Part shown: in pieces, positions 1 to 44,946 of the stretch
How the letters are laid out: each line of letters starts with the position of its first letter
How positions within the stretch are numbered: the first letter of the stretch is position 1
Origin: Actinomycetaceae bacterium
Lineage (GTDB): Bacteria > Actinomycetota > Actinomycetes > Actinomycetales > Actinomycetaceae
NCBI GenBank assembly: GCA_030524055.1
Contig: JAUNHH010000019.1
Span: forward strand, 1 to 44,946
Length of the DNA stretch: 44,946 bases
Reading direction: 5' to 3'
The notes under the pieces: model-generated
Told to the model about the DNA's origin: nothing
Seen by the model: only the letters and a program-made list of their open reading frames with translations
Databases searched by the model: none
Translations under genes and position numbers: made by a program

Positions 1-1
1 T

Positions 2-1153
2 ATGTTTATACGGCGGGTGAGGCTGCGGAATTTTCAAGTATTTGGACCAGAACCTGTTTCTGTTGAACTGGGGCGGTATACCCAACTTTTGGGAGCGAAT
101 TGGGCAGGCAAAACTGCCCTATTAGAGGCTCTGTCTCGGCTTTTTAGTCCGCTGCCTGGCATCCGGAAAATCCGGCGAGAGGATTTCCATCCTCTGGATC
201 ATTCGCACACTGCTGCAGGTGAAACGACAGAACAAGTGCTCTGGATTGAAGCCGATGTCGACATCTCGGTGCGGATGGGAGACCATTTAGCAGCGGAACT
301 TCCCCAGCGCATAAGGGAGATGTGCATTCAAACCGATGCGGGCGAAACAGGCGCCCCGATTCGCATTCGCCTCACTGCGACGCTAGGCCCGGACGGCCCG
401 ATCACCGAAAAAATCGAGTACGTCATCGCCGTTGATAGTCGTAACGAACCGCTCCGCTGCGCCCCAATGCCTGACTCTGACCGCGCCTACTTTGAGGTCC
501 ACTACCTTCCAACGCAAACACAGGTTGCCGGGGAAGTGCTTCGCGCCTCGGCCTCGTATATGGAAAGTAAAATGCGAGACGGCAGCGAACCCGCCGCCAA
601 TACCCAACTCAACGCCTTTATTTCCGCGGCGATCGACATTTTGCGGCAGGCCCGCGCGATCCTCGACAGCGAGATTCACGGTGACTCGGCCAGCCTCAAG
701 GCCGACACCGAACTGAGCGATCCCGACTTCTCAGCCACTCCCTTTGCCCCTAATGAAATAGAGCAGGTTCTACGTGAACTCGTTGCCCCGGCCTCGTCAA
801 TGCCAACGAAGGCGGAGCCCCGCAGCTTGACGGATGGGCAGAAAACCCTGCTGCACCTTGCCATGGTGTTGGCCAGGCACTCGTTGACACACAGTACCCA
901 AACCAGTAATGAAACCCCCTTGGGCACAGACATCCCGGCTATGCCACTACTGACTCTGGTGGCCATGGATGACCTCGTTAACCTGCCTGCTCAGTATCAA
1001 GTGTGGGCAACCATGATGCTCAGCGAAACTAAGCACCTCACTGGCCTGCAGGAAGTGCTCGCCACCCGCGCCCGGCCCTATTGTGTTGGGCGATATGCAC
1101 GCTCGCTTCCCGAGGAACAGCGCGAAACTTACGTGGAGATTCCCCTTCCGTAA
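2..1153 (+). CDS. OLD-like AAA ATPase, short form without a nuclease domain
   Basis: The N-terminus (MFIRRVRLRNFQVFG) and the Walker A motif GANWAGKT at residues 31-38 are typical of the OLD/RecF-like ATPases that carry a C-terminal Toprim nuclease. An ABC-signature-like stretch (LTDGQKTLLHLA) follows near residue 280. The usual Walker B acidic box (EEPE in relatives) reads MDDLVN. The LATHSP switch reads LATRARP, and the protein stops about 30 residues later. At 383 aa it is far shorter than the 550-700 aa usual for the family, and the Toprim half is absent. The next 90 bases hold a protein-like stretch in another frame, ending in TLGQRLG at about 1240, so a frameshift or decayed C-terminus is possible. 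A GCCCCGGCCTCGT repeat arm at 785-797 is translated as APASS. The start lies at the window edge, so nothing upstream can be judged. Confidence 0.6.
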   Translation: MFIRRVRLRNFQVFGPEPVSVELGRYTQLLGANWAGKTALLEALSRLFSPLPGIRKIRREDFHPLDHSHTAAGETTEQVLWIEADVDISVRMGDHLAAELPQRIREMCIQTDAGETGAPIRIRLTATLGPDGPITEKIEYVIAVDSRNEPLRCAPMPDSDRAYFEVHYLPTQTQVAGEVLRASASYMESKMRDGSEPAANTQLNAFISAAIDILRQARAILDSEIHGDSASLKADTELSDPDFSATPFAPNEIEQVLRELVAPASSMPTKAEPRSLTDGQKTLLHLAMVLARHSLTHSTQTSNETPLGTDIPAMPLLTLVAMDDLVNLPAQYQVWATMMLSETKHLTGLQEVLATRARPYCVGRYARSLPEEQRETYVEIPLP

Positions 1154-1278
1154 GTGCCCTCAGCGGGCGGTCCGTCGCACAAGCAACCACGACCCTCCCA
1201 GCGGACCAGTTGCCAACCCTGGGCCAGCGACTAGGGTAAAGCGATGGGCATCCCTTAAGAAACGGAACGGCGGCAGCA

Positions 1279-1929
1279 ATGGAAACAATAGAATGGCCGG
1301 GAATTCTTGACCCCGAGACACTCAAACCACACCACGTTGAGCGCGCCCATCGGCTGGCAGACGCCGCCAAATCAGGCAACTGGGCCGCTGTTTTCGACAT
1401 TGTGGGCGCCACCCCTACGCTTAGCGCGAATCAATGGCGGATCGGAGGATCGTCATGGTTTGCTCCACTACACCAGGCGGCATGGTTGGGCGCGCCCGTT
1501 GAGGTGGTCAATCAGCTGATCACGCGTGGTGCGTGGCGTTCACTGCGGACCGCAGAGGGAGATCGGCCCATTGACATTGCCCGGCGCCGTCATCACCAGC
1601 ATCTTGAGGACGCACTCGCCGTGCCCGCCCCCAACAACATTGAGGCGCGGCGATTCGCTGCCTGGGACCAGCGCCTCAGTGACCTGATCTCGGAACGAAC
1701 CGGCCACCTCCCACCGGTCAGGATCCGGCCAGTCCCCACCGAAGTCATCGTCATGGAACCTCTCGACCACCTCTGGTTCGCTTATCCCGGCATGTACGGC
1801 GGCTTCGCCATGTCAGTCCACAGAAACCGGCTTGTCGTTGAAAGCTGGAGTCGCGTTGTTGGCGGTTCTGGCCAAGCCCATGTCATTACCGAGGGCGGCT
1901 GCGTGCTGGTTGAACAGGGATTCGTCTAA
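1279..1929 (+). CDS. Ankyrin-repeat protein
   Basis: This 216 aa protein contains an ankyrin-type segment around residues 55-115, with hallmarks APLHQAAWLGAPVEVV and LITRGAWRSLRT followed by RPIDIARRR. This matches small ankyrin proteins common in Actinobacteria that are thought to mediate protein-protein contacts in the cytoplasm. The C-terminal third (MEPLDHLWFAYPGMYGGF and onwards) is conserved-looking but has no function I can name. There is no signal peptide or membrane segment. The ATG is preceded by GGAACGGCGGCAGCA, a poor ribosome site. It begins about 125 bases after the shortened ATPase on the same strand. The call is by motif; partner and role are unknown. Confidence 0.65.
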   Translation: METIEWPGILDPETLKPHHVERAHRLADAAKSGNWAAVFDIVGATPTLSANQWRIGGSSWFAPLHQAAWLGAPVEVVNQLITRGAWRSLRTAEGDRPIDIARRRHHQHLEDALAVPAPNNIEARRFAAWDQRLSDLISERTGHLPPVRIRPVPTEVIVMEPLDHLWFAYPGMYGGFAMSVHRNRLVVESWSRVVGGSGQAHVITEGGCVLVEQGFV

Positions 1930-2031
1930 GGCGGTGCCTCATCCGAGAAATCGTTGGCGTAGTGGGGCGCAGGTTTCTGTTGCCCGGCAGAATCTTTCAG
2001 GTGTAGCCTTGGAGCAGAGGCCGTTAGGGGT

Positions 2032-2057
2032 GAGCCACCCGCTCCAACGAGTGACCC
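2032..2057 (-). terminator. Hairpin after the downstream small-protein gene
   Basis: On the minus strand GGGTCACTCG and CGGGTGGCTC pair around the loop TTGGAG, with several G-U pairs. The same hairpin follows the other cassette copy. There is no U-run, so termination is an inference. Confidence 0.45.
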
Positions 2058-2073
2058 ACCTTGAGTGTCCTTA

Positions 2074-2226
2074 TTACGGGCCCATTAGGGCCTGGATAAG
2101 GCCCTCGATGGCCTTTAGAAGAACAGCAAAGGCCAGGATCCTCGTTGTTATTCCGTCACAGCGGAATTCGAAGATTCTGGCTTTGCCTTTGCACGCACAC
2201 TGTTTGTGTTTGCGCTTTCCTTGCAC
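2074..2226 (-). CDS. Small basic-amphipathic protein, copy 2 (50 aa)
   Basis: A GTG start at 2226 follows an AAAGGGGGTGGTGG ribosome site. The 50 aa product has a basic, Cys-containing N-terminus (QGKRKHKQCACKGKAR), then IFEFRCDGITTRI, then a hydrophobic helix LAFAVLLKAIEGLIQALMGP. It aligns end to end with the product of 2455-2610. The core KGKARIFEFRxDGITTRIL is identical, changes in the helix are conservative (I/F, V/L), and at least four codon changes are silent third-position changes (AGA/AGG, GCC/GCA, GTT/GTC, CTT/CTC). This copy has three cysteines (CAC and FRC) that the other lacks. I do not recognise the family. Candidates are a membrane-active peptide, a bacteriocin-like peptide or a type I toxin. 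The antisense frame is also open in both copies, so coding strand confidence is moderate. Confidence 0.6.
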   Translation of the reverse strand: MQGKRKHKQCACKGKARIFEFRCDGITTRILAFAVLLKAIEGLIQALMGP

Positions 2227-2328
2227 GGGCCACCACCCCCTTTCTGCGGGACAACCTCACCGGCGAAGAACACGTGCCGGACCGGGGGTGTGCCGCTGAG
2301 GGGCACCTCTAAGCTTAGCGAGTAACCT
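2227..2328 (-). promoter_or_regulatory. Conserved leader of the downstream cassette
   Basis: The minus-strand leader starts with GGTTAC and contains GTGCCCCTCAGCGGCAC (stem GTGCC/GGCAC) and a CCGG...CCGG pair, then GGTGAGGTTGT and the ribosome site. The same elements occur at 2611-2711. One frame through it is also open, giving VPLSGTPP...AGEVV in both copies, so it may be a leader peptide, a structured RNA, or both. Here the open frame could start at GTG 2351 and runs through the small gene in another frame (67 aa). Confidence 0.45.
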
Positions 2329-2414
2329 TCTATTCGGCGCGGGTGATTCACTGTTTTCCTCTTGCCTGCCTGTTTTAGGCGGGTGTACTCTAGGTGGCAG
2401 AGGACATTAGGGGA

Positions 2415-2440
2415 GGGCCACCCGCTCGAACGAGTGACCC
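2415..2440 (-). terminator. Hairpin after the upstream small-protein gene
   Basis: On the minus strand GGGTCACTCG pairs with CGGGTGGCCC around TTCGAG (10 pairs including G-U). It is conserved at 2032-2057, and its position just past the stop codon suggests a terminator or stabiliser. Confidence 0.45.
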
Positions 2441-2454
2441 TCTTTGAGGAGTCC

Positions 2455-2610
2455 TTATCCTGGGCCCGTTAGGGCCTGGATGAGGCCCTCGATGGCCTTT
2501 ACAAGGACAGCAATTGCCAGGATCCTCGTTGTTATTCCGTCGGCGCGGAATTCGAAGATCCTGGCTTTGCCTTTGCCCTCACGCTTGTCGCGTTTGCGCT
2601 TTCCTCGCAT
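2455..2610 (-). CDS. Small basic-amphipathic protein, copy 1 (51 aa)
   Basis: An ATG at 2610 is preceded by AAAGGGGGTGAT with a five-base gap, nearly perfect complementarity to 16S rRNA. The 51 aa protein has a strongly basic start (RGKRKRDKREGKGKAR), the shared core IFEFRADGITTRI and a C-terminal amphipathic helix LAIAVLVKAIEGLIQALTGPG. There is no signal peptide and no Trp. An upstream leader frame ends at TAATG, overlapping this start codon by two bases, so translational coupling is possible. In that leader frame an in-frame TAG lies just before GGTTAC, so any leader peptide here is short. Function is unknown. The strand was chosen for the ribosome site, matching lengths and hydrophobic-helix composition; the opposite strand is also open. 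Confidence 0.65.
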   Translation of the reverse strand: MRGKRKRDKREGKGKARIFEFRADGITTRILAIAVLVKAIEGLIQALTGPG

Positions 2611-2711
2611 TAGCCATCACCCCCTTTCTGCAGTACAACCTCACCGGCAAGGACATGTGCCTGATCCGGGGGTGTGCCGCTGAGGGGCACTTCCAAGTTT
2701 AATGGGTAACC
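2611..2711 (-). promoter_or_regulatory. Conserved leader of the upstream cassette
   Basis: Counterpart of 2227-2328. GGTTACCC, GTGCCCCTCAGCGGCAC and CCGG-CCGG are retained, while the bases between the two CCGG blocks differ by compensating single-base indels. It may form an RNA structure ahead of the ribosome site and also reads VPLSGTPP...AGEVVLQKGGDG. Confidence 0.45.
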
Positions 2712-2738
2712 CTACATTTGGCGTTGGTTCTGAACCTC

Positions 2739-2751
2739 GCCCCGCCCTCGT
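2739..2751. repeat. Single arm of the GCCCCGCCCTCGT repeat
   Basis: One copy of the dispersed G+C-rich arm, lying between the small-protein cassettes and their putative operators. Confidence 0.7.
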
Positions 2752-2767
2752 ATATGCGTCAGTTCCA

Positions 2768-2845
2768 CATATGTCAGCGTTGGGAACATAAGTAGGTGCC
2801 GGGGGTCTTCCCAACGCTGGCATATCTTCCCAACGCCTACATATG
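2768..2845. promoter_or_regulatory. Three copies of a 19-bp motif (putative operator)
   Basis: Copy 1 is CATATGTCAGCGTTGGGAA at 2768-2786 on the plus strand. Copies 2 and 3 are on the minus strand at 2808-2826 (GATATGCCAGCGTTGGGAA) and 2827-2845 (CATATGTAGGCGTTGGGAA), directly abutting each other. Copy 1 faces them, so AGCGTTGGGAA/TTCCCAACGCT can also form a hairpin. The site lies just upstream of the small-protein cassettes and 36 bases past the end of the siderophore operon. Binding of a regulator is an inference. Confidence 0.6.
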
Positions 2846-2881
2846 TTGATGGCCGCCAGCCCAGCGGCGTGAACTCACCCG

Positions 2882-3661
2882 CTACACCAGCCCTCCGGGC
2901 ACTACCACAGGCTTGCCGGTTGCAGGATCGGCCAAAATCGCCGCTTCAATGTCATACACCCTGCGCAGATTCTCCGGGGTGAGGACCTCCTCAGGACGCC
3001 CTTCCGCGTACACAATCCCATCGCGCAACGCCACCACATAATCGGCAAAACGCGCCGTCAATGTCAGGTCATGCAGCACCGCAATCACCGTCCCGCGCCC
3101 AGCTTGACGCAGCCGCGACACCGTTTCGAGAATGTCTATTTGATGCGCAATATCAAGGAAAGTGGTGGGCTCGTCCAGGAGCAACACGGGCGCTGCCTGA
3201 GCAATTGTCATTGCCACCCACGCGCGCTGGCGTTGCCCACCAGAAAGCGACTGCAATGGTCGATCGGCCAGTGCGTCCAAACCGGTTCGCATCAGGGCAT
3301 CGCTAACGACGTCCTCATCGCGTGCGGACCACTGGTCATACCAACGACGATGCGGGTCCCGCCCTCGTGAGACCAGATCAGTCACCGTCAAGTTCTCAGG
3401 CGCCACGGGAGACTGCGGTAAAAACGCGACCTGCTTCGCATGTAGTCGTGGAGGAATATGACGGATATCTTTACCGTCCAACAACACCTGACCTCTCCAC
3501 GGCAAAAGGCGCGCTAAAGTTTTGACGAGCGTTGACTTCCCCGACCCATTAGGCCCAATCACAGCGGTCACTGCATCTCCAGGAATATCCACATCAATGC
3601 CCTGAAGAACGCGAAGCGCCCCATAACCAACCTCTAAACCGCGGATTTCGTAAAGACTCAC
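2882..3661 (-). CDS. Iron-siderophore ABC transporter ATP-binding protein (FecE/FepC type)
   Basis: This 259 aa cytoplasmic ATPase powers the importer formed with the two permeases upstream. Walker A GPNGSGKS is at residues 36-43, the Q-loop at FLPQSP, the signature LSGGQRQR near 139, Walker B VLLLDEPTTFLD near 159, and the switch His in LHD. The helical region and the motif DIAHQIDILE are typical of the siderophore/B12 importer class. A longer ORF extends to 3772, but the GTG at 3661 is chosen because AAGGAGGAATCCG precedes it and it overlaps the permease stop as GTGA, which implies translational coupling. It is the last gene of the operon. The exact siderophore cannot be read. Confidence 0.93.
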   Translation of the reverse strand: MSLYEIRGLEVGYGALRVLQGIDVDIPGDAVTAVIGPNGSGKSTLVKTLARLLPWRGQVLLDGKDIRHIPPRLHAKQVAFLPQSPVAPENLTVTDLVSRGRDPHRRWYDQWSARDEDVVSDALMRTGLDALADRPLQSLSGGQRQRAWVAMTIAQAAPVLLLDEPTTFLDIAHQIDILETVSRLRQAGRGTVIAVLHDLTLTARFADYVVALRDGIVYAEGRPEEVLTPENLRRVYDIEAAILADPATGKPVVVPGGLV

Positions 3662-4734
3662 CGGATTCCTCCTTGGCCTTGCATTAATAGACGAATCAAC
3701 ACGGGCGCACCGATGGCAGCCGTCACTGCGCCAACGGGCAATTGCAAAGGAGAAAAGGCCATCCGCGCACAAAGGTCACTACCAACAACCATGACGGCTC
3801 CCAGCATTCCTGATGCGACGATGGGAGGCCGTGGGGCTCGAGTAAGCATCCGCGCCACATGCGGGCACGCCAGCGCCACAAACCCAATGGGACCAGAGGC
3901 AGCGACGGCAACAGAAGTCAGCACCACCGTGGCCAGTAGAAGCACAGCGGAATCCCGCGCGGGCCGGTGCCCAAGTGCTGTTGCCATGTCATTTCCTAGT
4001 TCGAGGGCGGGGAGGCGGGCTAAAAAGGGGATAACCGCGACCCCCACTACCGCTAACGTGGAGGCGACCGCGTACACCTCTGGCCAGGAACCCCGACTGA
4101 GAGAACCTGTGAGCCAGGCGTTGGCTTGTTCGGCCTCGTTCAGATCTGCGTGGATAAGCATCCAACTGGTGAGGCCTGAGAATGTCGCGGAAATCCCGAC
4201 GCCGAGGAGGATCATAAGGAGGGTGCTGCCTCGAATATGGCGCAGGATCAGTGCGAGGACAGCGGCACTGAGGAGGCCTCCCCCGAGTGCGGCTCCGCTA
4301 ATGCCGAGGGTGCCGAAGATGGTGCTGCTCCCGTCGCGGCTGTGTGCGCCGAAGACAATCGCTGCGACAGCGCCTGCACTGGCGCCGTGAGTGACCCCCA
4401 ATATGTCGGGGCTGGCCAAACTATTGCGCGTTGTGGACTGCATAATGGCACCGCATATGGCTAGGCTCGCACCAACTAGAGCGCCCAAGACAATCCGCGA
4501 CAGGCGCAGGCGGATAATCACTAGCGTTTCCCGGGAGTCTCCCAGCCCGGCGAGGGTGGCAACTACTCGTTCTAGCGGAATAAAAGACTCTCCAACACCA
4601 AGGGAAATGATCCCTAGCGCAAGGAAGATAAGTGCCGCGGTGCAAGCAACGAGGAGAGTGCGGGGCCGCCACCGGAGCGAAACTGGACCGCAACGAAAGA
4701 CGCGGATGCGTGCTAATGGACTGATGCGTGTCAT
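3658..4734 (-). CDS. FecCD-family siderophore permease, second subunit
   Basis: A 358 aa polytopic membrane protein of the FecCD (BtuC-like) family, with about ten hydrophobic segments. Family signatures include LRLSRIVLGALVGASLAICG, MQSTTRNSLASPDILGVTHGA and the late GPIGFVALACPHVARML. It forms the membrane channel of the importer as a heterodimer with the product of 4731-5744. Start and stop overlap both neighbours by four bases (ATGA upstream, GTGA downstream), so the four genes are translated as one unit. The N-terminus has a basic 25-residue stretch before the first membrane helix. Confidence 0.93.
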   Translation of the reverse strand: MTRISPLARIRVFRCGPVSLRWRPRTLLVACTAALIFLALGIISLGVGESFIPLERVVATLAGLGDSRETLVIIRLRLSRIVLGALVGASLAICGAIMQSTTRNSLASPDILGVTHGASAGAVAAIVFGAHSRDGSSTIFGTLGISGAALGGGLLSAAVLALILRHIRGSTLLMILLGVGISATFSGLTSWMLIHADLNEAEQANAWLTGSLSRGSWPEVYAVASTLAVVGVAVIPFLARLPALELGNDMATALGHRPARDSAVLLLATVVLTSVAVAASGPIGFVALACPHVARMLTRAPRPPIVASGMLGAVMVVGSDLCARMAFSPLQLPVGAVTAAIGAPVLIRLLMQGQGGIR

Positions 4735-5744
4735 TGGGATGTCCTGAATAGGCGCAAGACCAATAGGCAGAAGATCGGCCCACCAATGACCCCGAAAACA
4801 ATGCCCACAGGCAGTTCTCCGGCGGGAAGGATGACCCGCCCAAGGATGTCCGCACTGACGGTCAGAAGCGCTCCAAGCAGGGCGGAGGTAGGGATGAGGA
4901 GAAGGTACCTGTCGCGCGTTAGTGCCCGAGCCAGGTGCGGCGCCACAAGGCCCACAAACCCAAGCGACCCGACAAGACAGACCGCCCCACCGGCGAGCAG
5001 AGTGGTGGCCACCAAACCCAAGGCGCGTTCGCGCCGAAGGTGACGGCCAAGACTTGACGCCACGTCATCCCCAAGGATGAGGGCATCCAGTCCGGGCGCA
5101 TTCATAAGCGCACAGACGATCCCGACAGTGAGAATCGGAGCAATGACTACCACTGTGCTCAGGTCACGAACCCCGGCCAGTGATCCCACTGTCCAGTAGC
5201 GGTAGGAATCAAAGGCGGAGACGTCAAGAAGAAGGAGAATCCCTGTGAGTGCGGATAAGAGCGCAGATACTGCGCTTCCTGCCAGCACGAGGGCAGCGGG
5301 GGAGGCGTCGCGTCTATGGCCAGTGACAACCGCGATGGCCAGCACACTGAGGGTGCCCACTGCGGCCCCCACGAGGGCAGCGGCGAGGATTCCTAGGGGT
5401 GAGCGAAGTTCAACAACGGACACCGTCACCACCACAGCAAATGCTGCCCCCGATGTCACGCCCACAAGTCCCGGATCCGCTAAGGGGTTGCGGGTGTGCC
5501 CTTGGGTGAGGGCCCCGGCTGCCGCCAGGGCTGCTCCACCCAGCAGGGCCGCAAGGGTTCGGGGAATACGTTGTTGCCAGATGATCGCCCCGGCCTCGTT
5601 GGTGCTGCCGCGCAGCAGCGCACTAAGGACATCCGCAAAGGCGAGTTCGCGGGCGCCAATAAGAATCGACAGGATGGTGGCGATGATGAGGCAGGCGAGA
5701 AATACTAGCCATATTGTGGCCAGCAATCCCGGGCGGCCCCTCAT
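4731..5744 (-). CDS. FecCD-family siderophore permease, first subunit
   Basis: A 337 aa membrane permease. Signatures are IPRTLAALLGGAALAAAGAL, TQGHTRNPLADPGLVGVTSGA and GSLGFVGLVAPHLARAL. It pairs with the next permease to form the translocation path and overlaps both neighbours by four bases. Near residue 50 the peptide STNEAGAIIWQQ includes NEAGA, read from a GCCCCGGCCTCGTT repeat arm at 5587-5600. Relatives have a short variable linker here before the conserved IIWxxRxPRT, so the repeat appears tolerated in a periplasmic loop. Confidence 0.93.
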   Translation of the reverse strand: MRGRPGLLATIWLVFLACLIIATILSILIGARELAFADVLSALLRGSTNEAGAIIWQQRIPRTLAALLGGAALAAAGALTQGHTRNPLADPGLVGVTSGAAFAVVVTVSVVELRSPLGILAAALVGAAVGTLSVLAIAVVTGHRRDASPAALVLAGSAVSALLSALTGILLLLDVSAFDSYRYWTVGSLAGVRDLSTVVVIAPILTVGIVCALMNAPGLDALILGDDVASSLGRHLRRERALGLVATTLLAGGAVCLVGSLGFVGLVAPHLARALTRDRYLLLIPTSALLGALLTVSADILGRVILPAGELPVGIVFGVIGGPIFCLLVLRLFRTSQ

Positions 5745-6712
5745 AAGGTAGCGAGGAGCTGGTCAATCACTCCCACACAGTGGATTGCCGTTAAACCTGC
5801 ACCCTCGTGTGTTTGTCGATCTGAACGCACAACTTTCCCGGCGCTGACGGCGGGAAGCTGCTGGTAGAGCTGATTCTTTTGGAGCCCTTCCCATTCGGCG
5901 GTGTCATTGACCAACATAATAATGGCGGTGGCGTCTTTACCGGCAGCAAGAAGTTCCTCAGGGGAAAATTCTGCTTTCTCGCTAGAAATGGCCGTGGAGA
6001 ATGCTTGAGAGGGTTGAGCCCCGAGGTCTTGTAATACGAGCGATAGGAGCCGGCCACTACGGATTTCGACTTTTTCTGAGTCATACCCAATAGGTGCAAA
6101 AGTATTGCCCGAGAGTTTCTCGGCGTACTTTTTCTTTGTTTCCGCGACGGCCGCATCGTAACGGGAAATGACTTCTTTGGCTTTGTCTTCTGTGCCCGTT
6201 GCTTTCGCGACGAGGTTAAGGTCGTCTTGCCATGTGCTGGAGTCCTGGTCGCCAATAACGAGGACGGGGGCGATTTCCTGTAATTCAGGGAGAATCTCTT
6301 TTACGTCTTCTTCTCGGGAAATAATGACGTCAGGTTCTTTTGCAGCAATCGCTTCGATATTGATGTCGTCATCTAAGAAAATGGCTTCGGCGCCAGCTTT
6401 CTTTGCTGCTTCTAATTCTTTGGCGAGTGGAGATTCGAGGCCATTTTCGCTTTTTTCTTGATTCGGGTAACCGGTCAGGGGGAGGCCAAGGGAGAGCACA
6501 ATATCAAGGTCTCGTCGCCCTTCAAGAACCACGACCGAATCGATGTCAGCAGGGACCGTGACCTCGCCAATACTAGTGGTGACAGTGCGTGAACTTTGAG
6601 ACTGGTCGTTAGTTGATGAGGCGGAGTTACCGCTTTGGGTTGCCGTGCCAGTGCAGGCGGAGAGGAGAAAAAGGGGAGCAAGAAGTGCGGCAGCAAGCGC
6701 TTTACGAGACAT
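5741..6712 (-). CDS. Iron-siderophore substrate-binding lipoprotein
   Basis: A 323 aa lipoprotein with a short signal peptide and lipobox LSAC (Cys20), followed by a Ser/Thr/Gln-rich tether. The mature part is a class III (FepB/FhuD-like) binding protein: VTVPADIDSVVVLEGRRDLDIVLSLG opens the first lobe and EPDVIISREEDVKEILPELQEIAPVLV completes it, with a long linking helix mid-protein. It captures ferric siderophore outside the membrane and delivers it to the permeases. It is the first gene of the operon. There is no ribosome site; the -10 hexamer TAGCCT lies six bases before the ATG, so the mRNA is probably leaderless and the whole promoter is covered by the iron box. Confidence 0.93.
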   Translation of the reverse strand: MSRKALAAALLAPLFLLSACTGTATQSGNSASSTNDQSQSSRTVTTSIGEVTVPADIDSVVVLEGRRDLDIVLSLGLPLTGYPNQEKSENGLESPLAKELEAAKKAGAEAIFLDDDINIEAIAAKEPDVIISREEDVKEILPELQEIAPVLVIGDQDSSTWQDDLNLVAKATGTEDKAKEVISRYDAAVAETKKKYAEKLSGNTFAPIGYDSEKVEIRSGRLLSLVLQDLGAQPSQAFSTAISSEKAEFSPEELLAAGKDATAIIMLVNDTAEWEGLQKNQLYQQLPAVSAGKVVRSDRQTHEGAGLTAIHCVGVIDQLLATL

Positions 6713-6734
6713 AAGTTTAGGCTAGCCTAAACTT
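6713..6734 (-). promoter_or_regulatory. DtxR/IdeR-type iron box overlapping the -10 element
   Basis: A perfect 22-bp palindrome centred on TTTAGGCTAGCCTAAA, matching the TTAGGTTAGGCTAACCTAA iron-box core. It begins at the base next to the ATG of the binding-protein gene, and the predicted -10 (TAGCCT, 6719-6724) is inside it. Iron-loaded DtxR binding would block polymerase directly, so the importer should be made under iron limitation. Confidence 0.9.
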
Positions 6735-7135
6735 TATTTGGCGTCTAGAGTCTTCCGTCGATCATGCATGTTCGTGGAATAGTGGAATATTCGGGCTTGG
6801 TGGCGGGCGGTTGAGTGCCACCAAGTCCGAATCCCCAGTGTGCGTGCGGCGCTCCGTCCTCGGTAATACAATTCACGAGGGCGGGGTTGTTACTTTAATG
6901 AGCTCGGCATATGTGCCGCATTAGGGTAAAAATATGCCCTCCGCGCTGAATCACTGCCATTTGTTTCGTCGTCTATATTGGCATGTGTATCGCCCTCAAA
7001 GCCCCAGGTAATGAATGTCCATTTTTCCATTGCTGGGCAGAGGAGAAGGGGAGTATATTGGCGAAACAAAGAGTAACTGCATTAAGCATCTTGAGCGAAT
7101 ATATTCTTTTTTCCACCCCTTTTGGAGGGAAACTG
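6735..7135. other. Intergenic region between divergent transport and glycosyltransferase genes
   Basis: It holds a strong hairpin (6789-6832), one repeat arm (ACGAGGGCGGGG, 6875-6886) and the glycosyltransferase ribosome site. An in-frame extension of that gene back to 6983 has no ribosome site and no family similarity, so it is treated as noncoding. Confidence 0.5.
6789..6832. repeat. Strong intergenic hairpin
   Basis: ATTCGGGCTTGGTGGC and GCCACCAAGTCCGAAT pair over 16 positions with one G-T, around a 12-base loop. No T-run follows on either strand. It lies upstream of the iron-regulated operon; its role is unknown. Confidence 0.6.
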
Positions 7136-8353
7136 TTGAAGACACTTCTTGTCACAACTGGCACCCGCGGTGACGTCGAACCATTTATTGCCCTCGCCCA
7201 CGGACTCAGCAGCCGTGGCCATTATCCGGTGTTGGCAGCGCCAGCACGCTTTGCAGTACTTGCCACCCAGCAGGGGGTCGAGTTTCGGCCGCTAGATGAC
7301 AGTCTTTTGGAGATGCAGTCCGCCCTCGTTGATGGAGGAATGGCGAGCGCCATGGCCGAAATGCCGAAAATACGAGCCGCCATGGAACGCTCCCTCAACG
7401 ACATTGCTGATCTGGCTGACGAGCCTACTGACCTGGTGGTCTATCACCCGAAAACTTTGGCTACCCCAATGATCGCTGAAAAACAAGGGGTGCCAGCTAT
7501 TGCTGCACAACTGATCCCGTTATATCAGCCAACTGCGGAGTTTCCTGCTCCAATCATGCCTACAGAGATTCCGCATCTGATGAACCGAGCCACGTGGAAA
7601 CTTATTCCGCTGATTGAATTGCCGTGGCGGAAAACATTGCGACGCCTGCGCCGCGAGCGCTTTGGACTCACCACGCCGCTGCGTGGAATAAGCGATCATA
7701 TCCGCACCCACGGGGTTCTTAACGCGTGGAGTTGGCATCTTCTTGCACCGCCTAGTGGATGGAACGCCGATGCTGCGCCAACAGGTTTTTGGCGCTGTGC
7801 TCAAGGCCAGTGGGAACCTCCACCGCAGTTGCGCGACTTTTTAGAGGCGGGGGAGGCGCCGGTGTATGTTGGTTTTGGGAGCATGGTCCACAAAAATCCT
7901 GAAGCTTTGGGGCAAGCGATAAAGGCGGGTGTGAAGGCGGCTGGGCGACGCGGGATTATTGCCAGCGGTTCGGGCGCGCTTGCTGTTGAGGGTAATGATG
8001 ATGTGTATGTGATCGATTCTGCGCCTCATGACTGGGTGTTCCCGCGGGTTGCCGCTGCGATTCATCATGGTGGCGTGGGGACTGTCGCTGCGGCTTTGCA
8101 TGCGGGGATCCCTCAGGTGATCAGGCCATTTATGGGTGATCAGCATTTTTGGTCGCGTCGTGTGGAGGCCATTGGAGTGGGGCTGCGGTTGCGCAGCGTT
8201 GAGCCAGCAGCGATAGGGGAGGCGTTGGAGCGAGCATTGACTGAGTGCGTGCCCCGAGCTTGCGTGGTTGGTGACAAGGTCCGGGCCGAGCGGGGCGATG
8301 AGGTTGCGGTGGACAGGCTGGAAAAGCTCTATGCCCGTCAGGCGGAGCGCTGA
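7136..8353 (+). CDS. Sterol/macrolide-type glycosyltransferase (GT1), copy A
   Basis: A 405 aa GT-B glycosyltransferase of the UGT80/MGT type, which transfers a sugar from a nucleotide donor to a lipid or polyketide-like acceptor. The N-terminal Rossmann motif is TLLVTTGTRGDVEPFIALAHGL, then VYVGFGSM, and the donor site HHGGVGTVAAALHAGIPQ near residue 310 is followed by GDQHFWSRRV. TTG at 7136 is chosen as the start because TGGAGGGA precedes it by seven bases and the protein then begins exactly at the family N-terminus. Part of a repeat arm at 7320-7331 is read as SALVDG. A paralogue lies at 10885-12117. The acceptor is unknown. Confidence 0.85.
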   Translation: MKTLLVTTGTRGDVEPFIALAHGLSSRGHYPVLAAPARFAVLATQQGVEFRPLDDSLLEMQSALVDGGMASAMAEMPKIRAAMERSLNDIADLADEPTDLVVYHPKTLATPMIAEKQGVPAIAAQLIPLYQPTAEFPAPIMPTEIPHLMNRATWKLIPLIELPWRKTLRRLRRERFGLTTPLRGISDHIRTHGVLNAWSWHLLAPPSGWNADAAPTGFWRCAQGQWEPPPQLRDFLEAGEAPVYVGFGSMVHKNPEALGQAIKAGVKAAGRRGIIASGSGALAVEGNDDVYVIDSAPHDWVFPRVAAAIHHGGVGTVAAALHAGIPQVIRPFMGDQHFWSRRVEAIGVGLRLRSVEPAAIGEALERALTECVPRACVVGDKVRAERGDEVAVDRLEKLYARQAER

Positions 8354-8373
8354 GGGGAGCTGCGGCGCGCAGT

Positions 8374-8445
8374 ACACCAGACGTGCAGAGGGCGACATTT
8401 TTGGCCGAAAATCGGGATTTTTGTCGCCCTTTGCCCGTTTGGTGT
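8374..8445 (-). repeat. 72-bp palindromic repeat, copy A (inverted orientation)
   Basis: Outer arms ACACCAGACGTGCA and the matching ...CGTTTGGTGT, then GGCGACA/TGTCGCC-type inner arms, a T5/T5 bubble and an inner stem CCGA/TCGG. Its reverse complement aligns over the full length with copies at 10128, 19699 and 38294. It sits between convergent genes and may terminate both. Confidence 0.8.
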
Positions 8446-8463
8446 TTTTCCACAGTGGGATTG

Positions 8464-9189
8464 TTATACGGGTCGATTCTTTAGCACCGCTGGAACTTTG
8501 CTTCGTGCCGCCAAGAAGGAATGAAGGTCTCGATCGAGCATTGCGGCCAATCGCATGGTGTCCTCGTGAAGTTGTTGCGCACTCACCCGTACTTTTTGCC
8601 CGTTGAGGGGGATTCCATTGATTAACGGCTCATGATGAGCAACCCGATTGCGTAAGTCATTGACTCTCCCAACGATCGACAGGGCATATTCTCTATTCCA
8701 TCGTTGTTGATCTTTACGTGCTTGTTGGCGTCCTCCGGGGAATGCTTTGTCTAATACGCCGCGCCATAGTATTTCGTAATCGCAGCGAACTCTTCTGGGT
8801 TCTATCCCGTAGTAGTCACCTTTATCGAGAAGGCGTCGCCAGAAGCCAAATGTACATTGAGCGATGAGTTTTCCTGATGTCTTTTGGGGGTCCTTAATCT
8901 GTTTCCAAGCGAGGTTTAAGGCTTTCAGAGTTCGATCATCGAGGGGAAGCGCGAGGTTTGAATACCAATCGTGTCCCCATTTGATTTCGAGTTGTTGTGC
9001 CATTGCATTGCGAAGCGCTACTTCGAGGATGGCGAGGTCAGCAAGGAATGCGACAGCTAGGTCACGGTCCCAAAGATACAATTCGCGTGCTTTATCGCGG
9101 TCTCCATTGGCTGCATTTAGATAAGTGGACATACGTATTGGTGTGATCGACTTATCCAGAGCAATCTGATGCTGACTTGCCATAGTCAC
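8464..9189 (-). CDS. Abi-like (HEPN-type) protein
   Basis: A 241 aa cytoplasmic protein of the actinobacterial Abi-like family. It opens with MSTYLNAANGDRDKARELYLWD, has the conserved LAILEVALRNAMAQQLE helix, CTFGFWRRLLD, and near residue 182 LRNRVAHHEP. That last stretch contains an R-x4-H motif, the catalytic signature of HEPN RNases. Related Abi_2-type proteins abort phage infection by cleaving RNA, and this one may do the same. The GTG at 9189 has GAGAGGAT eight bases upstream; an ATG at 9183 is the alternative. It stands alone between convergent and divergent genes with no obvious antitoxin, and its base usage is slightly more A+T-rich than its neighbours, compatible with transfer. Confidence 0.8.
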   Translation of the reverse strand: MTMASQHQIALDKSITPIRMSTYLNAANGDRDKARELYLWDRDLAVAFLADLAILEVALRNAMAQQLEIKWGHDWYSNLALPLDDRTLKALNLAWKQIKDPQKTSGKLIAQCTFGFWRRLLDKGDYYGIEPRRVRCDYEILWRGVLDKAFPGGRQQARKDQQRWNREYALSIVGRVNDLRNRVAHHEPLINGIPLNGQKVRVSAQQLHEDTMRLAAMLDRDLHSFLAARSKVPAVLKNRPV

Positions 9190-9400
9190 TGGACTAATCC
9201 TCTCATGTCCGGTAGATTAAGCAATGAAGTCCCCGGCATACGCCTCTGTCGAACTTGAGTCGGCATGCAGCCGGGGTTTGTTTTACCAGCCTAACGTTTA
9301 TTTGCGCTTGTGGGGTCCTAATGGATCCGATTTGCTAAGCAGAACAAGGAAGTTCGTCGTGTTTGTGTTGTGTGCTGTCGTTCACGGAAGACATCAGTGC

Positions 9401-9412
9401 ACGAGGGCGGGG
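9401..9412. repeat. Single arm of the ACGAGGGCGGGG repeat
   Basis: A lone arm in the 296-base gap (9190-9485) between the Abi-like gene and the DCC gene. A 72-codon plus-strand ORF here has no coding signs, and nothing else stands out. Confidence 0.7.
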
Positions 9413-9485
9413 TGCGCCCTTTATCGGGTAGGTTCTATCTAGGCAGGTACGACTCACCAATAGTCCACCGGGAAGGGAGATACTG

Positions 9486-9914
9486 ATGAGCGCTGCACCA
9501 GTTCACCTGGTTTTCGACGGGCATTGTGGGTTCTGCACACGGGCTGCTGGATGGCTTCGCCGTCTTGACCGCCGCCAGCGGGTTCAGATCTATCCAGCGC
9601 AAAGACCCGGTGTTTTAGAACGTTTCGCCCTAACCGAGAATGACGCGCAAAAGGCTGCATGGGCATTTACCGGTAGACGTCGGACAGCAGGCGCCGCGGC
9701 AGTCAATCTCGTTCTTGACGCCGCCCTTGGGGTCAAGGGCTTCTCAAGTTTCTACAACCTGCCTGGCATTCATTGGATCCAAGACCGCCTTTACCAGTGG
9801 GTCGCTGACCACCGGTACATGCTGCGGGGAGTCACACCCTGGTGCGAAGAACATCCCGAAGATTGTGGACCCTCCCAAAGCGCCAGCGGCTGCTCCCTAC
9901 GCCCACGACCGTAA
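9486..9914 (+). CDS. DCC-family (DUF393) thiol-disulfide oxidoreductase-like protein
   Basis: A 142 aa protein with the family signature VFDGHCGFCTRAAGWL at residues 9-24, containing DxxCxxC, and a conserved FYNLPGIHWIQDRLYQWVADHR block. The family is thioredoxin-fold-like and named for the DCC motif; its electron partners are unknown. The ATG follows AAGGGAGATACTG. The C-terminus carries two more cysteines (TPWCEEHPEDC). It lies in the accessory-looking stretch between two glycosyltransferases. The fold assignment is confident, the role is not. Confidence 0.88.
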   Translation: MSAAPVHLVFDGHCGFCTRAAGWLRRLDRRQRVQIYPAQRPGVLERFALTENDAQKAAWAFTGRRRTAGAAAVNLVLDAALGVKGFSSFYNLPGIHWIQDRLYQWVADHRYMLRGVTPWCEEHPEDCGPSQSASGCSLRPRP

Positions 9915-9941
9915 ATCTCGCTGCCCCGCCACCTGCTCGAA

Positions 9942-9977
9942 TGCCAAAAGTTTACCGCTTTCGGTAGAGTTTTGGCA
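9942..9977. terminator. Hairpin downstream of the DCC gene
   Basis: TGCCAAAA...TTTTGGCA enclose an inner ACCG/CGGT pair around CTTT. It lies 28 bases past the DCC stop codon. There is no T-run, so termination is uncertain. Confidence 0.45.
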
Positions 9978-10127
9978 GTCGGGTCGCCGTAGGGGGTTGC
10001 TGCGTGGGGTAGGGGCCCGCTGCCGGGGAAGTCGCTGCGAGAGGCTGCCACAGTGCAGACGCCCAAACAGGCAACTGCGGTTAGCCAATCGGCACCGCGT
10101 CCTCGTGTACCGGTGTCCGCAGGAATG

Positions 10128-10198
10128 ACACCAAACATGCAAACGGCGACAAAAAGGCCGAATTTCGGCCAAAAATGTCGCCCTTTGACCGTCTGGTG
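10128..10198 (+). repeat. 72-bp palindromic repeat, copy B
   Basis: ACACCAAACATGCA...CCGTCTGGTG outer arms, GGCGACA/TGTCGCC, an A5/A5 bubble and a perfect inner stem GGCCGA/TCGGCC. Between convergent genes. Confidence 0.8.
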
Positions 10199-10295
10199 CG
10201 CGCCGCCCGGGAAGTCGCCTGGCACACCCCGCCTCGACTGCTCCCTACCAGCTGCCCGAGAAGCAGTACGGCACGGGCCGCCTACTACCGGCCTG

Positions 10296-10721
10296 TCACC
10301 ACTGGCTAAAACGAATCACAACCAGCTGTTTTTCCTCGAGGCCTCGGAGGAATTCTTCGCTGATGTCCTTAAGGCGGACGCTCATAGCGCTGTCAGGTTG
10401 AATGCGCTTACGCGGGCTCCATGCGCGAATAAGACCGATCCGAGCCTTCCGCCCATACGACTCAGCAAGAAAATCCAGCCAGGCGCGAATCTGAGAATAG
10501 GTGAGTTCGCCAGGCGCGCAGTCGTCAGGCGAACCAATCAGACTTCGACAGTCGCACATTCGCGGACTGACAGCCACAGCGCGAGGCATAGCGGCGACTT
10601 TAGGTGAATCGACGGTCAGGTCTACCGTCTCAGGAAAGACGCCAAGAATAGATCGGGTGTTCGTAGGAAAATCAGTATCGTCACCAGTATCCGGCAGGAG
10701 CCAGATATTTATAAAACACAT
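10296..10721 (-). CDS. Unrecognised 141 aa protein with a CDC motif
   Basis: The ATG at 10721 is chosen because AAAGGAGCACCAT precedes it; a longer frame to 10781 lacks a ribosome site. The protein is soluble-looking, with no signal or membrane segment. Notable blocks are MCFINIWLLPDTGDDTDFPT at the N-terminus, RMCDCRSLIGSPDDCAP near residue 55 (three Cys, possible metal or redox site), SQIRAWLDFL, and a C-terminal RGLEEKQLVVIRF strand. I do not recognise a family. It is monocistronic, facing the copy-B palindrome at its 3' end and an inverted-repeat element at its 5' side. Confidence 0.6.
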   Translation of the reverse strand: MCFINIWLLPDTGDDTDFPTNTRSILGVFPETVDLTVDSPKVAAMPRAVAVSPRMCDCRSLIGSPDDCAPGELTYSQIRAWLDFLAESYGRKARIGLIRAWSPRKRIQPDSAMSVRLKDISEEFLRGLEEKQLVVIRFSQW

Positions 10722-10802
10722 ATGGTGCTCCTTTATCCGCTCATGTGCAGGACCATAATTCATGATAGCTGCCGGGGTCATTTGGTTGCGAAAGAGTACT
10801 TC

Positions 10803-10840
10803 GCCCCGCCCTCGTCAATGACAACCCACGAGGGCGGGGC
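10803..10840. repeat. Inverted pair of the G+C-rich repeat
   Basis: GCCCCGCCCTCGT and ACGAGGGCGGGGC form perfect 13-bp arms around a 12-base spacer. It lies between two divergent gene starts, so it is not simply a terminator. Confidence 0.85.
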
Positions 10841-10872
10841 CAGGCCCACGCGACAGCCAGCACAGCCCCACG

Positions 10873-10878
10873 TACCAT
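10873..10878 (+). promoter_or_regulatory. -10 element TACCAT of a leaderless mRNA
   Basis: Six bases separate it from the ATG at 10885, and no ribosome site exists there. Confidence 0.5.
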
Positions 10879-10884
10879 CACTCC

Positions 10885-12117
10885 ATGAGGATTCTTCTCC
10901 ACGCATGGGGGTCACGCGGAGATGTCCAGCCAATGACGGCACTGGGCTGCGGCCTTGCTGACCGCGGACACCACGTCGCTATTGCTGCTGCCCGCGACTT
11001 TGAGGACATGATTGCCGCCTACGGCCTGGACTATGAGCCCATTGATGCCAGCGTCGCGGACCTGTCCACTAGTGCGGCGGGTCGCGATTGGCTGGGTGGC
11101 CAGGCCGCAACACAACGCCAAGAATTGCGCGCAATGCAGGATTTCTTTGCGGCAGCGGCACCCCCGATTGCTCAGATGCTGATCCGCACCAGCGGCTATG
11201 ACCACACTGTGACAACCCCTTTCCTTCTGGAATCAGCGCTCACCCTCGGCAGACACTCCCTTACAGTGGCCATGTTGCAGCCAGATTTCACCACTAGCGA
11301 CGGGCGCTCCACAATTGCCGCCCTCCACCCAGGAAAGAGCCTAGTCAACCGTTTCGCGGGCCATATCTACGAACAGGCGACCAGGCGTTTCTTCGCCTCT
11401 TTCGCCGAAGCGACCTGCCGCCTGAGTGATCGGCCGCGAATGAGTTTCCGCGACTATCACAGTCGCAAGGCGACAATCCCGCACCTCCTGGCTTCATCGC
11501 CTGCCATCACACCGCTTCCTGCGGATAATCGCCTCAATGCGACGGCGACAGGATTTTGGCAGCATCACACTCCCGAGGACTTTATTCCGCCTGAGCCGCT
11601 AGCGGACTTCCTCGAGTCCGGACCACCCCCGATTTACGTGGGTTTCGGGTCAATGAGCAGCCACGATGCGGCAACAACAGCGCACCTCATTACCGACGCC
11701 CTTCGCATATGCGGCCTGCGAGCCGTTGTCCACCGGGGTGCAGCAGACCTGGACGTCGCTAATGACATGGTGCTCAGCGTGGGCAGTATTCCGCATTCGT
11801 GGCTGCTGCCTCGCGTTTCGGCTGCCGTACACCATGGGGGAGCGGGGACAACGGCGAGCGCCATCGTCGCAGGAATCCCGCAGGTAGTGATTCCGCATAT
11901 GGGTGACCAACCCTTCTGGGGGCGCCGGATGCACGAGCTGGGCGTGGCTCCGCCTCCGATTCCCAGAAAAGGCCTGGATGCCGCGGTTCTGGCTGCCGCC
12001 ATGACGGCAACTCGCGACCAGGACATGCGCGGCCGAGCAGCGCGGTTAGGGGCAGTCGTCGCCGCTGAAGATGGCGTGTCCATCGCGATTGCTGTCTTAG
12101 AGAGCAGATGGGGATAG
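10885..12117 (+). CDS. Sterol/macrolide-type glycosyltransferase (GT1), copy B
   Basis: A 410 aa GT-B enzyme, paralogous to 7136-8353. It starts MRILLHAWGSRGDVQPMTAL, has IYVGFGSM near residue 251, and the donor-binding HHGGAGTTASAIVAGIPQ near residue 315 followed by GDQPFWGRRM. The predicted job is transfer of a sugar to a hydrophobic acceptor such as a lipid, sterol-like compound or drug. The ATG has no ribosome site and a -10 hexamer six bases upstream, so it is probably leaderless. The stop codon is followed within five bases by a palindromic element shared with the convergent ATPase gene. Confidence 0.85.
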   Translation: MRILLHAWGSRGDVQPMTALGCGLADRGHHVAIAAARDFEDMIAAYGLDYEPIDASVADLSTSAAGRDWLGGQAATQRQELRAMQDFFAAAAPPIAQMLIRTSGYDHTVTTPFLLESALTLGRHSLTVAMLQPDFTTSDGRSTIAALHPGKSLVNRFAGHIYEQATRRFFASFAEATCRLSDRPRMSFRDYHSRKATIPHLLASSPAITPLPADNRLNATATGFWQHHTPEDFIPPEPLADFLESGPPPIYVGFGSMSSHDAATTAHLITDALRICGLRAVVHRGAADLDVANDMVLSVGSIPHSWLLPRVSAAVHHGGAGTTASAIVAGIPQVVIPHMGDQPFWGRRMHELGVAPPPIPRKGLDAAVLAAAMTATRDQDMRGRAARLGAVVAAEDGVSIAIAVLESRWG

Positions 12118-12122
12118 AGGAT

Positions 12123-12162
12123 GGCCCCGCCCTCGTCGATTGTGATGAACGAGGGCGGGGCC
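12123..12162. terminator. Inverted pair of the G+C-rich repeat between convergent genes
   Basis: GGCCCCGCCCTCGT and ACGAGGGCGGGGCC form perfect 14-bp arms around a 12-base spacer. Lying between two converging stop codons (12117 and 12187), it could act as a bidirectional terminator. Confidence 0.65.
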
Positions 12163-12186
12163 GCACCCCACAACGAAGCAACCGCT

Positions 12187-15078
12187 CTAGGCGCGCACCC
12201 TCCGGATGAGTTTCGAGATTTCTTCCACCCACAACACGATGGAGGCCATACCGATCGCCACCAGCCAATGCTGCACATCAAGGGGAGCCGTGCCGAAAGC
12301 AATCTGCAGGGCGGGCACATGAACCACGGCGAGTTGCGTGACCACGCCAAACACAATGGCCACCCACAGCCACCGGTTCGCAAAGAAATCCGCAAATGCT
12401 GAACGATGATCCGACCGGGCATTGAGCGCATTAAAAAGCTGAGCGAAAACCAGGGTCGTAAAGGCCGCTGTCCGGGCAGTCTCCAATGAATCCGTTCCTC
12501 CTGGAATCACGCCACCGGGGAGGAAAAGATCAAGTGTGGCCAGGGTTGTCAGGGCCATAACCGCACCCACCAGAATAATGCGGCCCCACATCGCTTTATC
12601 CACAATCCGATCATTCGGGTGGCGGGGTGAACGGCCCATGACGTCGCCGTCTTCAGGGTCCACACCCATGGCGAGTGCCGGCCCGGAGTCGGTAACCAGA
12701 TTGATCCACAGGATCTGCGCGGCCAACAGCGGCACAGCTAAGGCACCCGTTGCGGACGCCTCCGACAACCCCAGCACGCCAGCGAAAACAATCCCCATAA
12801 ACACGGTGAGGACCTCACCCATATTTGAACTCAGCAAATACCGCATAAACTTGCGGATATTGTCGAAGATCCCGCGGCCTTGCCGCACAGCCGACACAAT
12901 CGTCACGAAATTATCATCCCCCAGCACCATAGTGGCGGCCTCTTTAGTGACCTCCGTTCCCGTAATCCCCATAGCCACGCCAATATCGGCTGACTTCAAG
13001 GCGGGCGCATCATTCACGCCATCACCTGTCATCGCGACAATCTGGTTCTCAGCTTGAAGAGCGTCAACAATACGGAGTTTATGTTCGGGAGCAACCCGCG
13101 CATACACAGACACCTCGCGGATAGCAGCAGCAAAGGCTGCCTCATCCAGATCATCCAATTGCGCCCCAGTTAATGCAGGCGCGTCGGGGGCGACAATCCC
13201 TAGGTCAGAGGCAATCCGCTGAGCCGTCACCGGGTGGTCACCCGTAATCATCACTACTCGAATACCTGCCCGGTGAGCCTGAGCAACCGCGTCACGTGCC
13301 TCATCGCGCGGAGGGTCAATAATGCCAGCGACACCAACGAAAACCAGATCCTTTTCGGACTCCTCCGTAATGGCCTCGGGAGCTTCATCAGTCTCACGGT
13401 AAGCCACGCCCAAAGTCCGATAACCCCGGGCACTGAGCCGATCCACATCGCGGGCAATCTCCTCGCGGCGCGTATCAGTCAGTAGCTGGACTTCATCCCC
13501 GACCTGTTCCGCGGCGCAGCGGGTCAGCAGCACATCAGGTGCCCCCTTGGTAATCAGACGTGAATGTGCGAGGGTGGGGCCGGAGATCTCAATAGGAGCC
13601 CCTGCTGGTGATGGCGCTGATCCGCCCTCGTTAATGGGAGACGGCGCCGGGCTGCCATCACGCATACCACTGACGAGTACCGACATCAGTTTACGTTCAG
13701 AACTAAAAGGCACCTCGGCGCTACGCCCCGCGCCAGCCACCAGGTCCTGCGCACCCGGCACTTTTGGCAGCGCCACAAGGAACGCTGCCTCTGTTGGGTC
13801 GCCCGTAATACCCCACTCTCCGCTGGCATCTCGGGCAAGCTGCGCATTATTGGCTGTCGCCCCATAGGCCACCGCCAGGGCAGCCTCGCGCAGGGCCTCG
13901 CCCGTAGGACTTCCATCAATACCCCCTGATGGGTCATAGCCAGTACCCGTCAACTCCACCTCACCCGAGGCTGTCACCACAGTGCGCACCGTCATCTCAT
14001 TACGGGTCAACGTCCCCGTCTTATCGGAACAAATCACCGACGCTGAGCCCAGGGTTTCCACCGAATGCAGATCCTTCATTACCGCATTACGTTGAGCGAG
14101 TTTACGTACCCCAATCGCCAACACCATCGACAAAATCGTTGGCAAACCCTCAGGGACAGCAGCCACTGCCAGCGAAACCCCCACCAGCAGAATCTCTACC
14201 GCTTCAGATACCGACTCCGGCCGATTTAACAGGAAAAGCACCACCATCACCACGGCAGCAATCCCCAATACAATCAGACCCAGCATTTTCGTCAGCTGCG
14301 CGATTTCCCGCTCTAAGGGGGAGGGCTCCTCTTCGGTAGCATCAAGCATCTGCGCAATCGAGCCCATTTGTGTGCCCATACCGGTTGTTGTCACCACGGC
14401 ACGCGCCACACCATGAACCACCGCGGTGCCACCAAAGACCATATTTCTCCGGTCACCTAAGGGGACCTCACCCTGGAGAGTGGAGGCGTCTTTCGTTACT
14501 GACTCGGACTCACCTGTCAACGACGACTCTTGGATTTTCAACCCCGTCGCGCTCAGCAGCCGCCCATCAGCGCCCACCGAATCACCTTCAGACAGGACTA
14601 AAATGTCGCCAGGCACGATCTCCGCTGACGGAATAGTCAGCAACCGCCCATCACGCAGGACAGTCGAATTTGCGGCCGTCATTTTACTCAGCGCAGCCAC
14701 CGCGTCTTCCGCGCGGCTTTCCTGAATAAAACCAATTGCCGCATTAATGACAACAATCGCGCCAATAACAATGACATCAATCGGCGCCCCATGAGCGCCT
14801 TCAAAAAACCACGCCACCAGAGAAATCGCCATCGCTACCAAGAGCAAATACACCAATGGGTCTTGGAATTGGCTGAGAATCTTTTTCCACAAGGGGACAG
14901 GTGGCTTGGCGCGAAGTTCATTGCGACCATAGGACGACAGGCGCTCGCGGGCCTGGTCCGCGCTCAAACCCTGCGCCGGATCAACACCCATATTGCGGGC
15001 AATCGTGGCGCCGTCAACGAGCCACGGGGCTGTAATGAGACCTTCAGATGGAGCGGCAGATTGAGATTGGGTGGGCAT
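12187..15078 (-). CDS. P-type Ca2+-transporting ATPase (P2A-like)
   Basis: A 963 aa membrane pump that exports cations, probably Ca2+, at the cost of ATP. It has an N-terminal cation-ATPase domain, TGES at 188-191 (actuator), PEGLP at 309-313 (M4), the phosphorylated Asp352 in DKTGTLT, KGAPD near 511, MTGDGVNDAPALK in the P domain, NMGEV in M5 and NLVTDSGPA in M6. The Ca2+-coordinating Glu/Asn/Thr/Asp residues of SERCA pumps are visible in M4, M5 and M6. The ATG at 15078 is chosen for GGGGAGACAATTC ahead of it and a normal family N-terminus; an open frame to 15147 is ignored. A roughly 25-residue insertion in the nucleotide-binding domain (about 474-505) is encoded by a complete repeat element. 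Confidence 0.93.
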   Translation of the reverse strand: MPTQSQSAAPSEGLITAPWLVDGATIARNMGVDPAQGLSADQARERLSSYGRNELRAKPPVPLWKKILSQFQDPLVYLLLVAMAISLVAWFFEGAHGAPIDVIVIGAIVVINAAIGFIQESRAEDAVAALSKMTAANSTVLRDGRLLTIPSAEIVPGDILVLSEGDSVGADGRLLSATGLKIQESSLTGESESVTKDASTLQGEVPLGDRRNMVFGGTAVVHGVARAVVTTTGMGTQMGSIAQMLDATEEEPSPLEREIAQLTKMLGLIVLGIAAVVMVVLFLLNRPESVSEAVEILLVGVSLAVAAVPEGLPTILSMVLAIGVRKLAQRNAVMKDLHSVETLGSASVICSDKTGTLTRNEMTVRTVVTASGEVELTGTGYDPSGGIDGSPTGEALREAALAVAYGATANNAQLARDASGEWGITGDPTEAAFLVALPKVPGAQDLVAGAGRSAEVPFSSERKLMSVLVSGMRDGSPAPSPINEGGSAPSPAGAPIEISGPTLAHSRLITKGAPDVLLTRCAAEQVGDEVQLLTDTRREEIARDVDRLSARGYRTLGVAYRETDEAPEAITEESEKDLVFVGVAGIIDPPRDEARDAVAQAHRAGIRVVMITGDHPVTAQRIASDLGIVAPDAPALTGAQLDDLDEAAFAAAIREVSVYARVAPEHKLRIVDALQAENQIVAMTGDGVNDAPALKSADIGVAMGITGTEVTKEAATMVLGDDNFVTIVSAVRQGRGIFDNIRKFMRYLLSSNMGEVLTVFMGIVFAGVLGLSEASATGALAVPLLAAQILWINLVTDSGPALAMGVDPEDGDVMGRSPRHPNDRIVDKAMWGRIILVGAVMALTTLATLDLFLPGGVIPGGTDSLETARTAAFTTLVFAQLFNALNARSDHRSAFADFFANRWLWVAIVFGVVTQLAVVHVPALQIAFGTAPLDVQHWLVAIGMASIVLWVEEISKLIRRVRA
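13567..13631. repeat. G+C-rich repeat element inside the P-type ATPase gene
   Basis: Outer arms GCGAGGGTGGGGC and TCCGCCCTCGT face each other across about 40 bases. On the coding strand the unit is read NEGGSA ... SGPTLAH, in a loop of the nucleotide-binding domain where relatives have only a short turn. Confidence 0.65.
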
Positions 15079-15411
15079 GAATTGTCTCCCCAAAAGTGAT
15101 GAAAACGGTGCGACCAGAAATAGTTCGTATGGAGATTGGGCTGTCAAGGCGGATTCTGGTAGCTAGCGGACCGCAAAACAGCCCATAGTCGCGAGGAATA
15201 ACGACAATAAGAGTCTAAGACACTGCCCACGTAGGCTGCCTGATGAGCGCATCTGCAGGTAGCCGGATGGCAGGCAAAGCAAACAGGTACGCTACGCGCC
15301 GCCCGCAGGAGAATGCGGTCAAGGGGGAGAGAAACCGGTTAAGGAAGGGCGAAGCCAGGCAAGGAAGGGCGAAGCCGGTCACGGAAGGCGCCAGCTCCGC
15401 CCTCGAAAAAA
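15079..15411. other. Intergenic region with short tandem repeat
   Basis: It holds a 20-bp tandem duplication (15341-15380) and most of an imperfect inverted repeat (15394-15430). A 92-codon plus-strand ORF here is basic, repetitive and lacks a ribosome site; it is not called. Confidence 0.5.
15341..15380. repeat. Two tandem 20-bp units
   Basis: AAGGAAGGGCGAAGCCAGGC is followed at once by AAGGAAGGGCGAAGCCGGTC, and then a partial third unit (ACGGAAGGC). Confidence 0.8.
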
Positions 15412-15430
15412 TTATTGACGAGGCCGGGGC
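15394..15430. terminator. Imperfect inverted repeat at the end of the monooxygenase gene
   Basis: GCTCCGCCCTCG and CGAGGCCGGGGC flank AAAAAATTATTGA. On the minus strand the stem is GCCCCGGCCTCG...CGAGGGCGGAGC, and it overlaps the last codons and stop of the gene at 15412. Confidence 0.55.
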
Positions 15431-16770
15431 CGCGCCACAAGAGACACAACCCCCAACGCCCCGCGTGCAATCGGGAGGACAACGCGACTCCAGCGTTCGC
15501 GGAAAAGGATCCACGGAATGATGGCCTCCCGATAGGGCTGGCGCGCGGCATTCGGGCCGAAAAGCCGCTCTTCCACCTGGGAATCACGCCGGCCAAAACG
15601 CGCTCCAACTGCGCCAATAATGCGTAGCACCACATTGGTCACTGTCTGAGCGGGGTCCTCATTCACGACATTATTCCGAGCCGCCGTCGCATATTCGCCC
15701 AACGCCCGAAGATCCGGCATCCGCGCTCGGCCATAATCCGCAAGGGGAGTGGAGGACGGCCCGGCCAGAGTCTGAGCCAGGAGAAGGGCATCTTCGAGGC
15801 CGGAGTTCACGCCCTCGCCGGTTGGCGGAATCACCCCGTGCGCCGCATCGCCCAGAAGAACCAGCCACTCGTGGAAATCCACGCGCGGACAGCGAATAAT
15901 CGCCCCACCAAAAGGCTCCCGCGAAAAATAGGCGCGCAGATCATCGTCGGTAAGGAGCGGCAATACCTTGGGGGCGTGGGTGTGCAAGTGGGCTCTTAAG
16001 GCCGCGACATTGCTGTGGCTTGCCTCAGTAGACAGCAGCATTTCTTCTGATTCGCGGCCTTTGAGCGCGGTGACCGCCACACACCACCGTTGATTGGGGA
16101 GGGTCGCCGTATAAATCCCCTGACTCGTAAAAATATGGTGATAGGCAGGGTCCAGTTCAGGCGCCGAAGCTCCAGGTTGCGAAAAGAGGACTCGGAATTG
16201 CACTCCCCACTCGTCTACACGGGGTGAAAAAGAGGGGATCTGATCGGCAAGCGCCCGTCGGGCCGCAGACCACACGCCATCAGCGCATAACACCAGTGAA
16301 TCTTTCACGTCACAGGTGGTCTGGCCGGTTTCAGTGTCGAAAGTCAGCGTGCGGGAGTCAAGATCAAGGCCAGTGAGCTTATGCCCATAGGTTAAGGAAA
16401 TGAGCGGATGCTGCTGTGCCTGATCAAGAAGGATCTGCGTCAGGTGGGCGCGGGTTGTCGCAATGAGGGTGCCTGAAGGAAGCTGAGCAAGAACCCGGGA
16501 GGCAGAATGAATCCGAAAGCCCTCAACGATTTCCCCATCGCTGCGCAGGCGATCAACGAGGGCGGGGTCAATCTGGCGAAGAGTCTCCTGCCCGCGCAGA
16601 TTCACACCAATGGGATAACTATTGTCGTCGTTAAGGACCAGGTTGGGGCGGGCTTCGAAGACTGTGACCTGTCGGCCCTGGTTGGCGAGGAGAAGCGCCG
16701 CGGCCAGCCCGACGGGGCCCGCGCCTAGAATAAGGGCGGGAGTAGGGGAGGAATCTGACACCGTGTCCAT
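15412..16770 (-). CDS. FAD-dependent monooxygenase (kynurenine 3-monooxygenase-like)
   Basis: A 452 aa flavoprotein hydroxylase. The dinucleotide-binding motif LILGAGPVGLAAALLLANQG is near the N-terminus, and the second FAD motif GDAAHGVIPPTGEGVNSGLED lies near residue 295. Overall length and order match FAD_binding_3 enzymes of the KMO/PHBH class; the aromatic substrate is unknown. The C-terminus has a hydrophobic stretch (VVLPIARGALGVVSLVA) that may associate with the membrane, as in KMO. ATG 16770 is chosen because a good -10, TATAGT, lies seven bases before it (leaderless); a GTG at 16779 is the alternative. The final residues RPRPRQ and the stop are written by a repeat arm, and another arm (16556-16567) is read DPALVD. 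Confidence 0.85.
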   Translation of the reverse strand: MDTVSDSSPTPALILGAGPVGLAAALLLANQGRQVTVFEARPNLVLNDDNSYPIGVNLRGQETLRQIDPALVDRLRSDGEIVEGFRIHSASRVLAQLPSGTLIATTRAHLTQILLDQAQQHPLISLTYGHKLTGLDLDSRTLTFDTETGQTTCDVKDSLVLCADGVWSAARRALADQIPSFSPRVDEWGVQFRVLFSQPGASAPELDPAYHHIFTSQGIYTATLPNQRWCVAVTALKGRESEEMLLSTEASHSNVAALRAHLHTHAPKVLPLLTDDDLRAYFSREPFGGAIIRCPRVDFHEWLVLLGDAAHGVIPPTGEGVNSGLEDALLLAQTLAGPSSTPLADYGRARMPDLRALGEYATAARNNVVNEDPAQTVTNVVLRIIGAVGARFGRRDSQVEERLFGPNAARQPYREAIIPWILFRERWSRVVLPIARGALGVVSLVARPRPRQ

Positions 16771-16777
16771 ATCCCTC

Positions 16778-16783
16778 ACTATA
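16778..16783 (-). promoter_or_regulatory. -10 element TATAGT of a leaderless mRNA
   Basis: Seven bases before ATG 16770; no ribosome site present. Confidence 0.5.
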
Positions 16784-16809
16784 GCGACAGCTGGGTGAAA
16801 GGTGGAGAG

Positions 16810-17700
16810 CTATTTCAGATGGATGAGTGCGGTCGGAGGTGAGCCTGGCGCGAGAGGCACAGTAAAAACCGTGCGAGTTGTGAGGACCGCGAAGTGACGC
16901 CCGGATGGGTGCCAGGCATAGGCTTGGGCGTCAGGTAGATCCAGGGCGCGAATGAGTTCGCCTGTGGAGGACCACAGCCGCCCACCGCTATTTCCCGGAC
17001 CAGTCACAAGGTGGGTTCCGTCAGGTGACCAGAGGGCTTCGTGAATCCAGGGAGACGGTGGCCCGCCCTCGTCCCCATGATCACAATGGAATAGGACCTC
17101 ACCAGTAGAGGCTTGGAAGGTTGTGGCCCGGCACTCCTCATCTGTACTGGTAGTGATGAGAGATGAATCTGGGCTCCACGATAGGGAACACACATAGGCG
17201 GTATGGGTGAGAATGCGCTGTTGACCAGAGGCGAGGTTGGTGAGAACAGCCTCGTTCCCAGCAGCGGTGGCGATCCACTGGCCATCAGGACTCCAACTGA
17301 TACTGGTAACGGCAATCCAATGGGTGAGGTGAAGACTGTGGGTGAGGGTGCCTGTCAGCGGGTGGTAGATCCGGAGTTCATTGCGAGTTGGGCACACAGC
17401 GATCTGGTGGGAATGTGGGTTCCAGGAACTTGCGCCTTCGCCATGGTGAGCACGGATTTCACCTGTTATAGACCTGACGCTAATAGGGAAGGTAGCGCCT
17501 ATTGTGGTCTGCCCGCCAGTAAGAAGAAGGGAAGAATCAGGACTCCACGATAGCGTCCCCCATGATTCAGCAAGTTGCAGGTGGGGCTGGTTGGCATCGG
17601 CGTCCCACAGGGTGAATTGTTCAGGAGTACTCATCGCCAGAAACTTCCCGTCAGGGGACCACTGGAGGGAATAGATCAACGAGCTATGGGAGTCTGGCAT
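16810..17700 (-). CDS. WD40-like beta-propeller protein
   Basis: A 296 aa protein built of about six WD40-like blades, each with a version of SWSPDG: SLQWSPDGKFLA, TLSWSPDSSLLLTG, SISWSPDGQWIATA, SLSWSPDSSLITTS, EALWSPDGTHLVTG and AYAWHPSGRHFAVL. There is no signal peptide, so it is likely a cytoplasmic scaffold. The peptide GDEGGPPSP near residue 210 comes from a repeat arm at 17061-17072 and lies in a loop between blades. A -10 hexamer TAGACT six bases before the ATG suggests a leaderless mRNA. It lies 39 bases before the monooxygenase on the same strand, but that gene has its own promoter signal. Confidence 0.8.
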   Translation of the reverse strand: MPDSHSSLIYSLQWSPDGKFLAMSTPEQFTLWDADANQPHLQLAESWGTLSWSPDSSLLLTGGQTTIGATFPISVRSITGEIRAHHGEGASSWNPHSHQIAVCPTRNELRIYHPLTGTLTHSLHLTHWIAVTSISWSPDGQWIATAAGNEAVLTNLASGQQRILTHTAYVCSLSWSPDSSLITTSTDEECRATTFQASTGEVLFHCDHGDEGGPPSPWIHEALWSPDGTHLVTGPGNSGGRLWSSTGELIRALDLPDAQAYAWHPSGRHFAVLTTRTVFTVPLAPGSPPTALIHLK

Positions 17701-17706
17701 GGCAGT

Positions 17707-17712
17707 AGTCTA
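17707..17712 (-). promoter_or_regulatory. -10 element TAGACT of a leaderless mRNA
   Basis: Six bases before the ATG at 17700. Confidence 0.5.
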
Positions 17713-17719
17713 CGAATGC

Positions 17720-17761
17720 ACGAGGGCGGGGCCTGATTTTTAGGCGGAGCCTCGCCCTCGT
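17720..17761. terminator. Inverted repeat downstream of the MFS gene
   Basis: ACGAGGGCGGGGC and GCCTCGCCCTCGT (one mismatch) flank a 16-base spacer with TTTTT. It starts seven bases past the MFS stop codon and just ahead of the WD40 promoter. Confidence 0.6.
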
Positions 17762-17767
17762 CAATGG

Positions 17768-19003
17768 TTATGTGTCAGCCCCGACGGCGCGAGAAGGAAG
17801 ATACGGCACGCTCAGCCCTCCAAGGAGCAGGAACACCCCACATGTGGCAGCCATTGCTGGTGCGAATCCATAGTGTTGAACGCCAAGTCCAGTCACTACG
17901 GGTCCGAATGCCAGCCCCGCCGCATAAGCGAAGTTATATAACGCAAATGACCCGCCCAAAGTGGGTGGCGTTGAGCGGAAACCCTGTTCGCCAATCAGAG
18001 TCGTGGTAGGCGCGAGAATAAGTGCCGATGAAACCCCTAAAAGAACCATGCCAACACAGGTGTGCCATAGGTGAGTTGAGCAGCCAATAATCAGCAATGA
18101 CCCACCCGTAATAAGGACACCACTGCCGATGAGAAGTTTCGACGAATAGGTGGTCATGAGTGAGCCAACAATCGGATTGGCAATAATCGCGGCTAGAGAG
18201 GCAAGGCCAAAAAGGAGGCCAATAGTTAGAGCATTCGCTTCCAAGTGGAGAGGGAGAACCGGCTCAATTCCAGACAGGACTCCCGCGCCAATAATAATGG
18301 CCGCGACAATAGCAGGGGAGCCATTGACCTGAAAAACACTGAGAGGGCCGCCCGCATCGTCAGAAACCCGAGGAGAACCTTTAATCAGGAAAATCCGTAA
18401 GAGCCCATCAAATAGGGCTACTGCTGCGCCCACAATAAAAGGAATAGCGGTGTCAAAATGTTCGACAAGGAAACCGGATAATGGCGGGCCAATCAGAACC
18501 CCCAGCGTAATCGTTGACATGGCAATGCCCATTGACTGGCCACGTTGTTCAAAACTGGTTGTTGCAGCAATCAATGATAAAGCCGCTACCCACGACATTC
18601 CTCCCGCAATACCCTGGGCAAAACGGGCAAGAAATAATAGGGGATATGGGCCGCCTGTAGAAAAAATAAGCGTCGCTACGGCAAGGGTAATAAGCCCAAT
18701 CATCAGAGGAGTTTTCGGCCCACATTTATCGACCATACGCCCAGCAAAAAAGGTCGAAATAATCATGGCAATGGCATAGGAAGAAAAGAGTAATCCCGTG
18801 GCAGCAGGGCCCTGTTCAACAACTGATGGCAATAGTGGCAGGACGGGCACAGCTAAACCGTGAATCAACATGTCAGTAAAGAGCGCTATCGAGCCAACAA
18901 TCAGGGCATTCCGTGAGGAAGTAGTGCTCTCTTGGCTTGGGGTGGGTTCACTATTGTTGAGGGAGGAATTCTCCGCAGAAGGTGCGGATTGTGGTGTCGC
19001 CAT
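17768..19003 (-). CDS. MFS efflux transporter (DHA1-like)
   Basis: A 411 aa 12-helix major facilitator. The N-terminal half has LFTDMLIHGLAVPVLPLLPSVV and the loop 2-3 motif GRMVDKCGPKTPLMIGL (motif A variant), plus ARFAQGIAGGMSWVAALSLIA (motif B/C-like). This resembles drug:proton antiporters of the DHA1/TetA/VMAT set. AAAGGATCGCCTA precedes the ATG. It is 25 bases downstream of the TetR gene on the same strand, the usual layout of a drug pump with its local repressor. The substrate is unknown. Confidence 0.88.
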   Translation of the reverse strand: MATPQSAPSAENSSLNNSEPTPSQESTTSSRNALIVGSIALFTDMLIHGLAVPVLPLLPSVVEQGPAATGLLFSSYAIAMIISTFFAGRMVDKCGPKTPLMIGLITLAVATLIFSTGGPYPLLFLARFAQGIAGGMSWVAALSLIAATTSFEQRGQSMGIAMSTITLGVLIGPPLSGFLVEHFDTAIPFIVGAAVALFDGLLRIFLIKGSPRVSDDAGGPLSVFQVNGSPAIVAAIIIGAGVLSGIEPVLPLHLEANALTIGLLFGLASLAAIIANPIVGSLMTTYSSKLLIGSGVLITGGSLLIIGCSTHLWHTCVGMVLLGVSSALILAPTTTLIGEQGFRSTPPTLGGSFALYNFAYAAGLAFGPVVTGLGVQHYGFAPAMAATCGVFLLLGGLSVPYLPSRAVGADT

Positions 19004-19028
19004 TAGGCGATCCTTTCTTTATTGAGAT

Positions 19029-19583
19029 TTAGGCGCACCCCCTTGCTAGCCCAGCAATACTGGCGCTGAGATCGTCCGGTTGGGGGAGTGCGTGAGGGCG
19101 CATTACTGCGGTGACAGTCAGGCCCTCAAGTAAAGACAATGCGAGATGGGCAATGGAATCTGCCATTGCCCCTTCAGTAGGGGAAATGCTGGAGGCAATA
19201 CGGTCGTGCCAGGAATCAAGAGCAGCATTTTTCTCCGCATGAGGAAATGCTTGAGGGGCAACAACAACCGTGCATGCAGCGAGAGCGCGAAAACGCGGGT
19301 CGTTGTGAAGCAGAGTCGTATAGGTGACCAGCAGATCCTTGATATTCAGGGGTTCTGCAGCGAAAAGAAGAGAGGAGTATTCGTCCCAACCCCACGACAA
19401 TGCTGCCTCAAGGAGCGCCACTTTAGAAGAAAAATGATGGTGTAAAGCTCCCCGAGTGACGCCAGCTTGGGCTGCGACGTGCTCAAATGTTGCCCCCCTC
19501 CACCCCTTCTTTTCGAAGGCAATCAGCGCCGCCTCAAGGAGCGCTAGACGCGTCCGTTCCGCGTCTTCAGCTGTCCGTCTCAT
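19029..19583 (-). CDS. TetR-family regulator of the adjacent MFS pump
   Basis: A 184 aa repressor. Its N-terminal HTH runs RTRLALLEAALIAFEKKGWR then ATFEHVAAQAGVTRGALHHHF, and the C-terminal ligand domain is divergent, as usual. The ATG is at 19583. There is no ribosome site; TAACTT lies six bases upstream, so the mRNA is likely leaderless. A palindromic operator covers both that -10 and the start codon, which implies autoregulation and co-regulation of the downstream MFS gene. Confidence 0.92.
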   Translation of the reverse strand: MRRTAEDAERTRLALLEAALIAFEKKGWRGATFEHVAAQAGVTRGALHHHFSSKVALLEAALSWGWDEYSSLLFAAEPLNIKDLLVTYTTLLHNDPRFRALAACTVVVAPQAFPHAEKNAALDSWHDRIASSISPTEGAMADSIAHLALSLLEGLTVTAVMRPHALPQPDDLSASIAGLARGCA

Positions 19584-19606
19584 ACATACAAGTTAGCATG
19601 TATGTA
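19583..19606 (-). promoter_or_regulatory. TetR operator overlapping -10 and start codon
   Basis: TACATACA and TGTATGTA, perfect 8-bp arms with an 8-base spacer. The predicted -10 TAACTT (19590-19595) is within it. Confidence 0.8.
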
Positions 19607-19894
19607 AAAGGGGTGTCAATGGATGGGTGTTAGTGTGGGTTAGGCTCCCAGACCTATGTACGAGGGCGGGGCGCAGGCGAGCGAGAGTCAGTGTCATGAC
19701 ACCAAACGTGCAAACGGCGACAAAAAACCCGTTTTTTGAGCAAAAATATCGCCCCCTGCACGTTTGGTGCACAGCGGTCCGCTTCTAAGGGGAGGTTGGC
19801 AAAGTAGATCTTGCGGGCGCCACTAATGCGCCGCATCATAGTGAAAAGTATTTTTCGCGCTGGGAATGCGCACTGATGTTAAGGAGGTACTGCG
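19607..19894. other. Intergenic region between divergent genes
   Basis: It contains a repeat arm (ACGAGGGCGGGGC, 19660-19672), the 72-bp palindrome copy C and the ribosome site of the ClbS-like gene. No ORF is supported. Confidence 0.5.
19699..19770 (+). repeat. 72-bp palindromic repeat, copy C
   Basis: ACACCAAACGTGCA...GCACGTTTGGTGC outer arms are nearly perfect; GGCGACA/TATCGCC inner arms, an A-rich bubble, and the least perfect inner stem of the four copies. The only copy between divergent genes. Confidence 0.8.
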
Positions 19895-20434
19895 ATGCCG
19901 CGACCATTATCGAAGGATGAGTTGCTGCAGGCAGCTACCATGCAATATGCGAAATTGTGCGCATTGATTGAGGGGATGACTCTGGAAGAGCAAGAATCGC
20001 TCTTCGATTTTGCTGGCGATAATAAAAAGGAAGCTCATTGGGTGCGCGACACCTGTCTTCGTGACGTGCTGGTTCACCTCTATGAATGGCACAACCTCCT
20101 GGTTGAATGGATAAATTCCAATCGGAATGGAGTTGAGCGGCCTTTTCTCCCATCGCCCTATAACTGGAAAACCTATGGTGCACTCAATGATGAATTCTGC
20201 CTGTGCCATCGGGATACCGCATTGGGGCAAGCTAAAAGACTCCTTGAGTCAAGCCATGCAGAAGTGATGGGCCTGATCGATTCATTCACTAATAGTGAGC
20301 TTTTCGAGAAGGGACAATTTTCCTGGACCGGAACGACAACATTGGGTTCCTATTGTGTATCTGCAACCTCAAGCCATTATGACTGGGCAATAAAGAAAAT
20401 CCGAGCACACCTGAGGAAAATTCGCACTAGGTAG
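19895..20434 (+). CDS. ClbS/DfsB-family four-helix bundle protein (DUF1706)
   Basis: A 179 aa protein with family marks MPRPLSKDELLQAA at the start, RDTCLRDVLVHLYEWHNLL, LPSPYNWKTYGALND, and FSWTGTTTLGSYCVSATSSH near the end. The family has a DinB-like four-helix fold; its namesake ClbS protects E. coli from its own genotoxin colibactin, but most members are uncharacterised. AAGGAGGTACTGCG precedes the ATG, an ideal ribosome site. It is followed after 13 bases by an MNT nucleotidyltransferase. A+T content is higher than in surrounding genes, hinting at acquisition. Confidence 0.88.
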   Translation: MPRPLSKDELLQAATMQYAKLCALIEGMTLEEQESLFDFAGDNKKEAHWVRDTCLRDVLVHLYEWHNLLVEWINSNRNGVERPFLPSPYNWKTYGALNDEFCLCHRDTALGQAKRLLESSHAEVMGLIDSFTNSELFEKGQFSWTGTTTLGSYCVSATSSHYDWAIKKIRAHLRKIRTR

Positions 20435-20447
20435 GGAGTAATCTGTC

Positions 20448-20828
20448 ATGGTGGACGGTTCTGGCGCTGACTTTCCTCTTAGTAGGCAGGCCAGCGAAGC
20501 AACCAGGCAGTTACGCGAACTCATTGCACTGAAGCGGGAGGATATAGACCTTCTTTTAGTGCGATATGCTGCGACGAATCCGCGGCTATTTGGCTCAGTT
20601 GCGCGCGGAGATGCCTCGCTGGATAGTGATATTGATATTTTGGTGGATATGGATCCCTCCGAGGGTAATATTTTATTGCGTGCAGCCGGCTTAATGGAAG
20701 AAATGCGCGAGCTTTTTCCTGGGATTGATATTGATATATTCCCGACTCAGCTTCTTCGCCGGGGAATAAGTGAGGCGGCAATAAAAGAGGCGCAGCCTTT
20801 GTGGTTGCTGGTTGGCTGCCCTCGTTAA
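20448..20828 (+). CDS. MNT-type minimal nucleotidyltransferase (MntA-like), orphan
   Basis: A 126 aa protein with the Pol-beta-like active site GSVARGDASLDSDIDILVD (GSxxRG...DxD) around residues 48-65 and a third acidic strand IDIDIF near residue 98. MntA proteins act as antitoxins by AMPylating HEPN RNases, and normally a HEPN gene lies next to them. None is adjacent here: the upstream gene is ClbS-like and the downstream gene is a secreted propeller. The last residues GCPR and the TAA stop are written by a repeat arm (GCCCTCGTTAA). It could be a solitary remnant or act on the distant Abi/HEPN protein at 8464. Confidence 0.85.
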   Translation: MVDGSGADFPLSRQASEATRQLRELIALKREDIDLLLVRYAATNPRLFGSVARGDASLDSDIDILVDMDPSEGNILLRAAGLMEEMRELFPGIDIDIFPTQLLRRGISEAAIKEAQPLWLLVGCPR

Positions 20829-21029
20829 TGGTGGGTAAATGGCATGGATGCGCTGACTTTGACGACTCTTACTCTGTGGGAAATGGTCACGATTCGCCCA
20901 TTCTTAACGTGTTCATGCGAAACGCCGATATGACCAGCTAAAAGGACGCAATTATTGTCCGACCTATTGAAGGTTACCCGGTATGGGAATAGAATCTTTG
21001 TGCTAAGGCTCTAACCAGGAAGGTTGTTA

Positions 21030-23090
21030 ATGACACGCCGCGCCCTGTCCACCTTTGTCTCTACTCTTGCCCTGACCAGCATGTTCCTTACCGCTGGAGC
21101 CACTGCCATTGCAGACGATGGCGCTACAGGCGAAGAAAAACTCCCCACATCCCCGGCCCCCGCCGCCAGCGTGCCGAACTTCGGCACCACCACGCGGCCC
21201 GATGGCACTCCCATTGCTGTGGTGGTTGCCGGTGGAAATGGAGGAACGCTCAATATTGTTGACCTGAATAAAGGCACATCCACCGCCAAAGAATTCGCCC
21301 CAGTAGACACCGATATTCAAGCCTGGGGCTTTGCCACAATGAATGACGCCGATAAATCAGTTCTTATTGGCGCAGGTAAAGGTCTCTACCAATACAATCC
21401 GCGCACTGACACAGTCACTGATCTGACCAGTCACGCCTCATATAACAGCGTTAAGGGCAGCTTTAACCAGATCTGGGATATTGCTATTGACGAGTCAGGC
21501 ACCGCCTATATCGCTACTTCCGCTGATGGTAGTGCCCCGATACTCACGTGGAATGCCTCCAAAGGGTGGGGAACCCTGAGTGGCGCTGCCCCCGTTGCCC
21601 AGGGCACTCAATATGCCCAAGCCATTGATTACGCGGGCGGAAAACTCTATGTTGGCACCGGACCGCAAAACCCGCGCGTCTATGAAATTGATGTCCGGAA
21701 TGGCGCGAAAAAGGAAATCGCCCTGCCTGCGGTAGCTCGCGGAAATGGGACTTACCAGAATCTCGAAGTTCACGGCGGCATTCTTTATGTGCGTAACCTC
21801 GGCGAAACTGGAACAACCGCATATAACCTCAGCAATGGGCAATCAGATAACCTACGCGGCTATGTTGGGCATTTCGTGCCACGCCCAGGAAATAACTCCT
21901 CCATTTATTTCTGGCATAAAGGCGCCTCAAAGCCAGCACAAATTATCGAATACAATCCGACCACTAAAGAAAAAACAGTGGTCCTGGAAAGCGACAATAT
22001 TCTTGGCCGCCTCAGCCCAGCCAGTTGGGCCACGCCCGATATTTTCGTGTCCAACGATATGAACACAGGGCAGTTGACTATTGCTCGCGGAAAAAATGTT
22101 GCTCTACACGATGACCTGGTGAAATCTTCTGGCCGAAATATTCAGGCCCTCACCGCATCGAATAATGGGAAACTCTATGCGTCATGGTACATGACCGCGC
22201 CCGGAGTCTTGCAGGTCACCCCCGGAAATACTGCGGCTTCGACCTCGTACACGATTCTGGACACTCCTTCTGCCCAAGCTGAAGGCATGGCCGCTAGGGG
22301 AGACCAGCTGGTGACCGGCCTGTACCCAGGCGGAAAAGTAGGGTTACGGTCTATCGCAGCTGCCGACGCCCCGACGCAGACAGTTTCCATTGGTGCGAGC
22401 CAGGACCGTCCCTACGCTGTGATTCCGCTGGCTGATGGGCGTTACGCTCTTGGGTCAGTCCCGGGATACGGTGACCTTGGTGGAGCCCTGACCATCTATG
22501 ACCCGAAGAAGGGTGACAGCGCAGATGCTGCGCAGGTTTTCCCCTTCGAGTCCCTGAAATACGCCGACGGGGTTCCCCGTGATCTGCTGAAAGACCTGTC
22601 ACCTGTGTCTTTGGCGGAGCGAGACGGCAAAATCTATATGGGTACCACCGTGCGTGGTGGACACAAGACGGTTGCCAGCCCTCAAGAAGCTTATGTCGTC
22701 GAATTTGATATGGCCAGCCAAAGCGTCACGCGTATCGTCAAAGCTTTCGAGGGTCAGGCTGCTGTCACCGCGCTAACGGTTGGTGACGATGGAGTCCTAT
22801 ACGGCACCACTGGGCGATACCTGTTTAAGATGGACAAGAACTACACGATTACGGGGCAAAGTATTTCCCCCGAGGGTGCAACAGCCCACAATCGTGCCGG
22901 GATTGTCTACGAGGGCGGGGAGGTTTTCGCTCTTATTGCAGGCTCTCTCTATGCGGCACCTACCTCGGATCTGAGCGCAGCAAAAGTGATTGCAGATCGA
23001 AACATTAATACCCTAGCTTTAGGGGCAGATGGTTATCTATACTATTCACGTGGCGCGGAGTTGTTCCGCAACGGGTACGCGAAGCGCTGA
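21030..23090 (+). CDS. Secreted beta-propeller protein
   Basis: A 686 aa exported protein. The signal peptide (MTRRALSTFVSTLALTSMFL then TAGATAIADD) is likely cleaved near residue 29. The rest shows repeated blade-like patterns (GTLNIVDLNKGT, GLYQYNPRTDTVTDLT, KLYVGTGPQNPRVYEIDV, KIYMGTTVRGGHK, VLYGTTGRYLFKMDK) resembling PQQ/SMP-30-type propellers. No catalytic motif is evident, so an extracellular binding or lyase-associated role is possible. ATG 21030 has AGGAAGG six bases upstream; TTG 21024 is too close to it. YEGGE near residue 629 overlaps a repeat arm (22909-22920). A strong hairpin follows the stop. Confidence 0.75.
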   Translation: MTRRALSTFVSTLALTSMFLTAGATAIADDGATGEEKLPTSPAPAASVPNFGTTTRPDGTPIAVVVAGGNGGTLNIVDLNKGTSTAKEFAPVDTDIQAWGFATMNDADKSVLIGAGKGLYQYNPRTDTVTDLTSHASYNSVKGSFNQIWDIAIDESGTAYIATSADGSAPILTWNASKGWGTLSGAAPVAQGTQYAQAIDYAGGKLYVGTGPQNPRVYEIDVRNGAKKEIALPAVARGNGTYQNLEVHGGILYVRNLGETGTTAYNLSNGQSDNLRGYVGHFVPRPGNNSSIYFWHKGASKPAQIIEYNPTTKEKTVVLESDNILGRLSPASWATPDIFVSNDMNTGQLTIARGKNVALHDDLVKSSGRNIQALTASNNGKLYASWYMTAPGVLQVTPGNTAASTSYTILDTPSAQAEGMAARGDQLVTGLYPGGKVGLRSIAAADAPTQTVSIGASQDRPYAVIPLADGRYALGSVPGYGDLGGALTIYDPKKGDSADAAQVFPFESLKYADGVPRDLLKDLSPVSLAERDGKIYMGTTVRGGHKTVASPQEAYVVEFDMASQSVTRIVKAFEGQAAVTALTVGDDGVLYGTTGRYLFKMDKNYTITGQSISPEGATAHNRAGIVYEGGEVFALIAGSLYAAPTSDLSAAKVIADRNINTLALGADGYLYYSRGAELFRNGYAKR

Positions 23091-23099
23091 TAGTAAGGT

Positions 23100-23140
23100 C
23101 TTAAGCCCCCGGGAGTGGTGCCAAACTCCGGGGGCTTAAG
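23100..23140 (+). terminator. Strong hairpin after the beta-propeller gene
   Basis: CTTAAGCCCCCGGGAGT pairs with ACTCCGGGGGCTTAAG (one bulge) around a short loop. No U-run follows, but the position fits a terminator. Confidence 0.7.
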
Positions 23141-23187
23141 CATGCCATGTGGGCTCTCACCGCTGTTCGAGAGGGTTGTCGCAGCGC

Positions 23188-23997
23188 CTAGCGAGTCCGA
23201 CGAATGATATTCCACCCATAGTGGGCAAAAAATGAAAGTTGTGTGGACACCTCGGCACTGCCTACCAACAGTCCCACCCCGGAGAGTACATTGCCGGGCT
23301 GTGGGTTCAAGCCTGTGTCCGCCGGGATCGCCATCACCATCGGCACCATTGAATCCACCTCAATGCGAATCCACTGTGCCCCCGTCATGCCGTTGGCCTG
23401 CGCATCTACGCGACGAATAATCCCGCCCACATAGGTGCGCGCGCACTCAGTCAACGGGACCTCCGGGTTCTTCACGTCAGAAACATTGAAAATTCCCATG
23501 CTGACTAGATGCCCCGCTGCAAAAATTGCAGAATCGGGCGTGTCGGTTAGCGGCTCGTAGTAGGTCTCTTCGGAATCCCAGAGAGTGCACTCGGTCATCA
23601 GAGCCGCCAAATGGTAGCGATCAAAAACCTTTGGACGCTCACCCGACCAGAAAGTCGTGAGCGGATAGAGCCCAGGGGAGTCGTCAAGGGCAGTAAAGCG
23701 CGAAAAAAGATGCCGCCCGTCGAAAAGGTTGACAACAACGAGGCCGGGGCGAATCATTTCTACCTCGCAGCGGAAGTCCCCAGCAACCCCGTCAATATGG
23801 GGATAAAACTGCCTGCGCCCATCCTTGAGCTCCACACCACAGATCTGCGCACCGGAAGAATCGCTAAAACGCGTAACTGTGCGGACTCCTTTAATGCGCG
23901 ATGGTATCCACTGCGCTTGGCAGGCGGCCAGCGTGTCCTCGATGGCTAACTCTGAGTCAAAAGAAAAGCCGATAGAGTCAAATGTGGCAAGTGACAT
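23188..23997 (-). CDS. Unrecognised 269 aa protein
   Basis: I do not recognise the family. The sequence looks like a real soluble mixed alpha/beta protein: MSLATFDSIGFSFDSELAIE at the start, GRRQFYPHIDGVAGDFRCEV, RYHLAALMTECTLWDSEETY mid-protein and FFAHYGWNIIRRTR at the end. No signal peptide, membrane helix or cysteine motif stands out. The promoter signal TAGACT lies seven bases before the ATG and no ribosome site exists, so the mRNA is probably leaderless. A repeat arm at 23738-23750 is read RPGLVV. It is divergent from the hydrolase at 24059, sharing a 61-base promoter region. Confidence 0.65.
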   Translation of the reverse strand: MSLATFDSIGFSFDSELAIEDTLAACQAQWIPSRIKGVRTVTRFSDSSGAQICGVELKDGRRQFYPHIDGVAGDFRCEVEMIRPGLVVVNLFDGRHLFSRFTALDDSPGLYPLTTFWSGERPKVFDRYHLAALMTECTLWDSEETYYEPLTDTPDSAIFAAGHLVSMGIFNVSDVKNPEVPLTECARTYVGGIIRRVDAQANGMTGAQWIRIEVDSMVPMVMAIPADTGLNPQPGNVLSGVGLLVGSAEVSTQLSFFAHYGWNIIRRTR

Positions 23998-24004
23998 GGG
24001 AAAA

Positions 24005-24010
24005 AGTCTA
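24005..24010 (-). promoter_or_regulatory. -10 element TAGACT of a leaderless mRNA
   Basis: Seven bases before the ATG at 23997. Confidence 0.45.
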
Positions 24011-24045
24011 AATGGGACAGGTAGGCGTCAGGGCGTGTGATGGGA

Positions 24046-24051
24046 GATAAT
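24046..24051 (+). promoter_or_regulatory. -10 element GATAAT of a leaderless mRNA
   Basis: Seven bases before the GTG at 24059; five of six bases match TATAAT. Confidence 0.4.
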
Positions 24052-24058
24052 CTGTGAG

Positions 24059-25051
24059 GTGAAAAGGGTTCTTTATGGGTGCGGGCTGATGCTAATGATG
24101 GCATCGACATGGTCGGGGCTTGGAACAGCGCGCGCCCTCGAAATAGGCCACCCTTCCCTTAATATACTCGGCAATGTCGCACTGATTCTTGGGGCTCTCC
24201 TTTGTGTGGTGGGATTATGTGTTGGGAGAAGAAAAAGACCGAAGAGCCGCTGGGAGAAAGACGAGGAAAAGTGGTGGCAGCGTGTGGACTTAGCGAAGAT
24301 ACTCGGGCGGAAGAAAATGTGGTTGGAATGGGGAATTTCTGTCTTGCTGATCGTTATCTCAGTGCCAGTATCCCTTTTTCTTTTCGGGATGCGACCATTT
24401 CCTGCAACCGATCTTGGCTTAACTGTGCCCGAGGGGATTAGCCATCAAGAATCAGCGAATTTCATTACTTTATCGCCGGAGGAGCCATCATCTCGTGGCT
24501 TTATTTTCTATCCTGGCGGAAAAATTGACCCACAATCGTATATCAATATTCTCGGTCGTGTCGGACAGGAATGTCAGTGCCATATTTTTATTGTCAAGCC
24601 GCCCTTTAATATTGCCATTTTCGCTAATAGAGCGGTAGATGAGATTATTGACACCCATCCTCACGTCAATCATTGGTCATTGGGCGGGCACTCTTTAGGT
24701 GGGGTCGTTGCAGCATATAATAGCGGCTTTATTTCTCATGAGGGTGCATTGGTTTTATGGGCGTCCTATCCAAATAAACCCGTGGTTAAAAAAGGTATTA
24801 CTATGCTAGCGATTTACGGTGAATTAGATGATCGTGTCACAAAAGAAGATATTGCCAATGCAGAAAAATACTATCCGGCAGATGCCGAGATTGCATATAT
24901 TCAGGACGCGGATCATGAGTCCTTCGGGAATTACTACGCGACTCTCCCTGTAGACATCACCGATGCCTCAGAAAAATCTGAACAGGAGGAGATTGTGAAA
25001 AGGACAGCCGATATTTTGCGTGGGGATGACGCCCAGTCCGTCTCCGATTAA
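24059..25051 (+). CDS. Membrane-anchored alpha/beta hydrolase
   Basis: A 330 aa protein with three N-terminal hydrophobic segments (about 4-22, 34-57 and 90-112) and an extracellular or periplasm-facing alpha/beta hydrolase domain. The nucleophile elbow is GGHSLGGVVAA, the acid lies in YGELDDRVT and the catalytic His in DADHESFGNY. The strand FIFYPGGKIDPQSY supplies the oxyanion side, as in Abhydrolase_5/dienelactone-hydrolase-like enzymes. The substrate is unknown. The GTG start has GATAAT seven bases upstream, which fits a leaderless mRNA. The gene is A+T-richer than its neighbours, especially in the second half. Convergent with the ATP-grasp gene. Confidence 0.78.
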   Translation: MKRVLYGCGLMLMMASTWSGLGTARALEIGHPSLNILGNVALILGALLCVVGLCVGRRKRPKSRWEKDEEKWWQRVDLAKILGRKKMWLEWGISVLLIVISVPVSLFLFGMRPFPATDLGLTVPEGISHQESANFITLSPEEPSSRGFIFYPGGKIDPQSYINILGRVGQECQCHIFIVKPPFNIAIFANRAVDEIIDTHPHVNHWSLGGHSLGGVVAAYNSGFISHEGALVLWASYPNKPVVKKGITMLAIYGELDDRVTKEDIANAEKYYPADAEIAYIQDADHESFGNYYATLPVDITDASEKSEQEEIVKRTADILRGDDAQSVSD

Positions 25052-25084
25052 CGAGGGTAGGGCGCTTGCGGGTGAAACTCCAGG

Positions 25085-26233
25085 CTAGTCTATGGTCACA
25101 CTGACTTCTGTCGCTGCTGCTATTGCGCGATCCTGAGCCAGCCCGGCATTTTCTCCCCTCGCGCTAATATTGCCAATCCGTGAACGATAGGTGCCAATAT
25201 CGCTAATAGTGTCTCCGAGATCTTTCGATGCATGCCACTGTGGATTGCCAGGATAGGCTCGAAGCTTTTCTAGGCCATGTATTGCCCGGAGTATGCCAGG
25301 TTTTTCTGCGTATACACTGACGTGGCTAAATCCTCCTGTCACAGTGCGCTGTGGCGGAAGACTAATGGGAACACCAAGAGCGTGTTCGACGGCCATCCGA
25401 TAGGGGTCGTAATTGGTGGTAGCAAGTACTCCGGGAGTAATGAGTGCCCCTGCCATCCGGCAATTGATTTCTACCAATTCATAGCCGTGTGCTGTCCCGA
25501 TAAACTCAATATGTGCCTGTCCGAAAGTATAATCAAGGGCTTCGGTAATGGTGCGTGCCCAGTGTTCTACCTGTTTTTCCCACTCGCTATTTGCGGCCCA
25601 CGGGAAGGATTTCACAGTCTCCGTAAAATAGGGGCGCCCTGACAGAATCCGATTCGTCAGCCCAAAGAAGTAGAATTGGCTACTATCCCGCCATATTTCT
25701 GCCGAATAGAGGGGGCCGAAATGGAAGGGCTGTTGCAGGCACTCCTGCGGTGAAAACGTCCCCTGCGCAATTAGATCATCGAATTCTTCTTGGCTGTGCA
25801 CCAATATGACACCGATTTTCCCTGTGCCGCCGCGGGGCTTGATAATTCTTGGCCACCCCTGCCTAGAAGATATAAGGCCACACTGTTCAAGGCGCTCCTG
25901 AACATACTTTTTATCACGAAGGCGGCGAAGAGTATCCGCTGGGGCAAATTGCGGAAAAGCGAATTCGTCCCGAAGTTCGGCGGCAACAATACCCCAGGTA
26001 TCTGTCACGCTAAAAACCTGCGCGATCTCCTGACGATGCCGCTCAATATAGTCGCGAATCGCATTATGATCTCGCGTGGGGAATTGGACGACTTGCGCAG
26101 CACTGGTGCGACCGTAAAGGCTCGGGTCCTCCGCCAAGACAACCAGCGCATAACCGTACTCGGCAGCCACAGTGGCCATCCGCTCGACTTCTGACATAGC
26201 CTCAATCGCCAGCAGTATTCGTTGCTGATTCAC
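25085..26233 (-). CDS. ATP-grasp ligase-like protein
   Basis: A 382 aa enzyme of the ATP-grasp fold: a pre-ATP-grasp domain (VVLAEDPSLYGRTSAAQVVQ), then RIIKPRGGTGKIGVILV (ATP-binding lysine and glycine-rich loop) and GYELVEINCRMAGALITPGV (metal-binding Glu/Asn). Such enzymes join a carboxylate to an amine through an acyl phosphate, in peptide, siderophore or amino-acid metabolism; relatives often accompany MFS exporters. The GTG at 26233 follows AAGGAGGAGTGCCAC. It lies 72 bases downstream of the small membrane protein gene on the same strand and may share its promoter. A repeat arm (26273-26285) sits in that gap. Confidence 0.85.
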   Translation of the reverse strand: MNQQRILLAIEAMSEVERMATVAAEYGYALVVLAEDPSLYGRTSAAQVVQFPTRDHNAIRDYIERHRQEIAQVFSVTDTWGIVAAELRDEFAFPQFAPADTLRRLRDKKYVQERLEQCGLISSRQGWPRIIKPRGGTGKIGVILVHSQEEFDDLIAQGTFSPQECLQQPFHFGPLYSAEIWRDSSQFYFFGLTNRILSGRPYFTETVKSFPWAANSEWEKQVEHWARTITEALDYTFGQAHIEFIGTAHGYELVEINCRMAGALITPGVLATTNYDPYRMAVEHALGVPISLPPQRTVTGGFSHVSVYAEKPGILRAIHGLEKLRAYPGNPQWHASKDLGDTISDIGTYRSRIGNISARGENAGLAQDRAIAAATEVSVTID

Positions 26234-26305
26234 GTGGCACTCCTCCTTAAAAGGCTCGCAGTGACAAGGGGCGCCCCGGCCTCGTCAATGCAGGAAAGAC
26301 GCACC

Positions 26306-26572
26306 CTAGGACTGAGGGGAATCACCCGCCTGCTGCGACTGCCCACTGGAATGGGGCGCATGCACACTCGATTGCGGGGCATCCCCCTGGGCGTGCGCGT
26401 AGATCCCGACATTCCAATCCAACCACTGGGCAATCCCGAAGGAAATAATCCACCCCGCAACAACAACGACAGCGAAACCCATTGCCTGGAAAGTCGCGGT
26501 GCTAAACGAAAGAACAGGAGGTTCCTCATTGTCGGGTGGTGGTGCTATGTCAGGTGCGCCAGTGGAATCCAT
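26306..26572 (-). CDS. Small single-span membrane protein (88 aa)
   Basis: One hydrophobic helix (FQAMGFAVVVVAGWIISFGI then AQWLDW, about residues 28-53) lies between a Pro/Glu-rich N-terminal arm and a His/Ser/Gln-rich C-terminal tail. I do not recognise a family. The gene is supported by a good promoter: -35 CTGACA at 26603-26608, an 18-base spacer, -10 TATTTT at 26579-26584, and an ATG six bases later (leaderless). It sits between the five-gene MoxR/VWA operon and the ATP-grasp gene, all on the minus strand. Confidence 0.6.
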   Translation of the reverse strand: MDSTGAPDIAPPPDNEEPPVLSFSTATFQAMGFAVVVVAGWIISFGIAQWLDWNVGIYAHAQGDAPQSSVHAPHSSGQSQQAGDSPQS

Positions 26573-26578
26573 ACCGAT

Positions 26579-26608
26579 AAAATAGTCGATAGTCTGCGCA
26601 TGTGTCAG
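26579..26608 (-). promoter_or_regulatory. Promoter of the small membrane protein
   Basis: -35 CTGACA and -10 TATTTT with an 18-base spacer; the -10 ends six bases before the ATG, so the transcript is likely leaderless. It lies in the tail of the spacer after the VWA gene. Confidence 0.6.
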
Positions 26609-26628
26609 GGGTTTCGCAGGGCATTTGC

Positions 26629-27819
26629 CTACTCTTTCGCGGCTTCGTTACTGGCAGCCCACCCAGCAATATCTCCTTTATTGATTGCCAGCGCAATCAA
26701 ATCAGGAAATGCATCCGGCGTACATGCAAAAGCGGGAATGCCCAGGGCCGCTAATTGAGCGCCCACTTCCTTATCGTAACTGGGTTTACCATCGTCACTG
26801 AGAGCGAGAAGCGTAATAACCTGAACGCCCTGTTGCTGGAATTTCGCTAAGCGCCGCACCATTTGAGGCCGATCAGAATCATAAAGATCAGAAATCAGGA
26901 CCATCACAGTTTCCCGTGGACGCTCCACTAAAGGCTCGCAATACGCTAAAGCGCGTGATGTATCTGTACCGCCACCTAATTGGGTGCCGAAAATTAGATC
27001 AACAGGATCCGATAACTTCTCCGAAAGATCAACAACAGCCGTATCATAGGCAATAAAACGTGTGCGCAGAGCAGAAATAGACGCGAGGACGGAGGAAAAA
27101 ATTGACGCATAAACAACAGAGCTAGCCATTGACCCAGATTGGTCTACGACCAGAATAATATCCCTTTCAAATCCGGAACTTGCTCGACCGTACCCGACAA
27201 GTTTCTCCGGGATAACCGTGTTTTTCTCCGGAATATAGTTCGCTAAATTCGCGGCAATCGTCCGATTCCAATTAATATCCCCCGGACGGGGACGATTGGT
27301 CCGTAAAGACCGCCGTAAAGCCCCGCGAACACTTTGCCGAAGATGATCTTCGAGACGATTTTTGACCTCCTCGACAACGCGATTCACCACTTGGCGAGCA
27401 GTATTTTTTGCTGTCGCAGACATGACGTTACTTAACGACGCTAAAGTCGCCACCATATGCACGTCAGGTTCAATAGTGTCCAGCATTTCCGGCTCTAAAA
27501 GAAGGTGCCGCAAACCTAAACGCTCAATTGCGTCATTTTGCATGACCTGGACAATGCGCGACGGAAAATACGTGCGAATATCACCCAACCATCGCGCTAC
27601 TTTAGGCGCAGAAGCCCCTAAACTGCCTGTGGATTTCTTCCCAGAAGAATCGCCACCAGTATTCCGGTCATAGAGCGCTGCCAAAGCAGCATCAATAGCA
27701 GCATCCTGACTACTTAACGCCGGGCTAGTGCCACCCGCTAAATCAGGTGACTGACCAAGAAGAAGCCGCCACCTCCGATCACGTTCACTTAAAGGAGCCT
27801 GTGAAATAGCCTCATTCAT
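26629..27819 (-). CDS. VWA-domain protein of the MoxR/SWIM operon (YehP-like)
   Basis: A 396 aa protein with a helical N-terminal half and a C-terminal von Willebrand A domain. The MIDAS metal site is visible as DQSGS (226-230), GGGTDTS near 285 and LISDLYDSD near 310. VWA proteins coupled to MoxR ATPases are thought to recruit substrates or metals for the ATPase. The start overlaps the DUF5682 stop by four bases (ATGA). It is the last gene of the five-gene operon. It corresponds by layout to E. coli YehP (CoxE-like VWA); that equivalence is from memory. Confidence 0.88.
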   Translation of the reverse strand: MNEAISQAPLSERDRRWRLLLGQSPDLAGGTSPALSSQDAAIDAALAALYDRNTGGDSSGKKSTGSLGASAPKVARWLGDIRTYFPSRIVQVMQNDAIERLGLRHLLLEPEMLDTIEPDVHMVATLASLSNVMSATAKNTARQVVNRVVEEVKNRLEDHLRQSVRGALRRSLRTNRPRPGDINWNRTIAANLANYIPEKNTVIPEKLVGYGRASSGFERDIILVVDQSGSMASSVVYASIFSSVLASISALRTRFIAYDTAVVDLSEKLSDPVDLIFGTQLGGGTDTSRALAYCEPLVERPRETVMVLISDLYDSDRPQMVRRLAKFQQQGVQVITLLALSDDGKPSYDKEVGAQLAALGIPAFACTPDAFPDLIALAINKGDIAGWAASNEAAKE

Positions 27820-30137
27820 TGGGCCGCCTCCACAATTCGATCGATTGTTGCCATTGCTGCACTCACCACAGATAAATCCACAGTGTCATCATTATCGGCC
27901 CCGCCCTCGTCACTATCGAGATTCTTGACCTTTGTCGCTATTGAGCGTCGTTCGGGAATATCCCAATCCCCGAAAGCACGCCTCAATGGCGGCAAAACAG
28001 AAAGGAAATGCTCCTCTGATAAGCCAATAACCCACTGGTCGAGAACCCGGAGGAGACCAGGCGAATGAATCAGTAGCAGGGCTGAACCCGTTAATAATCC
28101 TTCAGCCCATAAAGCTTGATCCGCTGGAGAATGTCCACCGGATAAGAAAAGTGACATGCGTTGACGCAGATTGTCGCTATCAATCCGGCCGGCATTACTG
28201 AGAATACGGACAAAACGACCCGCAATATGCGGAGGAATATTCCGCTTGCGGGAGACGCGATCCACAGTCGGATACCAGCGATCGTGAATGGCATTATCAA
28301 GCAGCGACATGACTGACTCTACGGAATTAATATGCCTGAGCATATTTACCGCTTCCTCATCAGAAATGCCACTTAAAGCCGGATATAATCCCACGCAAAT
28401 ACGTTCAATGAGGGAAGAAATAATATGCCCTAAATGCTCCGCATTTGTTCTCCGCACATCCCCATAACGCTGGGCGCGCACCAAATCAGGCAAAGCCCGC
28501 AATAACTGGCTGACATCATGTGTTTGCGCAGCGCGCTCATCCAATAAACCTAAAAGGGTGTCCAACGCTTCTGGCAAATGCGCAAGAAGGGAGCGTCGCA
28601 CCCCGGCAGTCACATCCGCCAAGGTGTCCGTCGCATCCAATAAACGTGCCGTCGCCGCGCTGGCTACAGTTGTTCCCCAACGGGAAGCCTCGACAACATT
28701 AATGGCCAGCTCTGGCTCCCACCGCAAACGCCACTCTTCTTTAAAGGTGCCCGTCGAGGACGCATTCCCTGGCACACCCCAATACACATCAAGAATGGCC
28801 AAACGCCGCAAAAAATGCGAACGCTGAAGATCTAAGTCTTTACGCAGGTCCAAGGTGAGGGTTTTTTCGGACGCCTGCTGTTTCACACGCAGGGTCTTGG
28901 CTTGCGCTGTCATATCCGTTTCAAAAGGCGTGCGCGGAACCTCATCAGGCACAGCGCCCAAAAGGTCACCCACCACGGCCTCACGTGTCACTAGGTCCAA
29001 GGCAAGATCGCTGCCTTCACACAGAACCGCTAGCGTCGATTCCTGAATTTCAGACAGACCCGGGTGGGGGCGTCCGCGCACAGCTGCCAAAGTCTGGGCA
29101 AGACGCACCCCCTCAATGACATGTGCCGACGAGGTTGGCAGATCATTGTCCCGCAAAACCTTGCCCACATGCGTAAACCAGCGTTCAATAGGGTGGTCAG
29201 GAGCAGTAAAAAGGTGGTGGTACCAGCCGGGTGAGGCAACGCCCGCCCCGTAGCCACGCGCTTGCGAGAGACGCCCATGCGACCACGGTACCCACGTGAT
29301 CTGGGTTTTTAGTTTGGGTAGGCCTTTGAGGAGGGCATTATCAGCGCTGGCCGCCACTTTCTTTTGCAAAGCGGGCACATGATACGCCCCGCACACGACA
29401 GCGATTCGCTCAAAGGAGCGGGCCAGTGGCCGCAGAATCTTCCGCATATGGGCTTCGCGCAGAAGCGTCTGCGGATCATCTTCATGGTCTTCACGCACAG
29501 CCGTCATCGCTTCAGCAATGGCGTCAAAAATCTCGAAGGCAGATTCCTCTGACGAGGCCGGGGCACGCTGCGCTCGTGACGCACGCTGTTCCACCAGGTC
29601 CTCCCACCAGGTTTCCGGGTCATCATGACCTGCGGCGCGGGCGAGAAGAGTAATCGGGTCTGCAGGTGGGGTAGTGGGATCCGCGAGTGTTGAGGGGCCA
29701 GTTACAGCGGATGCACTGTCACTGGTGGGAGCAGCCCCGCCCTCGTCACTAGTGTCTGCGCTGACCTCACCACCAGAGTCTGCCCCGGAAGCGCCGTCTA
29801 CACTTTCTTCTTCTTGCCGACTGCATGCTAAGGAAAGAGACGTCGGCAGGTCCATAAAACGGACCTCGCGCCCCTGCGACAGCGCCCAATCCATCGCCTG
29901 CCATTCCGGCGAAAAAATAGCGAAAGGCCAAAATGCACTGCGCCTGGGATTGCCCACCTCCCAGGCTGAAAGAGCAATAGGAGGAGTCAGTCCAGCGCAA
30001 TGGACCATCAGCGGATCCGCGTCAGCTGGCCCTTCAATCACCACAATCTCAGGATCGAACTCCTGCAGTGCCGCCACAAGCGAACGTGCAGACCCCGGCC
30101 CGTGGTGCCGAATCCCAAAAACACGTGTCTGGCTCAC
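27816..30137 (-). CDS. DUF5682-family protein (YehM-like)
   Basis: A 773 aa uncharacterised protein. The N-terminus reads RVFGIRHHGPGSARSL (His11, His12), followed by VVIEGPADAD and near residue 250 VVCGAYHVPAL. This spacing of a His motif, IEGP and a second GxxH recalls EreA/ChaN/TraB-type proteins, an inference. The rest is largely helical. GTG 30137 is preferred because it overlaps the ATPase stop as GTGA, like the other junctions; ATG 30155 is possible. Two repeat arms are translated, giving DEGGAAP (29734-29746) and DEGGAD (27897-27910), and a third (29552-29564) gives APASS. All fall in low-complexity linkers. It is the fourth gene of the operon. Confidence 0.85.
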   Translation of the reverse strand: MSQTRVFGIRHHGPGSARSLVAALQEFDPEIVVIEGPADADPLMVHCAGLTPPIALSAWEVGNPRRSAFWPFAIFSPEWQAMDWALSQGREVRFMDLPTSLSLACSRQEEESVDGASGADSGGEVSADTSDEGGAAPTSDSASAVTGPSTLADPTTPPADPITLLARAAGHDDPETWWEDLVEQRASRAQRAPASSEESAFEIFDAIAEAMTAVREDHEDDPQTLLREAHMRKILRPLARSFERIAVVCGAYHVPALQKKVAASADNALLKGLPKLKTQITWVPWSHGRLSQARGYGAGVASPGWYHHLFTAPDHPIERWFTHVGKVLRDNDLPTSSAHVIEGVRLAQTLAAVRGRPHPGLSEIQESTLAVLCEGSDLALDLVTREAVVGDLLGAVPDEVPRTPFETDMTAQAKTLRVKQQASEKTLTLDLRKDLDLQRSHFLRRLAILDVYWGVPGNASSTGTFKEEWRLRWEPELAINVVEASRWGTTVASAATARLLDATDTLADVTAGVRRSLLAHLPEALDTLLGLLDERAAQTHDVSQLLRALPDLVRAQRYGDVRRTNAEHLGHIISSLIERICVGLYPALSGISDEEAVNMLRHINSVESVMSLLDNAIHDRWYPTVDRVSRKRNIPPHIAGRFVRILSNAGRIDSDNLRQRMSLFLSGGHSPADQALWAEGLLTGSALLLIHSPGLLRVLDQWVIGLSEEHFLSVLPPLRRAFGDWDIPERRSIATKVKNLDSDEGGADNDDTVDLSVVSAAMATIDRIVEAAQ

Positions 30138-31219
30138 AATACCGCCTGCTGGCATGCGTCGTAGAACTCTGACCAGTCATCACGATCATGGACGACAGTG
30201 TGCACATACTCTTCCCAAATAGCCCGATCAGCAACCGGATCTTTGACCACCGCCCCGACAATGCCCGCAGCAATATCTGCAGGACGCAAAATACCGTCCC
30301 CAAAGTGAGCAGCAAGAGCAAGACCACCGGTCACCACTGAAATCGCTTCCGCGGCACTCAGCGTTGACGACGGTGACTTCACTGACGTCTGCTGATCCTC
30401 CGTGCGCCCTTGACGCAACTCCCGGAAAATTGTTACGACCCGGCGGATTTCCGTCATCGCATGGGAAGTATCAGGAAGCTGCAGCGAGGCACCCAACTCA
30501 GCAACCCGCTTGGTGACAATGGCCAGTTCTTCTTCAGCTGAGGCGGGCAACGGCAAAACCACCGTATTAAAACGTCGCCGCAAAGCCGCAGAAATATCAT
30601 TCACGCCTCGGTCACGATCATTTGCCGTGGCAATCACATTAAAACCAGGGCGCGCCTGAACTTCGATCCCTAACTCCGGCACGGGCAGGGTCTTTTCTGA
30701 AAGGACAGTAATCATGCCGTCCTGGACATCAGAAGGCATACGGGTGAGTTCTTCAACGCGAGCAATCGCGCCTTTTTCCATTGCCGTCATAATCGGTGAG
30801 GGAACAAGAGCGGCAGCGGAGGGGCCTTCAGCTAAAAGACGTGCATAATTCCAGCCATAACGCACCGCTTCTTCAGTAGTGCCCGCAGTGCCCTGAATAA
30901 GAAGAGTCGAATTTCCGGACACTGCCGCCGATAAATGTTCTGACACCCAGGATTTCGCTGTTCCTGGAACGCCTAATAACAGCAGAGCGCGATCGGTCGC
31001 TAAAGTTGCGACGGCCACTTCAATAAGGCGACGATTGCCCACATATTTCGGGGAAATGACCGTCCCATCAGGTAATGTCGTACCCATCAGGTATTCGACG
31101 ACAGCCCACGGAGACAGGGCCCAGTTTTCTGGACGTGGGCGAGAATCAATAGCCTGTAGTGCTTTTAATTCGCTGCTAAATGCCTGTTCAGCGTGAGGGC
31201 GAAGAATCGACTGGGACAT
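30134..31219 (-). CDS. MoxR-type AAA+ ATPase (YehL-like)
   Basis: A 361 aa ATPase. Walker A GVPGTAKS is at 83-90, the Walker B region ARVEELTRMPSDVQDGM at 153-169, sensor 1 ATAND (Asn200) and the arginine finger in LRRRF near 215. In most MoxR proteins Walker B reads DEINRA; here it is VEELTR, a Glu-Glu variant seen in the YehL-type subgroup as I recall. It is expected to form a hexameric ring that remodels a target together with the VWA protein. It starts 12 bases after the DUF5691 gene and overlaps DUF5682 by four bases. Confidence 0.9.
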   Translation of the reverse strand: MSQSILRPHAEQAFSSELKALQAIDSRPRPENWALSPWAVVEYLMGTTLPDGTVISPKYVGNRRLIEVAVATLATDRALLLLGVPGTAKSWVSEHLSAAVSGNSTLLIQGTAGTTEEAVRYGWNYARLLAEGPSAAALVPSPIMTAMEKGAIARVEELTRMPSDVQDGMITVLSEKTLPVPELGIEVQARPGFNVIATANDRDRGVNDISAALRRRFNTVVLPLPASAEEELAIVTKRVAELGASLQLPDTSHAMTEIRRVVTIFRELRQGRTEDQQTSVKSPSSTLSAAEAISVVTGGLALAAHFGDGILRPADIAAGIVGAVVKDPVADRAIWEEYVHTVVHDRDDWSEFYDACQQAVL

Positions 31220-31231
31220 TGAGTGTGCTCC

Positions 31232-32626
31232 TTAGAGAGAAAGGGATTGGTGGATTTGCTGGCGAATATGGATAATGGTGAGGGCTTGCCCTGCCGTATA
31301 TCCTCCCTGCAGTGCAACGGATAAACGGGTGCTGATTTCCTCGCTGACCGAGATATCGCAATAGGTGGTGAGAAAAAGGGTGAGATCATGTAGATAAAAG
31401 GAATACCCCTTGTAATCTACGTGTTCTATATAGGTCATAATTGTCCGTGACAATTCGGCGCTTAGAGACCTGTCAGGCTGTGCAAGTAATATCTTGAACG
31501 CATCCCACACTGCACCGAATTCACGGGAAGAAAGGAAGGAAAGCAGGGCATCAACCATTTCCTTCTCAGGTAAAATGGCAGCCAATTCACCCAGGGGAAG
31601 AAACTGTAATAGGGTGCGCGCTGCATTATGGTCTTTCCAACGGATAATAGAAGTGGCAAATGCCCTTCCCAAATTCGTGGGATGCCCTTCAATAATCGTG
31701 TCGAGGGCCAGAGCCTTCACGTCCAAACCAATCTCGCTCAGACGGTGAGGGGGAATAAGCTCTACGATCTTATTGATTCTCTCGTAGGGCCGTTGGGCAC
31801 TCTCCAACATGGTCCACCCCAATGGATCTGTTGTCCGCGAAGGCATCTCCGGCGGGTAGACCGTCAACGAGCCGGGATATTTCAGTGCATCGCGAAAACT
31901 CTCGCGCGCAATCTCTATTGCACGGTCGATATAAGCGCTTTGATCGACAAGAGCTAATAATTCACCGGCTCCTTTGCGGACACTCTGTTTCCTGTCGTGA
32001 ACCGCCAGCATTAATACGGGCTCATCCTCAGGTGACAGACAATCACGCAGAGTCGCAATATACTCTTCGCGATTCTTATCGCGCTTATGGAGGGCAGAGG
32101 CAATATACTCTCGTGCCTTTTCAGGTTCGCTCGCATGTAGATCTTTCAGGAACGACACGCGGCGCTGTACAGAATCTGACTCCCAATCGGCCGCTGTGGG
32201 CAGCTCCAGAGCGACATCGAAAAATCCTGGCTGTGTCACCTCAATAAACCACCGCCCTCGCGCGCCCACAACGCGGGACAAACGCTCAGCAAAATCCCTT
32301 TTCTGAGCACGCGAGGCATTCTTATTAAGGTGAGTGAGCTCTGGAATAAGCTCAGTGGGAAGGGCAAGATGACATTCTTCTAAAAGGCGAAATGCTTCCC
32401 GAATAAGTGTATCTTTAGTGGGAGAACTCTGGGCAAAAATATGCCGGAATGCGGAGGTAAAAGCAGTGGGAGCTGACTCTACTTCCTGTGATGGTGCCTC
32501 CTGTATGGGGGCAATATCGTAGAAAGTAAAAGCGACTTGGTCAGCAACCGCAAGCCGTGCCGCATCAATAAGAATAGACTCCGGGCCGCCAATAAGGGCC
32601 GAATTCATCACCTGAGTCGAATTCAT
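31232..32626 (-). CDS. DUF5691-family helical repeat protein
   Basis: A 464 aa protein that is mostly alpha-helical, consistent with HEAT-like repeats (for example EEYIATLRDCLSPEDEPVLM then LAVHDRKQSVRKGAGELLAL). It is placed in DUF5691 by context and by the segment AERLSRVVGARGRWFIEV. The likely role is a scaffold within the SWIM-MoxR-VWA complex. Its ATG overlaps the SWIM stop codon as ATGA. Base composition is A+T-richer than the flanking SWIM gene. No catalytic motif is visible. Confidence 0.75.
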   Translation of the reverse strand: MNSTQVMNSALIGGPESILIDAARLAVADQVAFTFYDIAPIQEAPSQEVESAPTAFTSAFRHIFAQSSPTKDTLIREAFRLLEECHLALPTELIPELTHLNKNASRAQKRDFAERLSRVVGARGRWFIEVTQPGFFDVALELPTAADWESDSVQRRVSFLKDLHASEPEKAREYIASALHKRDKNREEYIATLRDCLSPEDEPVLMLAVHDRKQSVRKGAGELLALVDQSAYIDRAIEIARESFRDALKYPGSLTVYPPEMPSRTTDPLGWTMLESAQRPYERINKIVELIPPHRLSEIGLDVKALALDTIIEGHPTNLGRAFATSIIRWKDHNAARTLLQFLPLGELAAILPEKEMVDALLSFLSSREFGAVWDAFKILLAQPDRSLSAELSRTIMTYIEHVDYKGYSFYLHDLTLFLTTYCDISVSEEISTRLSVALQGGYTAGQALTIIHIRQQIHQSLSL

Positions 32627-33960
32627 TTGCTGAACACCTGACCATCACTAAGAAAAGACAATGCGTGGATGTGGATTGTGCGTTGTGGTTCGATAATGGT
32701 CTGCGGTGTCCCGAAAATAGTCAGAGGCGACGTGCCCGCCCGGGCGAGAATTCTTTCCGCCCCATCAGATAATCGCACGCACTGGCCGCAGTTCATATAG
32801 ACACCACCATTTGCGTAGGTCAGCATGCCGTGAAGAGCCATTGGCCACCGCTCTAGCCAGGGATCAGCGCCTAAAGCGGTGGCATATTCGGCGCGCGCCG
32901 TATCAATATCCACCCCGCGAAAATCCCATCCTGACGTTGGAGTCAGGTCGCTATAGCGGGTGCCCACAATGGCGCGCAGAGGAAGAGCTCCAGGATAAAA
33001 ATGCAGATCCGCATCAAGAGTATTCGCAGTTGGCAGGTCGGTGGGAAGGGCAGCCCCCGCATGGGCGAAATGTAAAACCAGTGCCCACCGCCCAGTGTTT
33101 TGCCCTAACAGCCAGGTACGCCGTGTCGTTAACTGCTGTTCCTTTGACTCCTCAGAGCCAAGAATGACCCACTGGTCGCGCACAGCAGGGCTTTCCATCA
33201 CCTGTTCATTCGGCATAGGGAACCCAATATGGGCGCGTACTGTAGCTAGCAGATCCGCGGGGAGTTTATCTCGGCCTGCCCACGCCTGAGCTAAAAGGTG
33301 CAGCCGCCCATACTCGTGCGTCACCACCGTCGGCCAATCCGCAACAGTAGAGACCGTTGAGGCTAGCTTCCGAAGGCGCCCCGCCACACCAGGTGCCTGC
33401 GCATCGACCATGCGGGCCGCCATACGTCGTAGATTTTCAGCCCGGTCAGCCGAGTTGCTGGCCAGTCCCTCACGAATCTGGTCAATGAGGAAACGATCCA
33501 GATCATTCAGACCGGCGCCCACCCACTCTTCCCGCTGAGCGGCACGCTTGTCCGATGCCGCCACAGAAGCAGCGCTTTTCTCGCCGCCAGAGGCAGCATT
33601 CGCTGCTTTAGCGGCAGCTTTTTCAGCGCGCTCGGCCCGCCCTCGTGCCCACTCCTGAGCAAACTCAGCAATAGCGTCACTGTCAGCAATGTGCCCCTGC
33701 GACCACAGCATCAATAACGCAAGCGCGTGTTTACAGGGGAATTTGCGTGAGGGACAAGAACATTTATATGCCGGGCCAGAGGTATCTACACTGACTTGGT
33801 AGGGCTTTTTCCCACTACCCTGACATAATCCCCATAACAGGGCATCGTGAACACCCACGTCAGTCCATGAATGCGGGGCCGCCAATTTCAGGGCGGCTTT
33901 CATCGACGACGTGTCCGGCGCAACTTCCGCCACGCGCTCACTGCTCCAGGTTGGTCCCAT
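32623..33960 (-). CDS. SWIM zinc-finger protein (YehQ-like), first gene of the operon
   Basis: A 445 aa protein with the SWIM motif CxCx6CxH at Cys67, Cys69, Cys76 and His78 (YKCSCPSRKFPCKHALALL). It is preceded by GLCQGSGKKPYQVSVD, diagnostic of the SWIM subfamily that travels with MoxR/VWA genes. A charged Ala/Lys/Glu-rich linker follows (about 108-145). SWIM fingers bind DNA or protein. ATG 33960 is preferred over an upstream start at 34020 because the family N-terminus (MGPTWSSERVAEVAPD) begins there. TATTCT lies eight bases upstream with no ribosome site, so it may be near-leaderless. Confidence 0.88.
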   Translation of the reverse strand: MGPTWSSERVAEVAPDTSSMKAALKLAAPHSWTDVGVHDALLWGLCQGSGKKPYQVSVDTSGPAYKCSCPSRKFPCKHALALLMLWSQGHIADSDAIAEFAQEWARGRAERAEKAAAKAANAASGGEKSAASVAASDKRAAQREEWVGAGLNDLDRFLIDQIREGLASNSADRAENLRRMAARMVDAQAPGVAGRLRKLASTVSTVADWPTVVTHEYGRLHLLAQAWAGRDKLPADLLATVRAHIGFPMPNEQVMESPAVRDQWVILGSEESKEQQLTTRRTWLLGQNTGRWALVLHFAHAGAALPTDLPTANTLDADLHFYPGALPLRAIVGTRYSDLTPTSGWDFRGVDIDTARAEYATALGADPWLERWPMALHGMLTYANGGVYMNCGQCVRLSDGAERILARAGTSPLTIFGTPQTIIEPQRTIHIHALSFLSDGQVFSK

Positions 33961-34135
33961 AGTCACTGAGAATAGGTCAGGCCACCCACATCTGCGCGAC
34001 GAATGGGCGCACACCTGCAAAAAAGGGGGGGCAGCGCGGCCCCTGGCCCCTTAAGAAAGTTACCGAAAGGTAGGGGAGTTAACAGGGATATTGCCCCGCA
34101 CGGCCGCGGTGGTGCGGGACAATAGGGGAGTGCCT

Positions 34136-35416
34136 ATGTCATCAGCCGAAGCGCCCATTTCCCTCAATCCTTTACGGCTGAATAAAGCGCCTGCGTCACT
34201 CCATATTGCAATGGCATTAATTGCCATTGTCACTATTTCACCGTCAATGCGTACTGGCGCCACCACTATTGGGCCGTTAATGGACGATATTACGCGCGCT
34301 TTCGGTACTGGCGCGTGGGCGGCAGGACTTCTTGCCGCATTGCCGTGCCTGACTTTTGCGATATTCGGTTTGTGCGCGGTTCCTTTAGCTCAGAAAATAG
34401 GCTTGAGTGGGGCAATAGCTATTTCCGCTGGCATTTCTGTCATTGGTTTAGCTGCGCGTCCTTTTGCCCCAGAAATCTGGTCTTTTTTGGCGCTTTCCGC
34501 CTGCGCAATGGTGGGGCCAGCGGTCGGTAATGTTCTTGTGCCCGCATGGATTAAAGAATATGCGCCTTTCCGGGCAGTTCTTTTACTGTCTGTTTTTGGC
34601 ACGATTATGCCTATTGGCGCAACGATGGGTGCTGCAGTTTCGGTGCCGCTAACTCACGTTGTGGGTTCGTGGCACATATCTTTAGCATTATGGGCGATTC
34701 CTGCAGCCCTTCCATTAGTGGTCTGGACTTTCCTGGCACTTCGAATAGGCGTGGATCGTCCCTCCCGTCATCCGGGTGGCCACAATGGTGGGGATCATGC
34801 GAATGCTTCCGTTGTCCGTCGTTCTTTATGGCATGCACCAACGGCTGTTTTACTGACCTGTCTATTTGGGACCCAGTCAGCAAATGCCTATGTGCAAATG
34901 GGGTTTCTTCCACAGGTACTTGTCTCGCAAGGATATGACGCACAAACCGCGGGGGCGCTGGCATCATTAGTGAATGCTCCCGGTATTCTTGGCGGCTTAA
35001 TTATGCCACTCGTTGTCGCTAAGGCACGTCACCTGCCGTTGATTGGTTTGTCTTTCGGAGTGATTACCGCCGCGGGGTGGATTGGTTTGAATCTTGCCCC
35101 ACAAATCGCGGTGCTGTGGGCATTCCTTTTGGGGTTGGGTGGTTTTTGTTTCCCGATGATTATTGCCCTCCTTCCTGCGCGGACACGGAGTGCGGAAATG
35201 ACTGCTCGTTTATCGGGAATGGTGCAGCCGTGGGGGTATGTTTTTGCCGCATTTGGGCCAGTGATTATTGGTGTTGTTCTCGATATGACAGGGTCGATGT
35301 CAACGATTTTGTGGCTAATGACAGCATCGGCAGGAATAATGATGGTTCTGGCGTATTTTGCTGCCCGCCCAACGGTGGTCGATGATGAAGTGGCAGGGGT
35401 CTCTGCCCCCGCCTGA
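34136..35416 (+). CDS. MFS transporter, CynX/NimT type
   Basis: A 426 aa 12-helix permease. Early signatures are TISPSMRTGATTIGPLMDDI and GPAVGNVLVPAWIKEYAP, which match the CynX/NimT (cyanate or 2-nitroimidazole transporter) branch of the major facilitators. Substrates of that branch are small anions or drugs; this one is undetermined. AGGGGAGTGCCT precedes the ATG, so the longer frame to 34091 is rejected. It is divergent from the SWIM operon, with a 175-base gap containing a poly-G tract and a CCCGCAC/GTGCGGG inverted repeat. Convergent with the MerR gene, sharing one repeat arm at its end. Confidence 0.87.
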   Translation: MSSAEAPISLNPLRLNKAPASLHIAMALIAIVTISPSMRTGATTIGPLMDDITRAFGTGAWAAGLLAALPCLTFAIFGLCAVPLAQKIGLSGAIAISAGISVIGLAARPFAPEIWSFLALSACAMVGPAVGNVLVPAWIKEYAPFRAVLLLSVFGTIMPIGATMGAAVSVPLTHVVGSWHISLALWAIPAALPLVVWTFLALRIGVDRPSRHPGGHNGGDHANASVVRRSLWHAPTAVLLTCLFGTQSANAYVQMGFLPQVLVSQGYDAQTAGALASLVNAPGILGGLIMPLVVAKARHLPLIGLSFGVITAAGWIGLNLAPQIAVLWAFLLGLGGFCFPMIIALLPARTRSAEMTARLSGMVQPWGYVFAAFGPVIIGVVLDMTGSMSTILWLMTASAGIMMVLAYFAARPTVVDDEVAGVSAPA

Positions 35417-35425
35417 GTTCGCTAT

Positions 35426-36181
35426 TTACGAGGGCGGGGCCGATTCTCGTAATGCCGTTACCTGTGCCTCAATCAGCCTTTGGAGCTCTTCTTCGGCGGG
35501 GGTAATCTCAAAGACGGGGTGCGCTAAAGACCATATCGGCTCAAGGTCAGGCTGAGAATATTCTTCGTCAGACAAGCCCTTGTGAATAATCCACTGGGCA
35601 ACGCGCTGGGCCAGGGCAGCAATATCTGGGTGCCCAACCGGTAATTCGAGAACCCTTTCCTCTTCGAAGAGAATCGCCATATATTCCTCGTCGTCAAGGA
35701 CACTTTCCATCAGGGGGATATGTTTCTCGGCGAACTCGGGTAGGAGAATACAGAGCAGAACCCACCCTTCCGTCCATGTGCGAATGTAGTCTTTCCTAAA
35801 ACCAAGTTCTTTGAGGCGCGAGTGGAGGCGACGTAACATTTCCGGTAGAAATGCACCTTCCTGATCGCGCCTGAGTTCTTGAAGGCGAGAACGTGTATGG
35901 ATCAGCTCTGTAATACGGGCGTCAAGATCCTTCTCAATAGCGTCTAATTCCGCCTCCATTGAACACTGAGGGTCACGAAGGAGAGCAGTGATTTTTCCCA
36001 GGGATACCCCCGCTTCAGACAGGACTTTAATCCGCTGTAGTGTCAATACCGCGTGTCCGTCATATTCGCGATGACCCAAGGAATTCCGGCTAGGCTCAGG
36101 CAATAAACCAATCCGGTGATAGTGACGGATGGCTTTCACAGTCACCCCCACATAATTCGCGAGTTGACTAATGCTGAGCAT
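35426..36181 (-). CDS. MerR-family regulator with C-terminal effector domain
   Basis: A 251 aa regulator. The N-terminal winged helix reads MLSISQLANYVGVTVKAIRH then YHRIGLLPEPSRN and the dimer helix follows. The C-terminal half is TipA/effector-like with SDEEYSQPDLEPIW. ATG 36181 is chosen for its ideal GAGGAGGATC site; it overlaps the MFS gene by 14 bases, so the two are co-translated. It likely activates its own operon from the long-spacer promoter at 37434-37464. The last residues SAPPS and the stop are encoded by a repeat arm (35428-35440). Confidence 0.88.
   Translation of the reverse strand: MLSISQLANYVGVTVKAIRHYHRIGLLPEPSRNSLGHREYDGHAVLTLQRIKVLSEAGVSLGKITALLRDPQCSMEAELDAIEKDLDARITELIHTRSRLQELRRDQEGAFLPEMLRRLHSRLKELGFRKDYIRTWTEGWVLLCILLPEFAEKHIPLMESVLDDEEYMAILFEEERVLELPVGHPDIAALAQRVAQWIIHKGLSDEEYSQPDLEPIWSLAHPVFEITPAEEELQRLIEAQVTALRESAPPS
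35428..35440. repeat. Single arm of the ACGAGGGCGGGGC repeat at a gene end
   Basis: The arm supplies the last codons (Ala-Pro-Pro-Ser) and TAA stop of the MerR gene and lies between convergent genes. Confidence 0.7.
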
Positions 36182-37427
36182 GATCCTCCTCGGCAAGCAG
36201 CTGATCGACAATAGCGCTGTTATCGCCCTCTGATAAGGACTCCAAGTGGTGTTTCATACCGGGTGCCCCAAAGGCTACACACATCATGACCAGCCATAAT
36301 GCCCCAAACACCCAGGAGGCAGTCTCAATATTCACCACACCAATAACCGCTGTAATGAGTCCCAACCCAATTGGGGCAGCGACTTGTCCAACAGTGGACA
36401 TGACGGCAAATGCGCGGCCACGAGATTCCTCTGGAATATCAGCAGTAAAGACCACAGTCATGAGGGGATTAGAAATACCAGAGCCAATGCCACCCAGGAC
36501 CATTCCTAGACCAATCCACCAAAAACCTGCTAAGGGGGCAATCGCGACTCCCATTCCAAGGAAAAGAAGCAGAGAAATAGTCCACGCACCCCAGTGGCGA
36601 CCTTTAAAGAGGATGCCGTAGACCACAGACCCCACAGTAAAGCCAACAGCATATAGAGAAACGCTATACCCAGTGAGTTCTCCCGCTCCAATACTCGAGA
36701 AATAGGCGGGCAGAATAATGCCGAGAAGGGGCGCCACCAGCATTCCACTACCAGCAAAAATCAGGAGGAATGCCCGTAAGGGGACAGAGGCCCACACCAA
36801 ACTAAAGCCATTAAGTGCTGAAGTAAAACCGGGGGCTTCCTCAGTGGATTCTTCTATGGAATCTGGTGCCACCCGCATAAGGGCTGTAAAAATTGCGGCC
36901 ACAGCGGAACAGGCCGCAGTAATCCACAAAACAGAACTCGATGGCAAAAGCACCCATAAAATGCCACCCAATGCCGGCCCAAGAAGAAGAGAAATACCCT
37001 GAATGGCCCCAGCCTGTGAACTGACAGTTTCCACCGAGGTTTCACTGGTCCGAGCCACATTAGCAATCAACGTATTACGGGCTGTTTGTCCGGGGCCATC
37101 AAAAAGCGCTCCTAACACCCCTAAGATAATAAAGGCGCCCAGTGAAAGCCCTAATGTCATATCGACAATGACAAGCCCAGCAACAGATAAAGCGGACCCG
37201 ATATCAGAAAAGACGGACATTCGCTGTCGGCCGACTTTATCAATCAGCCACCCACCAATAATGGTCGCCCCAATACCCGGCAAGGCACTGACTGTCGCCA
37301 CTATTCCTGCCATTGCAGGATCTCCAGTTTTCTGTAAGACAAGCAACGGCAGAACAACGCCAATAATCGAGTTTCCGATAAGAGAGGTTACTTCACCAGC
37401 TAAAAAGTAAAAGAGGGGTCGCTTCAT
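36168..37427 (-). CDS. MFS efflux transporter (MefA/DHA3-like)
   Basis: A 419 aa 12-helix exporter. LAGEVTSLIGNSIIGVVLPLL at the start and GGWLIDKVGRQRMSVFSDIG in loop 2-3 fit the DHA3 (macrolide-efflux MefA) group, as does GALFDGPGQTARNTLIANV. It likely expels a drug. It is followed by the overlapping MerR gene, forming a drug-sensing pump operon. The start lies six bases after a TTAACT -10 and has a GGAG only three bases before it. Confidence 0.88.
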   Translation of the reverse strand: MKRPLFYFLAGEVTSLIGNSIIGVVLPLLVLQKTGDPAMAGIVATVSALPGIGATIIGGWLIDKVGRQRMSVFSDIGSALSVAGLVIVDMTLGLSLGAFIILGVLGALFDGPGQTARNTLIANVARTSETSVETVSSQAGAIQGISLLLGPALGGILWVLLPSSSVLWITAACSAVAAIFTALMRVAPDSIEESTEEAPGFTSALNGFSLVWASVPLRAFLLIFAGSGMLVAPLLGIILPAYFSSIGAGELTGYSVSLYAVGFTVGSVVYGILFKGRHWGAWTISLLLFLGMGVAIAPLAGFWWIGLGMVLGGIGSGISNPLMTVVFTADIPEESRGRAFAVMSTVGQVAAPIGLGLITAVIGVVNIETASWVFGALWLVMMCVAFGAPGMKHHLESLSEGDNSAIVDQLLAEEDHAQH

Positions 37428-37433
37428 ATCTCC

Positions 37434-37464
37434 AGTTAAATGGGTTGACCTAGGGTCAACGCAA
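37434..37464 (-). promoter_or_regulatory. MerR-type promoter with 19-base spacer and palindromic operator
   Basis: -35 TTGCGT (37459-37464) and -10 TTAACT (37434-37439) are separated by 19 bases holding GTTGACC-CTA-GGTCAAC (37444-37460). Over-long spacers with a central palindrome are the hallmark of MerR-activated promoters. Confidence 0.7.
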
Positions 37465-37538
37465 GATAGCCAGCCGTGATGTGACAGGTGCCATGGGTGC
37501 AGCCCTCAGTGCGGAATTTGTGCTCCGCCCTCGCCAAT

Positions 37539-37577
37539 AAAAGAAAAGCCGGAACCGCCCAATAGAACGGTTCCGGC
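37539..37577 (-). terminator. Rho-independent terminator of the zinc operon
   Basis: On the minus strand GCCGGAACCG and CGGTTCCGGC form a 10-bp stem followed by TTTTCTTTT. It is 14 bases past the His-rich gene stop. Confidence 0.88.
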
Positions 37578-37590
37578 CTGCGAAAATGGC

Positions 37591-37887
37591 TCAGTGCTCG
37601 TCGTAGTGCTCGCCATGGGCAGCGTGACGGTGGCCATCGTGGACGTAATCCACGTGATCGCCGTGCTCTACAGTCTCGTGACCGCAGCCTTCGCCATGCT
37701 CGTGCTCTTCTTTAGTGTGCTCTGCGACCGCTTCATGTTCATCATAGTGATCGCCGTGGAGCGCGTGGTGGTGAGTGCCGTGAACATAGTCCACATGGTC
37801 GCCGTGTTGGATTGCTTCGTGGCCACAGCCTTCGCCATGCTCGTGGTCAGCAATGGTGTGTTCGGCGTGGATATCTTTTTCAGTCAT
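37591..37887 (-). CDS. His-rich metal-binding protein (two tandem repeats)
   Basis: A 98 aa acidic, His-rich protein. About 40 residues occur twice: HEHGEGCGHEAIQHGDHVDY and HEHGEGCGHETVEHGDHVDY, each followed by VH-x-H-HA-HGxHYDEH. It is often labelled zinc transporter permease in Actinobacteria, but it has no membrane segment; a cytoplasmic zinc or nickel buffer or chaperone is more plausible. Most relatives I recall have one unit, so the duplication is notable. The start overlaps the SmtB stop by eight bases, and GAAGGACACTCTC supplies the ribosome site. A terminator follows. Confidence 0.82.
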   Translation of the reverse strand: MTEKDIHAEHTIADHEHGEGCGHEAIQHGDHVDYVHGTHHHALHGDHYDEHEAVAEHTKEEHEHGEGCGHETVEHGDHVDYVHDGHRHAAHGEHYDEH

Positions 37888-38200
37888 GAGAGTGTCCTTC
37901 AGTGACGTGGGTAAAGGCGTCGTTGACGACGTGAGCAACGTGATGATCAGCAAGGGAATACACAACCTCTTTTCCGTGACGTGTCCCCACCACAAGGTGG
38001 ATGTCACGCAGGGTCCGCAAGTGTTGCGATACCAGCGGTTGTGACAGGCCGGTGGCGTGCGCAATGCCACCGACAGTGAGTTCCTGATCATTAAGGAGGC
38101 ACAGGATTTCAAGGCGGGCCTCATTTCCGAGGGCCTTAAAAAGCCTGGCGACGTCATGCGCTCCTTCTCGTGTACTCACGGGATCTAGTAAAGCAGACAT
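37880..38200 (-). CDS. ArsR/SmtB-family zinc-responsive repressor
   Basis: A 106 aa winged-helix repressor: ALGNEARLEILCLLNDQELT, recognition helix GLSQPLVSQHLRTLRD and the wing GTRHGKEVVYSL. Helix 5 contains Asp85-x-His87-x10-His98-x2-Glu101, the exact alpha5 zinc-site pattern of SmtB/CzrA, and the protein ends in GHSHD. It should release DNA when zinc is high, inducing itself and the His-rich protein. ATG 38200 begins the family domain; an in-frame ATG at 38224 is possible. No ribosome site; palindromes at 38215-38243 overlap the promoter. Confidence 0.9.
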   Translation of the reverse strand: MSALLDPVSTREGAHDVARLFKALGNEARLEILCLLNDQELTVGGIAHATGLSQPLVSQHLRTLRDIHLVVGTRHGKEVVYSLADHHVAHVVNDAFTHVTEGHSHD

Positions 38201-38214
38201 ATCAGGAAATAGCA

Positions 38215-38243
38215 ATATGTGCATATGTTGGGAATGCTTCCCA
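38215..38243 (-). promoter_or_regulatory. Putative SmtB operator
   Basis: ATATG-TG-CATAT (38215-38226) is followed by the perfect TGGGAA-TGC-TTCCCA (38229-38243). CATATT, a possible -10, lies in the first palindrome. The sequence CATATG-TTGGGAA also resembles the triple motif at 2768-2845. Confidence 0.6.
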
Positions 38244-38255
38244 TTTGCTTTCTCA

Positions 38256-38268
38256 ACGAGGGCGGGGC
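38256..38268. repeat. Single arm of the ACGAGGGCGGGGC repeat
   Basis: A lone arm just upstream of the SmtB operator, 25 bases from the palindromic repeat copy D. Confidence 0.7.
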
Positions 38269-38293
38269 GTGGCTAGCTGAAATATCGCTGCCC

Positions 38294-38367
38294 GACACCA
38301 AACGTGCACAGGGCGACAAAAAAGCCGATTTTCGGGCAGAAATGTCGCCCTCTGCCCGTTTGGTGCA
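38294..38367 (+). repeat. 72-bp palindromic repeat, copy D
   Basis: ACACCAAACGTGCA...TGCCCGTTTGGTGC outer arms, GGCGACA/TGTCGCC, an A-rich bubble and inner stem GCCGA/TCGGGC. It lies between the pepN end and the SmtB promoter. Confidence 0.8.
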
Positions 38368-38399
38368 CAGCATTAAAACTGCGGCACCCCAGGGTAAAC

Positions 38400-38439
38400 G
38401 CCAGTGCCGCCAGCCCCATTGGGGACTGGCGGCACTGGC
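38400..38439 (-). terminator. Strong hairpin after pepN
   Basis: GCCAGTGCCGCCAG and CTGGCGGCACTGGC form a 14-bp stem, extended by CCCC/GGGG. It is 25 bases past the pepN stop; on the minus strand GTTTAC follows rather than a clear U-run. Confidence 0.7.
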
Positions 38440-38464
38440 AATGGCGCTTTTACGCCCGCGCTAT

Positions 38465-41020
38465 TTAGGCATCTGCTGCCTGAGCAGCGACTTGACGGGC
38501 GGCAACAGCGCAGCGTTCGCGAAGAATACGCACCAAAGCAGCTGAGGCATCCGGGTGAGAGTCAATCCACTCGGCTCCACGTGCGGGAAGATCAACGCCA
38601 GAGGCATATCCTGCCAGATCTGAGGGGAACATGAGGGTCACAATATCCTCGGCAGTGTGGAAGGTATTGGCCTGCCACACCTCTTCAAGAGAAGCAAAGT
38701 AGTCCTCAACAAAGCGGAGATATTCCTGAGGAGCCACGCGAGCCTGCGCCCAAAAACCTGAGACCATGGCCCAGCGCGTGTCATTGGGAATAGAGGTGTC
38801 GCGAATAATCGCATTCCACGTCTTTTCCTTACCGCCTGGATCTGGCAAGGCCGCCCGGGCCGCAGCCGCATTTTGCCGGCCAGTCATCGTGGCATCGTCA
38901 GCTTCGAGTGCAGCAATATCCTTTTCGCTGGCTGCCCCGCCGCGCACCAGGTTAAAGAGCAACACCCACTGCAGATCAATATCGACATCGAGACCTTCGA
39001 GGGTTTCGCTGCCATCGAGGAAGGCAGATAGCACTTCAAAGTGTGCGGGTGTGCTGGCGTTGCGTGCCGCAGCGCGCAAGAACATTTGCTGTTGATCGGA
39101 CCCGGCGGCAGCCGTGCGAGCAAGAAGCAGAAGCTTACTGCCCACCTGCTCTTGCCGGTCAGTGCGCTTTTCAGGAGCAACGAAAGTGCGGACCGCCTCG
39201 TCAATATGACGCAGGGTCAGCGTCAACATCGGCATATTGGTTTCAATCGACACTGCAGATAGCGCCAAATCCAAATAGTCCGACGCCGCCATCTCACCGT
39301 CACGGGTCATATCCCACGCGGTAGACATGACAACTCCGCGTGTCAGTGAGTCAGCGAACTTCGTAATATTGGCTGAGGCAAAAGCTAAGGAATCCTCATC
39401 AAGGCGCACCTTGGCATAGGCCAAATCACCGTCATTCACTAAAAGGAAATCGGGGCGTGGGTGCCCAACGAAAGAGGGGATTTCCGTCAGGTAGCCATCA
39501 ATATCGAGTTCTTCATGGAGAACGCGCACCAGGGTGTCATCCTCATTTAAGGAATATCCTGCAACAGCCAGACGGTGAGGGCGCAGTGACGAGCCCGGTG
39601 AGAACGAGGATTGCTCAACGGCAACGCGAGTCAGCGTCCCATCCGCATCCGTTTCAATAATGGGCCGCAGTAGGGTGACGCCTGCTTCTTCCAGCCACAC
39701 CTTTGACCACGCCGAAAGGTCACGTCCTGAAGCCTTCTCCAATTCGCCCAACAAATCAGCCAAGGTCGCATTGGAATAGGAGTGCGCCGTCAAATAGGCG
39801 TGGAGGCCAGCGAAGAAATGCTCACGCCCAACATAGCTGACTAATTGGCGCAAAACAGAGGCACCCTTGGCATAGGTAATGCCATCAAAATTCACTTCCA
39901 CATCAGCCAGATCACGGATTTCGGCCATAATCGGGTGAGTGGTGGGCATTTGATCCTGTTTGAGACCCCAGTCTTTACGGAGCATAAAGCCAGTCCACGC
40001 TTCGGTGTACTGGGTTGCTTCGCTTAACGCCAAATGGCTCATAAACTCGGCGAAAGACTCATTGAGCCACAGATCATTCCACCATTTCATGGTGACCAGG
40101 TCACCAAACCACATGTGGGCGAGTTCGTGAAGAATCGTATTGGCGCGGGTCTCTAAATCTGCCTCTGTGGGGCGGCTGCGATACACATATCCATCACGGA
40201 AAGTCACGCAACCAGCATTTTCCATAGCTCCCGCATTGTATTCGGGAACAAAAATCTGGTCGTACTTTGTAAAGGGGTAGGGAATACCGTATTGGGCCTC
40301 AAAGAAAGCAAATCCCTGCCGGGTAATATCCAAAATACGATCGACATCGAGGTGTTCACGCAATGAGGCGCGGCAATACACGCCCAGCGGAATAGTACGG
40401 CCATCAGAACTGGTCAATGATGACGTTTCGCCTTCATAAGGACCAGCGACAATCGCCGTAATATAGGTGGACATGACTTCGGTTGTGTCAAAGGCATAGG
40501 TCCATGCATCTCCCGCTTTAGTGGGGGAGGGGGTGGGGGCATTAGAAAATACGGTCCACCCGGCTGGAACAGTCACCGTAAAACGGAATGTGGCTTTCAG
40601 ATCGGGCTGCTCAAAACTGGTATATACACGCCGAGCGTCGGGCACCTCAAATTGTGAGTAGCAATAGGCTTTGCCATCCGCAGGATCGACAAAACGATGC
40701 AGGCCTTCACCGGTATGCATATAGTCGCAATCAGCATCAACAATCAGCGTATTGTGCTGCGCCAGATCCCGTAATTCAATACGATGATCCTGATGGGCTC
40801 CGACACCAATCTCATTCCCATTGAGGGTAATTGAGCGGACATTATTCGACACTAAATCGGCAAATGTCGATGCCCCTGGTGTGGCGTCAAAAGTGACGGT
40901 GGTGAGCGAAGAGAAGGTTTCATCGCCAGTGGTTAAATCAAGGACCACGTCGTAGTGGGAAACGGAGACCACTTCTGAGCGTGCAATCGCCTCGTCACGG
41001 GTAAGGTTTAGTCCCGGCAT
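38465..41020 (-). CDS. pepN: Aminopeptidase N (M1 family)
   Basis: An 851 aa cytoplasmic zinc aminopeptidase that removes N-terminal residues from peptides. The substrate-anchoring GAMENAG motif precedes the zinc site HELAHMWFGDLVTMKW (HExxH near residue 297), with the third ligand in LWLNESFAEF 18 residues later. The C-terminal ERAP1-like helical domain is complete. Length and order match actinobacterial PepN. AAAGGTGACCG precedes the ATG. It is probably monocistronic: inverted-repeat or hairpin elements lie at both ends. Confidence 0.96.
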   Translation of the reverse strand: MPGLNLTRDEAIARSEVVSVSHYDVVLDLTTGDETFSSLTTVTFDATPGASTFADLVSNNVRSITLNGNEIGVGAHQDHRIELRDLAQHNTLIVDADCDYMHTGEGLHRFVDPADGKAYCYSQFEVPDARRVYTSFEQPDLKATFRFTVTVPAGWTVFSNAPTPSPTKAGDAWTYAFDTTEVMSTYITAIVAGPYEGETSSLTSSDGRTIPLGVYCRASLREHLDVDRILDITRQGFAFFEAQYGIPYPFTKYDQIFVPEYNAGAMENAGCVTFRDGYVYRSRPTEADLETRANTILHELAHMWFGDLVTMKWWNDLWLNESFAEFMSHLALSEATQYTEAWTGFMLRKDWGLKQDQMPTTHPIMAEIRDLADVEVNFDGITYAKGASVLRQLVSYVGREHFFAGLHAYLTAHSYSNATLADLLGELEKASGRDLSAWSKVWLEEAGVTLLRPIIETDADGTLTRVAVEQSSFSPGSSLRPHRLAVAGYSLNEDDTLVRVLHEELDIDGYLTEIPSFVGHPRPDFLLVNDGDLAYAKVRLDEDSLAFASANITKFADSLTRGVVMSTAWDMTRDGEMAASDYLDLALSAVSIETNMPMLTLTLRHIDEAVRTFVAPEKRTDRQEQVGSKLLLLARTAAAGSDQQQMFLRAAARNASTPAHFEVLSAFLDGSETLEGLDVDIDLQWVLLFNLVRGGAASEKDIAALEADDATMTGRQNAAAARAALPDPGGKEKTWNAIIRDTSIPNDTRWAMVSGFWAQARVAPQEYLRFVEDYFASLEEVWQANTFHTAEDIVTLMFPSDLAGYASGVDLPARGAEWIDSHPDASAALVRILRERCAVAARQVAAQAADA

Positions 41021-41156
41021 CGGTCACCTTTCATCGGTTGAATTGGTGGCTGCCACCGTGGGTGGTGGCCTCACAGCGCTAGTGTCCCATGCGCACAGCG
41101 AAACCATCGAATCGCACCGCGGGCAGGGAAGATCTGGGGCCTTTCCCATAGCAGGT

Positions 41157-41182
41157 AACGAGGGCGCAGGCCCGCCCTCGTT
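41157..41182 (-). terminator. Inverted pair of the repeat after the M13 peptidase gene
   Basis: AACGAGGGC and GCCCTCGTT (9-bp arms) flank a GC-rich loop. It lies 42 bases past the M13 stop and upstream of pepN. In the rest of the 203-base gap nothing else is seen. Confidence 0.6.
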
Positions 41183-41223
41183 AAAGAACTCCCACTGTCT
41201 TCCCTGCCGCAGCAGCGCAAGTA

Positions 41224-43224
41224 TTAGGCCCAAATGCGCACGCGCTCGTGCGGCGCAATCCACAGGGCGTCGCCAGGAGCAAGATCCCAGGCATCGGCAA
41301 AAGCATCCATATTTGCCAGCACCTGATTACACCGGAACTCGGCTGGTGAGTGCGGGTCAATCGCCAACATTTGCTTGGCAAACTCTAGGCGAGCTTTCGT
41401 CCGCCATACCCTGGCCCATGACAGGAAGAAACTCTGCTGTTTCTCGCGGGTAATTTCTTCTCCCGCCTTATCCATTGTGGCGCAGTAGGCAGCCCAGGCA
41501 ATACTTAATCCGCCCAGGTCACCAATATTTTCGCCAATAGTCAGCGCCCCATTGACATGAAGATCATCCCCGCCCTCGTCTGCGGCAATATCGTGGGGAA
41601 CTAAAGCGTCATATTGCGCAATTAATGCCGCAGTACGCTGCTCGAAACGCTCACGATCCTCATCTTCCCACCAATTGTGCAGATTCCCATCACCATCCCA
41701 ACGGGAACCTTGATCGTCAAAACCATGCCCGATTTCGTGGCCGATAACTGCGCCAATCGCACCGAAATTCTCTGCCGCATCAGCATTCGGATCAAAGAAT
41801 GGAGGCTGCAAAATAGCGGCAGGGAAAACAATCTCATTCATTGTCGGGTTGTAATAGGCATTGACCGTATGAGGGAACATAAACCATTCCTGGCGATCCA
41901 CCGGCTTGCCTAATTTCGCTAATTCCCGGTCAGTTTCCACCGCATTAGCAGCCCGCACCAAGGACACTAAATCCGGGCAGGAAGAAATATCGAGGGCATC
42001 GTAACTCTTCCACTGTTCGGGATGGCCAATTTTCGGCGTGAAAGCCGACAATTTTGCCAAGGCCTTCTCTTTTGTCCCCTCGCTCATCCACTCTAAATTA
42101 CGAATAGACACCCGATAGGCCTCTAAAAGAGCAGCAACAAGATCATCCATTAGTGCTTTCGACTCTGGTGGGAAATGCCGCGCCGTCCACACGCGCCCCA
42201 AAGCCTCACCAACGGTTCCTTCCACAAGAGATAAAGCGCGCTTCCAGCGAGGACGCAGTTCTTCCGTCCCCGATAAAACACGCCCATGGAAATCGAAATG
42301 GGTGTCCTGGAAAACCTGCGATAAGAGCGGTGCCCGAGTATCAATCAGTGACGCCACCAGCCATTCTTTGAGCGTCTCCAGATCCGTCTGTGCCCACTTT
42401 TGGCAGGCGCCACCCAGAAACTCCGGCTGAGCAATATTGACCCGGGTATTAGCGTCAATATCCAGACCCAAACCGCGCGCCCACGCCTGCCAGTCATATC
42501 CGGGGAACTCAGAGGCCAGATCAGCCCAGCGACGCGGATTGTCATGGGCCAGCGGGTCACGATTACTCACCGCATCACGGTGGTGGGAGGCAAAAGCAGT
42601 CTCTAACTCAACGATGCGCTGGGCACGCGCGGAAGGATCCCCCGCAAGAGCCGGAAAATCTGGCGCCAAAAGTTCACTGTAGCGGCGCAGAAGATCCGTA
42701 TACGCTTCACGCGTGTCCTGGTGGGTGTCTTCCCGGTAGTAGGCCTCATCAGGCAGCCCGATGCCGGACTGGCTTAAGGTCAGCATAGTGGCCGCTGAAT
42801 CATGTGGATCAGTGCCCACCCACGCCGCAACGAGAGCGCCCACCCCGCCGCGTTGAAGCATTCCCGCCACTTCAGCAAGGTCGCTATGGGTAGCAGCACC
42901 AGTAATTGCGTCCATTTCTGGACTCAAGGGCGCAACGCCTTGGGCTTCAACAGAAGCCTCATCCATAAAACGTGAATAAATAGCGCCAATGCGCTGGGCA
43001 TCGGGATCATCAACGGCTCCGCTGGCCGCGTCTTCACAAATGGCGCGACAGCGTTCTTCCGATGCGTCACGCAAAGCATGGAAAGCACCGTCAACCGGGC
43101 GATCAGCGGGGATGTCGTGAGTGGCCAGCCATTGACCATTGACATAGCGGTAGAAGTCATCTTGAGGACGAAATACTGAATCAGGTGGAGTCTGCGCGGG
43201 GGCCGCGGGCAAAGAGTCAGTCAT
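41224..43224 (-). CDS. pepO: M13-family metallopeptidase (neprilysin/PepO-like)
   Basis: A 666 aa zinc endopeptidase for oligopeptides. It shows NAYYNPTMNEIVFPAAILQP, the HEIGH zinc site near residue 495 (VIGHEIGHGFDDQGSRWDGDG), ENIGDLGG with the third ligand, and the typical C-terminus IAPHERVRIWA. There is no signal peptide, so it is likely cytoplasmic, as in bacterial PepO. A repeat arm (41568-41579) is translated as ADEGGDD just before the conserved LHVNGALTIGEN. TAGCGT lies six bases before the ATG and no ribosome site exists, so it is probably leaderless. Confidence 0.95.
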   Translation of the reverse strand: MTDSLPAAPAQTPPDSVFRPQDDFYRYVNGQWLATHDIPADRPVDGAFHALRDASEERCRAICEDAASGAVDDPDAQRIGAIYSRFMDEASVEAQGVAPLSPEMDAITGAATHSDLAEVAGMLQRGGVGALVAAWVGTDPHDSAATMLTLSQSGIGLPDEAYYREDTHQDTREAYTDLLRRYSELLAPDFPALAGDPSARAQRIVELETAFASHHRDAVSNRDPLAHDNPRRWADLASEFPGYDWQAWARGLGLDIDANTRVNIAQPEFLGGACQKWAQTDLETLKEWLVASLIDTRAPLLSQVFQDTHFDFHGRVLSGTEELRPRWKRALSLVEGTVGEALGRVWTARHFPPESKALMDDLVAALLEAYRVSIRNLEWMSEGTKEKALAKLSAFTPKIGHPEQWKSYDALDISSCPDLVSLVRAANAVETDRELAKLGKPVDRQEWFMFPHTVNAYYNPTMNEIVFPAAILQPPFFDPNADAAENFGAIGAVIGHEIGHGFDDQGSRWDGDGNLHNWWEDEDRERFEQRTAALIAQYDALVPHDIAADEGGDDLHVNGALTIGENIGDLGGLSIAWAAYCATMDKAGEEITREKQQSFFLSWARVWRTKARLEFAKQMLAIDPHSPAEFRCNQVLANMDAFADAWDLAPGDALWIAPHERVRIWA

Positions 43225-43230
43225 AGGCCA

Positions 43231-43236
43231 ACGCTA
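43231..43236 (-). promoter_or_regulatory. -10 element TAGCGT of a leaderless mRNA
   Basis: Six bases before the ATG at 43224. Confidence 0.45.
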
Positions 43237-43306
43237 ACGCAGGGCGCGGTGCGGAGTGAAAATATTGCCAGCGGCGTAAATAATGCGCAGCCCTGACAAT
43301 GGCAAT

Positions 43307-43312
43307 TAAAAT
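43307..43312 (+). promoter_or_regulatory. -10 element TAAAAT of a leaderless mRNA
   Basis: Six bases before the ATG at 43319; five of six match TATAAT. Confidence 0.55.
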
Positions 43313-43318
43313 CTGGGT

Positions 43319-44179
43319 ATGAAAAGGCGACTTCCTATAGCTTCCTCTGCAACCGTGGCCCGATCAACAGTATCTCGCCGTAGGCGAGTAGTAGTGACAG
43401 GCGCATCCACAGGAATTGGTGAAGCCACTGTGATTGCATTGCGCGAAAAAGGGTGGGATGTAATTGCCATTGCCCGGCGTGCTGATCGCCTGGCAGATTT
43501 AGCAAAACGCACCGGATGCCGCTGGTATGCCTGCGACCTGCGCGACGCCGCCGCAGTGGCGGATATTGCCGACGCTATTTTAGAAAAAGGCCACGTTGAC
43601 GCATTGGTGAATAACGCTGGTGGTGCTCTCGGTGTGGATTCGATTGCTGATGCTAATCCTGAAGACTGGTTGGAAATGTATCAGCGAAATGTCATGACAG
43701 CACTACATATGACGCGTGCCTTCTTGCCATCAATGCGGGCCAGTGGTGGAAGTATTGTCTTTTTGACCTCAACAGCTGCTCACGATACCTATCCTGGTGG
43801 CGGTGGCTATGTGGCCGCCAAACATGCTGAACGCATTATTGCCAATACCTTGCGTCAAGAGGTGGTGGCTGACCCCGTGCGCATTATTGAAATCGCTCCA
43901 GGCATGGTGCATACACCGGAGTTTTCCTTGAATCGTCTGGGCTCAGAAGAAGCTGCAGAAAAAGTCTATGAAGGGGTACCGAATCCTCTTGTTGCCGAAG
44001 ATATCGCCGAAGCAATTACCTGGGCGTTAACCCTGCCCGCACATGTCAATATTGATTCGATGATTGTCCGCCCTCGTGTCCAAGCAACAAATACGCTGGT
44101 GCACCGCGAACCTGTCCCTACGCAGCGCACCCGACGCGCGGGTCAGCGCACCACTAAAGGCAAGAAAACTCAAGGCTGA
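43319..44179 (+). CDS. Short-chain dehydrogenase/reductase (YdfG-like)
   Basis: A 286 aa classical SDR. The cofactor motif TGASTGIG is at 27-34, preceded by about 20 basic residues; NNAGG is at 98-102 and the catalytic Ser151, Tyr164 and Lys168 (YVAAK) are spaced correctly. It oxidises or reduces a hydroxy or keto group with NAD(P)(H), and its general pattern fits 3-hydroxy-acid dehydrogenases like YdfG. The C-terminal 35 residues are a basic tail (RTRRAGQRTTKGKKTQG). The ATG follows a -10 by six bases with no ribosome site. Divergent from the M13 peptidase gene, 94 bases apart. Confidence 0.92.
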   Translation: MKRRLPIASSATVARSTVSRRRRVVVTGASTGIGEATVIALREKGWDVIAIARRADRLADLAKRTGCRWYACDLRDAAAVADIADAILEKGHVDALVNNAGGALGVDSIADANPEDWLEMYQRNVMTALHMTRAFLPSMRASGGSIVFLTSTAAHDTYPGGGGYVAAKHAERIIANTLRQEVVADPVRIIEIAPGMVHTPEFSLNRLGSEEAAEKVYEGVPNPLVAEDIAEAITWALTLPAHVNIDSMIVRPRVQATNTLVHREPVPTQRTRRAGQRTTKGKKTQG

Positions 44180-44235
44180 CATTACGTCAAGGTTACGAAT
44201 GGGACGCGAAATGTCCTAGCGCTTGTGAGTTGAGT

Positions 44236-44287
44236 GCGGGTGGGTAAATCTGGGGGAGGGACATCCGGCATAGATTTTCCCACCCGC
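44236..44287 (+). terminator. Hairpin terminator after the SDR gene
   Basis: GCGGGTGGGTAAATCT and AGATTTTCCCACCCGC (one mismatch in 16) flank a 20-base loop, followed by GCCTTTATT. Confidence 0.7.
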
Positions 44288-44320
44288 GCCTTTATTCCCT
44301 GGCCCATTTAAGGAGTGATA

Positions 44321-44946
44321 ATGAAACGTCACCCGCTGGCGCTGAGCGCTCTTGTCCTCGCCTTGACTTTTTCAATTGTCGGTTGCGCGCCAGAAAGTGG
44401 CACCAATGCGACCCCTCCCGCTGATCGCTCCTCTCCCGCGTCAGAACCACTCCCAGGGGAAACCCATATGGAACCTGCTCAGCCATCGGCACCGGCTGAT
44501 GAGGCCGGTGAAGTCGCGAGTACTGACAGGCCAGACACTGCTGATGCTAAAGACGCCTCAACGATAATTCCCACCACACAGATAGTTGTGGGAACAGCCA
44601 GTATCGAAGTGAAAAACGTGAGCGAATCACTGGATTCACTCACGTCATGGGTGCAGGCGCAAAGCGGCCGCATTTCCTCAAGTGAACTTTACGGGGATAA
44701 AGGGACAACGGGTGGGCGCGCAACTGTGCGTATTCCAGCTGAACGCTATGAGGCTTTAGTTGACCATATTCAATCGATGGGAGAGCTGACGCATATCTCC
44801 TCTAAATCCGATGATGTTGGCCAGCAAATTGCTGATGTTGACGGGCGAATTAAAGCCCTAGAAACGTCGGTTGCGCGCCTGACGGATCTGATGAAAAATG
44901 CGACAAACACCGCCGATCTTGTGGCCGCTGAAAAAGAGTTAACGGC
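44321..44946 (+). CDS. DUF4349-family lipoprotein (cut by the window end)
   Basis: The first 208 residues are present. A lipoprotein signal (MKRHPLALSALVLALTFSIV then GC) has its lipid Cys at 22. A Pro/Ser/Glu/Ala-rich tether follows, then the start of DUF4349: IVVGTASIEVKNVSESLDSL, RATVRIPAERYEALVDHI and a coiled-coil stretch IADVDGRIKALETSVARLTD. Family members have a C-terminal membrane helix, which would lie past the window. The function is unknown, though these are surface proteins. ADEAGEV in the tether resembles the repeat-encoded peptides. AGGAGTGATA precedes the ATG. Confidence 0.88.
   Translation, partial: MKRHPLALSALVLALTFSIVGCAPESGTNATPPADRSSPASEPLPGETHMEPAQPSAPADEAGEVASTDRPDTADAKDASTIIPTTQIVVGTASIEVKNVSESLDSLTSWVQAQSGRISSSELYGDKGTTGGRATVRIPAERYEALVDHIQSMGELTHISSKSDDVGQQIADVDGRIKALETSVARLTDLMKNATNTADLVAAEKELT

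Follow-up and report, generated by a model that had tools for sequence, protein, structure and literature searches.

The closest described relatives of the present locus are found in Escherichia coli. Strain K-12 has two MoxR proteins, YehL and RavA, according to the available part of one paper (PMC3893208), and YehL is counted there and in a second paper as one of seven or nine named MoxR subfamilies (PMC3893208, PMC11432383). No function is given for YehL in the accessible parts of these two sources. A genome-reduced E. coli lacking part of the region from molR through yehQ was described as viable (PMC10652928), and yehM was altered in copper-evolved E. coli (PMC12409786). In the accessible parts of the yeh literature, no phenotype points to a target. 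For operons joining a SWIM zinc finger, an AAA and a von Willebrand protein no paper was found in the literature searched, and the names DUF5682 and DUF5691 occurred in none.

The window, a stretch of 44,946 nucleotides, carries on its minus strand five genes arranged head to tail and transcribed in the order SWIM, DUF5691, MoxR, DUF5682 and VWA (Table 1). Judged by sequence comparison, yehL-yehM-yehP-yehQ of E. coli is a sister form of this set. MoxR (3.3e-71), DUF5682 (5e-32) and VWA (1.9e-61 to YehP) have clear homologues there, which lie side by side in an unchanged order, and a SWIM protein belongs to both sets. In contrast to the window, the E. coli SWIM gene stands last instead of first, DUF5691 is missing and a DUF4132 protein (yehI) is encoded upstream. 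The two SWIM proteins share the finger alone, with no detectable similarity over the whole proteins. An earlier sequence-only reading had described the locus as resembling yehLMPQ with an added DUF5691. The relationship holds, but the gene order and the SWIM proteins differ, and E. coli has a large protein of its own, DUF4132.

RavA-ViaA of E. coli also combines a MoxR AAA+ protein with a VWA partner, and the VWA profile finds ViaA (5.1e-9). Here the similarity of single sequences is marginal (MoxR 0.006, VWA 0.013; MoxR profile 0.00086), and no DUF5682, DUF5691 or SWIM protein is named beside ravA-viaA. The MoxR-vWA ternary conflict systems, as far as the available text of PMC7159879 describes them, likewise consist of an AAA+ MoxR, a vWA and a further protein, but their partner proteins belong to other families and the window set has no PADLOC match.

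The gene set and its inheritance

The junctions between the five genes, in transcription order, measure -4, +12, -4 and -4 bases, and the overlap of MoxR and DUF5682 was read directly as GTGA. Open reading frames, Pfam families and junctions thus confirmed the earlier description of a five-gene operon with three 4-base overlaps and one 12-base gap. SWIM, DUF5691, AAA_5, DUF5682 and VWA_CoxE were the Pfam families over cut-off in the five proteins; no NCBIfam model passed its cut-off for any of them. For DUF5682 the GTG at 30137 was chosen as start; an ATG at 30155 would add six residues and lengthen the overlap to 22 bases. For the SWIM protein an ATG start was taken, with the open frame extending upstream to a TTG at 34020. 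The window's genome holds one DUF5682 gene.

Table 1. Coordinates of the operon genes in the window and of large proteins encoded upstream of MoxR in related loci
Feature	Position	Strand	Remarks
SWIM zinc-finger protein, 445 aa	32623-33960	-	PF04434 7.3e-7; putative target reader
DUF5691 protein, 464 aa, large partner of the SWIM protein	31232-32626	-	PF18944 7.5e-43
YehL-subfamily MoxR AAA+ ATPase, 361 aa	30134-31219	-	PF07728 (AAA_5) 1.4e-36
DUF5682 protein, 773 aa, candidate TraB/TIKI-type hydrolase	27816-30137	-	PF18934 3.8e-243
VWA (CoxE-type) protein, 396 aa	26629-27819	-	PF05762 (VWA_CoxE) 5.7e-43
1500-1700 aa protein upstream of MoxR, fused type, L150	12187-16782		no Pfam match
1500-1700 aa protein upstream of MoxR, fused type, L151	2431-6984		no Pfam match
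1500-1700 aa protein upstream of MoxR, fused type, L163	1451-6523		no Pfam match

Relatives of DUF5682 were collected from genome contigs with one genome per species. At least 439 were confirmed, and the best 80 of these, close to the subfamily of the window, were kept. Eight of the 80 were cut by contig ends, which left 72 loci to be judged. All five genes were present in 72 of 72. The order and strand of the window were found in 62 loci, one of them with a second VWA gene; in the other ten, all of the Streptomyces group, SWIM-DUF5691 is turned divergent from MoxR-DUF5682-VWA. The recurrence in every uncut locus shows that the grouping is not due to chance. Joint production of all five products is inferred rather than observed.

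Of 396 Actinomycetota genomes, 22 had DUF5691 above its cut-off and 24 had DUF5682. Both occurred in 21 genomes, where the pairs always lay at most 3.4 kb apart (Fisher p 1e-30). In a survey of 386 Actinomycetota genomes, 36 of 36 places with a YehL-type MoxR (E up to 1e-60) adjoined DUF5682; 33 of these were established by comparing two genome surveys, and three were fetched, from genomes in which only two candidates of the DUF5682 survey had been scored. The conservation proposed beforehand is hence borne out as co-inheritance of a unit, and scattered genes, which would have spoken against it, did not appear in the neighbourhood analysis. Pairwise locus distances correlated with 0.83-0.93 for the ten gene pairs over 73 loci, values reached in none of 300 permutations; as the comparison holds no unrelated control gene, shared ancestry alone may explain them. 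The five-gene set represents a known kind of machine in a variant of its own, conserved across many bacteria and so far little studied.

Further genes were recognised in the window. An uptake operon of the iron-siderophore type occupies positions 2882-6712; it is composed of genes for two FecCD permeases, an ABC transporter ATPase and a periplasmic binding protein. An Abi-like protein (PF07751; best stretch at only profile positions 28-78 of 184) lies at 8464-9189. A WD40 beta-propeller protein is encoded at 16810-17700, with an MFS transporter and a TetR regulator close by, and an open reading frame of 688 aa at 21024-23090 matched no Pfam family up to an E of 1e-4. The operon is flanked by an L-amino acid ligase-like ATP-grasp protein (25085-26233). 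The ATP-grasp flank was matched in 4 of 35 genomes of the genus and the MFS flank in 15 of 35, the own genome included in both counts; outside the window the best MFS match reached 50%. A good full-length relative of the ATP-grasp protein was present in only one other of the 35 genomes (54%), which suggests an accessory region. The set itself occurs in 5 of 35 genomes of the genus. The other four carriers have the fused form described below, so a gain of the window's type from elsewhere is probable. Among the best 80 of at least 439 relatives, those closest to it belong to Propionibacteriaceae, with 60% identity.

Conserved motifs and variant arrangements

MoxR shows the Walker A, Walker B glutamate, sensor and arginine residues of a predicted AAA+ ATPase: Walker A G83-x-PGTAK89, the Walker B site E156-E157, N200 and R215/R216. 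G83, K89, E157, N200 and R216 are present in 102 of 102 sequences and R215 in 101 of 102. The canonical Walker B motif has an aspartate before the glutamate; at this position E156 was found in all 102 sequences. MoxR is closer to YehL than to RavA (phmmer 3.3e-71 vs 0.006; 41% identity to YehL), these two E. coli proteins being the only ones compared, and it has the neighbours of the YehL subfamily, with VWA, DUF5682 and SWIM proteins encoded adjacently. The VWA protein carries the MIDAS pattern DxSxS...T...D as D226-x-S-x-S230, T285 and D311. D226, S228 and S230 are kept in 101 of 101 ungapped sequences, D311 in 102 of 102 and T285 in 99 of 102 (asparagine in three). With the motifs of both proteins intact, the MoxR-VWA pair proposed before appears well founded. 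The VWA domain spans residues 158-370 of 396, and the protein ends soon after with no added effector.

The finger of the SWIM protein reads C67-x-C69...C76-x-H78, and these residues are conserved in 80 of 80 ungapped sequences out of 83. For the remaining about 350 aa no Pfam family was matched.

The gene order of the window (class A) was also found in plasmid-collection records of Deinococcus, Rhizobium, Methylosinus and Hymenobacter. In Methylosinus the VWA protein is split over three open reading frames, in Hymenobacter (L141) SWIM and DUF5691 form a single one, and the Deinococcus and Hymenobacter records contain one small additional gene. A Fusobacterium record encodes SWIM, a 637-aa protein with no detectable similarity to DUF5691, MoxR, DUF5682 and VWA. 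In class B the order is large protein, MoxR, DUF5682, VWA and SWIM. E. coli, Iodobacter, L155-L157 and L160 have a DUF4132-like protein in the first place; a DUF4132-type gene precedes MoxR in L145 as well as in L155-L157 and L160. In L150, L151 and L163 the large protein is one of 1500-1700 aa (Table 1), and open reading frames of this size occupy the same position in L147, L152 and L161. Fifteen loci were examined for a CxC...CxH finger. It followed VWA in 12 (L147, L150-L157, L160, L161 and L163), lay upstream instead in L149 and was absent from L148 and L162. MoxR was not detected in L154. A third order, VWA-MoxR-DUF5682 without SWIM, occurs in L162 and L173-L175.

Seven loci encode DUF5682 and VWA in a single open reading frame (L147, L150-L153, L161 and L163; L150-L153 are four genomes of the same genus), and the fusion of SWIM and DUF5691 is found in the one locus named above. 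These natural fusions suggest contact between DUF5682 and VWA and between SWIM and DUF5691. Homology of the large partners to one another was considered and rejected, as hhalign gave at most 0.5% among DUF5691, the DUF4132-type and the 1500-1700 aa proteins. The SWIM proteins and their large partners are thus unalike while MoxR-DUF5682-VWA is kept, which points to these three as the core and to a recognition side that changes.

DUF5682 as a candidate TraB/TIKI-type hydrolase

DUF5682 has H11, H12, E35, E78, D96, R227, E228 and H253 as key residues. H11, E35, E78 and D96 are invariant in 104 of 104 sequences, and R227, E228 and H253 in 103 of 103 ungapped ones. The four proteins of the third gene order retain all these seven residues. 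Such invariant His, Glu, Asp and Arg residues look catalytic. Their motifs follow in the order GxRH...E...R...GAxH, with a spacing resembling that of TraB/TIKI hydrolases. The TIKI site is given as 2His/2Glu plus a basic residue in the part of PMC6254334 available to us. With regard to the TraB/TIKI/Ere/ChaN superfamily, DUF5682 shares the ordered H...E...R...GxxH signature at similar spacing; it differs by its length (773 aa, including an extended additional C-terminal region), by its MoxR operon and by the weak profile similarity.

TraB was found in only 1 of 198 Actinomycetota genomes, hence the comparison set consisted of YbaP and eight plasmid-collection records; L139 was left out, having no open reading frame with the motif sought. 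Against this shallow profile (nine sequences, Neff 3.1) hhalign gave DUF5682 a probability of 11.9% and a best score of 30.9. As controls, none of 59 column shuffles scored above 21.4, the reversed profile gave 14.1, and four other alignments stayed within 21.5. The two best local matches place H11/E35 and R227/H253 on TraB motif residues, in register; the second match alone has 0.2% and a score of 16.5, vs 16.0 for the third, which is off the motif.

A pattern of ordered His, Glu, basic residue and His, written after both families had been viewed, fits 7 of 9 TraB sequences and 75 of 76 DUF5682 N-terminal sequences, a set in which the window and E. coli are counted twice and which was preselected for R/K-HH-x-P, so that loci without this string (L148, L149, L162) are left out. 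Elsewhere it matched 0 of 2668 background open reading frames, 1 of 319 from the other four families and 0 of 3800 shuffles. With the middle motif included, the pattern fits 1 of 9 TraB sequences; this motif is not transferable. The Pfam TraB model gave E 0.21 in one of nine DUF5682 proteins, and a search of solved structures returned no match, which counts against a TIKI-type hydrolase.

The chances that DUF5682 belongs to the TraB/TIKI superfamily are about even. With His, Glu, Arg and His in the TraB/TIKI order and spacing it may be the catalytic subunit of the machine, for which the sequence support is weak to moderate. The hydrolase-like subunit suggested earlier is made more specific by this putative TraB/TIKI-like signature, which is new here.

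Proposed machine and alternative explanations

We tentatively regard the five proteins as one ATP-driven machine with a TraB/TIKI-type hydrolase subunit, in which SWIM and a large partner choose the target, and give this proposal slightly less than an even chance. The AAA+ ring of MoxR and the VWA adaptor would engage a specific protein or complex. DUF5682, the proposed hydrolase, would cleave or otherwise process what the ring presents. The target would be picked by the SWIM protein, held with DUF5691 or elsewhere with DUF4132 or another large protein. Formation of the complex, fold and catalysis of DUF5682 and the role of SWIM are the parts that we infer. The absence of the E. coli version from a genome-reduced strain counts against the proposal.

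Rather unlikely, but next in order, is a maturation chaperone that works without hydrolysis. MoxR and VWA would remodel or activate one dedicated client complex, in the way suggested for RavA-ViaA and Nuo; DUF5682 would be a scaffold or a cofactor-handling subunit. In keeping with this, the available part of PMC3893208 states that a VWA cofactor usually accompanies MoxR proteins, whose presumed task is the maturation of dedicated complexes, and the neighbours in the window look ordinary. The catalytic appearance of the invariant DUF5682 residues argues against it. Furthermore, among the window and the best 80 of at least 439 relatives, no candidate client turns up repeatedly within 10 kb in different genera, and neighbour clusters comprise at most 13 loci.

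A role in anti-phage defence or conflict, akin to the MoxR-vWA ternary systems and hinted at in the sequence-only reading, finds little room. Such systems exist (PMC7159879) and some MoxR-vWA systems are CRISPR-linked (PMC10910872), as far as the accessible parts of both papers show. The distribution is patchy as well (13 of 148 genomes, the own genome counted), and 34 of 72,556 plasmid records were positive, some plasmid copies lying near restriction, toxin-antitoxin or recombinase genes. Nevertheless, PADLOC detected none of its families in the five proteins at E up to 0.01, and the bpMoxR model scored 25.3 on the window, below its cut-off of 27. At least 80% of the 6.3-kb yehLMPQ locus is held by 5162 of 5426 E. 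coli genomes; the E. coli version is near-core. Among the best 80 of at least 439 relatives and the window, flanks are shared within genera (13 loci in the Streptomyces group, nine in the Kribbella group) and include metabolic and transport genes. Pattern scans of viral contigs confirmed no relative, and 1 of 50,697 phage records was positive, an unverified scaffold (L148). In this record, deposited as phage, MoxR, DUF5682 and VWA (7803-11450) lie beside DUF5717, so the phage label is doubtful and the scaffold may be bacterial. The lack of an added effector in the window VWA protein also disagrees with a conflict system, which we therefore consider quite improbable despite the patchy distribution.

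Equally improbable is nucleic-acid-linked repair or quality control, in which SWIM and, in E. coli-type loci, WGR and DUF4132 proteins would recruit the MoxR ring to DNA or RNA. WGR in yehF and DUF4132 in yehI upstream of yehLMPQ, as well as the DUF4132-type genes upstream of MoxR named above, agree with it, but YehF (WGR) as query matched only the two E. coli loci in 25 sources, and for the 20 neighbour proteins scanned, the 25 families listed out of 29 include no repair family. SWIM fingers also bind proteins.

MoxR-VWA machines are widespread and few have a known job. With a candidate catalytic subunit and named residues, the question becomes testable in E. coli K-12. If the proposed ATP-driven machine with its hydrolase subunit is true, a TIKI-type hydrolase would join the ATP-driven protein-processing machines and DUF5682 would gain a function. 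A bolder form, to which we assign a small probability, takes DUF5682 as an unrecognised TIKI-type protease run by the MoxR ring via the VWA adaptor, with exchangeable recognition partners (SWIM and DUF5691, DUF4132 or other large proteins). In that case it would be a new kind of bacterial ATP-powered protease, with a sister form in nearly every E. coli.
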